Assembly: GCA_003342815.1 (NCBI GenBank)
Contig: PTEX01000094.1
Coordinates: 1,871,745 to 1,935,744, forward strand
Reading direction: 5' to 3'
Origin: Eudromia elegans
Taxonomy: Eukaryota > Chordata > Aves > Tinamiformes > Tinamidae
Length of the DNA stretch: 64,000 nt
Part shown: piece by piece, positions 1 through 64,000 of the stretch
Position numbering within the stretch: position 1 is the stretch's first letter
Layout of the letters: each line of letters opens with the position of its first letter
The notes under the pieces: model-generated
The model's input: the letters and a program-made list of their open reading frames with translations, nothing else
Database searches by the model: none
What the model was told of the DNA's origin: nothing
Program-made: the position numbers and the translations under genes

Positions 1-1897
1 ACAGAACAAGTATGATCGTTTGTATCCTCAGATACTGTGTGCATAGCTATCTGATCCTGTAATTCTCATATAATTCCAACCTGTACCAATGCATCGAGTT
101 CAAAAGCTTAAGCAGAATTTTGCAGTAACCTTTTTCTTTTTCTTCTCATTTTGGATGTGGTGACTGATTGATTTGTCTTAATAACCGTACTGCTTGGCTT
201 GGGAACTGCAAAGCTGTTTGTTCAGTTAAAAGGCAGTTTATGCCAAATATTAACTAGCATCAGTAAATCTCAGAAAAGAAAGATGAAAACAGGTACTTAA
301 ACATTCCTTGCTTCCAACTGAATAGGTTAGAATTCTGTGTGTTAACATGAAGTTGCATATTATATCAGGAAGAACTGTTGGCCCTATTTGTTGCTGGATT
401 TTACACAAGACTAGTTTTAGTGCAAAGTTTCTTATCCTTGTACTTAACGATATCTGACTTTAATTCTTGCTTATCTCTATATTAAAAATTAGACATTTGT
501 TTACACAATTGTATTCTACATTTCAGTTAATGTACTAGACATCCATATAAAACTAGCTCTTTGTAGGTTTTGAAGACTGTTAATCATTAATCCACAATAA
601 TGTGTGTTTATATAGCTTTTTTATGCAAAAAGAATAATGTTTCTGTAAGTCAGCTACTTCGAAATAAGATAATATTCACCTGTTTTTAAGTTTATAACAT
701 CCATTTAGTTTGAACTCTGTAGTTGCCTGCTTCAGCCTTTATCTTTTTGCTTCTGTTTGGAAAAGGAATTCAACTGTCTTGCCGATTTGCAGAGATAGGA
801 GTTTCAGATCATTAGAGACCGAAGCACTGCATTATACAGGTTATTGGTGATACTGTGACGTTCTCTGTCTTCTGTTGTTTTAATTTGGAGGATATAATTT
901 GCTCTATTTTTAAAAGGTACTCCAATAATTAAGATGGAATCAAAAAGACTAAATGTGAGAATTTTTAAGTGGTAAGCTTGTTTTGTGGCAACTATTGCCA
1001 GCTCATCACTTGCTCTTGATATATTGCTGTGATCATGAATTCATTAGTGTGATAGTCCTAGTTCATGCAGTGGGTGTTAATATGCTGACTTTAAGATGAG
1101 CAAAATCTCCTTTCAAAATAATGGTGATGGGGCAGCAATAGTTTAATTTCATTTTCCAACTTTTTTTTCTTTTATTTTCCCTTCTTTGTGTGACCTTTTC
1201 CTTAAATTTAAGTGGAGCCTAAGGGAGTTAGTTTCTGGTGAGTTTGTGGAAAGACAGGCAGCTTTTCTGTGTGCTTAGCTTTATTTCTTTACATTGACTG
1301 AAAGTCTGTGTTTGCAAAATTTCCTGAAGTCTCCTTCTGTTGTGCTCAATAACTGATATACCTAATGCTCATTATTTTGGTATCAATTTTTTTTATATTG
1401 AAAGATCACAAACTCCATTTGGAGTGATCTTGGAAAATGAATGAATTCCTAGGTGACCTTTTTTAAACTATTAATACAACATTTGTGCTTAGCTAATGTG
1501 ATTTCCACTGGCTGTTTGAAGTGCAGTCCTCTTGCAAAAGCAGCTAGAAAGCTGCAGTTAAACACAAAGAATAAAAGTAGCAGATATCTATAAGAAGTGC
1601 TCTCAGTAACTTGTCCTGCACTCACACACAAACATTCTGTAGAAGAGCTTGGGGAAGTAGCTGACTGACAAGTTAAGTCAATCCCTAAACACCTTGAAGA
1701 GATTTACTTCAGTTATTGCTACTGGTTTCTTTGGCATTTAAAAATTCTTGAAACAGATGATTAACAGATCCCTTGTAGAAAGCTGCATTAACCTTTTGGA
1801 TTTTTCAACAGGTGAAATAAGTCTTATTTACTCCAGCAAACCTTTTTCTGTGATCATCATCTAGCCTGAACTGTGGAGGCTTCCCCTTAATGGAAGA

Positions 1898-1929
<32 letters not shown>
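1898..1929. repeat. (TA)n/(CA)n microsatellite
   Basis: About twelve TA units run straight into a short CA run. It is a simple repeat and is likely to vary in length between individuals. Confidence 0.9.
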
Positions 1930-2759
1930 TTAGATTATATATATTCAATATAAATATACATATATAATTTCTCTCTGTAAGGTAAAAATGATTCCCTGAC
2001 TAATCTGTACGGTCAGCATACCAGCAGGTGGAGCATTGGTAGCGTAAGACAGATTTCCAACCTGAAGTATAAGGTGTTTGGCAGGAAAATAACTCCTTAG
2101 CATTTGGAAGAAGTCCTTGCTGTGTAAGTCCTGCTCAGCTGATTTCTGTGGAGCTGGAGCCTCCTCACTGCTTGGTGCAAAGTTCTGTGGAGGCAGTTTC
2201 AGAGCAGCAGACAAGTATTGAAAGGTGTTTTTTGAAGACTTGTTATTGGAGTAGGCTCACATACAGGGAGAGAAAGGTATCTTGGTGTTTCTCGATTGGT
2301 TCTTTTAAACATCAGTTTTGTGTTGCAGCTGCAGTGAGTCCAATGTTTTGCATCTAAGTAGTTATAAAATTACTTTTAATACAGTAACATGATTTTGCCC
2401 AACTTGTGGGTGTGGTAGTGGTTAGTGGCTAGCATCTTCCCTGTATTTTATTTCATTTTCATTCTGATAATTTATTATGTCTTTAAGTAAGATATATGAT
2501 ACACTTATATCACTAGGTCTCCACTCAAAATATGTGTAAAAGAGATCTTCCGTGTTATCTTTCTCAAGGGGGTGGAGAGGGGTTTGTGTTATAGTTTCAC
2601 AATTTGTCTATATGAATTAAACACTATATTACCACCAAAACAGACAGTCCTGCTCTATATACGTTTTCTTACTGTTAATGCTAAAAATTATCCTGTTTTT
2701 CTGTCAGTTAGATCCAGTATTCAATTTTCTGTTGTAGCAGAAAACAAATCTTTTTTCTT

Positions 2760-2786
2760 CACACACACACACACACCCCCCCCCCC
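2760..2786. repeat. (CA)n followed by poly-C
   Basis: About eight CA units end in an uninterrupted C run of about eleven bases. The CA-to-C change suggests slippage at the 3' end of the repeat. The C run is also a place where read errors are common. Confidence 0.9.
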
Positions 2787-2802
2787 GGAGTAGTTTGCAA
2801 CT

Positions 2803-2853
2803 GATACAGTGATTGATCTAGATGATGCAGTGATAGATACAGTGATTGATCTA
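2803..2853. repeat. Short direct duplication (18 bp, two copies)
   Basis: An 18-bp word beginning GATACAGTGATTG occurs at 2803-2820 and again exactly at 2836-2853, with a related 15-bp spacer (GATGATGCAGTGATA) between. This looks like a local tandem duplication whose middle unit has drifted. Confidence 0.8.
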
Positions 2854-5057
2854 AACAGCTTGCATCATGAAGCTGTAAAATGTCAAATACAAGGAAGGGA
2901 GAGAGACATTTAGATTTACTTCTTGACTACCATCCTTAAATTACACCAGTGATCTCTGTAGTACATGTGTTTGAGTATTCTTTTAGTATTTTTATATCTT
3001 TAGGATGCTCATTGTGAGTTGCACTAAGTAATGTTCTTATTAGTCAGTTTCTATCAGAGATGTAACCAAGGACTCAAGTGCAACTTTTGCATTCATGCAT
3101 TACTGTATATTTTGTAGACATGTAAGTTTTAGATGTTCAAGTTCTATGCCTTAAAGTCTTAAGACTTAAACTGTTCAGGATTGACTCTGGAATAGCTTTG
3201 CATTATCTCCAGAATACCTATCTCTGTGGGCTGGACAGCAACACTATTTGCTACTTATCTTAGTTTTTTCTTGCACTGGGGTATTACTTCAACATGTATT
3301 GCTGACATAATGAAAGAATGGAGTTCTTACCTCAAATCATTCTCATTCTCCCATTTCCATTACTTACAAGATGCATTGAACATCTCACTGAAGCGATTCA
3401 ACCTGCCCAGCAATTGAAAGCTTACTTAATGAACTGCATCCATGTTTTAATTTGGATCAGGTATGCAGTGTTGACACAAGTATTCTGATGGTCTTCAATT
3501 ACTGTTCTGTGGTTTGTCTTGTGGGGATGTATGTAGTGGATTCCTCTCGGATGAAAACTTGGGTGATGTGCTCCTTTATCTCATGTATTCAGAGTAAAGG
3601 CATTTAGATGATGCATAGGAATAGAGCAAACTCTGGATTAAGGCTTTCTGGAGTATATGCAGTTTACATATTGTATCTCTAGCACCAATTATCCTGTTTT
3701 GTAGCTCTACTGCCATTGCACTGGAATGCCCAGTGATATGGTTACAGCTTTTTCTTTAGGTGAATACATTGCTTAGCTCACCAAAAGCTGTGAGAAACAC
3801 CAGAGTAGGGGCAAGGAAAAGAGTAGAAAGGTTCAGGAAGAAGCCGTTGGATTCTCTGTCTTCTGTGACTGTCAGTCCTCTAAAGAAACTAGCTCAACTT
3901 ATGTCTGAGTGTCTTAGAAGCTTCTGTGCATATGTGGAACTGAGAAGTCCAGCACTGATGCCTTGTTCATACTGACCTGAGATCCAGAAATTTGGAGTAT
4001 TATTCTTTGGTCAGGGTCCCAGTGTACAGTTGGTTTCAGAAGACTCTGAATATACATAGACTACGTAAGGCCGAGCTTTTTCTAAAATGGGATTGCTAAT
4101 GATATCTGAAACTGTAAGAAAAGCTGTTGACCTTCCCTCTCAGTTAATAACTTTCTACCATTTCATGTTTGCCTCAGAGCTGGAACGCCACGGGATCTGT
4201 TTCTGCCATTGCTAAACTTGTATTTCTAGCAGAATTCTTAGCCACTACCCTGTTGAGAACCCTTCATTCTTACTTTGAAATGCAGTGACAGTATAAGATA
4301 ATTCAAAGCTTACTGGACCAAGTGCATCCAAGGAATGGGACTGTAATGTCATATGAATGTGGAGACCTGGGTACCTCCTTCACCAGGTTGTTTTTCTCTA
4401 TCACACTGAGTTGTTGCTTAATGTTTGCAGTCCCGTGAATAAGTAGTAGGAACCAGTTTTCCTACTCCTAAGGCCAAACCACTTGTTTGTTGTAAATGGT
4501 ATAATTCTGCTTATCAGCAAAGCTCTGCACTTGTGTGGTAACACATGAACGGTTTGGTAGTTCATGCTATATTATATGGAATTCCTTATTTAAATTCTAT
4601 GCTTTTTAAACTATAACAACAACAAAAAAACCCCACCTGATAACAACAAGAAATGAATTTGATGTTTACTTGAAAAAACATCCTTGAAAACTTGAAGTAA
4701 TTGAGTAATCAAAGGTGATCTTGGGATAGGGTTTGGCAGCTTACTCAATAGGCTTAGATGTGCAATATGTATTTACTCTTTAGCTTATTTTCTAATGTAT
4801 TTAAAACTTGTAGATGAACACAGTCTTGCTATTAAATGTTTTCAGCTACGAGACTTATGGGCATATGTACTGTGACTATTTGAGATACTTAAAATGTAGC
4901 CAAGATTGATGGTAACACTTGGCTATTTATAGGAAAAGATGTGCTGATGTCATCCATGGATAATTCTTTTTTTCCAAAGATGATTCAGTTCAGCATCGTG
5001 TCTGAGGGGGATTGTTTAAACAAGGTCATGGTTACTTGGAGCATTTTGCAGTGGTTA

Positions 5058-5215
5058 GATCATAGAACTGAAAGAATGGTGGTTGGAAGGGTCCTCTGGA
5101 GGTGGCTGGTGTCTGTTCAAAGCAGGACTATAACTTGCATCTGATGGGCTCAGCTGTACATTTGTCCCTCCAAGTCTTGAAAAGGCCCAAAGAAAGAGAA
5201 TTTGCAGCTGCTCTT
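5058..5215 (-). mobile_element. CR1 LINE 3'-end fragment, antisense
   Basis: The stretch reads as the reverse complement of a CR1 3' end. It has the decayed terminal repeat (ATCATAGAACTGAAAGAATG), then GGTTGGAAGGGTCCTCTGGAGG, then CAAAGCAGGACT, then a CATCTGATGGGC-like segment. These are the characteristic words of the avian CR1 3' untranslated region in order. The copy is short, 5' truncated and diverged. The boundary at the high-coordinate side is approximate because similarity fades. Confidence 0.8.
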
Positions 5216-7685
5216 TGGGAAGAGAAGCCTGTTCCTGGGCCCCACAGCACTCCTAGTGAAGATATTCTTTATTGCACCCAACCAGGCTGCATTTTGTGGC
5301 TGTTGCTCCTTCTCAGTTTCTCTTTCTGCCTCTGTGGAGAAAGTGTTTGGCACTTCTTTCTTGGTTGTTCCCTTCCTGGTAGATGCAGAGGGTTCTGGGG
5401 TGGCTGTTCATCTTGGCTTTGTGGGTGAAGTGACCTTCAGCTCTGCCTGTGGGTGCTCTCCTCTTGGCCCGTGTTGAGTGTGGCTGTGCTGTGACCCGAG
5501 TCTTTCTCTCTGTATGTTCTCTTGCTGCTTTTCCCCCTCTCATCCTCCCTCTTCTTCCCTCTTTCCTCCAGTGCATTATTATATTTTGGCAGTTTGCTGA
5601 GCGTGTGCTCTAGGTTGTCATCCTGGGTGCTGATGAGTAGATTTGGACCCCGTTGTAGGTCCTGCGGTCTTCCATTTACCACTAGGAATGTGAACATTAA
5701 TCCTATTCCTACAGCTCTGCGAGCCAGCAACCCAACTAGCTTTCAGCTCACCTTCCCTTTTATTAGTTGAGTTCCTACTTGACCTCTTTGTAGGTGTTCT
5801 CAATAGTTCTGTCAACAGTGTGAATAAAAAAGCAGTAATGTTTTAGGTAGCTGGTAGACAAAATTCTTATTCTTATCAAAATTGTAATTCTTATCAAAAT
5901 TTTTTTTTCTTTTTTAAGAAAAAAGCCTTTTCATTATTTAGGGAATCTATTTTATTGACAGTTAAGCTCAAATCTGTCATTTCCAAGTTAAGCTATGTAG
6001 TTGGTATTCCTTCCTACTGTAGTCCACTAGCTAAATGCAAATGTTACTTCGTTCTAAGTAGGTAAATATGACTGAAATGCATTAAGTAGACTGCTAATAT
6101 GTCAGAAATCTTTTTTTAATTTCTTTTTATAGCTGAAGTTATTTAGGAGGTGGTGGCTTGACTCTAAAGTAAATGTTTAAGTGAGAGAGACTGAAAGTAA
6201 TAATTTTAAGTATGTTTGTCAGATGTTATGTAAGATTGATTTGAAAATATGGAGAAGTGTTTTGAAAGTAAACTGTGTTTGCCAGCATGCTATCTGTCTT
6301 TCCAAATGCTCTCAGTAAACTGAAAACTCTTTTCCAAGAAAAGACTTGTTAAATCTGCGTTTTTTTAATTACAGCTAATAGTTCTGTGAATGGTTGAAAG
6401 TTATTGGAGTGTGTTTATTTTTTGCTTTCTTTTTCTTTTTAGTTTTGTGTGTGTTTTGTGTGTGAATTGGTTGGTGCTCAAAGATGTCATGATTTCATGC
6501 TGTTTTCGTGTGGACTGTTTCCATTGGGGAAGGAGGCTATACTTGTGTACTTAAAAGAAATGGCCTCTTGCGTATTGTTGCAAAGCAAATAGTTAACATA
6601 TTTTTGAATTTTTGCATATGGACAATGATGCTTTGTGATACTGAATGCCATGTACTTAACTGGTGTTCGTGGCTTGTCTGCCTTCTGGGTTAAGCCTGTA
6701 TTCTTTAAGTGTATCATTTATGTCTTTATTAAGTTTTAGGGTTGTGTTTTGCCCTGCGTCCGTGCTCTGTACTCTTAAGAGATGATCAGGGGGCCTGTTG
6801 CGTGTTTAGTAGTGTGAACCTTCTTTCTAATTTCCAGACTGAAAACAAGATATTGATGGTCACCCAAAGATAATGCTCAAAGAGCTTATTTTCTACGTAT
6901 CTATTTTTCTGGACCAGAAATGTTGGTTACCTTCAAAGGAGAAGAGACAGACCATGGGTACCAACTGAGAAGTGAACAGCTCTTCAGGATGGAACTGATG
7001 TCGCTTGGAGAGGTAGCTGTGTTAAGTTTAAAGTGACTTCTTTTGGTGGTTCTCTCTCCAGGAATCTGCCCGAGGTTAACCAATTGCCTTTCATTGTAAC
7101 TCTTTACTGTGGAACAAGGCACCTTCCATTCACTGTAAATGGACCATTTGTTTTTAAACCTAGTGGGCTATATAATTAAAATATCTTGATAAACCCAAAT
7201 ATGGGATTGAATGTTTATGTGAAATACAGTCTTACAAGTTATGATGACTCATGGGTCTTCCAGCTTTCACCTTTCTATTATGACTGGTATCGTGTGAGGT
7301 AGGTGTCCTATTAGATAAGTTTGAGGCAGGCCAGTAGGATGAAGAGAGAAGCAAAAATCATGGTGTGTGATGGTTTATATAATAGAGTGCTACAAACTGG
7401 GGCTGTCCAAACCAGCAAATGTACTCACACAAGTGAAGGTTTGTGCCCTGTGCAGTACAGAAGAAGAAAAATAAAATGCTAATGTTTTCTTCCTTTTCAT
7501 TTGCTTGACTGCATGTTAACCTGCCAATTGACAATTTTGAGGGTGAATCATTTTAAGTTCTTCATGTGACTGATGGATATTTTAGTTCATGCTGAAAGCA
7601 AAATGTTCTTGAATCAGCTGCTTGCTGCCCCAATATAACTCTTGCAGATGCACTGTGCAAAGTCAATAGTGAACAGACACAATTG
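5216..7685. other. Intergenic sequence with a C/T-rich patch
   Basis: No gene is recognised. From about 5230 to 5770 the plus strand is pyrimidine-biased, which opens several overlapping frames on the minus strand (for example 5437-5730). They show no family motif and are treated as composition effects. The rest is A/T-rich with scattered homopolymers. Confidence 0.55.
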
Positions 7686-7905
7686 GCTACAAGGGCAATT
7701 CCTGGTGGATGTGAAGAGAAAGTTCTTCACAGTGGAGATGGTCAGATTCTGGATGAGGTTGTCCTGAAAAGTTGTGAAATCTCCGCTCTTGAGCAACTTG
7801 ATTTTATTAGAAATTTACCTGTCTTTTTGAGCAGGGAGGTAGGATGTATTGTGGGTGACCTCCACAGGTCCCTTCTACTCTTAGCTACTCTTGGTTTCTG
7901 TGTAT
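7686..7905 (+). mobile_element. Decayed CR1 LINE 3' end, sense
   Basis: CR1 3'-end words occur in the usual order: an AAAGTTCTTCAC segment, GGTCAGATTCTGGATGAGGTTG (CR1 usually reads close to this), TTGAGCAACTTGATTTT, and then a variant of the terminal GACCTCCACAGGTCCCTTCTA motif before a degraded tail. Substitutions are many and no coding frame survives, so this copy is older than the one near 23 kb. The 5' limit is uncertain and could extend to about 7600. Confidence 0.75.
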
Positions 7906-10900
7906 TGTAAGTAGGGAAATTTAATTAGTTTCTCTTAAGCAAAGGTTTAGCATTCTTGTTCTAAGCTGTGATTCTGATCTGCTACTGCTACATTAAAATC
8001 TGTGCTAACCCCTGTCAGAAATGGGGTCTGTAGACTCCTACTTTGTTGAAGCATGTACTGACTTATTGCTGTTAATACACAGGAGCTCTGGCTGTGTTTC
8101 TGCTTTCCTGGATCTGTTCATTTCAAGTCAAGCTGTACGAAAGCAAAGCCAACTTGTAAGGTACTCTTGTAATGATGTTTGTGTGGGTTTTTTTATTATT
8201 TATTTTATTTCTTATCATCTACAGTTCTCAACAGAAAGTCTTTAGCAGGAAAGGGTATTGGAAAAGCAGAGAGGCAAGAAGTCAAAATACAAACATGACT
8301 TTCCTGTTCTGTAGGAAAACTTTCACAGTGTGAACTCTGCTGCAGATTTGGAACTTTGCTGTATATACGTTTTCTGTGTACAGCCTCTGTGCCTCTAAAG
8401 TGCTTATTTAATGAAACATTAAAGGTACTTTCCTCCCCTCATATGCCCTCTCTCATTTTCCCTGTCTGGTTCTAGCTTTCTGTAGGTTCAGTATCCTCCT
8501 ATTATAATGGAGATTAGGTGAATTAAAGGTGAACGCACATTTAAACTGTTGTGGGCTATGGAGAATGAAGTGAAAGTTCTGTATATTTGTTACTCTTTTG
8601 TATATTTTTGGGTTGACTGTAAGAAGTGAATATAATAGGTGTATGAATATAATGGGTGAAGTCGCTTCTTAGATGCTTCTTGTGTGTCCATGGTTCAGCT
8701 TCTTACAGTGCAGGAATTCACTGTGCTACAATTATGGGTTGATTTACTGTTTCCTGTTGATCCTTTGTTTGAAACAAGGTGAATGAAGGAGGGAGTATTT
8801 AAGACGTGTTTGTTTTGTTCATCTGTTTCTAGTCACAGGAGACTAAAATAGGTTTATTCTAAGCTTGAGGAAGCTGAAGTGCAGGGTGCTTGGGTGGAGA
8901 CCCTTTTAAACTGGGAGCTGAAACTTCTTTTTGCTCATCCAGCTATTCCTGTTTTCTGTAGCTCATCTTCAGCCCTCCATTTGTCAGATGAGAATACTAT
9001 TTTACAAAAAATTCTTAGTTACGTATTTTTTTTTTCTGAAGCAATTTATATATTGTTTCTGCCTTCACTTAACCACCCCTAAATTCTGTCTCCAGTATAT
9101 TAATAACATGCTATTATTATACTTTCTCATATGCTCTTAAGATCAGGCTCTTGTTTTGTTTCTTTTTCTTTACAATTAGTAAAGAAAATTTTGGCAGAAA
9201 GTGGGCAGAAATTTTTCAATTGAGCCTTGAATTCTAAACCACTTTTTCCACCTCTTGTACAAAAAAAGTCATTGTGCAAGTGTGTGTATAAGTGATCATA
9301 AGAAATAGAATGTGTATGTTCCTGAGAATGCACAGGAGATGGGTTTTTAAAACTATGGGTGTACTTTTACCATACCTTCACTGAAGTTAATCAAGCAGTG
9401 CCCATTTCTAGTGCTGTAGAGCCCTTCTTAACTAGTTATGTGATCAGAGCGGGGAGGAAGAAATTAAGAACATGTCATTGATGTATCCTTAGCATACTTT
9501 AAACAAGTTCTACTACAGAGTTTTAATATTCAATTCTGTAATATTAAAGAATTAGAAAATGCTAGCAGTTTTCTGTCACTATTTTTTCTAGTATTTTTTA
9601 TCTATATGCAGGTTAAGATTTTTTTTTTTTCTGATTCCCAGAATTTAATGTTTAGTTCTCAGTTCTGTTCTGGCCAATGAGCATAACGTAATAGTTGGAG
9701 CAATAATGAACGTCCACCTTCCTCTGCCTTAGCAACACTACCGGTCGCTTGACTCTTCTGCTTGCATCAAGCATCTGTTAAACTGCTTGGATTGACAAGA
9801 CCTTGACTGCAGAACAGAGCTCATGAGCATGCACACACATAGACTTCTTCCACAGCCAATTACTTCTCTCATACTGGTGATGAGATGAAGATGTTTGTGT
9901 TTAAAAAGTGTGGAGAAGATAGTGGAGAATCTTTCTTTAGCTCTTCTATTTCTTTCTTCCCCTGTCTTGCTGAACTCTCTTCACTTAAAGTGATGATGCA
10001 AGGACATAGTTCAGTGTGTGGTAAAATCCTGGTTTACAGTTGCAGAATTTGTAGAACCCTTCTGTTTTGGTCTTCATGGCTGTAGTTTGGGAATTGTTAA
10101 AGAACAATATATATCATATTGGTGTCCTGTTTTTATTGCTTAAGCCATTTAATTCTTCCAAAATAGTGACAGCTAAGAAACAGTTCCTAAGCAAGAGATC
10201 CAATATAGTTTATTGGAATGTGGCAAATGAGTATATTTTCTGTATCAATGGGACTTAATGTCTGGCAGATTTACGGTGTTGTGTAAGTTGTCTTGAAAGA
10301 TTTGGTAAAGCTCTTCTACTTGTTTTTTGTCTAGTTGTGGAGTTAGAGGATTTCACACTTCAAATAATGCCGCTATTATTGCTGTTCCTAACAAACTCCA
10401 TTAACAGAGTGTTCTTGTGTGTGTGATGGTGTTAGAATAATCCCTGTTTATTTACTGTGTTGCCAAATGAGCATTACTAAAGTAATAACAGGGCCTTTAT
10501 TGAAAACTGCAATATGCCATGTGCTTATTTTAAAACAAACTTAAACTGTATTTTGAGGAGAATGAATACTTATTAGACATCTTCAGCCAGCTTTGATTAT
10601 TTTCATTCTATTTTTATAGAAGTTGTAACCTTCACAAATTTCACAAAATCTTTATATACCTTTGGTAAGACCTCTTATTTAGGGCTATGATTGCTTTGTA
10701 ATATGCTGTGTAAATATTAGTAGTTGAGATTGAGTTCTAGAAGTCAGGAGAGCCCTCCCTCCTTATTGGCTGTTTGGTGTTGATTCATGTGTGCAAGCAG
10801 AAGGGGTCTGAGGAGAGCTCGTTCCCTTCAGGTGGGTGACATTGTGGTGACCTTCGTCGTTCCTCAAGAAGTAAGTGCTAAGGGAGAGCACTGTAATAAA

Positions 10901-12459
10901 TGGTTCACTGCAACTTAATGCTCAGCAGCTGAATTAGTCAAATACCAGGTGCTCACCTCTGCATGAAATAACCCATTTCATTCCAATTTAAAATGGGAAT
11001 TTTCATTTTTTTGGAACAGCCTGAGGAGATCTTAGTTGCAAATGACCACTGACTTTTTAAGTACCTATTCTCTAAAATAATAAAAGTCAGTATGGTATCC
11101 ATAGTGACTGCATGCAGCTTCCCCATTAGTCTTGGTGGACTCCTGTAACACTTAGTTACTCACTAGTAAGAAGTTTTCAAGTTTCAGGAGGAACCTCTTG
11201 GGGAAACAAGATGTGACTGAGTTTCTGTAACTAAGAAATTTATTTTTAAATTAATTTTTTCCCCTCCAAACTCGGTTGTAATTCTTTTTTTATTTGTTGA
11301 TGTGCAAGTTAGAGATCCTCCCCAAATGAACAACGTTATATTAATGGAGTCTACATCTATTCTGACAATAGAATCCTTTTTTGCTTATTAAACTTTCTTA
11401 TTCTGAAGGAATGAATAATGCTAAATGGGAATATATGGAGGAGGAGATATATAAATCTCTAAACTACAAAATTAAGGGATTTAAGTGTTCTGTGAACACG
11501 ATCCAGAATTGCATGGTTAAAAAACCTGCCAAGAGCAAATTCAAATTCTTTTACTTTCCATTTCCATCACAGTGAAAGGGGGCACTTTTTGTGTCAGCAA
11601 GAGCACCACTTAAGTCCTTTAGACTTTGATGGGACATTTGGATTAATTCTGTGCAGGACATCATGGAATCAGAGCTTTTGAGAACAAGCAACACCAAAAT
11701 GTTTTGATGTACTTAATGAGTGACTGTACTTCTTAACATTAAGTCTGGTAAATATTAATTTGAGTTACATTTATAAAACTTCTCTTAAAGGAAATGATTG
11801 CAGAACCTCACACAGTCTTGTGGGCGTTTCAGCACTAATTTACTGTTGAAGATGTTCTGTAAACTGATTCCTCCCGAGGCTGTTAGTGTTTTTCCTCCTC
11901 ATCCCTCCCCCTTAATATTTTCCTCATAAAGAAAGTTTTTTGTTTGATTGCAATAGACCCTGAACTGATCACATATAATTCTGTCATTGAAATTAATATT
12001 TTCAAACTCCTGTCAAGTTTCTGTTGCTAACATTTTCTTTATTATAACCGTGGCTTGTTTTGCTTCTCCTCTAATTCTGAATATAACTTTAGATATCTAA
12101 AGTTCTTCCAAAAGGATAAGTGGAATGAATATTCAAAGTGGAAGTCCATTTATTTTTGAGAGGTCTGGGAATGAGGGAATACAGAAATAGAACTTTACGG
12201 AACTCTCTTAAAATGCATATATATATTCAAACCTATAGAGGTCTGAAAAATGTCGTAAAGAGGTCTGAAAATGTGTATTAAAAGCTGGGTATTTGTGTGC
12301 AGAGATGCTGAATTTAGATACTTGGTTGACTTGAGAATCTGAAACTGCGTTTTGTTTGTGAATGTGTAGGACTTTCTTCAGGATGAGCTGAACAGTAACT
12401 GGTTGGGGTGTTATGGAGGATGTCTTAAACCTCTTCTCTTTTTCATTCCCCTCTGCTCC
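7906..12459. other. Intergenic or host-RNA intron sequence
   Basis: No protein gene is seen; open frames are short and unremarkable. If mir-30d lies in a spliced host transcript, this stretch is the intron ending at the 3' splice site at 12460-12461, or part of it. Confidence 0.5.
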
Positions 12460-12461
12460 AG
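12431..12461 (+). other. Candidate 3' splice site before mir-30d
   Basis: A long pyrimidine tract (CTTCTCTTTTTCATTCCCCT and following) ends in CTCCAG followed by GTCGCTG. This is a near-ideal acceptor and lies about 50 bp before the mir-30d hairpin. By inference it starts a non-coding exon of the miR-30 host RNA at 12462. No matching donor can be fixed downstream; weak GT candidates lie near 12620-12640. Confidence 0.45.
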
Positions 12462-12510
12462 GTCGCTGACTGCCTTGTTCTGTCGCACGGAGGCCGCAGT
12501 GTGTAGTAGT

Positions 12511-12582
12511 CTGTTGCTGTAAACATCCCCGACTGGAAGCTGTAAGAGCAGTTCTAGCTTTCAGTCAGATGTTTGCTGCACC
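12511..12582 (+). ncRNA. MIR30D: microRNA precursor mir-30d
   Basis: This is a hairpin precursor of the miR-30 family. The 5p product is at 12518-12539 with the family seed GTAAACA and the 30d-specific CCCGACTGGAAG continuation. The 3p product is at 12558-12579 (CTTTCAGTCAGATG...). The arms pair well: GTAAACATC with GATGTTTGC, and CTGGAAGCT with AGCTTTCAG, around a loop of about 14 nt at 12543-12556. As recalled, both mature arms equal the vertebrate sequences exactly and only the loop differs. Drosha and Dicer would process it. miR-30 members repress many mRNAs, including ones in autophagy and differentiation. The partner mir-30b lies 3.1 kb downstream on the same strand, and ZFAT begins 20.9 kb downstream. 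Hairpin ends are set by analogy to known precursors. Confidence 0.97.
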
Positions 12583-15500
12583 TGGCTATTCCTGGGCAGC
12601 ATGGGGAGGAGAAGCTGCCACGTACATTCCTGCTTGGTATAGACACAATTGAATTGACTTAAAATGACTTAACCTGAGTGTTTTCATTAATGCACGTGTG
12701 ATTTCTTGTAGTCTGCTCTGTTATGAGATGGAGATGCACAGATACTGTGTGTGCATCACTGAAGATCAAATTCTCTGCTGCTCTGTGCTATGAGCTGTGG
12801 AATTATGGTTTGCTGCAGCGTGATGGCAAGTTGGCAAGTAGTGTTTAATTTCTTGCACAGTTATCCAGAAACCAGGCTTGCTCTGTGGGCTCTTTGTTAA
12901 CAACAACTGCTGTCTCTGACATTTAGAAAATTATTATAAATGCTGTCTGATGCTTAACAGACGTCTTATCTGATGTGCTTAGATCTCAGTTGTGCTTTAT
13001 GAAATTCTGTGTTCTGGATCTTTTATGAGTGGGTGTCTCTTAATTGTCTGTAAGCTGAATATAGCCCAAGGCCAAGACAAAGATATATTTTATTATATAT
13101 ATATTTATATGTATATACAAATCAGGTTGTTTTTGTAGTAGCAATACAGCCCATACACTTGCAGATGGTATGATCTTTTGTGTTGCATCCACCATGGCAT
13201 TAGAAAGGTTTATTTTTGTGTATGTGCAAATAACAGCTTTTGAAAGTACTTTTTTGGACATAAACGCTTCACTAGCTAAACTTCAAAATGACTTAAGGAA
13301 TCATTTCAGCAAGAAGAGCTGTCTGCAAAATAGATTCAGTGCTTTCCTCTATTCTGGAAATAAGACCTAGGAAGAAAAATCTGGGAATGTTCTTTCCCGG
13401 AGTTTTACCTGCAACTCTGTTTTTAACAGGATGAGGGGAAATGCGCTAAGTGAGTAATTTGCACAATTCTTTAAGCAGAAAATATTCTTGAAATACATTG
13501 TAGCTTTCCATTCTTCCTCCTCTCAGTGTTAATTTTTTTAATTCCCTGACGCTTAACAGGGAAGTTGCATATTCAATTTCTTTATACTATAGTAAGACTG
13601 GTTGACTAAAGTAATTTTGTAAAAGGAAAAAGATGCCCAAAGACATAAATACTTCTTTTTTTAAGAAAAATCTCTTTCTGATTCATCAGAATAAAAGCCA
13701 CTGGCACTTCTGAGCTCTGGGAAATGTAGACTGAAAATTGTTGCCTTTCCAATGCCTGTTGAACAGGCAATGAATGACCTGATGTGAACCAGTCCTGTGA
13801 CAGTTGTTATTCTGTTTCTGTTACTTGGTTGTTCTGTGTAGTGTGAAATACAAATGTGTGTGGTAGGAGGAGGCCCTGAACTTGCATATTGATCCAGTTC
13901 ATTTCTAACACCTCTGCAAAGATTTGTTTTCAAAGCAGCTTGCAAAGTTAATGCATAATCTCAGTGAAAAACACTTTAAAAGAATATGAGCTGTTCAGCT
14001 TCATAATTTTCTGCAGGTATAATAAAAATAGTGTTTTGAAGTAGGATGCATATATCAATATTCTTAAAAAGAACAAATAGTGCTAGTAGTTGCTTCCCAA
14101 ATTTTTTTACTGTAAATATTGTTTCACAGCTCCATCTACTATTTGGGCTTCCAAGAAAGGAAGTATCTTCTGTTAACATTCTTGTTTGACTGATCAAAGT
14201 AAGTACATTATCTCGGAATTAATCTAGCAGTCATTTTGGTCAGTGTCATCTTAGCCTCTCAACATGTCAGGTTACTTTTCTATTTCCTCTAAGCTTAGTT
14301 CAGAGGCAGTTTATCAGGAGTTCTGTTTGTATGTGTACATTATATTGTACTAGTGTGTAATATATGTATTTGAACTTAGTTATCCACTGCTTGAAAACAA
14401 ACTTACGTGTCTTGTAACTACTGGAAATAAATAAAAACCTACCCTGCACTTTTGGTTTATGTTTTATTTTTTCAAAATGTTTTAAGGAGCTCCTTTCTGT
14501 ACACCTAGTGCACTTTGGTGGGAAGGAAGGGTCCCTGGAGGCAGCGCAGGGCCCCTGCCATTGCAGCAAGGTCTGAGCATGGACGAGGCAGATCCCATGC
14601 CAGGAGAACAGCAATAACAAAGTGAGTTATCCTGTATATTAACACAGAATTATGTCACTTGTTTAATCAATGAAAGATATCCTGGTGGGCAGCACTGAAA
14701 CTGGGACACGTAACTGATAATTCTGTGTGACTTCTATGTCCTATACATAGAGGTGTAACATATGGATCTGTTTGGAGGTGGAAGATTAATGTGGGATACA
14801 CAAGCCATAACCCATAGACTGTCCTGCACTGTCCTTGCTGTGGACTCACAGCTGCATTTGGCAGTGCCAGAACTGATGCTCTTTGTATGGAGAGCAGCAG
14901 TTGCCCATCTGGAGGGCTTGAAACAGCCCATGTCTGTAGTTGCCTCTCCCCAGTTAATCTGCAAAACCCTTTTCCTGACAAGACCTTTGAGAAGACTGAG
15001 GGTCACAGTCCTGTGAGACCTCCTCTGGGCTCATTAAGTTCCAGGAGCTACATAAGATGTATTCTTTCTTTGTGAAGTAATAGGAAACGTGGCCTGAAGA
15101 GCTCTAGAGGTGAGGGAATTAAGAAAATAGAGCACAAATGGCACTTCATTCAGATGCAGCAACAAAAGCTGCAAAACTCTAGCACATTAAGACAATTTAT
15201 TAGTGTTAGATACTACAAGTGTGTGTTTTTGAACAGGACATTTTTGAGTTTGAGCATGAAGATTTTTGAGTTTGTGTCACTCTATTGATGTTCCATATAT
15301 ATATATATCTTTTATATGTTTTTGTTCAATCATGAGTTTGATAATTTAGATCTGAGATTTTAGAGACATGTACTTAGAGCATCAGGGGGTCCTGGTAGGA
15401 AGTGCAACACGTTGTGAATCTCTGAGTTATGGAAAGCTCTTCTCTTTTTCATTCTTATACCTCTGCAACCACTGTCTGGATCTGTGTGTCTGTATATATA

Positions 15501-15676
15501 AATGTCTTCTGATAAGTTTTAAATGTTAATACAGCTTCATAATGCCAGTAAGGCTTGGCCCTGCTGCATGTGCCTCATGAGTGGTGCACGTTCTGGCTCA
15601 CCCAGTGTATTGAAGTATATCTGTGAGGATTCATTTTTGGATATCTTGAAAGCCAATGCTGTATTTATGTTGTTAA
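12583..15676. other. Spacer between mir-30d and mir-30b
   Basis: It is probably part of the shared primary microRNA transcript. No protein gene is seen. It holds A/T-rich patches such as an AT run near 13082-13118 and (TA)n at 15295-15308. Open frames on the minus strand near 14300-15000 are not supported by any motif. Confidence 0.6.
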
Positions 15677-15764
15677 GCTAACTTTTAGTTCCTGTAAACA
15701 TCCTACACTCAGCTATAACAAGTGGTAGGGCTGGGGGGTGGATGTTTACTTCAACTGACTTGGA
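15677..15764 (+). ncRNA. MIR30B: microRNA precursor mir-30b
   Basis: This is the second miR-30 family hairpin. The 5p product is at 15693-15714 with seed GTAAACA and the 30b-specific TCCTACACTCAGCT end. The 3p product is at 15731-15752 (CTGGGGGGTGGATG...), one base different from the human 3p as I recall it. GTAAACATCC pairs perfectly with GGATGTTTAC, and CTCAGC pairs with GCTGGGG around a loop of about 16 nt. The lower stem includes AGTT with AACT. It shares its seed with mir-30d but differs in the 3' half, so targets overlap. The order 30d then 30b, followed by ZFAT on the same strand, is as in human. Confidence 0.97.
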
Positions 15765-15985
15765 AAGGCAGCTTCCCTGAATGATCAAGTGACCTATTGG
15801 CAAGACTGGAATGCTATATATATTTTCTTTCTTTCTGTAGTATTCAAAGAAGCTTAATGTAAATACTGTTCTCTCTGTAGAAGTAGTATGTATTTTTATA
15901 ATGTCTTAAAATGTTGAATTATATTGACCATGTAAAACCAACATTGTTTATTGTGAAACCAAAATCTGTGTTTTTCTAATCTGCA

Positions 15986-15991
15986 AATAAA
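15986..15991 (+). terminator. Candidate poly(A) signal of the miR-30 host RNA
   Basis: A canonical AATAAA is followed 12-25 nt later by a U/GU-rich stretch (CCTTTTTGTCTTG), the usual layout of a cleavage and polyadenylation site. It lies 222 bp after the mir-30b hairpin, in A/T-rich sequence with 3'-UTR-like composition. Its use by the primary microRNA transcript is inferred from position only. Another AATAAA followed by T/GT-rich sequence occurs near 18410. Confidence 0.4.
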
Positions 15992-16010
15992 CTGTAATAA
16001 TGTACCTTTT

Positions 16011-19000
16011 TGTCTTGAACTGTAACTCCTGATGTCCTGAGCTTGCTTAGGATACACTGATGATAGGAAAATAATTAAAATCTAATAGTGAATATTCAGC
16101 TCACAGTTGTAGCAGTGATTGTTACTTTGCCAACATGTTCACTATGAAATAAAGAATATGTTGGGTAATGCAAAACAGAAAATCATTAAAGCTCAACTCC
16201 TCCAATTTAAGTGTTTGTGTTGTCTTTACAGGTAACAGAATGCGAAATGTCTGTTTTGATGGGGAAATTCTTGGTAACAGAGGAAGGAGACAAGTGTCTT
16301 TGGTTTTCCATGTAAATCTCTGTATTGTGTCATATCTCCTGGAATCCCATTCCTCGTACTAATGGAGGTGTTATTAAATGAATACAGCCTCAACATGAGG
16401 AATGTTAAATGCTGGATTTAACAGTTTGAAAAGAACTCAAATATTTATTTTCAGCTTAAGGAATGAAGGACATGGGAATCATTGTGAAGCCTGGCCTGTT
16501 TTCTTGGGCTGTCATCTCACAACTTCTGTATCTCTGAATATTGGATAGGTTTAACACGAAGATGGAACACTTCCTGCTTATATGAACAGGAGGCACATTA
16601 GAAATTTTATAAGGTCTTTTTAATGTTACTTAAGTAAATAACTTTTTGTATAACTAAAAATTCTGCTTTTTTGTTTCACTGTGAAAGCAAAGAACTTTTA
16701 ACCTGTGGAGTTTTAGTAGGTAGATCTTAGGCAATATATGCTACTGCAGGCAATTGCATGCAGGGATTTGGATCAGAATTTCTGCAGTTACATCGACTGC
16801 CACAGCGAGAACACTGCAGTCAACTCAGGTATTTACTGTATATGTATTAAAAAAATGTTTTCCCACTCAATTAAATGCTCCTGTTTATGTAATCAGGGCA
16901 AATCTCAGTGACTTCTCCCTTATGGCATGCGTCATTCCACTAACATTTCCTGCTCTTCCTCATGTCCCAGAGGTGGATGTAGGAGGAACAGTGCATCTTT
17001 CCATCCTGGAGGATGCATGGAAGTGCCCTTGCTCCTCTTCCCCATCAGCCTGGAGGAGTTTTCTTCCCTGGTGTGTTTGTTGTGTGGCACCACAAGCGGT
17101 CGTGCTAGTGCAGCTGGGAGGTCACACAGTGAGTTAGGAAAAAGGGAGAATCCTGGGGTCAAAATTACTGCTAACAAAGAAAAGGTGGAAAGAGTCCGGC
17201 TTTCAGTGAGCACCTTCTGTCTGGGACTACTTCATGGTGGGAGTAAAAAACGTGAGCAGATCAGATGTGCCTGAAGACTTGCTGTTTGCTCTAAGTGTTT
17301 AACATCTAAAATAATGTTTGTCATAAACATCTAAAACTGGAGGCTTGTTGACTTTTTATTATACAAGCAAGAGATGCAACTTTCTGATAGTACATTTAAA
17401 ACAAAACGGAATGAAACCTGTTAACATTGGTAACACAAGTGATTCTATTGAAACTTTAGTATATTTTGAGTAAATATTTAGGGTGTGCAGTAGTTAAAAT
17501 TTTACAGTGGCAAAACTTCAGGCCTGAAAGAAAAGGTTCTTGATGTAATGTGTATTTTACTGCATGCTTGAGAGAAACTTTAGTCAGGGTGGTTTGGCCT
17601 TGAGATAAACAAGATCTGGTAACGTTTTAACAACTTACATAGTCCCAATTAAGTTATAATGATGCTGCTGTGAAACCATTCCAGATAGTTTGCTTCCCTA
17701 ACCCTAAAGGAGACGGCCCACGGGCAGGAACGTGTCAGGATCCATTGCCATAAGATGGAATTTCCAAAGGTGAAACTGCTTTTTCATGTGGATTTGAGAG
17801 GAGAACAGGTATGGTGCGTGTATGTAGCCTTGCGTGTGGCTGGCTGTGCATACTGCTGCTGTAGAAGTGTATGCTGCTGATTTACCTCATTTCCTCTAAT
17901 ATTAAGCAAACTAACCTAATGGTGGCATTGCTTTTTTTCTTTAGCCATACTTATTGGTTAACATTTTTTTTCCAGTTTGCAGTAAAGCAAAACAAGACCA
18001 AGTCAAACCTCCAGCCTCAGAGACATGTTTAGAGAATCTAAATATAAAATAACCCTGCAGAATTTGCAACTCTGGTTTACATCATGCGGTTCATTCTTCT
18101 TCCACTGCGTCGGTGCTTTTTAAACAGATCAGTCGTAATCCGGTGGCGCCAGTGGTGGCATAAAACAAAGCTGGATAAATAGCTGGGAAGAGGATACAGA
18201 ATGTATGGCTTATGAAATTGCCTGGTAGTTTTACGTGGCTGTGTCAGCAAAGGTGAGTCACTTAACATCAGTCAAAAACTGAATTTGTTCTGAAAAACAT
18301 ACCTAAGCAGTTAATGTGTTTTTTCCATGTGGTTCTGGCAGCATGTATTTATTCTTGTTTAATTGCTTCTGTTTTCACCTTTATGATTAAAACTTGAAAT
18401 ATTTATTTAAATAAAAGCACCTTGACATCCGCTTTTCTTGTCTGTTTTGGTATTCACTAACCTTGTTCTTACAGTAACTCTGTGTATTCTCTCTTGACAA
18501 GTTACCCCAGGTTTAACCAGCTAAGTTCACGCTTCACAGCGGTTCTGTGCGTGTGGTAAATAAGGACATGAAACCACCCAAACCACCCACACGCTTGTGT
18601 AGTGGTTGAGCGTGGATAATAAACCTTAACGTTGTGGAAATCTGTTCAGACAGCTCGATCACACTCCCTGTAGGTGCGTTTTTAAGAGCATGCGAGCACT
18701 GAGGCATGCTCCTTTAAAAGGGGAGAGCCTAACCAGGCAGTGATGGATGGTCTCTGTATGCACAACGTGGAAACTTCGGTCGATGTCAGTCTGGTCATTT
18801 GTTGTCTGATAACATCTTTGTCTTAGTAGAGAAATAATTTCCTGTAAATGGTGGGGCTTTATCTCTCGCAGAAATCCTCCACTTTAATAAAGTGAAAAAT
18901 TATGTTTCCAAACTTTACACAAACCTTATCTTTCTATTACAGAAAAAAAAGAGAGAGGAGGGAGGTGGCAGGGAAGAAAGATGCTGTGATCTGAACTCTG

Positions 19001-22000
19001 TGTATCTGAGGTTACGAAAAACACGCTGAAAAAACAGACTTTAAATGCTTGGTTGAAGTCACACTTCTTAAATGCATATCTGCAAATTTTACTAAGGTAG
19101 TTGGAGAAACAAACTGCAAATCAGTAGAAGTTTTAGTATTCTGATGTGCTCAGAGCTGTTCTGCACAGTGAAAGGAACTTGTAAACCAGCTAATCTCACT
19201 AGCTTTAATCGTGGCCTTAATGGCCACAAAGTGGGAGTTTGTGAAATAGGGTCAGTTCTCTCGTGCAGGCTCCACCTGACGCCTCCTCTTTGCTGTGGAA
19301 CCTCCTGCTGTAGCTGTTGTAGTTGGCTCTCTTGCTCCCTCCTCCCAGCAATGGAAACGGGACACAGGCCGAGGAATTCCCCTTGCCCAGGTACTCGGTT
19401 GTTCCAGCTACCGAGAAGTGAAGGGGTGGAGGGGAAGTACCAGCAGTTTGAGACTGTGTCCCATGAGTGTGGTGCGTTCTTGGTGTTCATGTAATTGGAT
19501 TGGTGATTTTTCATTCAACTCCTTAATTCTGCAGGTTTCTAGCAGTGGCAGCAGTACCAATTACAGAGGTTGTTCCATGGGACCCTGTCCTTGCAGCTGC
19601 TCTGTGAGAGAGCGCAACTCAGGACTTGGTGGTGGAGCCTTAAACCGTCCTATCTACGGACTAATTTTTGGACTAGTTTTGGCCTGAGTTGTTGGGCTTC
19701 AGCACAAGAGCAGAATAACTTGTTTATGACACAAATCGAGGAGGAATTGAAAGATGCTTTATCAGTGCTGATATATTTATTTCATAGTCTTGATAACAGC
19801 AGAGATTTTCTGTTGTCTGGAAAGGGTGTTATGCCTAAGTAGGGTTTATAATTGCTGGTAAATTATGTATCTAAGTAGGGCTTTTGAAGCCAGTTTAAAC
19901 TCCAGGGAAAGGGAGATTGAGCTTTCAGGGTTTTTCTTTTTTTTTTAACTATTCTGCTTTAAAATGCAGGGATATCTTTTGATTTTACTGAATTTTACCA
20001 AATTAACTTCCTTTTCCGTTTTCCTTATGTAAATACCACAGGCTGTGCAATAAGTGCTGTCAGCAAATAACTGGATGACGTTACAGTAAGAGTATCTTCC
20101 CTTATTGTACATCCTGTTTTATATCAAATTTCAGGTGCAAAACCGGCTCCTGGTTAATTTCCTACGCATTTATGCTGGAACAAGTGTTCTAGGCTAAATG
20201 CAAAACGAGGTCTTTTTGCTCCCATGTGGAGCTGATCAGGAACAGCTATAAATGCAAGCGGCGTTTCTGACCTACTCAGCACATGGAAACTGGACTTCCT
20301 GCTCCTGCTCCGCATGGGGTTTTCAAGGTCTGGAGCTGTTCTGCTGCTTGTTCCTGAGCTCACGGAGCTGCACCTCGTTTAATTGCCGACTCGCAGTGAG
20401 GAACAGAGGCTTTAGTCCCATTTGACTAATTTGGGTTCTTGTTCCCTTTCTGCCCTTGTCCTCCTCAGAGGGAAACTTCTGCACCTACCAAAGCCCATTG
20501 GGACCCACGGCCTTCGCAGCAGCGTTTCAGTCACCTGGAGAATACCTACCTGTGGGGCAGGGGATTTATAGACATGGTTGTCTAATTTATAGACATGTTT
20601 GCATTCAGATTGCAATAGGGAAGAGAAACCTCCACTTTCAAGAACCATTTTGGTATTTGAAATAACTTCACTTGCTGAATAATTTGGCATTCCAACCAAG
20701 TGCCCCTGGGGTTAAGAACACTTTGACGTTTCTGTTGTTAGGGACAAACATTTTGAGCATTCCTAAATTGTTTTTTTAAGCAAATGGAAAAAAAAAAGCA
20801 CATTTATGACATACTTATTTTTATTCTGAGGATGAAGCAATTGATTCATTAGGCTCTTTATTTTTTATCTACTCACAAAATTACACTGTAGGGCTTTGTA
20901 CCAATCCAGAAATCCTAGAGCCACTCACTTCATTTAGCAGAATTTGGGAGTTCCTTTAACTGCTTTCGCTCCTACTAATCTCTCCTCAGAAATAAAGGAT
21001 GAATCCTCCTCCTGAAGGAAGAGAAACGGGGAAGCCTGTGTCTATAAGGCAAAATAAGGCAAAAAGTCTTTGATGGCAACAATTTGAAAATACAGGAAAG
21101 GGAGGAGGGAATCATGGAAGCTTAAAGAAAACAGAGATATAAAACTCCTTTTTTCCCTCAAAGTTTCCAGAGTACACAAGTTTTATGGGCAGTAAAGAGA
21201 AGAACTTCTCAGTGAGCAGTAATATTTTGATGTGAAGGCTGAGTCCAGAAACGTTTACGAGGCTCCTTCTGGTTTGTTTGATGGGAAATACCTTTGCTTT
21301 AGAGCTCGGTGCAGTCAGATGGGCAGGTTCCTCTAACAGCAATTGGGCAGGTTGGTTGTGGCTGAGCAAGGCTGGTTGTTGACTCGAAGAGCGGAGCAGC
21401 TTCAGGCTCCCTGTGCTTAAATGTCCTGTCACGAAACCCATGCGTGATTTTTCACCATGTTGAATAGGGACTGATTTTAGTTCTGAGCTATCAATAGGAA
21501 TACCATCAGTAGGGAATATCATTTTTTTGTGTTTTAGGGAGTTTGCATATCAGATTTAGTTGCAGCTATGAATAATTTGTAACTTTTAGCGCATCCAGGA
21601 GAGGCCCTTTTCTGGGGTATGGAATGATGCCAGGTGGACAAGTCTTACACGGGCTGGAGTCCCTGAGGAGACATCCGAGCCCCCAGATCCTCCGCTGGAG
21701 ACAGCGTTCCTGGGAAGGTCCAAAAGGCCGCTGCTATTCCGAGCATGTCCTGCACCTCTGACAAGTAAGTTGTCCTAACAGAGGTTACACAGGACAGAGC
21801 CCAAGGGCTGAGGCTTCTGGAGAAGAAACAGGCCGCCTGTTTTGTGTGGAACACGAAATCCTCCCTCACCGTGAGCCTGAGCTTCTTGGGTTATAGGTAA
21901 GACACTTCCAAATGACAAAAGTGGCTTGGGTGGATGTCTTCCATTTTGAAACGTTTCTAAATCCCAAGGGTTTTATGGGATTAAGTGCATAAGTAGCTTT

Positions 22001-22914
22001 GAAAACAGCACTTCCCAAAGGACCTGTGCTACATGAAACTTTCACCTTGTGCTGCTTGCCCCTTTGGCAGCGCGTGGTGGTTCTTGTGGTTTTTATCATA
22101 GACGCGCAACAAAACATTAAGCAAAAGCAAAGTATTCACAGGACCGTGGTGCCGCGCTTGGTTTTGAGCGCATTGCAATGTCACTGACCTACTTAACACC
22201 TGACTGGTAAGTGCCGGAATGCAGGGAAACTTGCTCTTTAATTTATTCTCCATGTTACAAGAACACTTCACCATTTTATAAGGGTTTTAAGTTCTTTGTA
22301 ATGACAGTTTAAACTGCTGCCTCAGTAATTCTGATCTTGAGAAATCTGTTTAGCCAGCAAGGATGGCAGGGGTTGCTAATGCCTAAGCACAGGGCTAGGA
22401 GAACAACTATGTCTCTGTACTGTAGAATGGAATATAAGTTGCTGTGTTCTTCAAGATATCCAAGAAGTCATATTTATGATCGTGCTATAAATTGAAAATT
22501 TTCTGAACCAAAAATGTGGTCTAATTTTACTGAAAGATAAGTAAATTAATTAATTAGAGAAAGAATAAAGTGAGAGTGAGAATAAATAAATAATGGGCAT
22601 ATTTTCCCATATTTATTCCCATATTTATTTCACAGTAAATCGTGATATGATAACGTACACAAGCAGGTCCACCTGTGTAATGTCGTGTAGTTAGTGCCAC
22701 TGTCCTGTGAACAGCTGCTGTTTGGAGTGACTCCTTAAGAACATCTGTTAAAAATGGGCCTTGGAAACCTTCATTAAAACATTTTCTTGCTGTCAGATCT
22801 GATTAAGTTGTTTTGTTTTGTTTCCCTCATCTGGGTTAGATACTTGTTGTGCTCGGACTGCTGCCTGTCATGCCGAGCGGTATAGACCTTTTTCATGGGT
22901 CAGCAGTGACTTGT
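16011..22914. other. Intergenic sequence, no gene seen
   Basis: Mixed-composition sequence with slightly more G+C around 16900-17260, 19150-19700 and 21100-21900. Open frames up to 140 codons on either strand overlap one another, lack motifs and have no exon structure. No interspersed repeat is recognised. Confidence 0.55.
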
Positions 22915-23806
22915 TTGAGGGCACAGAGGGCGCCCTGAGCAAGATGACACCGAACTGGGTGGAGTGGCCGACACTGCAGAGGGCTGTGCTGCCATCCAGA
23001 GGGACCTGGACAGGCTGGAGAGTTGGGCAGAGAGGAACCCATGAGATTCAACAAGGACAAGTGCAGGGTCCTGCACCTAGGCAGGAATAACCCCAGGCAC
23101 CAGCACATCTTAGGGGCTGACCTGCTGGAAAGCAGCTCCACGGAGAGGGATTTGGGAGTTCTGGTTGACCCCAAGTTAACCCTGAGGAAGCAACGTGCCC
23201 TCGTGGCCAAGAAGGCCAATGGGCTCCTGGCTGCATCGGGAGGAGCGTTGGCAGCAGGGCGAGGGAGGGGATCCTGCCCCTCTGCTCAGCACTGTGAGGC
23301 TGCCCCTGGAGCCCTGGGGGCAGCTCTGGGCTCCCCAGGACGGGAGGGATGTGGAGCTTCTAGAGGGGGTTCAGAGACAAGTGACCAAGATGATCAAGGG
23401 ACTGGAGCACCTTCCATATGAGGAGAGGTGAAACGAGCTGGGCTTGTTTAGCCTGGAGAAGAGAAGGATGAGAGGGGATCTGATCAATATGTACAAATAC
23501 CAGAGGGGTGGATGTAGGGAGGAGGGGGTCAAACTCTTCTCGGTGGTAGCCACCGACAAGACAAGGGGTAATGGGCACAAGTTGAAACACAGGTAGTTCC
23601 ATGTCCATGTGAGGAAGAACCTCTTTCTTGTGAGGGTGACAGAGCCCTGGAACAGGCTGCCCAGTGAGGCTGTGGAGTCTCCTTCTCTGGAGATCTTCAA
23701 ACCCGCCTGGATGCCACCCTGTGCCCCGTGTTCTGGGTGTCCCGGCTGGAGCAGGGGGTTGGACTCGATGATCTCTAGAGGTCCCTTCCAACCTCAACCA
23801 TTGTGT
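22915..23806 (+). mobile_element. CR1 LINE, 5' truncated, fairly well preserved
   Basis: About 0.9 kb of a chicken repeat 1 non-LTR retrotransposon in sense orientation, covering the end of the reverse-transcriptase ORF and the 3' untranslated region. Translated pieces carry hallmark CR1 words: CRVLHLGRNNPRHQ, ERDLGVLVDPKL, VAKKANG, then ELLEGVQRQVTKMIKGLEHL and, further on, RVTEPWNRLPSEAVESPSLE. These lie in different frames separated by indels, so the ORF is broken. The 3' end carries GGTTGGACTCGATGATC and AGGTCCCTTCCAACCT, followed by a short GTGTGAGTGTGTG tail that replaces the usual ATTCTATG octamer repeats. The 5' truncation is typical of CR1 retrotransposition. The 5' edge is accurate to about 20-70 bp. 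G+C is well above that of the flanks. Confidence 0.95.
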
Positions 23807-25770
23807 GAGTGTGTGCTTTTACTCGTGTGTTCATAAGGAGGTGGTCTCTAATGTTTGCATTGCAGACTTGGTGAGCAGCTTAGGGCCTTGTTATTTATCT
23901 GTGTACTTTCTTTCCGATTATGCAGCCGTTCTGCTCCCAGCTGTGGTGGTATCTATCTCACACCAGTAAATGTGTTTACATGAGTGTAAGCTCCAGCTTC
24001 CTCCTGCTGGAGGGGCATCCCTCAGCTCCCACTTCACTGAGCTGAGACGGGTCCTCTCCAGGCCTTCTGGGCAGCACAAACCCCCCAGTTGTCTGGATTT
24101 GTTGCTGCTTTCTGAGCCCTGTTGGGTTTCTCCACTGCATTTACCGGCTGTTATTTTAATCAACTACTTCAGGAAATAGAAACCATGTCCGGCCATTTCG
24201 CAGGGTTGGTGGCAGGCAGTAAATTTTCAAATAATCTTGGCATTTGATGATAAGCCTGAAGTTTCTGATCTAGTCTTTCAGCTTTATTTTCTTTTAAGGA
24301 ATAGAAATTCTGTTGTGCATAGAAGAAATAACTTCCATATGGATCTTAAGCTTTTTATTTCTATTCATTTTGACTACTTAGAGTTAAGGTACGGTACCTT
24401 ACAGACTTTATTTAGTGGTGGTAAGGAAAGTAAAACTGTAATTAACTTTTATTTTAATGCTTTACTGACAAGGCTAACTTACTAGTGCTTAAGCTGAAGA
24501 AGCAACGGGAAGTATTGCGGGATGCACAATAAAGTCTGTAATATCCTGCTAAAATAGCCCCTTTTGATGGAGAAGCACGTCAGCTCGTTAAACTCCATAC
24601 TCGGTTTCAGTGAGTATGAACATTTGTTTTACGGGCAGGGCGGTGTATTCTGTGCATCTGTGCACTGTTGTGTGAGGCCATAAGAGGGGTGGGTAGATGA
24701 GGGCCGTGCTGGAGCCTTCTGGAGGGCTCTTCTCACAGCCTGAATGTGGCGCGTGCCCCGCAGCAGCGGAGGGGAATTGTGGCGCATGGGGATCAAAGGG
24801 CAGTTTTGCCAGGGCGATACTGGAGGTCTCGTCTGGGAGGGCTCTAAGTAGGTGGAATTTTCTGTGCAACATTTCCAATAGAAAAATAGGCAAGGTGTAA
24901 AAATATGAAAGAATAGCTTCCCATACCTCGTTTTATGGGGTGGCTCCACTCTATTATTTAGATCTGATGCTTTGAGTGCAGAGTATTACTACAGATGGAG
25001 CTCATGCTCTTTAGTCGGCAGTTTCTGTGACGGAAGATTGTGATTCCATTAAATTCTGTTACACCTGGATGACTTCACTGATTTCCAAGGATTTTTTTTT
25101 TCCCTTCCTTTCATTAATATAAAATGAGGTTAGAGTCAGGTTTGAGTTACAGTTCAGAATATAACTGGAGCAACTAAATATGTGCAGATGTAAACAGTCT
25201 TATAAAACCCTTGAAATGTGCACACAATCCAGTACACAAATGAGTTTAATTATAAACAATTTTGTAAAATTGATAAGCTATGACAGGCATGACCAGTTTA
25301 TTAGCATTTACAGCTTCCCAGTAAAAACATGAAAGCTGAACTCGTTTATTTTTATTAGATATTTAAGCAATAGTGTCTGGGTTACCAAACAAACCAAAAA
25401 CTCCTTGATGTTACGGACTAATCGAAGCAGACTGAGCAGACGGTTTTAGAGACTGTGTGCGACTCTACTGCTCTTTCAGTGAAAGAAGTGAGGCAGAAAA
25501 ACACATATATGTAACTAAACCTTGGAAGAAGCCTTTCTAGTTGCTGTCAAAATAAAATAGAGAATAGTTTGAAGAACAACACTCCAAAAAATAGCACAAA
25601 TATACAAGTATGCGAACAGCAAAGCCTCATTTCTTTTACCCTCCAATTTGAGCACTTGTCTGACTGGAGCATTAGAGTTTCAAAAGTAAACAGTGTGGAC
25701 TGTTTTTGTGTCAGAGAAAGGGGAAAAACTACTCTTGAACCAGAAAAATAAATACTGAGAGCTTGGCTTT

Positions 25771-25795
25771 AAAAAAAGAAAAAAAAAAAAAAAAA
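25771..25795. repeat. Poly-A tract
   Basis: Twenty-four A with one G interruption. A retroposed-gene tail was considered, but the upstream 200 bp show no coding similarity and no target-site duplication was found. Confidence 0.85.
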
Positions 25796-28139
25796 GGCAC
25801 GGATAGAACATAGTAATAACTGGGTTCTGAGAGCACAGAATGAAGCCTGAATTTCCCAGCTTTACTTGATGGAGTAATAAGAAGGGAAACTGAAACGGGT
25901 TAAGCCCTTTAAGGAGTTTAACCAGAGCTTCTGTCAGCTCCAGTCGGAGTTTAGAGAAATTCAGTGCTCTTCTCTTAGGCTTGTGATGTCATCATTAATT
26001 TTTATTAGCTGAGGTATTAGGAAGATGACCAATACCTGTGATTCCTTTGGGGCAGTGGTAAATGAATCTCCAGATTCACTGTGATGTTACTGGCTGATAC
26101 TGGTATTTGCAGGTAACGCAGCATCAGAAACAAAAAAAAAAAAAGTTTTTCTTCTCTAGCACTAGCAGCCTATGATAGTTGTGGAAGTTGAAATGTTAAT
26201 TTTCAAAAATTAGAGAAAAAGTTGGTGATATCACACTGAACAAGGTAGATGTCTCAACTGTTGTTTTGTATATTTAATCTTTTTTCACAATTAGACATAG
26301 GCACTTCTAAATTGTTGTCTAGATGGTCACAGCAAGGATGGTCTCTCAAAGTCAGCAGAGGGGGATGATGCAGTCGCTTTGGCTCAGCCCAGCGTCCTGG
26401 CTAGTGGAAAATGGGCTTGTACTTAACTCTGTGGGCAGGCCTCACCTGAGAGCTGCCAGGGCTCAATTTCCTATCTCCACAAATGGGAAATTCTTCATCT
26501 AATGATGATTTTTTTAAAGTAAAAATTATAAAGAAAAGATTGGGATAATTAATGTTGCCCCTGTAGCCCCTTCCTGATTTTCCAGGATGATTTTTGTATC
26601 AGACTGCACTTAAAAGGCAACCATCAAAGTTTAATTTTTAATATATTCTCTCTTATTTATAACAGTGTGTTTTGTTTTAGGAGAATGGATTTTGCTTTTT
26701 AAAAGCAAAAGAAACACACTGTTTTTACTTGCTTATAAGAAAATCCCTATTATGTTGCTTTCTCATCATCTGCGTGCAAATTCTAGGGAAATAGTTCTGC
26801 ATGTTGTTTCTTCTACTTTTGATTTAACATTGAGGCTTTTTTTAAAAATAAACATTAATAAACATTTTAAATAAACATTTTTAACATAATTTTAACATTA
26901 ACATGTATCTCATTACAGATAATCTCCTACTTGCCTTAACCACTGAGCTTGATGGGTAGATGAGCACATCCTACTCTTAGGCTTATTTAAAATAAAAGCA
27001 AACAAAATACAGCTACATAAAGTCTGAGACATGCATTTTATTAGCACAAGTAAACTGTGTGGAAGACAAAATGTAGGTTATTGTATGTCCGTGTAATATA
27101 TTTTTACGTACATATTCATCAGAGGAACATAACCCATTTAGGTAGGTGTAGGTGGTGGCTCTTGCTTTCCCAGGAGAGTGCCAAGGTATGGCCTTCTTAG
27201 CTTGGAAATCTTGCAGAAAATTGGGGATCAAGAATAGAACAGATCTCCTGAAGCCAAACACATATTGCAAAGACATGTCAAAATCCTCCTACAAATTGTG
27301 CATGAACAGTCAGGTTGGTGTAGTTTGCAGCTGAGGTCACATCATGGTCACAAACGCTTACTGTAGAGTTAATAGATCCAAAAGGCAGAGGGATGGGTGC
27401 TGTTCTTCTCTTTGCTATCCTATAAATAGGGGGCTGTTCAGCCAGAACTGTGGCAGCTTACCCAGTGGGAAGATGATAACAGAGATGTTTGTCTTCTATA
27501 CCTGCCCTTTTGCCTTTTTCCATATAATTATCTGCTATTCACAGCCAGCTCTCTTGTACTACGTATTTTTTTCTTCCATTTGATGCATACATATTTGCTC
27601 TTCCCCCAAATTACATTAATGGGGAAGAGAATGAGATCAGGGTGCTATTTGCATGGGCCTGTGTGGTTTGTGTGCACTACCACACATAAAAATAAGCTTC
27701 TATTTTGACAGTGCTGCAGTTTAAAAAGCTTGGGGCAAAGTCTTTCCCCTTCCCCTTCCTGCTCACATACATTTATAATGCAGTCCAGCTACGTGCTGTT
27801 CATTTGGTGCTGAACTGAAAGACCAGGCATATCCCGGCACATAATAACACTCCCAAATGGTTTTTGTTTTGTTTTGACAGCACTTACAGTTACATATAAA
27901 GTCTATGTAAGACACTCTCTGTCCCCTCCTCCCTCAAAAGGCCATAAAATAAAAAGGAAGAAATTGTAATTTTAAATCTGCGCATGTCCCAGCTCCTCTG
28001 CTGTCTCCAGATAGTCTGACTTCACCTACCACAGGAAAAATAGGCTGTACATTTGTAATAGGATTAAGTAGTATAAACCTGGAAGCAGAAATGTGATTAA
28101 TACAGAGTATTTCCAAAGCCTGCAGTGGTTATATTGCTA

Positions 28140-28420
28140 TGCTGAGAAAACTAGAATGTTTATTAGGAGCATTTGCAATATGTATCTTTTTCTCCCTTTA
28201 AGTTATTTATAACTGTTGCCGCCTTTCAGGCCTACAGGAGATAATTATTAAATTAACACTGCAGCATAATCAATGTCACTAGACTATACAATCCTGAGAT
28301 GGCAAGAATTATGATAAGCCTTATATTAAGCTCTGGAGAGCTTTGTAAATGTGCAGCTTGCAGTACCACATTTTTATTAGCATTTCCATTACAAAGATGT
28401 TATTGGAAGCATAAAGTTAA
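28140..28420. promoter_or_regulatory. Possible conserved non-coding element
   Basis: A CpG-poor stretch, free of simple repeats, with homeodomain-type cores (ATAATTATTAAATTAA, TTTTTATTAG) and mixed, information-rich composition. It has no coding frame. The call rests on appearance alone; conservation cannot be measured here. Confidence 0.25.
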
Positions 28421-29723
28421 TGTTCTGTAACAAGAAAACAGCAATTATACAGTACTAAATACAGAACTCCACATTAAACACAGCCCATAAAAACAAAATT
28501 ATATACAGTTGCTCCAAATAGATACTATGGAGAAAAACAGGCATTTACAACAAAACAGTAACTTTTTTTCCTAAGCATAGATCTAGTTGCAAAACAATCT
28601 CCTATAATTTCCAAGTGCTAAACTGCTCTAAATTTTTAAGGCTTCCAGAAATGCCTATCATCAGCTTGAGCTGCTTTCCCTATCTAATTAATTGGAAAAA
28701 TAAAGATGAAAAACATTCAATAACCTCTTTGAAAATTCCTTTGAATCCCACGTAGCAGTGGCCTCCCTTGAGCCACTCAGACTGCAGGAACAGGGTAAAG
28801 GGCGATACTGTTCACTAAAGGGTGAAGGGGAAGGGTCATTCATCATAAGCAATTTTTTTTGTTGTTCTTGCTGCTTACCATATGATTTGAGGTTTTTCTC
28901 TGGAGGAAACCATTTTTTTTCCACAGATTTATTTTTTAACAGAAAATTATATACCTTCTATACCCTAAATTATATACATAAAATAGTTTGAGAATGTGCT
29001 GCTTTATGTCTTGAGAATCCATCTTAAAGGGGCACTACCGAATATCTTTAGCTGTAACTAACTCCAGCTACAGTTTTTCTCCTTTGCCAAATCCAGGAAG
29101 AATTTAATGCCTCTTTGGGATCTCTGTAGTCCTGTAATTTTGCAATCTCAAAATATGCTAGAACCAGAAAATTGTGAGTTTGAACACAGTGAAAAAATAA
29201 TGAAAAGAACATGATGTAAGGAACAAAAAAGTTTAGTCAATACTTTTAATATAAAAAATAAATATAGAGATTAAATGTGCTGTGAGCAATAAAATGAATA
29301 ATGTTTAATTATATTATAGATTCCACTCTGCAAGGTTAATGATTTGCACTTTTAGAGGAAATCTTCTAAAGAAGCATAAAATTTGGGGGTGGGAATGCAG
29401 GAAGGCCCTTATTTTTGCAAAGTGCTTGTGGAAACAATGGGAAAATAAAGCATTGAAGTATAAGGTGAAGATTCCCCAAATTCTCATGCTCAATTTAAGA
29501 ATCTAGGATGAAGGTTTTTAAAAATAATTCTGTATTTTAAAGTACAGATTCTAATAGTTTCCGTTATAGAAATACATGACACTTATTTCTGTTATCATAA
29601 TAAGACACTGAGAAGAATGCCTATCTTTTTTTCTTCTTCCAGGAGAAGTGTTATTCCTTTCCAAAAAATGTCAGGCTTTTTTCTCAGAAGTTTGCAGCTT
29701 TTGCAACAAATGAGGCAGAAGTC

Positions 29724-29741
29724 TTTTTTTTTTTTTTTTTT
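29724..29741. repeat. Poly-T tract
   Basis: Eighteen consecutive T in otherwise unremarkable intergenic sequence. Confidence 0.9.
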
Positions 29742-30933
29742 CACAACCACTCGCTTTTCTATATAGCCCTAATTCATATCTGGATCAGGTCCATCAGTAA
29801 CACTAAATGAGTCAGAAATTCTGCATAAAGGCAATATATGATTGTGGTCTTAATGACTCCTAGAAACGGCTTATATGCAGAAAGGAGTGGAAGTAAAAGC
29901 TGTGCAAGGCAATATTAATTCTAACTTTTTATTGGAGTCAGATCTTTAATTTTGTGGGTCCACTCTGTTGGACACCAAAGCAAGCTGCATTCTGGTTTTA
30001 CGTAAGCAAGTGGAAACACTTTTCCAGGAACGTGCTTTCCTGTTTCCTGTGAATAAAGCCAAGCCCTGTACCTGGCAAAGGGAAGACTCTCTATCTGCTG
30101 TGGTCTGGGTGAAGGCAGCTGCTCCCTCTGTAAAATGCAGGTGCAGAAGCCGCCTGAAGCCCGACTCGGTACTTACTTTGCTGGGTCTGTAGCACTCCTT
30201 TACAGTCTGTAGCACTCCTTTTTCTTTCCTGTCTCTTGAGTTTAGAAGAGTGGGGTAAGGGAAACATAAAGGGAAATCAACCGGTACGGGCTAGATACGG
30301 AGCCTACAGCAAGGAACCATTGAGTGTACTGAAGGGCAGGACTGGCAGCTCTGTTTGACAATGGTGTGAGCAGGAGTGCAGTTTAGTAAATAAGGCAAAC
30401 AGGAAAGAACGAGATGAGGTGAATAAACAGGGCTGCATTCCTTCATGGGGTGATGGGAGCAGGGAGTAGAGACCATCCTGCCCTGAGGAGCTTGAATCAG
30501 GGTTCATAATTGCTGATTACTCTTCTGATTCCAGAAGAGGTTAATGAAACTCACATGTCCACAGGCATCTTTATTGTCCATTTTGAAGGGCCATCTACAG
30601 TTGATGCTGGTTGTACTGCTGGGATCAGTTTTTGTGTGTGGTGAATCTGCAGTCATTGTGGTGATTTTTTTTTTTTAGTAACATGGTACATATTGGAATT
30701 TCTGGAAGAGCTCAAGTGTACTTTTGTTAAAGGTAGGAAAACAGTGGTTGGGAGTTGCACTTTTGTTTGCTTTAATTAAGGATGAGTGCTATTAATAAGA
30801 GACTACAGCACTTATATCCTTTCTGCTTTTCCCTTGACCTCCAACAATCATAAATCCAGACCACTTTGACTAGCCCTAACACCAGAACTCAGAGATACTC
30901 GCTCTGATTTTTACTTTCCCCTTCCATCTTCTT

Positions 30934-30961
30934 TTATATATATATATATTATATATATATA
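30934..30961. repeat. (TA)n microsatellite
   Basis: Two runs of TA separated by a TT phase slip. Confidence 0.9.
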
Positions 30962-32439
30962 GTGCTTCTGTTAGTGCTGCCTTTTACTTGGGGTTATGAT
31001 AGTACATGGAGAACTTAATCAATGACAAACCTTATGTAATATAGATGCCCAAGCAGTAGCTTTAGGACATAAACTTTTCTTGTGGAAAAAATCACCAGTT
31101 GCTGTAGGGAAGATGGCCCAGTGACTCAAGAACCAAAGTTCTTTCTGTTCCAAAGTAAAGATGAAGAATACTTAGACCCTCTTTTTAGAGCACAGCGTTT
31201 CTTGTCCTGGGAGGTAAGTGCTTGAGCATGCAAGTGCTTTGATCTTTGTTTCTAGTAGAAAACACTGTCCAGTAGTCCTTTCCTTCTCTCCTGACATGTT
31301 TTTGGATCTCTAACACAGCTGGTAAACATGTTTCTGTATTATCCTTTTCTACAGAAGTCACACTGAGCGAGGGGTATATTTTAGGATGAACACTTGCAGG
31401 GTACAGCTTCTCAGTCTTCATCCATTTTTGTTAGAGCTGAGGTCTGTCTGGCTCTGGCCCTGCCCCTCTTGGCAGCAGCACTACTCTGTCCTTGGACGTC
31501 CATGTCTGTAGCAACTAACATAGCACAGTAAGATATTAGTAATGCTGCAAGCAGTGCAACAGTATGAGGCCAGATAGGAGAACTGACTTATTTTACACAA
31601 AACCGATTCACTTCCTCACTCATAAGCACTATACTCTAAGCACCCAGGTAGTAAAACCTGAATTACTGTGGTGACATAGAGACTGAGAAACACATGAGGC
31701 TCCTCATGTCTCCTGGGCTTTCCTTGATTGGAAAACTTGCTGTTGTTTGGATGTGCCTTTTGTTTAAGAGTTGATGGTGATTTTGATCTTTTACTTCCTC
31801 TTGTCTACCCCTCTGAGTCACTTGGCAACCCTGATTTACTCCCTTTTGCCTTTTTGGGGGTGTTGTCTCCCATCGGAAACACTGAGTTCTTCATTCATGA
31901 GAATGAATTCTTCATTCTTACATAATGGAGGGAATAAAATTTTAAAGTTGTGTGTTCAGATAAACAGCATAAAGAAATAGATAAATATTATAATTCTTCA
32001 AATACCTAACGAAGGTTAGAAACAGAGAATACAAAAGGGCCGTCAAAATTGTGAACAGTCCCTAGCACATCTGAGATGTGGCGGGTAGGGTGCTCCAGAG
32101 GGCACTAGCATTGCCCTTACAGACAGGGCTTGTTAGTGGAAGTGAGCATGAAACGCCCAAGAGGGTGGCAGAGATGACTCAGTGCTGGAATTGTGAATCC
32201 AATTCCAGGCACGGGGGCTTTTCTTTTAGAAGTGGATTTTACATCAGATAGTTGTTTTCTAGATGCTGGGAGGAAAAATGGCCTACAATTTTATGTGTCA
32301 AAACACTCATTAAAAGCTCCTTTGTTAAACTAAGATATATACAAATTTGTGGTATTTGCCTGCAAATGGCTTTTTACTCCCTATGATGGAATATAGGCTG
32401 TGATATTTAAAGTATTTTAAAAAGTGTCTTCTCAGTAAA

Positions 32440-32740
32440 TGAAATATGTATGCACCATTGATCTTATGACAAGAAATTATTTAGGTTTATTATTGTAGTT
32501 AATACTGAAATGAATTCTTGTTTTCACAAGTTTTGCTCTTTACGCTTAATTGAATATATTCACTTGCAGTCTGGCAGGCAATTCAGATAATTTAATGCCA
32601 TTAATGTCTAGGCAGGATAATGCCATTCCCATGCAGCCATTCACTCCAACATTAACTATGGTGACAAACCATACAATCCTGTATTAAATTCATTAATATC
32701 AAATGAATTCAATGTTTAAGATGACTAAGAGTGGGAATGA
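32440..32740. promoter_or_regulatory. Possible conserved non-coding element
   Basis: A CpG-poor block with repeated TAAT/ATTA cores (AATTTAATGCCATTAATG, TTCATTAATATC), near-palindromic word pairs (AATGCCATTAATG and ATAATGCCATTCC) and no repeats or frames. It lies only 0.3 kb before the ZFAT CpG island, so it could be a proximal enhancer. The call is by appearance only. Confidence 0.25.
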
Positions 32741-33137
32741 TAGCAAATGATAAAACTGATATTCAGTGAGGGTTAGTGTGGAAACAAATGGAAAAACAAC
32801 AACACAAAAAAGGACACCACGAAGAAGTGGGTGTTTATGGATAGTAGTTGCATCGTCGGAGTATCTCTATTCGGGCTCTTATTGAGAATAAGCCAAAAGT
32901 AATTTAACGCTTGAATCCAGAGCTTGAATTTGAATCTCACACTTACTGCATGTGGTTCACAAACATGGCTCTCTCCGGGCACGCAAAAACCCTCAGACCT
33001 GAACGAATGCACTAAAGAAACAAGGCTAACCGCCTGAGCTGCGTTTAAAACACCGCTCCGCAGCCACGAAGCCCAAACGCTTTAAACGCTCGGTGTTTCC
33101 CCTCTCGCCTCCACCATTTACCTCACGCGGAGCCGCC

Positions 33138-33147
33138 GCGCAGGCGC
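33138..33147 (+). promoter_or_regulatory. NRF1-like site
   Basis: GCGCAGGCGC is one base from the palindromic NRF1 consensus GCGCATGCGC, a common element of CpG-island promoters. Binding is inferred. Confidence 0.4.
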
Positions 33148-33150
33148 CTC

Positions 33151-33174
33151 CCAACGGTCGCGCTCGGCCGTTGG
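33151..33174. promoter_or_regulatory. Inverted pair of MYB-like sites
   Basis: CCAACGG (33151-33157) and CCGTTGG (33168-33174) form a perfect 7-bp inverted repeat around a 10-bp spacer. Each arm holds the MYB core AACGG. Outer bases (GGCGCC... and ...GCGCC) extend the symmetry. It could bind factors as a pair or simply be a G/C palindrome. Confidence 0.35.
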
Positions 33175-33286
33175 GCGCCCCGCCCTCTCCCCCTACCCGT
33201 CGTTGAGGAAGAAGCCGCCGTGTCGGACGCGGCAGATTCGCCATAATCCCTCGACCGTCTCGCCTTACCCTAATCCATTAAAATTA

Positions 33287-33295
33287 TATATAAAA
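33287..33295 (+). promoter_or_regulatory. TATA-like element inside the CpG island
   Basis: TATATAAAA matches the TATA consensus and sits inside a 41-bp block made only of A and T (33277-33317). If used, transcription would start near 33318-33328 and leave a 5' untranslated region of about 170 nt. CpG-island promoters usually lack a TATA box, so this may only be a low-complexity A/T insertion. Confidence 0.25.
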
Positions 33296-33370
33296 TATAT
33301 ATTTTTTTAAAAAAAAAGGAGGTGTAGGACGCGAGGGCGCAGTGTGTTACGCTCGAGGCGGGGCGCGCTG

Positions 33371-33378
33371 GCGCCAAA
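33371..33378 (-). promoter_or_regulatory. E2F-like site
   Basis: GCGCCAAA, read on the minus strand as TTTGGCGC, is a full match to the E2F consensus TTTSGCGC. It lies 117 bp before the ZFAT start codon. This fits a gene active in proliferating lymphoid and haematopoietic cells, but binding is inferred. Confidence 0.4.
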
Positions 33379-33494
33379 GGGATTTTGCTTTTTTTAATAT
33401 ATACATAACTTTTTAAAAAATTTTATTTTTCAACCTCAACGCTTGGCGCTGTCGCCCAGTTGCGCCACCGCGCGCCCCGCTCGCCGCCGCGGCG

Positions 33495-33513
33495 ATGGAA
33501 CCTGCGGCCGCAG
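33495..33513 (+). CDS. ZFAT: ZFAT coding exon 1
   Basis: A 19-nt coding stretch, MEPAAA plus the first base of Gly7, ending in the donor CAG|GTGAGG. The start codon has G at -3 and G at +4, is the first ATG after an in-frame stop at 33414-33416, and splices in phase 1 to exon 2. The result MEPAAAGVNSIF is the same length as the human start METRAAENTAIF before the first finger, which supports this exon despite its small size. The 5' untranslated part of the exon is not delimited. Confidence 0.85.
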
Positions 33514-36500
33514 GTGAGGCTGGAAACAGCGGAGGGGGGAAGGGGGAGACCGGCAGCGCGCGCAGGGATCCGCTCGCGGAGGCCAAGCGGCGGCGGCGGC
33601 GGAAGTAGTTCCGGCTGCGCGTGTCGTGACGCGGCTTCCGAGCGACAAGTAGTTCCCGGCGGGGCGGGATCTGCAAGGGGGGCTCAGCCCTCCAGTGTGG
33701 TCCGTGACACTTGCCGAGAGGTGGGAATGGCTCCATAGGACTTAATTACCCGTTAATTACCCTCCGAGGGTCCCCTGATAGCGAGACTGTCGGGTCGTCC
33801 GCGCCGTCCCGAGAATCTAAATAAATAAAAAATATAGTTTGTGTAAACACATTAGCCTTAATAAAAATAACGTATGGTTATTTTTGGCGATTGAATGCAG
33901 AAAAGTCCCGGGCGGCCGATGTGTCTGGTGTTGGGACAGCCGAGCTCTGTGTCAGGCCGCGGAAGTGTCACTTTTAGGTGCCTTAAAAATAATAAAAATA
34001 AAACCACGCAGGGTTTCAGAGCCGATCCGGGCGCTGGTGATCGATGGCAGCTCTTGTGTTCCTAGTTAGTTGTTACGAGGGTCCAAATGTTGTCAGGGCC
34101 TCTTGTCGTGTAGTTTAGAGCATTCAGTCTCGGAGACTCCTGCAGCGCAGCGTGTAGCCACAGGAGGGCGCGCTTGCAGCACGTAAAAGACTTAAATCTC
34201 TTCTAAAAACATACCCTGTTACTACAGAATATAGACGTATTGAACGTGTAGTTTCCTGAAGTTGAAAAAAAGCCCTGTTTCCATCGATATTTATATACTG
34301 ATCTATTTTGGATGTAGTCATACGTAGTGCAATAATGGGAGTTCATAAAACAAAGTTGTAGTAATAGCAATTAACAATCTTGTGCTAAAAAGTGGCTCTT
34401 CTAACAGAGGTAAATTGATTATTATGAAATTCCATGGATTAGCTAATCTGCATATTTTGTCATGTGTTTCATTTGAAATCATTTATGGAGAATACTTTGT
34501 GATATACACACACACACATATATATTTTATATATATACACACACATATATAAAAATATACACACACGCACATATATATGTATATTTATATGTATATTTTT
34601 TCCAGGTAATTGAAAACCTTTAGGCAGTGCTTCATTTTGCAGAACTTGATGTGACTACTGTAAGCAGCAGTTTTACAAGTAGCCTGTGTAAAAGCTTTAC
34701 CAAATCTTGGCCCCACTTTACCTTGTCCACCGTCTACAGTGTAAGTAACGGTGGGATGTCACAGGATAAAAGATTTTTAAAGTGAATTTTTAAGGCTAAA
34801 CAGAAGGAGACAGTTTGACGTGTTCCGTGTCCCATTGGGCCGCAACAGGTGTCCAAGGAAAAGCTTGAGGGCAGGGCACGGATGCAGGGATGCAGCCTGG
34901 AAGCTGCTGGGCCTGGGCTGAGCCCATGCTCGGCTCTTTTTTTAAATTACTTTTTGATTCCTAAAAGCATCTATATTGACTGGTCACTGTGATTTGCTTT
35001 CATTTGTCACAATTTGCAATATTTTTTTGTATTTCTTGTTTGGCAGAACGTTGACTTTAGGAAGATATTTTCCTCTGTAAAACTTCCCTGCTTCCTTTTC
35101 AAGCTATTTAGCTCTGCTTTTATTATTATTATTTTCCCTGGGCGTTTCTAAAATCTTCTTCATAGATTAGCATCAAATATGAGGCTTTTAGTCTTCATGC
35201 TGCTCTCAAGAATTCAGCTCCTTGTAATGTTTTTAGCCCTCTGCCCCCCACTTTTAATCTTTATTCAGTTCAATTGTTGAAATTAAACACAAAATATTTG
35301 ACTTTTTATTACTCTTGTAAAAGATTTCTGAGTACCTGTTTAATCCTGGGTACAGCAGAGTGCTTCTCTAGTAGTATCACCTTGAATGAGGGCCCTATAT
35401 TTTCCTCTGGAAAAGGTCAGGAACTCTTTCTCCTCACATTTCCTCATGGGTTGTTCGTGATGGTTGTTCAGACCCCTTAATGGAGTCTGAATGTTTGATC
35501 TCAGCTTCCTGTCCTGACCTGAAATTTGGCCAGTCTACCTGAGGGTAAATGAAGCCCCTGTGATTGTTACTGCTTCTCTCCTTGTAACCTCTTCTGCTTT
35601 GCCAGCCTCTTGCAGTCACTCTGACCGTAGTGCTCAGCCAGCTGATACTGCAGGCCTGACTTTTCTAAACTTCTAAACTGACTTTTCTGATGTGCTTTTC
35701 TAAACCATGCCAGTTTTCAGTCCTTAGAGCTTTTGTTACTGGAGGCAACCTGATAAGCAGGTTTCTAAACTTCCTTTCACAACAGCATCACTTTACAAGC
35801 AGCACAGCCTACATCCTTTCTTGTACACTTTGTGTTTTGATGTTCTGGTGCTCTGCTGGTGTTACGCCTTCAACCTACTTTCTGAAAAATATGTCAAAAT
35901 CTGTGTTCACAGCTAGGCATGAATGGTTCTGCCCTAGAATTGGGTTCTTGCATTAGTGCACAGCATGTAGGTGCTTCATTTAAAGCAAAGAAACAGAAAG
36001 GAAAACCAGCAACATATTCCAGCTCTCCTTTTCTGTTTTCCATTCGAGTTCTGCTTTTAGTGATCATCTGAAAGGAGCCGTCAGCCTTTTACCATTGCAA
36101 AGGGAGGCACCTTCATCTTTGTGCCTTTATGCTCTTGTCCTCTACCCTTCAATCTTAATGGTTTTTCTGTGATCTTAAATTTTGGCTTAGATGAAGCCAG
36201 TTTATCCTCTCAGGTTTTGTTTGGTTTGGTTTTATTTCCTCAGCTTGCAATGTTCCTTTAGGCATGTGGCAAAGTACCAATTTGTTCTGCTGACCACAGC
36301 ACTATTGTGAGTTCTTGCCTCAACTGGTTAACAGTAGCTTAAACAGAGCTTGTGGATATTTTGATCTTAAATCGTCATTTTTAGTCATAAAACATAAGAA
36401 TCCATAGTGGCATTTTATCTTGTGAACTTTTGGTTTTGTTAGAAAGTATTGGAGAGTTATGATGAGATCTGATTTCCATAAACCCATATTGATTTTAGTA

Positions 36501-39500
36501 TCATCATTTAATAGATACTGTTAACAGAAGTAGTTCTTGGGATACTGATGCTTATAGTAACAAATAATTAAAGTTTTGTGTAGGTGTTTTTTAATCCTTA
36601 GTGAGGACATTTTCTTTGTGCAGTGCAGATAAATATGCCATAATCCCCCACAATAATTTTTCAATGAAGCAAAATAGAGAAAATAGTTGTTAGGAAACAA
36701 GTATTACCCTTTCCTTTATCAAATGAAGAAAAATAAATGCCATTTTTACCAACATCTTTATTAAAATGATAACTAAAATGTTCTAAGAGGAAGAGGAGGT
36801 CTGTATTTTTGGCTAAATATATTCCTTTGAGGTTGAAGCATATGTAATCAAAAGTTAGATTCATTTGAAGTTCCTTCTTTGGGAAAGATAGAAATGCCAT
36901 TGACAGCTATTTGTATTTAACTGAGATTATGAAATAGTAATGATTTCCTGAAAGTATTAAGAATGTGTAGTTGCACATTTCACTGTTTTAAAAAACGGCT
37001 TCCTTAAGAACCAGGTTCAAGTGGATTTAATGAAATTCACTGAGCCTCCGGCTGCACCGGAGCGAGGAGTTAAATGACCTGGAACAAACTGGAAATACGG
37101 CCAGTCTTGGGAGCAGCCAGCGCTGCAGAGCGGGAGCAGCAGGATTGACCCGGGGGCAGATTCTGAGCTGGAGACACCATGCGTTTTTCATATTTTTTGC
37201 AGATTCAGTAAAGAAACTAAGTAACAAATGCCAGACCTTTATTTACAAACTTTGTTTTTCTTGCACTCTGAAAGTAGGAAGAAATGGCAATCTCAGTGGC
37301 TAAAGCAGTGACTTTGCAGGAAGAAAATTACTTAGCTGCAAATATTGCTAGCAAACAGATGGTTATTTTTTGTTACTGTTGTGGTGGTGTAACTAGGTGT
37401 TAACGCTGGAAATAAAAGATACATTTTCTTACTCCACCTGAGGAAAGGAATTCCTGAATCTCTCTTACAGAACTCTTGTATTTAGAAGTCATTCAGTCTG
37501 TGTGTCATGAGGACAGAGTGGTAGTGTTAAATCCAATCTGTAAAATCTGTGAACACTAGAAGCTACTTTTGTCCTTATTAAGATTTTTATCTGAGAATAA
37601 ATTTAAGAATGAAGAATGAATAGAGTTACGTTCAAATTAGGCCCCAGTAGAAACAAAGTTAGTTTAGCTGGGCCTAAGAATGGAAGTGTAAATTGATTTG
37701 AATAGATGTAAATTAGTAAATTGTGTTGAAAACCTGGAAATACCGTGAGGAATGGAGAATATCTGACAGTATGAAAGACACCGGAGAAGGAAAGGAAATG
37801 GTTAAAAAAATGCATAATATGAAATGAACAAAAGAATTGGAACCAAAAGCAAGTCTAATTTGGAAGACGAAGTGCTACAGAACTGCGAATAAAAATATAT
37901 TAAAATGATGCTGCAGGTGGGAGGAAATCTGTCAAACAATGCTAATGGTGAAGGAGAAAAAGGGAAAAATTTATAATTGTCTGTTATACAGCCATATATA
38001 CCTAATTGTCACAAAATAATTAGGAAAAAAAGTGCTATTCTGAGAGTTAAGTAGAACACTTTTAATTGCAGAAAGTTCTATGTAATAAGGATTTGATGGT
38101 GATCAGACAGCAGAGGTTTTTCTTTTTTTCTTTTTTTCTTTTTTTCCTCTCCTTTTTTTTCCTCCACAAATCTGTTGAGTAATTTTAGACTATAGTAAGT
38201 TCCACTTCATATTCTGAACGTTATTACTGTGCATATTAGGAACAAAGCGCAGTTGGGTCAATGTTCGTACTGTTGTCTGCATTATTCCTCAGGCCGATAG
38301 ATGTCAGGTTTACTTCGTATTTACTATGGGGTTCCAGTTGCCTTTAACTGCTCCAGAACTGCAAAGGCTTCTATAGAGCTTCTAAAATACCCGCTGTGTT
38401 AAAAGATGTGTTGAAATGGTAATTTAGAAAAATGTATATTATGTATATGACATATACATAATGGATAAGCTATGTGGTTTTTTTTTAAACCTACCTGTGT
38501 TTTTCAAGGAAATACTTTAAAAAAAGAAAAAAAGCCACTACATTTTATGCCAGATGCAGTTTATCCTTTGTTAATTCTGGAATATACAAAAGTATTATGT
38601 TAATTGCATCTCTTAATAATTTTTATTTTGTACATTTTTCTAGTTTGAGCCCTTTTCCTCCTTCCTGCTTCCCTCACACCCTAGCTCTCCATCAACACCA
38701 GGCAGGTGGTTTCTGAACTGCTTTGTGGGCAGGACAGTGAGTAAGGGAACCCGCTTCCTGGGCTATAACTAACTATTTGCCTTTGAGTTAGGCCAGTGTT
38801 TATTTCCTTTTGCTGATTTCTTGATCAGTAAAAAGAAAATGCCGTTGACTAAATAAGAAGCACTGTGAACTCTTTGAAAGAAAGAAAGAAAGAAAAAAAG
38901 CATTTAAATTACTTCACTTACATTGCTGCATGCTGTTTTTTGTTTTGTTTAAAAAGAAAAACAGATAATCCATCTTTCTGGGTATACTTAGCATAATTTT
39001 TATGGGCAAACTGGAGGCAATGAATAGTCACAAAGCAGCTAGTATGCACCAGATTGTGTGAGGCTGAAATTCATGTTTGTTTACCTGCACACTTGATTAC
39101 TATTTCTTTAATTCTCTGCATATTTAACTGCTGTCAAATTAATTACCCTGTTGATTTCCTACATAATTAATTATCCACTACTTAATCATGGAATCTCTGC
39201 ATGATTAATTGACTTATTTGACTTTATTTGACTTAATTGACTTTAATTCATTGCTCTATTGCTATACCACGTAGTTAGCAACTGTTAATCAATTACCATT
39301 TGCTTGCTCCTGCTGTAGTTGTTTAGGCCCATGATGAGCACAGTTTATCCTTTGCTTTTTGGCTTCCAGGTGTTCTTCCTAAACTCGTTTCCTTCTTCTA
39401 CTTGGTTTATTTTTTTTCATTTCACTTGCTTTTGCTGTCAGTTTCTGGGCCTTCTAGGCCTTACAGTTCATTCATACTGTTCTCTGCCACCTGGTTTATT

Positions 39501-42500
39501 CACTCTAGTTTTACTTCTTTTTTGGTAGTTTTGCTTCAACTTGAGTGCTTCCCATGGTGTTTTGTTTTCTTATTTACTTTAGGTGATTAGCTTGTGGCCT
39601 TCAGCACTTGTCTGTATTATCAGATACTTTAAACAATCAATTTTTGGGGCATTCTTCCTGCCCTTCCACCTTTCATCACGTCCTCACTGGGAATGCTGAG
39701 AAATAAGCTGCTGTGTGGGTACGGATTAAAACCACTGAAGGAGGAGATGGGAGGCCCCAAACCGTGAGCCTGAGTTTTTAGAAGAAGAAAATAGCAGGTT
39801 AGAAAGCAGTGATGGCAGCAGATAATAACACCTGAAAATACAAATGTTACCCAAATAGTGGAATTTGTATATATAATGTTAAACATGTTTATAGATGTTC
39901 ATTTTATATATATATATATATGTATATTTATGCACATATACTTATGCATATTAGATATATGGATATATGGTTTTTACTTTTGTGTTACGAATCTTAAATA
40001 TGCATATACATTTAGACCAAACAGTTCTCCCTCTTTTGATAATGAGCCTTCTCACTTTTGTATTTTAAATGAAAGAATAAATGCTGAACTATTGTAGCAG
40101 AACTGATTCAAAGGGATGTTTCCATTTTATACTCCCTGCAGTGGAAATAAAAATATGTGTGTGCTCAAGGCAGACACATGTCTGAGAAGGAACCCTGTTG
40201 ATCTTACAAGGATGCATTGAGCATATTATATATTTTACATAACTGTTTATATGCATAATATACAGTATCTTTGGGAGGTACTATAAAGACAAACAATATA
40301 TGAGGGGTTTTTTTAAGACATAGTGTCTTTTTTTAGTTTTGAGGTGGTTTTATTGGAGCTTCCTCTTATATTTATTATGTTTATTAGCTATTTATTAGCT
40401 TCCTCTTCCCCCTAAAAATCACCCCAAATCCTATAGAACATAATATCATTTCTGACTAAGAGGTGCTTTGGTGTGTGCCCCAAGCAATACTGGTTGTTTC
40501 ATGCTGATGTTAGTCAGCTTCGGGGGCCTGAGGGAAAGGAAGGTTTGAAGCCCATCCCTGGGCCAGAGGTTTCTGTAGGTATTGAGGACTCAGCATAATG
40601 TTGAAATTGGCTCCTGGTTGTTAGTTTTCATGAACACAGGAGGGAGCAAGGGCTATGAAAAAATTGAAAAATTAAAACAAATCGCACAAGTTTTAAAACA
40701 GAAATTGAGTCCTGGGAATTAGTTGTTTTCCAGAAGTTTGGAAGTTTTCTTGTTGTTTGTTCATTTGTTTTTTATCTTGATTTTTTTTCAGTTATTAATT
40801 TATAATGTGCAGTAACCCTTCTCTTTTGTCCTTTACTGTCTGGCGGTTTTGCTTTTGCTTTGGCAGCACATGTCTACTCTCAGTGTATAAAGGAGACAGA
40901 TTTTAACATGAAGAGAAAATCTGTTAAATTTTGATTTAAAACAGCGGAGAAGGAAAACTACAATTGGTTTTAGTGTAATTCTTCATTTGATAATGGTTGA
41001 GAATTCATTGGCTTTTTTGTTTTTAGGAGAGTTGTTTTGGGAATCAACAAAAAATTGTTTATAGGACCTTTAAATCAAAGAATATATGAAATATTTGGTG
41101 TTTCTGATTATGTCAAGTATATAAAATATAATTATTTATACCTCTAAGGCCTATAGGAAATGTTTTGAGAGTAACTCCTACCTCCCCCCCATAAATTTTC
41201 TCCTATTCCTTATAGAATTATGCCTGTTTAGATCAAGTAGATAAAAAGGGTAAATGTGGTTAGAAACAGCAGTGAGGTCCATAAATGTAAACTGGATATG
41301 GAACTCAGCTTTTCTACCCTATAGAGTCATTAGGAAGGATGAAATGTGTATTATACCAACACAACACGCATTCAATCTGTGCAGTGGCTTCACATGTTAT
41401 GTAATTTTCTGTTTTTCTCTATCTGAGGCTGGGAGAGGATTTTTTTTTTTTTTTGGTCTATCTTTATTCCTTTTAAGTCTTATTATTTCTAAGAAGATTT
41501 GAGTAAGGAGGAATTTCCTGAACTGCAAGAGTCCAAACAGAAGTTCTAATAATTTTTTAAACTATTTAATTTTATAATTTACTATGAATGCATTAATTTA
41601 ATAATGTAGCAGTCTCTAAGCAATTACTATCTGATTTGTGTTAACAGAAATAAAACTCAGTATCTGGTAGTATTTTAAATTAGCCACTAACATTTACAAG
41701 CATTAACTCTACCTTTTTTTTCTTTTTTTTTTTTTCTTTTTAGGGGTCAATTCCATCTTCATGTGTAAACTTTGTAACTTATTTTCACCAAATCAATCAG
41801 AATTACTCTCCCACGTCTCTGAGAAGCATACGGAAGAAGGGACTGATGTGGAGGACATCATTATTCCACTCCAACCACTAACAGCACCCACAAATATAAG
41901 CAAAAATGGAGAAGGTACTTGGATAAATTTGAAATAATGTAATTTTCATTAGTTATTTGCTTTTTACTGGAGTCTGTCATATGATGATTCCACAGTGTGC
42001 CAGGAATTACTTACAAAGCCGGTTTTATAATGGTCACTGTGTACTGCCCACTTGAATTTCATTCCGTGCAAAGTGATGATGAACTTGCATAAACTCAACA
42101 TGTGTCAGGGGATGGTTACATTGGTTGATTGATTTTTAAATGTCAAATATGGCAAAATCTGTTTAATAAGGCCTTAATTGGAAGCTCTGTGCTAAAAGTG
42201 GAAACAATGTTAGTTCTAAATAAGTGAATTTTCTGTGACAAGCAGATAGTGTATCCAGAGCTAAAGGTGCAGAGGGTATGTAGGTCTTGAAGCTTAGGAC
42301 AGTGACATGCTTTGAGTTGTCCAACTCTTGACTTGTTATGTTTCAGATTAATAATAATTCTAATAGAATTATAAATAATAATAGATAATTCTGTTTTAGA
42401 AAAGAGATGGCATAATCCATTTTTTAATTTTTTTCTTTTATATTGGTTCTAGTAAATGAGGCAGTCTGGTAGTGAAAGGTTGAATTAGTTTTTCTGAACA

Positions 42501-45383
42501 ATTTCACTCAGCTTTGGAAGAAGTTATATTGATTACCTTTTTAACTGACTATAATTGCAACCCAGTGTAGTAGTAGGGAGGGGGTACAAAATAATTCATA
42601 TTTCATAATTATACTTGCCTTTAGGCTCTTATTGAGCAATGGTTTTATATTGTTGGCAAACCTCTTATTTAGCACAACTACTATGATTTTGCAAGTACTT
42701 AGTCATTACGATTATTGGATTTCACCAAGTGTGTGTTTATAATTAAAACTATGACTACTAATGTCCTGTTTGAAAGAATACTTTTCTTACTGTTAGCATA
42801 TACATACGATGTGTATGTTTGTTTGCTTACTAGCAAATATAGAATCCTGAGTATAAGAAGATGCTCTAAATAATGGTCATACAATATTTGCAGTATTAGC
42901 CCATAGCTACTATTTCCTCATGTGGGTGGGGAGGAGCAGGTTGCACCAGGTTAATATTTCACACTGGACCAGAGCAGGGTGCATAAATACCAGAACTTCA
43001 TCAACTTTCCAAATGTCCGTCAACGCAATTTTCCTTTAGCTGTACAGTATGAGCACCTCAGGAATGCAGAATCCATCTTCCTTAAGTCTTCCTTTCCAGG
43101 TAACCCTCACCCCACTGTATTTCTGAGCACAGTGATGCTTTGTAATACATTCTCTCTCCTTTTAGTTATGGGGCAGTTTGTAAACTGCTTTTGCCTTTGT
43201 GGCAGAGACTATCTGCTGTTTCTCTACTGCATATTGCCAACCTTACAGTTACAAAATGATAGTTTGCATTTATCAATGTATGTAATTCCAGAACAGATCT
43301 GAGGTAGAAACTAGACATATATAGCCTACATTGCCTGTAGCCTAAAGAAAACTCCTCAAATCCAGTTATATAAAATATAACATCAGATTTTTAGTTATTC
43401 TTTATGTTTGATGAATATTTTGCATAATCTGATGTGATGTTGCATTACCTTTTTCAGATTAGGTAGCCCATATCTGCTGTGGATTGTGAATACTTGTAAA
43501 TTTAGATAAATTGCTTGGAACATAGCTTTCAGTTTATAGTATAGGAATACTATGGTATTTTCCTTTTTTCCTCATACAGATTACACATCTTAAATCAATT
43601 TGTTCTGAGGTCCTGTTGAATTCTTTCCCATATTACGTTTAAAAATTAGAATATTTCTCATTTGAATCCTTTTTCAAGGCATTACCTTTTCCTCTCCTGT
43701 TTTGGAATCTGCAGCAGATAAAACTTAGCTCATTTTTATTTCACTTTTTTTTTTTTCCTCAGTGGACCCTTCTGTGCTTTTTTTGCAGTTATTCAGTATT
43801 GTCACCAAAAGCAGAAGTGATTGATGAGCGAGCTTACAATTTAAAACTTCTTTTCAGTATTTGTTGGCTGGTAAATGGATGGTTTTTGTGTCCTTTGAAA
43901 GCATAGTTTCTATTCCAAGTGTAGGTAAGCACTGCAGTTGTTCCAAAATTGTTTTAGATGAGTGCATGGTGAGTGCCTAATGGAGTTCTGAGTTCTGCCT
44001 GAGTGATAAGTTAATTTTAACAGCACTGTGAAGAAGTAAAATGCTAAACATGTTTATTACATAAACAAGTAATAAATATTTATTACTGTAATGTTATTTT
44101 TATTGGCAGTGCTGTCTACTGAATTTTATTTCATTATGCCACTTCTCCATGCTTATGTCATGATACGCTTAGACTTAATTTGCTTTGGTTTTGTTATTGT
44201 CATACATGCTCTTGTCATATCGACTGCGTTTTGTCCAGAGCTGAAGTGTAGCCTCTTTGACTATGAAAAAGACAAGTGTTTACTGGTTTACACTAACAAA
44301 TCATACACTGCTTTTACACAGGATTTCTTTTTGTGACTTTTCTTAATGATTCTCCATCTCTTTCAAAGTATTTCTCAACTCTTCATACTTTTGCTTCTAC
44401 TTAGTCAGGTTGCTACTGTTGAACATGGATGACTTTAGATTTATTTATTCATAACATTCCCAGATGGTTTATAGAGATCCCCAAATAAAAACTATATGTC
44501 CTTCATTAGGAGTTTTTCACCAGCAACTATCATGCTACTTCCTATTGTAGGCTATGTCTACATTACGTGTTTCTGCAGCACCATCCTCAGTCCTGATTAT
44601 TGATTATGAGACCTGGAAGAAAGTTGAAATACTAGATTCCTGGAAAGCTAGCTTTTTAGGATTATTTAAAAGAGAGATGGTATATACTTCAGCTTCATCC
44701 TGACTTGAAGATGAGATGCAAACTAGAGCTTTCATTTTGACCTGTGAGCTAAGAGGTGTTCCCAGGTCCTGTCATGCACAGTAATGGGATATGTCTATCT
44801 GTGTGTGTGTATATACACACACATATATATATATGATAATAGTAATGGTAATAGACTGTGAATTAGATTTATTTAGCAAATTCTGAGTACAGCCATGTAT
44901 TGTTTTAATTTATATGATTAAATAAGAGAAGATAAGCGTTTATGCTGACACTTTGAGGGTTTTTTTTCTATTGCATAATGCATCCAGCTATAGAATTTCA
45001 TTTAGGGTGCCCCAATTAACACTTTCTCAAGTGTTTTGTGACTTCCAGCAAACTTCTGTTTGGATGGTGCTCTAGCTAACTGTGATGGCTCCCCAGAGCT
45101 ATTTATCTATACAGGTTTGGCTGAAAAGAGCCAATTGAATGGGAGGGATCTTTTACATCACCTACTGTTCTCAAATCACAGCTCTTTACCCTATGACTAC
45201 ATTAACATGACTCCTTGAACAGCTGTTCTGTGTGTGTGTAATCTGAGTTATACATGCAATGGAGTTGAGATTGAATAAAATAACTTTACAAAATGATATT
45301 CAGGCCTGGCTTAGGGATCTCTGTTTTTATGTAGCATGATCCCAAACAAGTAATTTTTGGAAACTATCACATACCTCAATAGA

Positions 45384-45414
<31 letters not shown>

Positions 45415-48400
45415 GATATAGTATAAGGAAATAATTAAATATAATTTTTCTGTATAATAACATGAGGGCTTCCTAAATGCTACACACGGGCTGAACATTT
45501 TTCAGACAACTGATTATTAAATGGACTGATTTTGAAAAGCTTGTGTGAGTAATTTCTATGAAGGAGCAGCACAAAAAGTACTCATATATACTTTATTTCA
45601 TTATTCTTTTTGAAGTGTCTTGGTTTTTTAATGTCTTTGAGGACATAATTATATAGTATAGTACAGATTCTCTTCTGTGAATATTCCCATTGTGCACCTA
45701 GTAATATTAATGTAAAGATTGGTTTCAGGGAACCTGTGGTGAGCATAAAAATCCCCAGGGACAACTGAGATGTTTGGGGGAGAGGGATGTTAAAAAAAAT
45801 GCCAAGATTATACTTTAAAAATCTTTTTAAAAGACCAACTTAAAATGAATATCTGACTAAGTACACTCAAAATAGTGTGTATATGTTTTTCCTGATATGC
45901 TGCTTTTGTCATTAACAGTTAAGCAGACATTTTTCCAGCGAGGGGTAGGCTTTTCCAGCAGGGACTTGGTTGGGTGCAGCTGAGCAGCACTGGGCTGCTC
46001 CCTTCCTGCGTGCTGTTCACCTTGGGCTGCATGTAACGGCCACGGCTGTTATTAAACACTCAGTTCTGCAAGTGGCAGCCCAGAATACCTTGAAATATAC
46101 TCAGCCCTGCAAAGAAGGGAAGAACAAAATAGAGAGAGAAGAAAGAAATAAAGTGACTGCCATAAACCTCAGGAATTTTGGTGAAAGTTACCTCCTCCCC
46201 AGGGAATGTTCCTACTTAGCACTTGCCAAAAAGCCTTACTAAATGTCTGAGAACTGTTGTGGACTCTTCTGCTGGCTCGTTTATAAGTAGGTTTACATTT
46301 ACAGTCTTAAGTTTACAGGATTGTTTGCCTCCCTGTTCTGTGTGTCAGAGGAACTCTACAATCAAGCTGCTAAGGGTGCATTTCTCACATTTCACTTGCT
46401 TATGTGATTCCATTTCTGTTTTCAAGTGCTATTTTGTCTTAAGTTTACATTAAAATGTTTGTGAAGAGATGCATCTTTTTCACCTGACTGTCTCTCACTT
46501 CTTTTTGGATACTGTGTTGGAAAACTTGATGATGGTTGTAAAAAGATATTTTACACAGTGAATAGGGTGTTTAAAGTCACACTTGGAGTCTTGGAATTTA
46601 TATCTGATAGTAGCTTCAGCAATATCCACATCTTCATTCTTCATAATATGTTTGACACTGTGATCACTTGAGATTTTTTTGTAGGCTGACATGAAAATAT
46701 ATTTTTTGTTTATTAATTATGATGTTTATTTCAGTTGATGCAGTAAGTGCTGGTTGCTGCAAGTGATGTGTATCAAAATAAAAGCAGCAAAAAGAACTTT
46801 TGAGGGCATTGAAATCTTCTGTCTCTTTTGGCTAATTATTTTGTAGCAAAACTATTTTGACTTGAATGAAGTAGTATGGAAATTCACTGCTGGTGAAGGG
46901 TTCTAGTAAAGTGAAAAGTTGCTTTTATTTCTATCTCTTAGGCAGCTTTCAGAGTTTTTCTTCCTACCTTGCATTTAAATAGACAGGTGATCAGTGCTGT
47001 AACAGGGCAGAATGGATTCTCTTTCCTGTGTTATCAATCAGATGATGATCTCAAAGCTGTGATTTGTGCAAGAGGGTTTTTGTTTGCTTGGAATTCTTAA
47101 GGAAAGCGTTCAAAAGATTTTGAAGGGGGGCTGCCATCACCTCCTGTTCTTTTGCATCCTTTGCCCTTAAGATTTTTTAGGACATTTATTTTTTTTTTTT
47201 TCCCTCAGGCAAGCACATATATTTGAAAGTCATTGGGAATTATTTTTAATGTTTGTTCCTCTTACATAGTTGGGAACTTTACATTTGGCAACTTTATATT
47301 GCCAATCTCAATCTACAGGCTGTTGGCTTAATGAATACTTGATAAAGAGACAGTTCTCATAGTTCTTAATATACTCTGATCTTAGTGAAAGTTTCTGGAA
47401 TAAGAACAATAAAAAACAAGTTGCTCGTGAGGAGGGACAGTTTAGGTGTTAATACTGCCTGCCTGTTTCAGCTTGATTAAGGATCTTCACAAAGGATTTA
47501 TTCTTATGGACAAACACATTCACCATAAATTTAGCTTTTGGAAAGTTCGGATTTTAGTAACACATATGTGATTGCATTGCAGCTAGGAGAAATGCCAACA
47601 AATGTCTTTACATGAAACTAGGTTTGTGCAAAGCTCAACTTTTCTAAGCTTTAGGTGTAGAGGATTTCAAACTTCATTTAATATCCATACTTTTGAAAGA
47701 GCTGTATGGCTATTAGCCAATTACACAATAATCCTGCGGATTTTCATTAAAGCTCATTTTCAACTTTCCTTCCCAGAGCTTCTTGCACAGAAGAGAAAAA
47801 GGGGCAGACCGAAGGGCTCTACGAAGAAACTCTGTGCAGATGAAGAGGTGGCAGAGAACAGCAATTCTGCTCCGAGCGAGGAAGCCCAGCCTGGGTCAGA
47901 GGAAGGACCAGAACCTGGCGACATCTCCACAGGCAATTTGGAATGCAAGAAGTGCAGTCGGAAGTTCTCTAACACGCGTCAGCTGAGGAAGCACATCTGC
48001 ATCCTTGTTTTAAACGAAGGAGAGGAAGAAGGAGAGGGAGGTAAGAAAAGAACCATCAAAAACATATGAAGTATATTGCAGATTTTTTTTCCGTTCAGCT
48101 TGTTACCTGCTGGATGACAACTTGTTGCACCTAGTGTTAATTTTAAATGGATTTTTCTACTTCTTTTAACATTCATTTTGATGAGCCCAGACAACTGGGC
48201 TTTTTGTCAAACTTACTGGGTCAGTCACGGCTAGAGTCATCTGAGACAAATGGAACAGATGGAAAGTGGAACTGAGAAGAAAATAAGGTGTTTTAACCTT
48301 TTTTTTTCCCAGAAAGATTAAAATGTTTATTACACAATAGGTGTGTTAAACTCACTGAAACAGTTCTTTTGCATAAGAAACTATGGTGTTTCTCAGAAAG

Positions 48401-51400
48401 AAGTAAAATAAGATTTGTCTGCATAGATGGCTGTCATATGTCGGGGAGGAAGGATGGTCCTGTTGGTTTTCTGACAGGAAACTTGAACAGACTTCAGTGA
48501 TTGAAAATATTTGTAGTTCTTAGGGGTTTTTTTGTTTTTAATGGAGATAAGAATGGAGATCATCATCTGGCAGGAAATTTGACCAGGCTTCAGTGATTAA
48601 ATTTTTGTGTGTGTGTTTATTTAATGGGGATAACAGTGGGCATCATGGTTTTTTATTTGTGAGAACTGCAGACTTTTGCATCTTCTTCAGGGTGAGATAT
48701 TAGAAACAAGCAGTCAGCTGAAAACTGAAAATGGCTTTTAGGCCTTCTATTGTAAGAGGCAGTATCTTCTTAAGAAGCAACTTCAAAATATCTCTGTATT
48801 TTTCATATAATCAGAGGATTTTTTATTTCCTATTTGTTTGCTCTTCTATTTAAAAACTGCTTCTTTGGGTAACTTGTTTTACTGCATTAAAAAAGTAGTG
48901 CCAAACATGCCTCTTATTTTACAAAGGTTCATACTGAAGGAAGTGTTTGGAATCCTAGAGCTGTCTGTTTAATCTTTCTTTAAGATTGTTTGGAATGGTG
49001 GGGAATGTCACATAGAGAGCAGTACATTGATCCAAGTTACCTAACTTGATCTGAGTTTTGTGATTTTGTTAAATTTAGCTTTTTGCTTTTTCCTGTGCAA
49101 TATCTCGTTGGTTCTGTTTGTTGATTTAAACTTGCCATGGATTTTTCCCTACTGTTTTTCCGATTATTCCTTTGTGTCCACGGTGCCATCGTGCTACATA
49201 ACTAGTGTGTGCTCTGTGAGACGTAGCATTTGACTTATGCAAGAAAGAATAATTAAAATGTGTTTAAGATGTGTTGACGGAACACAGAAACTCTTGCTTT
49301 CATAAAACACCTAATTTCTTCCACTGTCATCAGAGGCAGGATTTTTCAAATACCTTCAGTGCAGCTCTCTGATCTCTGACATCCTAAATGTTCGTACCCT
49401 ATGCTGTGTGTATGTACTAAGTACAGTGTTAACTTTTGCTTTATCTCATCAATGTTACCTTTTCTATGTGGCCTATTAAAGTAAAATTGCAGAGGTCAGA
49501 GTATGAGTTCAAATTAGCTGTTCTCGGCCTGCTAGCTCATTAGAGCTGCTAAACATTATCCAGTCTACATTACACATTGGCAGACTTTTCAAAGAAAATC
49601 GCCTGGTGTTCTATTATTACCTCAAAAAAAAATCTTAAAAGTTTGAGCTTATGGAATTGTGCTGTTTTCTGGCTCAGTTTTCATTAAGAAATAAGTTCTG
49701 AGGATGATATGTGAACCTTCTAAATGTGAATAAAGAAGACTGAAACTTGACTGGTAGAGCAATGTTGACCTTGAGCAATGAGTCCTTGAGCCTGAGGTTG
49801 CACCAAGATTGTTGGCAACTGAAGACCATTAAACTTATTACCTAAGTACATTATAAAGCATTCTATATTTCTGATTTTCAGCCTGCTTTTTGCTAACGAA
49901 TTCAGAGCATTATTGCTTTTTAATTGTTTTTAAACTTGTTTCCTGCTTATTTCACTGAGTGCTGCCTTACTCCGTAACTCTGAATATGAAAACACTGACT
50001 CAATTCTTCTCCTATAGTCTTTGACCTTCAACTTAGTATATGCTAGATAGGTTTTCTGCCTTCATCCATTGTTTAAGCTGTTGCCTTTCAAACTTGAAAT
50101 TGCATTTTGTTATTTTTTGACTCATGTTTTTCATGTCTTCCAAAGCTTAGCATTGTATGGCCTCTGATTAATAATCAATTATGTTTTCATTTGTGCATGT
50201 ACAATACATGTCCCTCTCAGAAAAACAAACAAAACTGCATAGATTCAGCAGTGCTTCAAAAAGTAGCACTTTATGTAAATACAAACAAGAAGAAAACCCC
50301 CCAGAAACCGTCCCCTAGGTAGAGAACATTTGTACATATATAGAAAATGAGAAATTCAAAGGTGGTCTTTCCACAGCTGTGCTTTCACTAAATTGTCTCT
50401 TCAAGTGAGACTTGAATTTAAAAAGTGTGTTTAATAATAAAGCTAAAAACTAGAAGAAAAATTTACATGCACTCAAATGTTCCAGATAATTATTGCTTTT
50501 TTTTTATTGCTTTAGTGCTGTTTGAAGCATTGCAGAACTATTGTGCTATTAAATGACAGTCATTTCACTGAAAAAAAGAAGGAAGAGTGAATGCAGGGTA
50601 TAACTAAAATATGAATGTGAGATTGAAAAATGTAACAAGAGTATTTTTGTTTGGTTAATGAATAAACTCTTTAAGTTACAGTATGATGCAGAGATTTTAT
50701 GCCAGAATTAAAAATATTGAGAAGATGTACATTTCAATCTGATATTCTTTACTAAGACTAACTAAATAGTATAGTGAGCTGATGATGAAGTTAAATATAA
50801 GCAGGAAATTTTCAGGTAATAAAATATATTGCTTTTCTGTATTGAACTCCAAGAGTTGATTGAGGATTGAAGTCCTTACCATGTTGAAGGTTCAGTAGAT
50901 ACAACACTAAAACACTGTATTGAAACAGCATGTGTATTGGGCACAGCAGTAATTGGTGGATGCAGTCGGGCTCTACCATCCTTTGGATCATCCGTGATCC
51001 ACGTTGAGCTCTTGGGGCTCCTCACTGATGGTTCTCCCTTGATGCCAGGAGTCAGGAGGCCCTAGTAGTTATTGACAACTTCTGTGAAGCTCTGTGTAAT
51101 CTTTTGATGCAGAATGTCTGCCTTCACCGTATGAGTGTATTTCTTAAATCAATAAGAACAAAGTGTCTTTCTTGCACAGGATTAAAGAAAAATATGACCA
51201 CTGTGTTTACAAATCCCACATCTACAGGCTCAGTAGATATGATATTTTTAATACAAGGCTTATCTGCTGAAGAAAGTTGTTGTGCTTTAAGCAAAGTGGA
51301 CTGTATGTTTGCTTGTGTTTCTATTTGGTTAAACCAAATTGGTTTTTTTGGGCTAGTGGGTTGGCCTGGCTGGTACTGCCACCCTGCGTGTGTGTCCCGA

Positions 51401-54400
51401 GAGGACCCTGGCACAGCAGAGCAGCAGTGAGAGCAGCCATCTGGCTTCCCTCTGCCTGCTCCCAGCCAGGAAACAGCCGCCACGGGAACGGGATGAGGGA
51501 CTGGGGCTGTTCCTGGCCTGAATCACTTCCCTGGTTACTGCTCTACGCTCCCTTGGTTTGAGGGGCAGGCAACACACAACTAATTGAATCAGCAACCTTT
51601 TCCCACACTGCGACACGCTTGAATCTCTGGCAGATGTGAGAGAACCTATTTGGTAGCTGGCAAACAGGTTTGGTGGAAGACACTTAACAGCAGAACATGA
51701 ATGGATTTGGTTCTGTGGCTTGAACAACACTGACCTGAGGGAAAAAAAAATCTCTAACTTAGGATTTACAGCAGCATATTTCCCATCACCTTGCTGTCAA
51801 TATAGAAGAGCTCTCACTGGTGCAAGCAATTATATTCAAGCAGTTTAGGAAGTGACTCTTCTTCCTCTGAATATTAAATACTGCCTCTCCATTGAAACAT
51901 AACAGACTTCGAGAGTTCTTTTGACCTGTAAAAATTAACTTCTAATGGTCAGAGCTGTGGGACAGGTGACGCCTCAGGGCTACTTAAACACACTTTAATA
52001 GGCAGCTTACATTCCTTATGTATTCTGGTTACTTATCAGGAGAATTTCTTATGCTAGTGCTCAAGTTAGGCTGTGAAATTTATGCAGGTGCTTTTGTTGT
52101 CAGGCATAAAACAGTGGATACTACTTCAGGTAAGAAATGAAGGAAATTATATTACTCCCTTACTCCCTGTTTCTCCCACCAAAACATAATGCCACCCAAC
52201 AGTTTCTGCTGGAAGGGGATATTTGTTGTAGTTGGGATAATCCCTTTGAAGGATTCCAATAAAATGTTGATGTTAGGAATACTTGATCTCAATATCAGTC
52301 AGTAAGTTACAGTTGTATTAAAGAGCTTAGAAAGGAGATAATGAGACCATATGTACCTATAAAGTAGTAATATTTTGCAAATCATAGAAGCATACAGAGT
52401 AAAAAGCAGGCGAAGAGAGGAATATATGTAATGAAATTGAAGGAAATGTTATCGGGCATTGAAAAACAAGTAATGAAACTCAAGGCAGAGCATAATTTAC
52501 TAATCTAAAAACTGAAAGCTTTGGGCAAAATCATTGCTAATGTCATTTCAGACTTAGAAGGCTTACCTCATTTCAATTCATAGATAGGCATTCTTCATGC
52601 TAGGCACTGTTGTCAACAATTTTGGAAGTGGATTAGAATTAAGTTGTTAACAGTTGTCTGTAAACATATTTTTGCCTTAGCATGTCTTAAGTTAAAGAAG
52701 TACTTGAGCTGATTTATACATAGAAAATACTTCTTTCTAATGCAAAATGTAAATTTTATCAGGGGTTGGGTTGCACTGCGTGTTCATATGATCACTGAAG
52801 GGGGACACGATGGCATAAAGCTTCTCCAGCTGTAAGGATCTCTAGGGCATGCACACATTCAGATCCGGCATTATGCCAAATTAGAGCATGCAAATCTAGA
52901 GGAGGTTGTCAGTTCTTGTCAGCTATCTGGATGAGTTGAAGCTTCTTTTCCTCTTTTAGTGATTTGAGGAACACTATCAGTAGCCTCAGCCTTCAGACTT
53001 GATTCCTCTTTGTTTGGGTTTCCCACTCTACTCTGTTTCTTCTCCACTTATTCCTCCCTCTTTCTTTATTTCCTTCTCATGATTCTTCTATCTTCATCAG
53101 ATATCAAATCAACACCTCCTTTCTAGTTACAAGGTCTAATCTAGGTTTCCAGTGGTGCTACTCAAAAAAGGACAATATAATTTTAGTATCGATTTTTGAG
53201 ACCTAGAAGATCTGAAAAGAATGTCAGGGAAAATAGATTTCCTAATAAATTCTGAAATAAATTAATTTCTTAATAAATTCTGAAATCTTGAATCACTGAT
53301 ATATCTGACGTTAAAGGAATCTGTCTTGAAATAATCTGTTAAGGAAAGGAAGGCAGCTGTAACATGATGAATCCAGTACTCATTGTAGAGGGACGTCAAC
53401 ACTGAGAGATCCCAACTGCCCCAAAATGGGCATCCTAGGTCTCTTAGAGATGCAGGATTTAAGGAATGCATGCTGAGCATTCATCCATGTTACAGGCAGT
53501 CACATAATATTAGGATATTAATGAATTGCACCCCCATAATTTATTGAATAACAGGAAGAGTACACAGGTGCTCCTTTCAGTCAGGAAGCAGTCAGAGTTT
53601 GAAACCGCAGCATTTGATATCTGATCCAAGGAGATCTCTGAAGACCTGAAAACCTCAGCAGATTTTGACATCAGGTGAAAAGATCTAGTGGCACTTGGGC
53701 TTTTTAATTGATGTCTGATTGCCTCCTTTATCTTGGACTCTGTCAGCAGGACAGGCAGCAACTTGGCTCGTATAATTCTCAGTATCTATGGTCGTATGTA
53801 TTACATCTCCACCTAAACTTTATGTTTCTCCATCTCATTGTGCAGATTTGCTTGTCCCACATTGAAGATGCACTTAAAAAGAGATTAGATGAGCAATGAA
53901 AAGAAAAACTCTACTGGATATGCCTATGGTGTCTGAAAACCTAGTACAGAACATGGTTGAATCTTATTATCCCATTGGCAGATCTGGCACAGAAAGAAGA
54001 TGAACTTAATATAATTTTCCTATTTTCAGGAATTCATAGTAGGCTGTTTGATTTGTAGCTTTCAGATCCCACCTTTAGTATAGAAAACACACTTTGGTTT
54101 CCCTGGGATCATGTGGAACAGTTCTGATTCTCTTGGAATAAAGGTACACTGGGACAATTTGAAGACATCTAACATACTTTAGTGTCTGGCCTGTGTTTTC
54201 TTTAGCTACCTTATGCTTTTTGAGGGGTGGTAGCTGTAAGTGAGTTGACTTTATGATTTTACATGGTGTCTTTCACATCACTCCTCACTAAAAGCACTTG
54301 GAACACTTCACTCTTTTTTGCTTTGGCAGATTTTATTCTCTAATGAATAGAGACCTAGGACTGACTTTGGTCTTTCTTTTACTACTAATGTAACTGTGTT

Positions 54401-57400
54401 AGAGAATGATTTTTTCTCGTCCCTTGAGTCACTTTGTGCCTTAGCCCCTCTGATCTTGCCACTATACATTTGTTCTTTTGTGTTTGTAGCTTTAGAAATT
54501 TCACATAGCTCCTACACACTTAATTTTTTTTTCTGTTTTAGAGTATAATATTGAGAATCTTGGCTTGTAATCTAAGTGTTTGATACATGTTCTGAACAAA
54601 CGAAGCTACTAATTTGTGCTTGTGCCCATCATATTTTTAGTGGGCTGTCAGCTCTCTTTAAACTGTCATTGCATTAAGCTAAGGTCGTGTGAGACACTTC
54701 CTTCACTCTCAGCTAAATATTAATATAAAATGTTGCAGCAATTAGAATGCTTTTACATGTAGCAGCATATCTGGCCACTGCTTTGCTGTTTGCATTTCGT
54801 AAAGCCCTCACTCCTGACATACAGCAGCTTTGCTGCTGTATTTTATATTTATATATTGTTTCCCTATCTCCGTAGACCAGCTACAGCACTTCATGAATAT
54901 ACATTAAATGACTTACTGTGGAGACTGTCAGCTGCTTCAGATTCGGAAAAAATTTGAAATTCATTTGATTCATCTATAATTTTCTTCTTTAAATCAAGTT
55001 TTCCTTTCTTATTACCTCTGGAACATTTGCATAATGTCTTTATTTGCTAAGAGAGTTTTTCTAGCCCACGTTTTCTAACCCTTAATCTAATGTAAAGAAA
55101 TGCTTTAGCATGTGCTTCAGCCGTCTGATTTTTTTCTTTAATGTCATTCTGCTAAATCATTTTCTACAAAGTCATTTTTAGAATATCAATAACAAATTCT
55201 TCATTTACTTAAAGGAAAAAGACTGTAGATTCAAGGAACAACTTAGCTGATTACTGATTATTCATTTCTTATTTCAGGTGAGTGACTTGCTTTCTAGGTA
55301 CCAGGCCCTGAGACTGTGATAGCCCAAGACGCCTCCTTAACAAGACAAAGATATTCCAAGCAGGAAAAGATAGGGGGTGATTTAGAAGCTCAAGGTTGCA
55401 AAAGGCAGTGTTATATGTCAGGAGTCAGACTGAAACACACGATTTATTTTTTTTTTTCTTGAATCAACATTTAAAAGAAAAACATTTTGGGCTATTGATC
55501 CACAAAAACTGTGGGAGAAAAATCACTAGTGCAGAGCGACTGTTGGAGAACTTTCGATTTAATGAGATGAATAATGAACCAATTACTTGGAGGAATAGTC
55601 CTAAGGTCACTAGAATGGTTGCTTACAGAAAGGAGAAAAATAATTCATGAATGAACATGAATGAATGATGGTGAAATCATGAGAAATTGTACAAAGTTTT
55701 CATGGGTTTTAAGAATAATTTAGGAACATAGGTGTTAATGAGAAGACAATATTTTACATTTAAAATTTCTGTATTTCTTTTTTTTTTTTTTTTGTATTTG
55801 TTTGAAAGTATCATATTGGCTCTATGAAGGAGTACAAAAAACCCAGTTGATTATATGCATTCCTGCAGCACTACTCTTTTTTCTTTTTTTTTTTTTTTTT
55901 GATAACAAGCAGTTCTTTGCATAGTAGTATTAATCCTAATTAGTGTTAATCTTAATTCTTTCTATACTAATAGCAGTTGTGTTTCCTGCATTTATTTTTT
56001 ATATAGTTATATTCTTTTTGGTGTTTGCTCTTTAGGTAACGATTCTGACGTTGACCTTGACAGGAAGGAAGACGAGCGAGAAAAACCACCAAAGAAGCCC
56101 AGAGTCCAGAAAGCAGAGAAAACTCTTCCAACTAAGGAGGCTGAACAGGTTTCAGGAGCTAAAAATCCTATTATAAGTGTGGTTTTGACAGCCCATGAAG
56201 CTATTCCAGGTAATCAAAATCTTCCATTATATAAGGAAATCAGGTTTTACTCATGCTCACTATTTAAGGTGTCATTATTTTAAAGCCTGGCAACTGCTCA
56301 GGACATTTGTTATCTGAAAAATAAAATATTTGGTTTAATTTCATCGTCTTTGTATAAAATTTCTGCATCTGGCAGCTATGCATCATTTTAGAACTACCAC
56401 TACATTTCTTCATTGATATGGCAAAGGCTTGGAAAGGACTGTGTGGTGTGTTATCTGCATTAACATTAGTAATATTTAGTCTGTGAATGTTTTAAAGTAG
56501 AAACTGAAAATATTGCTGACAAAGGAACAGGAAAGTTCTTTTTCTAATATCATTGTTTATTTCAGTTCTTGATTAATGTTTATCATTAGCATAACTGTAA
56601 ATCTGATTACAAAAATGCAAAGAGCTTAATATAGTTGTATGGTAGTACAGTAGTGCCCCTATTCTCCATCAAGCTACTAGGATAATAGTTTGACAGAGAA
56701 TGCTTGGCCTTACAAGAGGATGTATAAAATATATTTTTGGAGATCACAAGAGGTTTCTATGCTTTAATTAAAAGATTTTTCATTTAAAAATTTCTCTTGT
56801 ATCTTTTATGAAAGGCTTTTGAGGCAATTTTACACCATTGCTTTTAAATATAGTCCTGTATTTGTCTGTTTATATAAAATAGCCCTGTATCTGGCTGAAA
56901 AAAATCCCTTTTTAATGATATCTTGCATCTTTTTCAGCTTTACAGCCTTTACTGTTCTCCTCTTTTTTATTGCAAGCATTTCTGAATAGTTGTTTTTCTT
57001 GCAAATTGCAGACTGAGTAGACTGTATGTTTAGTCTTATTGTTATGGGTTGGAAGCTCTCTGAGTTTACTGTGTTTTCTTCAGTACCTTTTGATATTGAG
57101 ATCTGTGGTACCCTTGGGCTTTGTTTCTTAAAATGTGTCCTTCCTTGTGAAGATAGTAGAGGAAACTGGATGAACTGAGCTGATCCTGTGTGCTCAAGAG
57201 GAAGTAAAAGACAGCATCAAATCGATGGCTTGAGAAACATAATATAGGAGTTTGGACTTTAAATTCTCAGCTCCTGTAGTATTGTGAATATGGGGGAATG
57301 TGGGAGAGGGAAGAAGTGAAAAAGAAAATTTGTACTGTTATCTGTGAGCTGCTTTGGAGCTACTGATACCTGATATCAAAGTTGCTTTGTCTGGCTAGCT

Positions 57401-60400
57401 GCATTTCTCTCATATGGCTGTGACTCTAGACTTTTTCCTACCTGTTGAAAAACACTGAATTTCCCTGCTGTGTCTCCCACCTCCCAAAGGAACAAAAGTT
57501 CCTTTCTTACAACATGTGGATTCCGCACCCATTCTGCTCTCGTTGCATTGCCATGCCTGAGCATCCTTCCAAAAGCCTCCACTTGTTTGGGCGAAAGGCA
57601 AGATGTGATGGAGGAGGAAGGGAAGGATAGGATAGGATTTAGGATAGGATAGGGGATGGGATGGGATCTTTATGGGCTTCTACATTTGCCCTTCCTCGGG
57701 GATTTCAATAGGGTTGTAATTTAGGTCTCCTCTATCCAGGTACATGTGAATCTCAGAAATCTTAGGAAGGTTTTAAGATTTCTTTTTCTTTGAGATATCT
57801 ACCTTTCTGTCAAAGATACAGAAAATTTTCCCAATTTTCAAGAAGGAAAGACATAACAGACATAACAATCAGAGTCCCATTTTCTTAGGAAATCAGCCTA
57901 GAGATGAACAAAAAACATAATAAATACAGAGAGTGAAGAAAGTATAGTAAGCGTGTGATGAGGGAGAGGAAATGAAGAAAAAGAGAGATAACTGCTGCCT
58001 TATTTACCATCTAGCAAACACTTTTCCTCAGAGAACAAGTTCTTTATAGATACGTTTTTTGAATGACTTGGAAGGTTAAAACAACCTGCTTCAGCTTCAA
58101 AGATGTGTGGATAACCCGTGTTACATACAAAGGGCTTTAATAAAATGAATAATTAATTATTATTAGTTGTTATTAATAATAAATATAGCTTTTTTACAGC
58201 AATGACTTTTATATATATTCTAGCTGTTAATTTTGTGCTAATAAGACTAGTAATCCTCAAGTAAATGAGGACCTTCAAATATTGCTTCTGTTTCAAATTT
58301 TACTGTACCCTCCTTTAATTTATTATCTCTCTGCAGGAATTAGCATTCTGTAGCCACCTGTTACCTAGACTTAAACATGTGTATAAATACCTCTTTTGAT
58401 GTATAGTGAACAAAATCTTGTTGAAGGTGTCATAAGCATTTTACCCATCAGGAAGATAGAGAAGCTTTCAAGAATTTGTTGGATTTTATCCACAATATAG
58501 GAAATAATTGTAATCAGACAATGATTTTGTTTTTCCTTTCTTTTGCATGCTTTCAGGAGTAGCAAGTTAGCTCTTTGCTGTAATTTCTCTGTTCATTATT
58601 TGGGTTTGGGCAACTGCTTTGCATCATACGTACGATAGATGCTGACTAAATCGAGCTCTTCAAAATCTCTTTGAACAAACAGGTCAGTTAGTTTCGTATT
58701 TCCCAGAAAGAAGCAGCAGACAACACTGATTTCACCCCACCTCTCCTAGAATATTTTGGTGAGGGCAAATGAAAGGTAATACATTTACACTGTTAGAAAT
58801 CAGAAAGCTCAAACCAGCCCATAGAGGAAGTACAGTTTAAATAATAGTGGTAGCAACTTTTTTCTGCAGTCACTGATGTGCCCGTCGGCGTAGCTGGAGA
58901 GCCCCTGCTCCCTTAAAAAGAGAGTGAATGTTGTCTTCATGAACACTTACTGCTTGTCTGTGATTGAAGGGAGCACAGTTTGCTGTTAACATCTCAATTA
59001 AGAGTAGGAATGAATAAGTACAATTATAGGCACATCTAAAAATACTTGTTTTTTGAGTGACAGATACTTTTGTTCATAACCCACTTTTAAGGACTAACAA
59101 AGAAACTTGGTGTCAGATATTCAGTCTTTCTGTTTTTATTTATTTATGATGTGCTTTATTTTCCATTTGTAAATTCTCTGTTTTTATGAAGGTTTTTCAA
59201 AATGACTCCAAAGTCTCTGGCCGCAAATTCCTGCTGTTTGGCCATCGTACGTATTTGTTCATTTGGGGGGGTAAATTAAAAAAAAAAAAAAAAGAGAATT
59301 ATTTCTGAGAGAGGAGAAATGATTCCAACTGTAGCCCATTCCCTTCTCTGATCTGCGTCTGCATAAATCCTCCTGCTGCTACCAAGATGTCAAGAACATA
59401 TATCTGGGAGGAGGGCTAGGCAAAAAACCAGAAGCTAATCTGTCTATTTAACACAGCTGTGGAACTGCATCGTAAAAAGGTTAAGGGTATTTAAGCTCTC
59501 AGCTCAGACTGTGAACCAGTATTTGCGTTACCATAGTCTCTAATAGGACATGGTTTGATGTAGCTAAGCCAATCCAATAATCAACTGTGTTGAAGGGAGT
59601 AGTAATCTTTGTTCTACCGTATTCAATCTGTGTTTTGATTTGTCTTTATTGTACGTATGTTTTATTTAATGGTGATGTAAACTGAAGGAACATTAAAAGC
59701 TGTTGCTGCTGTTGTTGCCGTGCAAGATTTTGAGGGGAGAGAAGATCTGGTTTGCACAGGAAGGGTTGTGGTGGGATTGGTTTCTATTGGTCTCAGTTTC
59801 AGAATGGTCTTGGTGTGGGTCGCCTGTCTTTGATGCACGCTGCACAAGATACTGTAGAAGCGGAGAAAATAAAGATGTTCAAAAAAGGGATTGTAAGAAA
59901 TAGCTATTCAGTTCATGCCAAGCCCTAAATCAATAGAGGTTTTTAAATCTTAGCAAATAGCATAGCTGTAACTTGCAGGTCAATTTAGCCAGATCAATTG
60001 TCCCCAAAGGTAACTAGCAGCATCTCTGTGTGAAGGAAATGGAAACTTATTATCTAAAGCTTCCCAGCTTCTGACAGCTATTGAGCTGGTGGTTGCGTCT
60101 GGATCATTTTTTTTAATACCCACCTATTAATTTGTCTAATCCATTCCTGAATGCATTTATATTTTCAGTCTCTGTAACATCCTGCAGTAATTGTTCCATA
60201 ATTTAACTATATGCCTTGTGAAAGTGTATATTCTTTTGAGCTTTCTGCCTGTTTGTATCTTTGAACTATTCTTTGTTCATGGTTTATGGGAGAGAGGATG
60301 ATTATTAACACGCTTGCACAGTATTCCTAATTTTAGAGGTCTTTGTCATGTTCTCCTTTCAGTTACCTCTTTTCCAAGCTGAAGGTCCCTGAGCTTATTT

Positions 60401-63400
60401 GTCCATTTTCTTCACGGGAAATACTGATATTTTTATTTTTGTTACCTTTTTTTCCCCTTATTTTTCTATGTCCTTTTGTCTGTATTTTCTATGTTGCAGG
60501 AGGTTCATGGAATTTGAATGCTGGCTTAAAGATGTCTCCTTGTTTCTGGCCCTTTCCAACTCCTTCCTTTCTCTTTAGCTCTCTGATTGTTGAGGAGTTT
60601 TGTTTTCAGTCCAGTTACTTTTCCCAGGGAGAGGTAATAAGAGATTAGAGACTTCTACTGGTTTTGAGCCAGAGATGAAGCACACTGGCTGACAGATACC
60701 TATAGAAGCTGCTCTCATGCGGTATCAAGAGGAACTCAGATCTTGCTACCCCTAAGTCAGGCTTATTTGAAGCTGAGAATTTCGACAGAAAAGGAGAAAG
60801 CAAAAGACAAAGTCTAATAAAGCAAAGTCCATTTGAGTTTAAAGTAGAGATGTAACTCCGCTAAAGGAAAGAGTTGGGAGGGGTTATTTTTACCCGTAGT
60901 ATTTGTATGCTCTAACTTCATGCAATGATTTTCTAGGGAGACAGTCAGACAAACTTTTCATTTTCCTTGATATAATGTTTTCAGGTGTTTTTAATGGCAA
61001 GTGAGGCTTAGTAGATGCTTATCTTCTTACACTTTTCCATAGGGTTTTAGGGACAGTAGGACGTTCTCCTGGGATGTGGGGCAGGTGGGTTTAGTACTTT
61101 TTAGGTTGTCTAGAGCCTAAAAATAAGTTTCTTATATCGTGGGCAAACGTTTTAGTCATTAGACTGTGATATAGCAATGATTGCTGTGGCTGCTGCTCAC
61201 TTAGGAGCCTGTTCTCAGGCAGCATCCCGAGTGGGCACAGGGAATGTTTCCTAGTGCTTCCCATCTTCCCAGCATAGGAAGTGACCATCTAACAGGGTGA
61301 TCCTGCAAGGCAGAAAGGCATGGAGGTTCAGAGCAGAAATTCGGTTTTCCGTTTGGACTGAATTCCTTCCATGGTGTAATTTTGTGGCCTCTACAAATTC
61401 ATGCTGATACTGCTTATATTTTGTAAAAATCGTCTTCAAAAACTTGCTGCTTGAATGGAACAGTAATGATCTTACGTTCATCCTGTTGTAAAAATAAAAA
61501 TTGATGCATCCCTTGGATCTCTTTCTCTTCAGGTTTTTCATTTTATAGATAACTATATGTGAATAACATGGTGAGTATCCGCCGGGAAAAAAAAAATCTT
61601 TGAATGGCTTGTGCTTTCAAAATTCTTGTTTCTGTCTGTTTTTCATGTTTCTTTGATTCTTATTGTACAATCCTCTGTCAAAAAAAATGTTCTCCCACTT
61701 TTTTTCTTTTTTTTTTTTCTTTTTTTTTTAAATTTCCTCAGCTTTCATTCAGGAGAATTGAAAAGGTATCCAGTGGAAAATAAGGAGAAACTTTCTAAAC
61801 TTTTTCTAAACTCAGTACTCCTCTGTTACCACATGTTCAAAGTCTTTTCTGCTTGGTACCCAATATATGGTTCTTCATTTACTCTCCATTGATAAGTATC
61901 AGCCCTGAAAGCAAGATTTCTGTTGTCTTCAGAGTTTTCCTGTACTAGTTCTTAATAGAATATCACCATTTCACAAATTAAATGTATGCATATATATTAA
62001 TTATGAAGATAAAGATATTTCCATTTAACGTATGGCTTCAAGTACCAGTGGACTGAAAAAATAAAAAGTAGGGAGATCAATCAATATCAGATACTTTCCT
62101 TGAAATGCTTAAGATTTTCAAAGTTTTTCAATTAAATTAACATTTATATGAGTTTTCACTCACTTTAGTGATAACTGTAGATGCGTGGTATTTCTGCAGA
62201 TCAAACTTGAATATTTTCTGCCAACTGTTGAGAAGATAAAGAACTCCCATTAGTTATAACATCTCCAAATATGCTTGTTTTTGATCCAGTTAACATGAAA
62301 TCTTTGCAGGGAAGATTCTTATCTTTCTGCATTCAGTGGAGCTCCTTTATTCTAATGGAGTAAGTTCTAGTTGAGACAGAGGGGTGCACTTGGAGCGTAC
62401 ACATTTGTTTGAGGGTTGATGGCAGCATCTTCTGACATATAAGAAGTAAAATACTTGCTTAAAGAAAAAATTTCCCAACTTTAAAGTATAGACTAAGCAG
62501 GAGCTAATTTTTTTTTCCATCTAACCTTTTTTTTGTGGAGCTGATTAAACAGCTTGTCTGAGCTTTTCAGAAAGTGTTATCTGAGGTAGATATAGAAAAT
62601 TAAAATTTCATTTTGAAATGTCATTTTTCTTAAAGATAGAAGTAATTGAAAATAAGCTATTGTAGCATTAGGCATCAAGCTGCTTTAATAATCCATAAAA
62701 CCAGCAGTCCAATATTATGTAAACCAGTAAGTCCTGTATGTCTTACAAAGGTATATTTGTCCTTTTGTGCTGGAGAACTGAACAACAGAGAATAAAATAG
62801 TTGAGCTAATAATTACAGAGTGAATATATTGTTGACATTTGTATATTTTAAACAATATGCGTTTTAAAAATGTCACTTATGTTGTGGGGTTTTTTTTGTC
62901 CTTCCTCCTAGGAGCCACAAAAATAGTCCCCGTTGAGGCTGCTCCCCAGGAAAGTGAACCCACAACTCCAGAGACAACAGTTCAAGACTCATCACAACGA
63001 AGAGGGTATCAAGAATATGCCATTCAGCAAACCCCATATGAACAGGCCATGAAATCAAGCAGGTAGTTTTATGTTATTTGTATTCATGGTCATGCAGAAT
63101 ATGAGTGAAATACTTCCCTGTCCATCTTAGAAATGAAGTAATCTTTCTTTTTTATTTATTTATTTAATTAAAAACCAGCCAAAGGTAATCCATGCATCAT
63201 TTGTAGAGTTTTGAAAGCCTGTGGTGGACATCCTTTTAAAATAAAAAAGAAAGATAAATAATACTGTTTATTTGTGACCATCTAGGAAACGTTTGCTGTA
63301 TTTGTATCAATATTGTGAATGTAACTAGTTGGGTTTCCTTTTAGGTTAGGCCCAACTCAGCTGAAGATCTTTACGTGCGAATACTGTAACAAGGTGTTCA

Positions 63401-64000
63401 AATTTAAACACTCCCTGCAAGCACACTTGAGGATTCATACAAACGAAAAGCCTTACAAGTGTTCTTACTGTAGTTACGCCAGTGCAATCAAAGCCAACCT
63501 AAATGTTCACATGCGGAAGCACACAGGGGAGAAGTTCAGCTGCGATTATTGCACGTTCACCTGTCTCAGCAAAGGCCATCTCAAAGTCCACATTGAAAGA
63601 GTTCACAAGAAAATTAAGCAGCATTGTCGCTTCTGCAAGAAAAAGTATTCGGATGTTAAAAATTTAATCAAGCATATCAAGGAAACGCATGACCTTGAAG
63701 ACAAAAAGGTGAAAGATGTTTTTGACGAGCTTCGTTTGATGACGCGAGAGGGCAAGAGACAGCTGCTTTATGACTGCCATATTTGTGAGCGCAAATTCAA
63801 AAACGAGCTGGATCGGGACCGCCATATGCTCGTTCACGGTGATGAGAGGCCCTTTGCGTGTGAGCTCTGTGGTCACGGAGCCACTAAGTACCAAGCTCTT
63901 GAGCTACACGTTCGCAAACATCCTTTCGTATACGTGTGTTCCGTGTGCTTGAAGAAATTTGTTAGCTCTGTGAGGCTCCGTGCTCACATCAAAGATGTGC
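33495..64000 (+). CDS. ZFAT: ZFAT, zinc finger and AT-hook transcription factor (5' part)
   Basis: Spliced gene, cut by the window end. ZFAT is a nuclear DNA-binding protein needed for lymphocyte and haematopoietic survival and also linked to centromeric non-coding RNA transcription. Coding exons: 33495-33513, 41744-41914, 47777-48040, 56036-56209, 62912-63062, 63345-64000+. Introns are phase 1 four times, then phase 2, all with GT-AG ends. About 478 residues are visible. Finger 1 is C14, C17, H30, H35. The AT-hook RGRPK is at 72-76. A C2HC finger is C120, C123, H136, C138. Fingers in exon 6 start at C271, C299, C326, C354, C404, C432 and C458. Order and sequence follow human ZFAT closely as recalled, including the words RKFSNTRQLRKHIC, PIISVVLTAHEAIPG and GYQEYAIQQTPYEQ. 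The N-terminal ten residues and the linker before exon 5 vary most. No defect is seen. Confidence 0.97.
33600..33614. promoter_or_regulatory. Inverted pair of ETS-like sites
   Basis: CGGAAGTAGTTCCGG contains two ETS cores facing each other with imperfect symmetry. A third core (CTTCCG) lies at 33635-33640 and a CRE half site (TGACG) at 33627-33631. They lie just after exon 1 and could serve a downstream or divergent start. GABPA-type binding is inferred. Confidence 0.35.
34503..34596. repeat. Compound (CA)n/(TA)n microsatellite
   Basis: Alternating blocks of CA and TA repeat units over about 95 bp in intron 1. The alternating purine-pyrimidine pattern could adopt non-B structure, and length variation is expected. 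Confidence 0.9.
38117..38160. repeat. (CTTTTTTT)n pyrimidine repeat
   Basis: Four near-identical units of C followed by about seven T, trailing into more T/C sequence. It is intronic. Confidence 0.85.
38876..38899. repeat. (GAAA)n microsatellite
   Basis: Five GAAA units ending in an A run, in intron 1. Confidence 0.9.
39061..39310. promoter_or_regulatory. TAAT-rich block, possible intronic enhancer
   Basis: An unusually dense array of homeodomain-type cores (TTAATTA, ATAATTAATTATCC, TGATTAATTGA, TTAATCAATTA) over 250 bp. It includes a short tandem series of TTTGACTT-type units at about 39207-39245. It is not a simple repeat and has no coding frame. Regulatory function is inferred from motif density only. 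Confidence 0.3.
39903..39930. repeat. (TA)n microsatellite
   Basis: A TA run in intron 1 that trails into degenerate TATG/TATT units. Confidence 0.85.
41744..41914 (+). CDS. ZFAT: ZFAT coding exon 2 (first zinc finger)
   Basis: 171 nt, residues 7-64, beginning after TTTTTAG and ending at GAAG|GTACTT. It encodes the N-terminal C2H2 finger: C14-x2-C17-x12-H30-x4-H35, with the family words CNLFSPNQSELLSHVSEKH, then the acidic EEGTDVEDIII segment and PLQPLTAPT. It is phase 1 at both ends, so skipping it would keep the frame. Confidence 0.96.
44801..44834. repeat. (GT)n-(TA)-(CA)n-(TA)n near-palindromic repeat
   Basis: A GT run mirrors a following CA run across a central TATA, making a self-complementary simple repeat, then continues as TA units. 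Confidence 0.85.
45386..45409. repeat. Poly-T tract
   Basis: Twenty-four consecutive T in intron 2. Flanking sequence shows no retroposon on the minus strand. Confidence 0.9.
47777..48040 (+). CDS. ZFAT: ZFAT coding exon 3 (AT-hook and C2HC finger)
   Basis: 264 nt, residues 64-152. It starts after TTCCCAG and ends at GAGGGAG|GTAAGA. It encodes QKRKRGRPKGSTKK, the AT-hook that binds the minor groove of A/T-rich DNA, then an acidic, serine-rich linker, then ECKKCSRKFSNTRQLRKHIC. The second finger has C120, C123, H136 and C138, so the usual last His is replaced; human ZFAT has the same HIC as recalled, so this is a family trait. The open frame continues upstream to 47602 and downstream to 48069, but those parts are intron. 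Confidence 0.96.
48471..48648. repeat. Diverged tandem duplication (two units of about 80-95 bp)
   Basis: Unit A (48471-48566) and unit B (48567-48648) share, in the same order, CTGRCAGGAAAYTTGA, AGRCTTCAGTGATT, a T/G-rich spacer, TTAATGGRGATAA and a GG(A/C)ATCAT end. Divergence is substantial, with spacer length changes, so the event is old. It matches no repeat family I know. Confidence 0.75.
54640..54960. promoter_or_regulatory. Possible conserved non-coding element
   Basis: A CpG-poor mixed-composition block in intron 3 with GCAGC-rich words (CAGCAGCTTTGCTGCTG, an inverted repeat) and TAAT cores. It is free of known repeats and frames. The call rests on appearance only. Confidence 0.2.
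56036..56209 (+). CDS. ZFAT: ZFAT coding exon 4 (charged linker)
   Basis: 174 nt, residues 152-210, between CTCTTTAG and CCAG|GTAATC. It starts with an acidic run (NDSDVDLDRKEDE), then a lysine and proline-rich basic part (KPPKKPRVQK, possibly nuclear-localising), and ends in the strongly conserved PIISVVLTAHEAIPG. It has no zinc finger. It was found by splice phase and similarity. Confidence 0.95.
57624..57668. repeat. GGATA/GGGAT minisatellite
   Basis: About nine pentamer-like units (GGATA, with GGATTTA and GGGAT variants) in intron 4. Confidence 0.85.
60090..60390 (-). mobile_element. Ancient CR1/L3-like LINE fragment, antisense
   Basis: On the plus strand the stretch reads in order like the reverse complement of the old amniote CR1/L3 ORF2 end. 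It has TTTGTCTAATCCATTCCTGAA, a TCTGTAACATCCTGCAGTAA segment, GTTCCATAATTTAACTATATGC, CTTGTGAAAGTGTAT, a TAGAGGTCTTTGTCATGT segment and CTCTTTTCCAAGCTGAA. These words are typical of L3/CR1 copies in mammals and turtles rather than of young avian CR1. The copy is heavily mutated with no open frame, so it probably dates to early amniotes. The ends are fuzzy. Confidence 0.75.
62912..63062 (+). CDS. ZFAT: ZFAT coding exon 5
   Basis: 151 nt, residues 210-260, after CTTCCTCCTAG and before AGCAG|GTAGTT. It encodes ATKIVPVEAAPQ, a variable Thr/Ser/Glu-rich part, then the conserved RRGYQEYAIQQTPYEQAMK that leads into the finger array. The entry phase is 1 and the exit phase is 2; this is the only phase change among the visible introns. 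Confidence 0.96.
63063..63344 (+). other. ZFAT: ZFAT intron 5 (short)
   Basis: 282 bp, GTAGTT donor and TCCTTTTAG acceptor. It is A/T-rich with a TTTATTTA repeat and is far shorter than the other introns (5.9-8.2 kb). Confidence 0.93.
63345..64000 (+). CDS. ZFAT: ZFAT coding exon 6 (zinc-finger array, incomplete)
   Basis: Opens after CCTTTTAG, completes Arg260, and stays open to the window end (residue 478 plus one base). Six complete C2H2 fingers are seen: C271/C274/H287/H291, C299/C302/H315/H319, C326/C329/H342/H347, C354/C357/H370/H375, C404/C407/H420/H424 and C432/C435/H448/H452. A seventh begins at C458/C461/H474. The linker TNEKPYK between the first two of these fingers and TGEKFS before the third are TGEKP-type, as in DNA-reading finger arrays. 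The stretch 376-403 (DLEDKKVKDVFDELRLMTRE) separates two finger groups and is conserved with human as recalled. The exon extends beyond this window. Confidence 0.97.

Follow-up and report, generated by a model that had tools for sequence, protein, structure and literature searches.

The miR-30 family represses its target genes. In mammals its precursors are known as a set of three pairs, with an origin in the early vertebrate genome duplications.

Previous works describe the mir-30d/mir-30b cluster beside ZFAT in man and rat (PMC2702821, PMC2990713, PMC3540659). The promoter of the human cluster was mapped in 2009 (PMC2668758). That work treats miR-30d~miR-30b as one cluster with one promoter, and its Table 1 gives a Pol II ChIP-chip region together with a predicted CpG-type start that precedes mir-30d by 27,763 b. 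On the same strand, the lncRNA AC083843.1 adjoins MIR30B/MIR30D, and its expression correlates with FOS, FOSB, and JUN in human midbrain (PMC4830632). It has been proposed as a partial pri-miR-30d~30b (PMC9512191, also PMC4830632); another gene number stands for the same name in PMC7014947. In birds, miR-30d rises between two embryonic stages in the neural crest cells of chicken, duck, and quail (PMC3327661). On the synteny of the cluster in chicken or other birds we found nothing specific in the literature, although it may still be in print.

We analysed a stretch of 64,000 nucleotides from Eudromia elegans, referred to here as the window. Table 1 presents its features and those of the flanking and related loci.

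Table 1. Features of the mir-30d/mir-30b locus, of the ZFAT gene, and of the other mir-30 pairs. Negative positions lie upstream of the window; S is the strand asymmetry, with its interval in brackets.
Feature	Position	Strand	Basis or value
mir-30d precursor hairpin	12510..12585	+	Rfam RF00131, 69.5 bits, E 8.2e-14; fold z -5.2
mir-30d arms	5p 12518-12539; 3p 12558-12579	+	mature-arm comparison
mir-30b precursor hairpin	15685..15758	+	Rfam RF00131, 62.3 bits, E 9.4e-12; fold z -3.5
mir-30b arms	5p 15693-15714; 3p 15731-15752	+	mature-arm comparison
Candidate host-RNA exon start	12462..12509	+	predicted; acceptor-like AG 12460-12461, 56 b ahead of the mir-30d 5p arm
Overlapping AATAAA pair (14426, 14430), then T/GT-rich stretch	14426..14435	+	predicted; between the hairpins, where a transcript with mir-30d alone may end
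First AATAAA past mir-30b	15986..15991	+	possible 3' end
Upstream CpG island	-8049..-6550 (L007:1951-3450)		20 kb ahead of mir-30d; left part is a CA-rich repeat
ZFAT promoter CpG island	32801..34050	.	CpG scan, one of two islands in 184 kb
ZFAT first coding exon (MEPAAA-)	33495..33513	+	read by eye; inside the CpG island
ZFAT coding exon 2	41744..41913, right edge approximate	+	tblastn 41752-41913; acceptor rank 2/4298
ZFAT coding exon 3, AT-hook-like KRGRPKG	47777..48015, right edge approximate	+	tblastn 47776-48015; acceptor rank 22/4298
ZFAT coding exon 4	56036..56211, right edge approximate	+	tblastn 56035-56211; acceptor rank 72/4298
ZFAT coding exon 5	62912..63063, right edge approximate	+	tblastn 62911-63063; acceptor rank 6/4298
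ZFAT coding exon 6 (C2H2 zinc-finger array), cut by the window end	63345..64000	+	tblastn 63343-63999; acceptor rank 450/4298
S upstream of the island	-119999..-8050 (112 kb)		-0.036 (-0.052 to -0.019)
S from the island to 16 kb	-6549..16000		0.163 (0.128 to 0.200)
S after mir-30b	16001-24000		0.141
S ahead of the ZFAT island	24001-32800		0.069 (0.010 to 0.127)
S in ZFAT	34051-62900		0.133 (0.105 to 0.159)
30d/30b pair (window locus)	C716		mature arms
30e/30c-1 pair	C554		mature arms; spacing about 2.4 kb
30a/30c-2 pair	C701		mature arms; spacing about 25 kb

Both hairpins score above the RF00131 gathering score (50.2 bits), and no other Rfam family reaches its own in the 64 kb. The folding energy is -37.2 kcal/mol for the first hairpin and -30.8 kcal/mol for the second. 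In each case, 0 of 200 shuffles of the + strand were as stable. Both 5p arms carry the seed GUAAACA within a stable hairpin. For the comparison of mature arms we used 11 references of the miR-30 family, which we take to be those of miRBase. The first hairpin has no mismatch with miR-30d in either arm. Against miR-30a it has 1 mismatch in 5p and 2 in 3p, and against miR-30e 2 and 3, respectively. The second hairpin has no mismatch with miR-30b in 5p and one in 3p; against the 5p arm of miR-30c it has 5. Three of the four arms are identical to miR-30d or miR-30b, and the exception (30b 3p) differs in one base. By these mature arms, the first hairpin is assigned to mir-30d and the second to mir-30b.

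The two 5p arms are 3,175 b apart. A CNNC motif, which has a role in Drosha processing, is present 17-18 b past the 3p end in both hairpins. No UG was found within 20 b ahead of the mir-30b 5p arm. Chance hairpins or pseudo-hairpins are ruled out by the model score, the shuffles, and the intact arms. Hairpins on the antisense strand were likewise rejected: the minus-strand matches to RF00131 stay below the cut-off (37.9 and 35.2 bits) and fold less well (z -1.6 and -2.0). A lax Rfam search added only the minus-strand shadows of both hairpins and three weak mir-297 matches far under the cut-off.

The downstream neighbour is ZFAT. The tblastn query was a sequence that we take to be the N-terminal part of human ZFAT. 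The exon 6 array is 90% identical to it over 219 aa. The motif in exon 3 is presumably AT-hook-like, and the donor CAG/GTGAGG at 33514, after the first coding exon, scores best of the ZFAT CpG island. For the 225-residue frame at the right end of the window, the two best PDB matches carry the name 'Zinc finger protein ZFAT' (2rsj, 1.2e-51; 2rsi, 4.7e-49). Other C2H2 proteins also match this frame, and the third PDB match has 3.3e-47. In a genome search with the same 225 aa array, the window gives the one match over the full length (6.3e-153) among the matches listed of 164. The next array match listed has 2.0e-15, with 40% identity over residues 12-119; the rest of the 164 are generic zinc fingers. 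Judged by the full-length match of the zinc-finger array, the ZFAT locus is single in this genome.

The original prediction had proposed two miR-30 hairpins about 3.1 kb apart on the ZFAT strand, with unchanged mature 5p arms. It had also proposed the order 30d, 30b, ZFAT, at 18-21 kb before the ZFAT start codon. The Rfam hairpins and the tblastn exons agree with it in every one of these points: all are on the + strand, both 5p arms are identical to their references, and the hairpin ends are 20.9 kb (mir-30d) and 17.7 kb (mir-30b) from the ATG at 33495. One outcome named as refuting it was a closer match at a different miR-30 locus. We next consider the other mir-30 loci of the genome.

The genome-wide mir-30 search covered an assembly of 944 Mb in 723 contigs. 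It scored the best candidates only, so its counts are a lower bound. At least six mir-30 hairpins, in at least three pairs, were above the cut-off. Two pairs besides that of the window were found, and they are 30e/30c-1 and 30a/30c-2. They resemble the window pair in having an a/d/e-type hairpin first and a b/c-type second on one strand, an order seen in 3/3 of the pairs found. However, they differ from it in their mature arms and in their spacings. The possibility that the window pair is another miR-30 locus is ruled out, since both of those loci are found elsewhere in the genome, and the original assignment is not refuted. Ahead of mir-30c-2, at about 50 b, we also observed by eye an acceptor-like pyrimidine tract with CAG (L003 reverse complement; unscored), as is present ahead of mir-30d.

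Compared with human MIR30D/MIR30B (8q24.22), the window has the same two precursors and the same ZFAT neighbour. However, ZFAT is several-fold farther away in human (about 87 kb), and the human sequences depart from those here in the hairpin loops and at one position of the 30b 3p arm. The window locus is an ordinary bird orthologue of the known cluster. The rat hairpins fall within a 3.8 kb region (PMC2990713), against 3.2 kb here. The linkage itself, common to man and rat (PMC2702821, PMC2990713, PMC3540659), could have been kept by enhancers of ZFAT within the miRNA unit, as the original prediction had also considered. Nevertheless, neighbours over such a distance may stay linked without any such bond, and we consider this reading improbable; it is compatible with the explanation that we prefer below.

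The analysis also took in the 120 kb that precede the window, of which 12.6 kb are N. With the window, the 400-b CpG scan covered 184 kb. It found two islands, that of ZFAT and one upstream of mir-30d, and none between the two hairpins. In the first 60 kb upstream of the window, no Rfam family exceeded its gathering score. The upstream island has at -7462 one copy of TGACGTCA, presumably a full CRE, and at -7475 one copy of GTTGCCATGG, which we take to be an RFX-like half site. Each is the sole + strand copy in the 184 kb. The best donor-like site of the island is CAG/GTACGA, at -7329. A degenerate CA/TGCA-rich repeat of strongly skewed composition lies directly upstream of the island (L007 about 1001-2350).

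The upstream island was located without use of the human promoter row. The CpG-type promoter of the human cluster is 27.8 kb before mir-30d, against 20 kb for the island here, a comparison of positions between unaligned sequences. The island is probably the promoter of the bird pri-miR-30d/30b, situated much as the human one. As a bird promoter it is a prediction of this analysis; we found no literature that states it in a search that left most subscription journals outside. A transcript from it would resemble the human lncRNA AC083843.1 (ENSG00000259820), a same-strand noncoding transcript beside MIR30B/MIR30D, and this likeness is one of position and strand.

A more specific reading is that the bird pri-miR-30d/30b is a lncRNA unit of ~32 kb. 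Its CpG-island promoter, shared with mammals, would have the full CRE and the RFX-like site. The unit would be active in the germ line and read on towards the ZFAT promoter, and cAMP/CREB would set the miR-30d/b output independently of ZFAT. The correlation of AC083843.1 with FOS, FOSB, and JUN would suit a CRE-driven promoter, without showing it. No finding that links CREB to miR-30d/30b was met among the papers that a literature search listed, PMC8600252 included. We consider this reading possible but doubtful. The human promoter map (PMC2668758) lowers its standing and that of a joint transcription with ZFAT, and raises that of a separate pri-miRNA gene.

Other features of the window were also recorded. 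A CR1-like retrotransposon remnant of roughly 0.85 kb (about 22950-23815, by eye) lies between mir-30b and ZFAT; a query that we take to be the 3' end of an avian CR1 finds 23644-23808 at 73% (165 b), as fits a bird genome. Several open frames overlap in a GC-richer patch at 20001-24900, part of which is the CR1 copy. Pfam, at E 0.01, gave no match to any of eight frames of 132-157 aa (at 19, 21, 23, and 51 kb). The 29-b stretch that begins at the mir-30d 5p arm had no match in either viral_contigs or genome_contigs.

We used strand asymmetry to follow transcription along the locus. On the coding strand, introns of transcribed genes hold more T than A and more G than C, and S adds both asymmetries. 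The segment values were computed with simple repeats and the CR1 copy masked; a mask on coding exons and on the ZFAT island was applied in a single other run. S is slightly negative upstream of the island and positive from the island onwards, much like that of the ZFAT introns until it weakens at about 25 kb (Table 1). In the analysis by 4-kb bins, TRF repeats were also masked, -14000 to -7650 was dropped by hand, and 3 of the 26 upstream bins were omitted, with too few bases. The highest of the remaining 23 upstream bins has 0.066, and the seven bins from -6000 to 22000 have 0.10 to 0.239. At the 2-kb scale the ranges touch, with an upstream bin of 0.098 (-51999..-50000) and a bin of 0.060 inside the unit (-1999..0).

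The best single change-point of the asymmetry is -7499, within the upstream island. A three-segment fit makes the CA-rich repeat its own segment, with edges at -11499 and -7499. When -14000 to -7650 is excluded by hand, the edge moves to -14999, beside the gap (permutation p 0.0005; these tests assume independent blocks, which is only roughly true here). Because the CA-rich repeat blurs the change-point, the onset of the asymmetry is placed only between about -15 and -7.5 kb. Past mir-30b there is no sharp stop. A second, weaker edge is at 25001, where the fall is modest (permutation p 0.02), and the 2-kb bin 28001-30000 has S = -0.036. The values in 1-16000 are higher than in 24001-32750 (p 0.0008, 250-b blocks) and slightly higher than in the ZFAT introns (difference 0.049, p 0.048). 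The depletion of AATAAA in 1-12510 was rejected as a sign of transcription: the raw counts are 5 against 22, but on the + strand 5 are seen against 6.8 expected by composition.

The CpG island of its own, the onset of asymmetry near it, and the human promoter 27.8 kb upstream make a separate pri-miRNA gene the likeliest explanation. The locus is the avian MIR30D/MIR30B orthologue beside ZFAT. Very probably it is a long pri-miRNA gene distinct from ZFAT and under a conserved upstream promoter of its own. Most likely, a long noncoding primary transcript of the + strand would begin at the upstream CpG island, 20 kb from mir-30d (near -7.5 kb; L007 about 2330-3450), as the counterpart of the human promoter. 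It would most likely end by about 25 kb in the window, ahead of the ZFAT island (32.8-34.05 kb). The AATAAA at 15986..15991 need not be its end because the strand asymmetry continues beyond. From this pri-miRNA, Drosha and Dicer would cut the miR-30d and miR-30b hairpins, and repression of targets would most likely follow. The acceptor-like site ahead of mir-30d, a candidate exon start, ranks 7 of the 4298 AG sites of the + strand and exceeds 3 of the 5 ZFAT acceptors, by a simple, hand-made score that is weakly specific (most of its top 30 sites are without a known exon).

The AATAAA motifs at 14426 and 14430 could instead separate the two hairpins, with mir-30d ending there and mir-30b transcribed from its own promoter. 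In human cholangiocytes the two pri-miRNAs respond differently, and a 5'-RACE end was obtained for pri-miR-30d; the 5'-RACE for pri-miR-30b failed in the same work (PMC2778997). However, the scan places no CpG island between the hairpins, and the asymmetry does not drop between 12 and 16 kb. Likewise, the human data give one cluster with one promoter (PMC2668758), and the constant order of the three pairs found is what bicistronic units predict. Separate transcripts are unlikely on this evidence.

The separate pri-miRNA gene must also be weighed against co-transcription with ZFAT. The miRNAs could come from the ZFAT promoter, as suggested for miR-30b/d expression in PMC3412823, or be intronic in a longer ZFAT transcript from the upstream island. 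The hairpins and ZFAT are close neighbours on one strand, and S in 24001-32800 (0.069) stays above the upstream background. Nevertheless, from mir-30b it is another 17-18 kb downstream to the ZFAT island and start codon. The main ZFAT promoter, being downstream of both hairpins, cannot make them in sense. The lower asymmetry in 24001-32750 also speaks against co-transcription. Amplification went along with increased miR-30b/d in medulloblastoma lines, but not with increased ZFAT1 (PMC2702821, which does not show the data), and the human miRNA promoter was mapped elsewhere (PMC2668758). Co-transcription is very unlikely. The regulation shared with ZFAT that the original prediction had considered is not supported: the ZFAT island is 17 kb downstream of mir-30b, and a separate one is 20 kb upstream of mir-30d, near the onset of the asymmetry. 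The pri-miRNA gene and ZFAT would be tandem neighbours with separate promoters.

A conserved microRNA locus is confirmed in an avian genome. Its geometry argues against the suggestion that miR-30b/d are expressed off the ZFAT promoter (PMC3412823), since that promoter lies past both hairpins here, and a second CpG island precedes them, as in the human Pol II map (PMC2668758). Should birds and mammals share the promoter at the upstream island, the transcription unit, and not the hairpins alone, would have been kept since their common ancestor.
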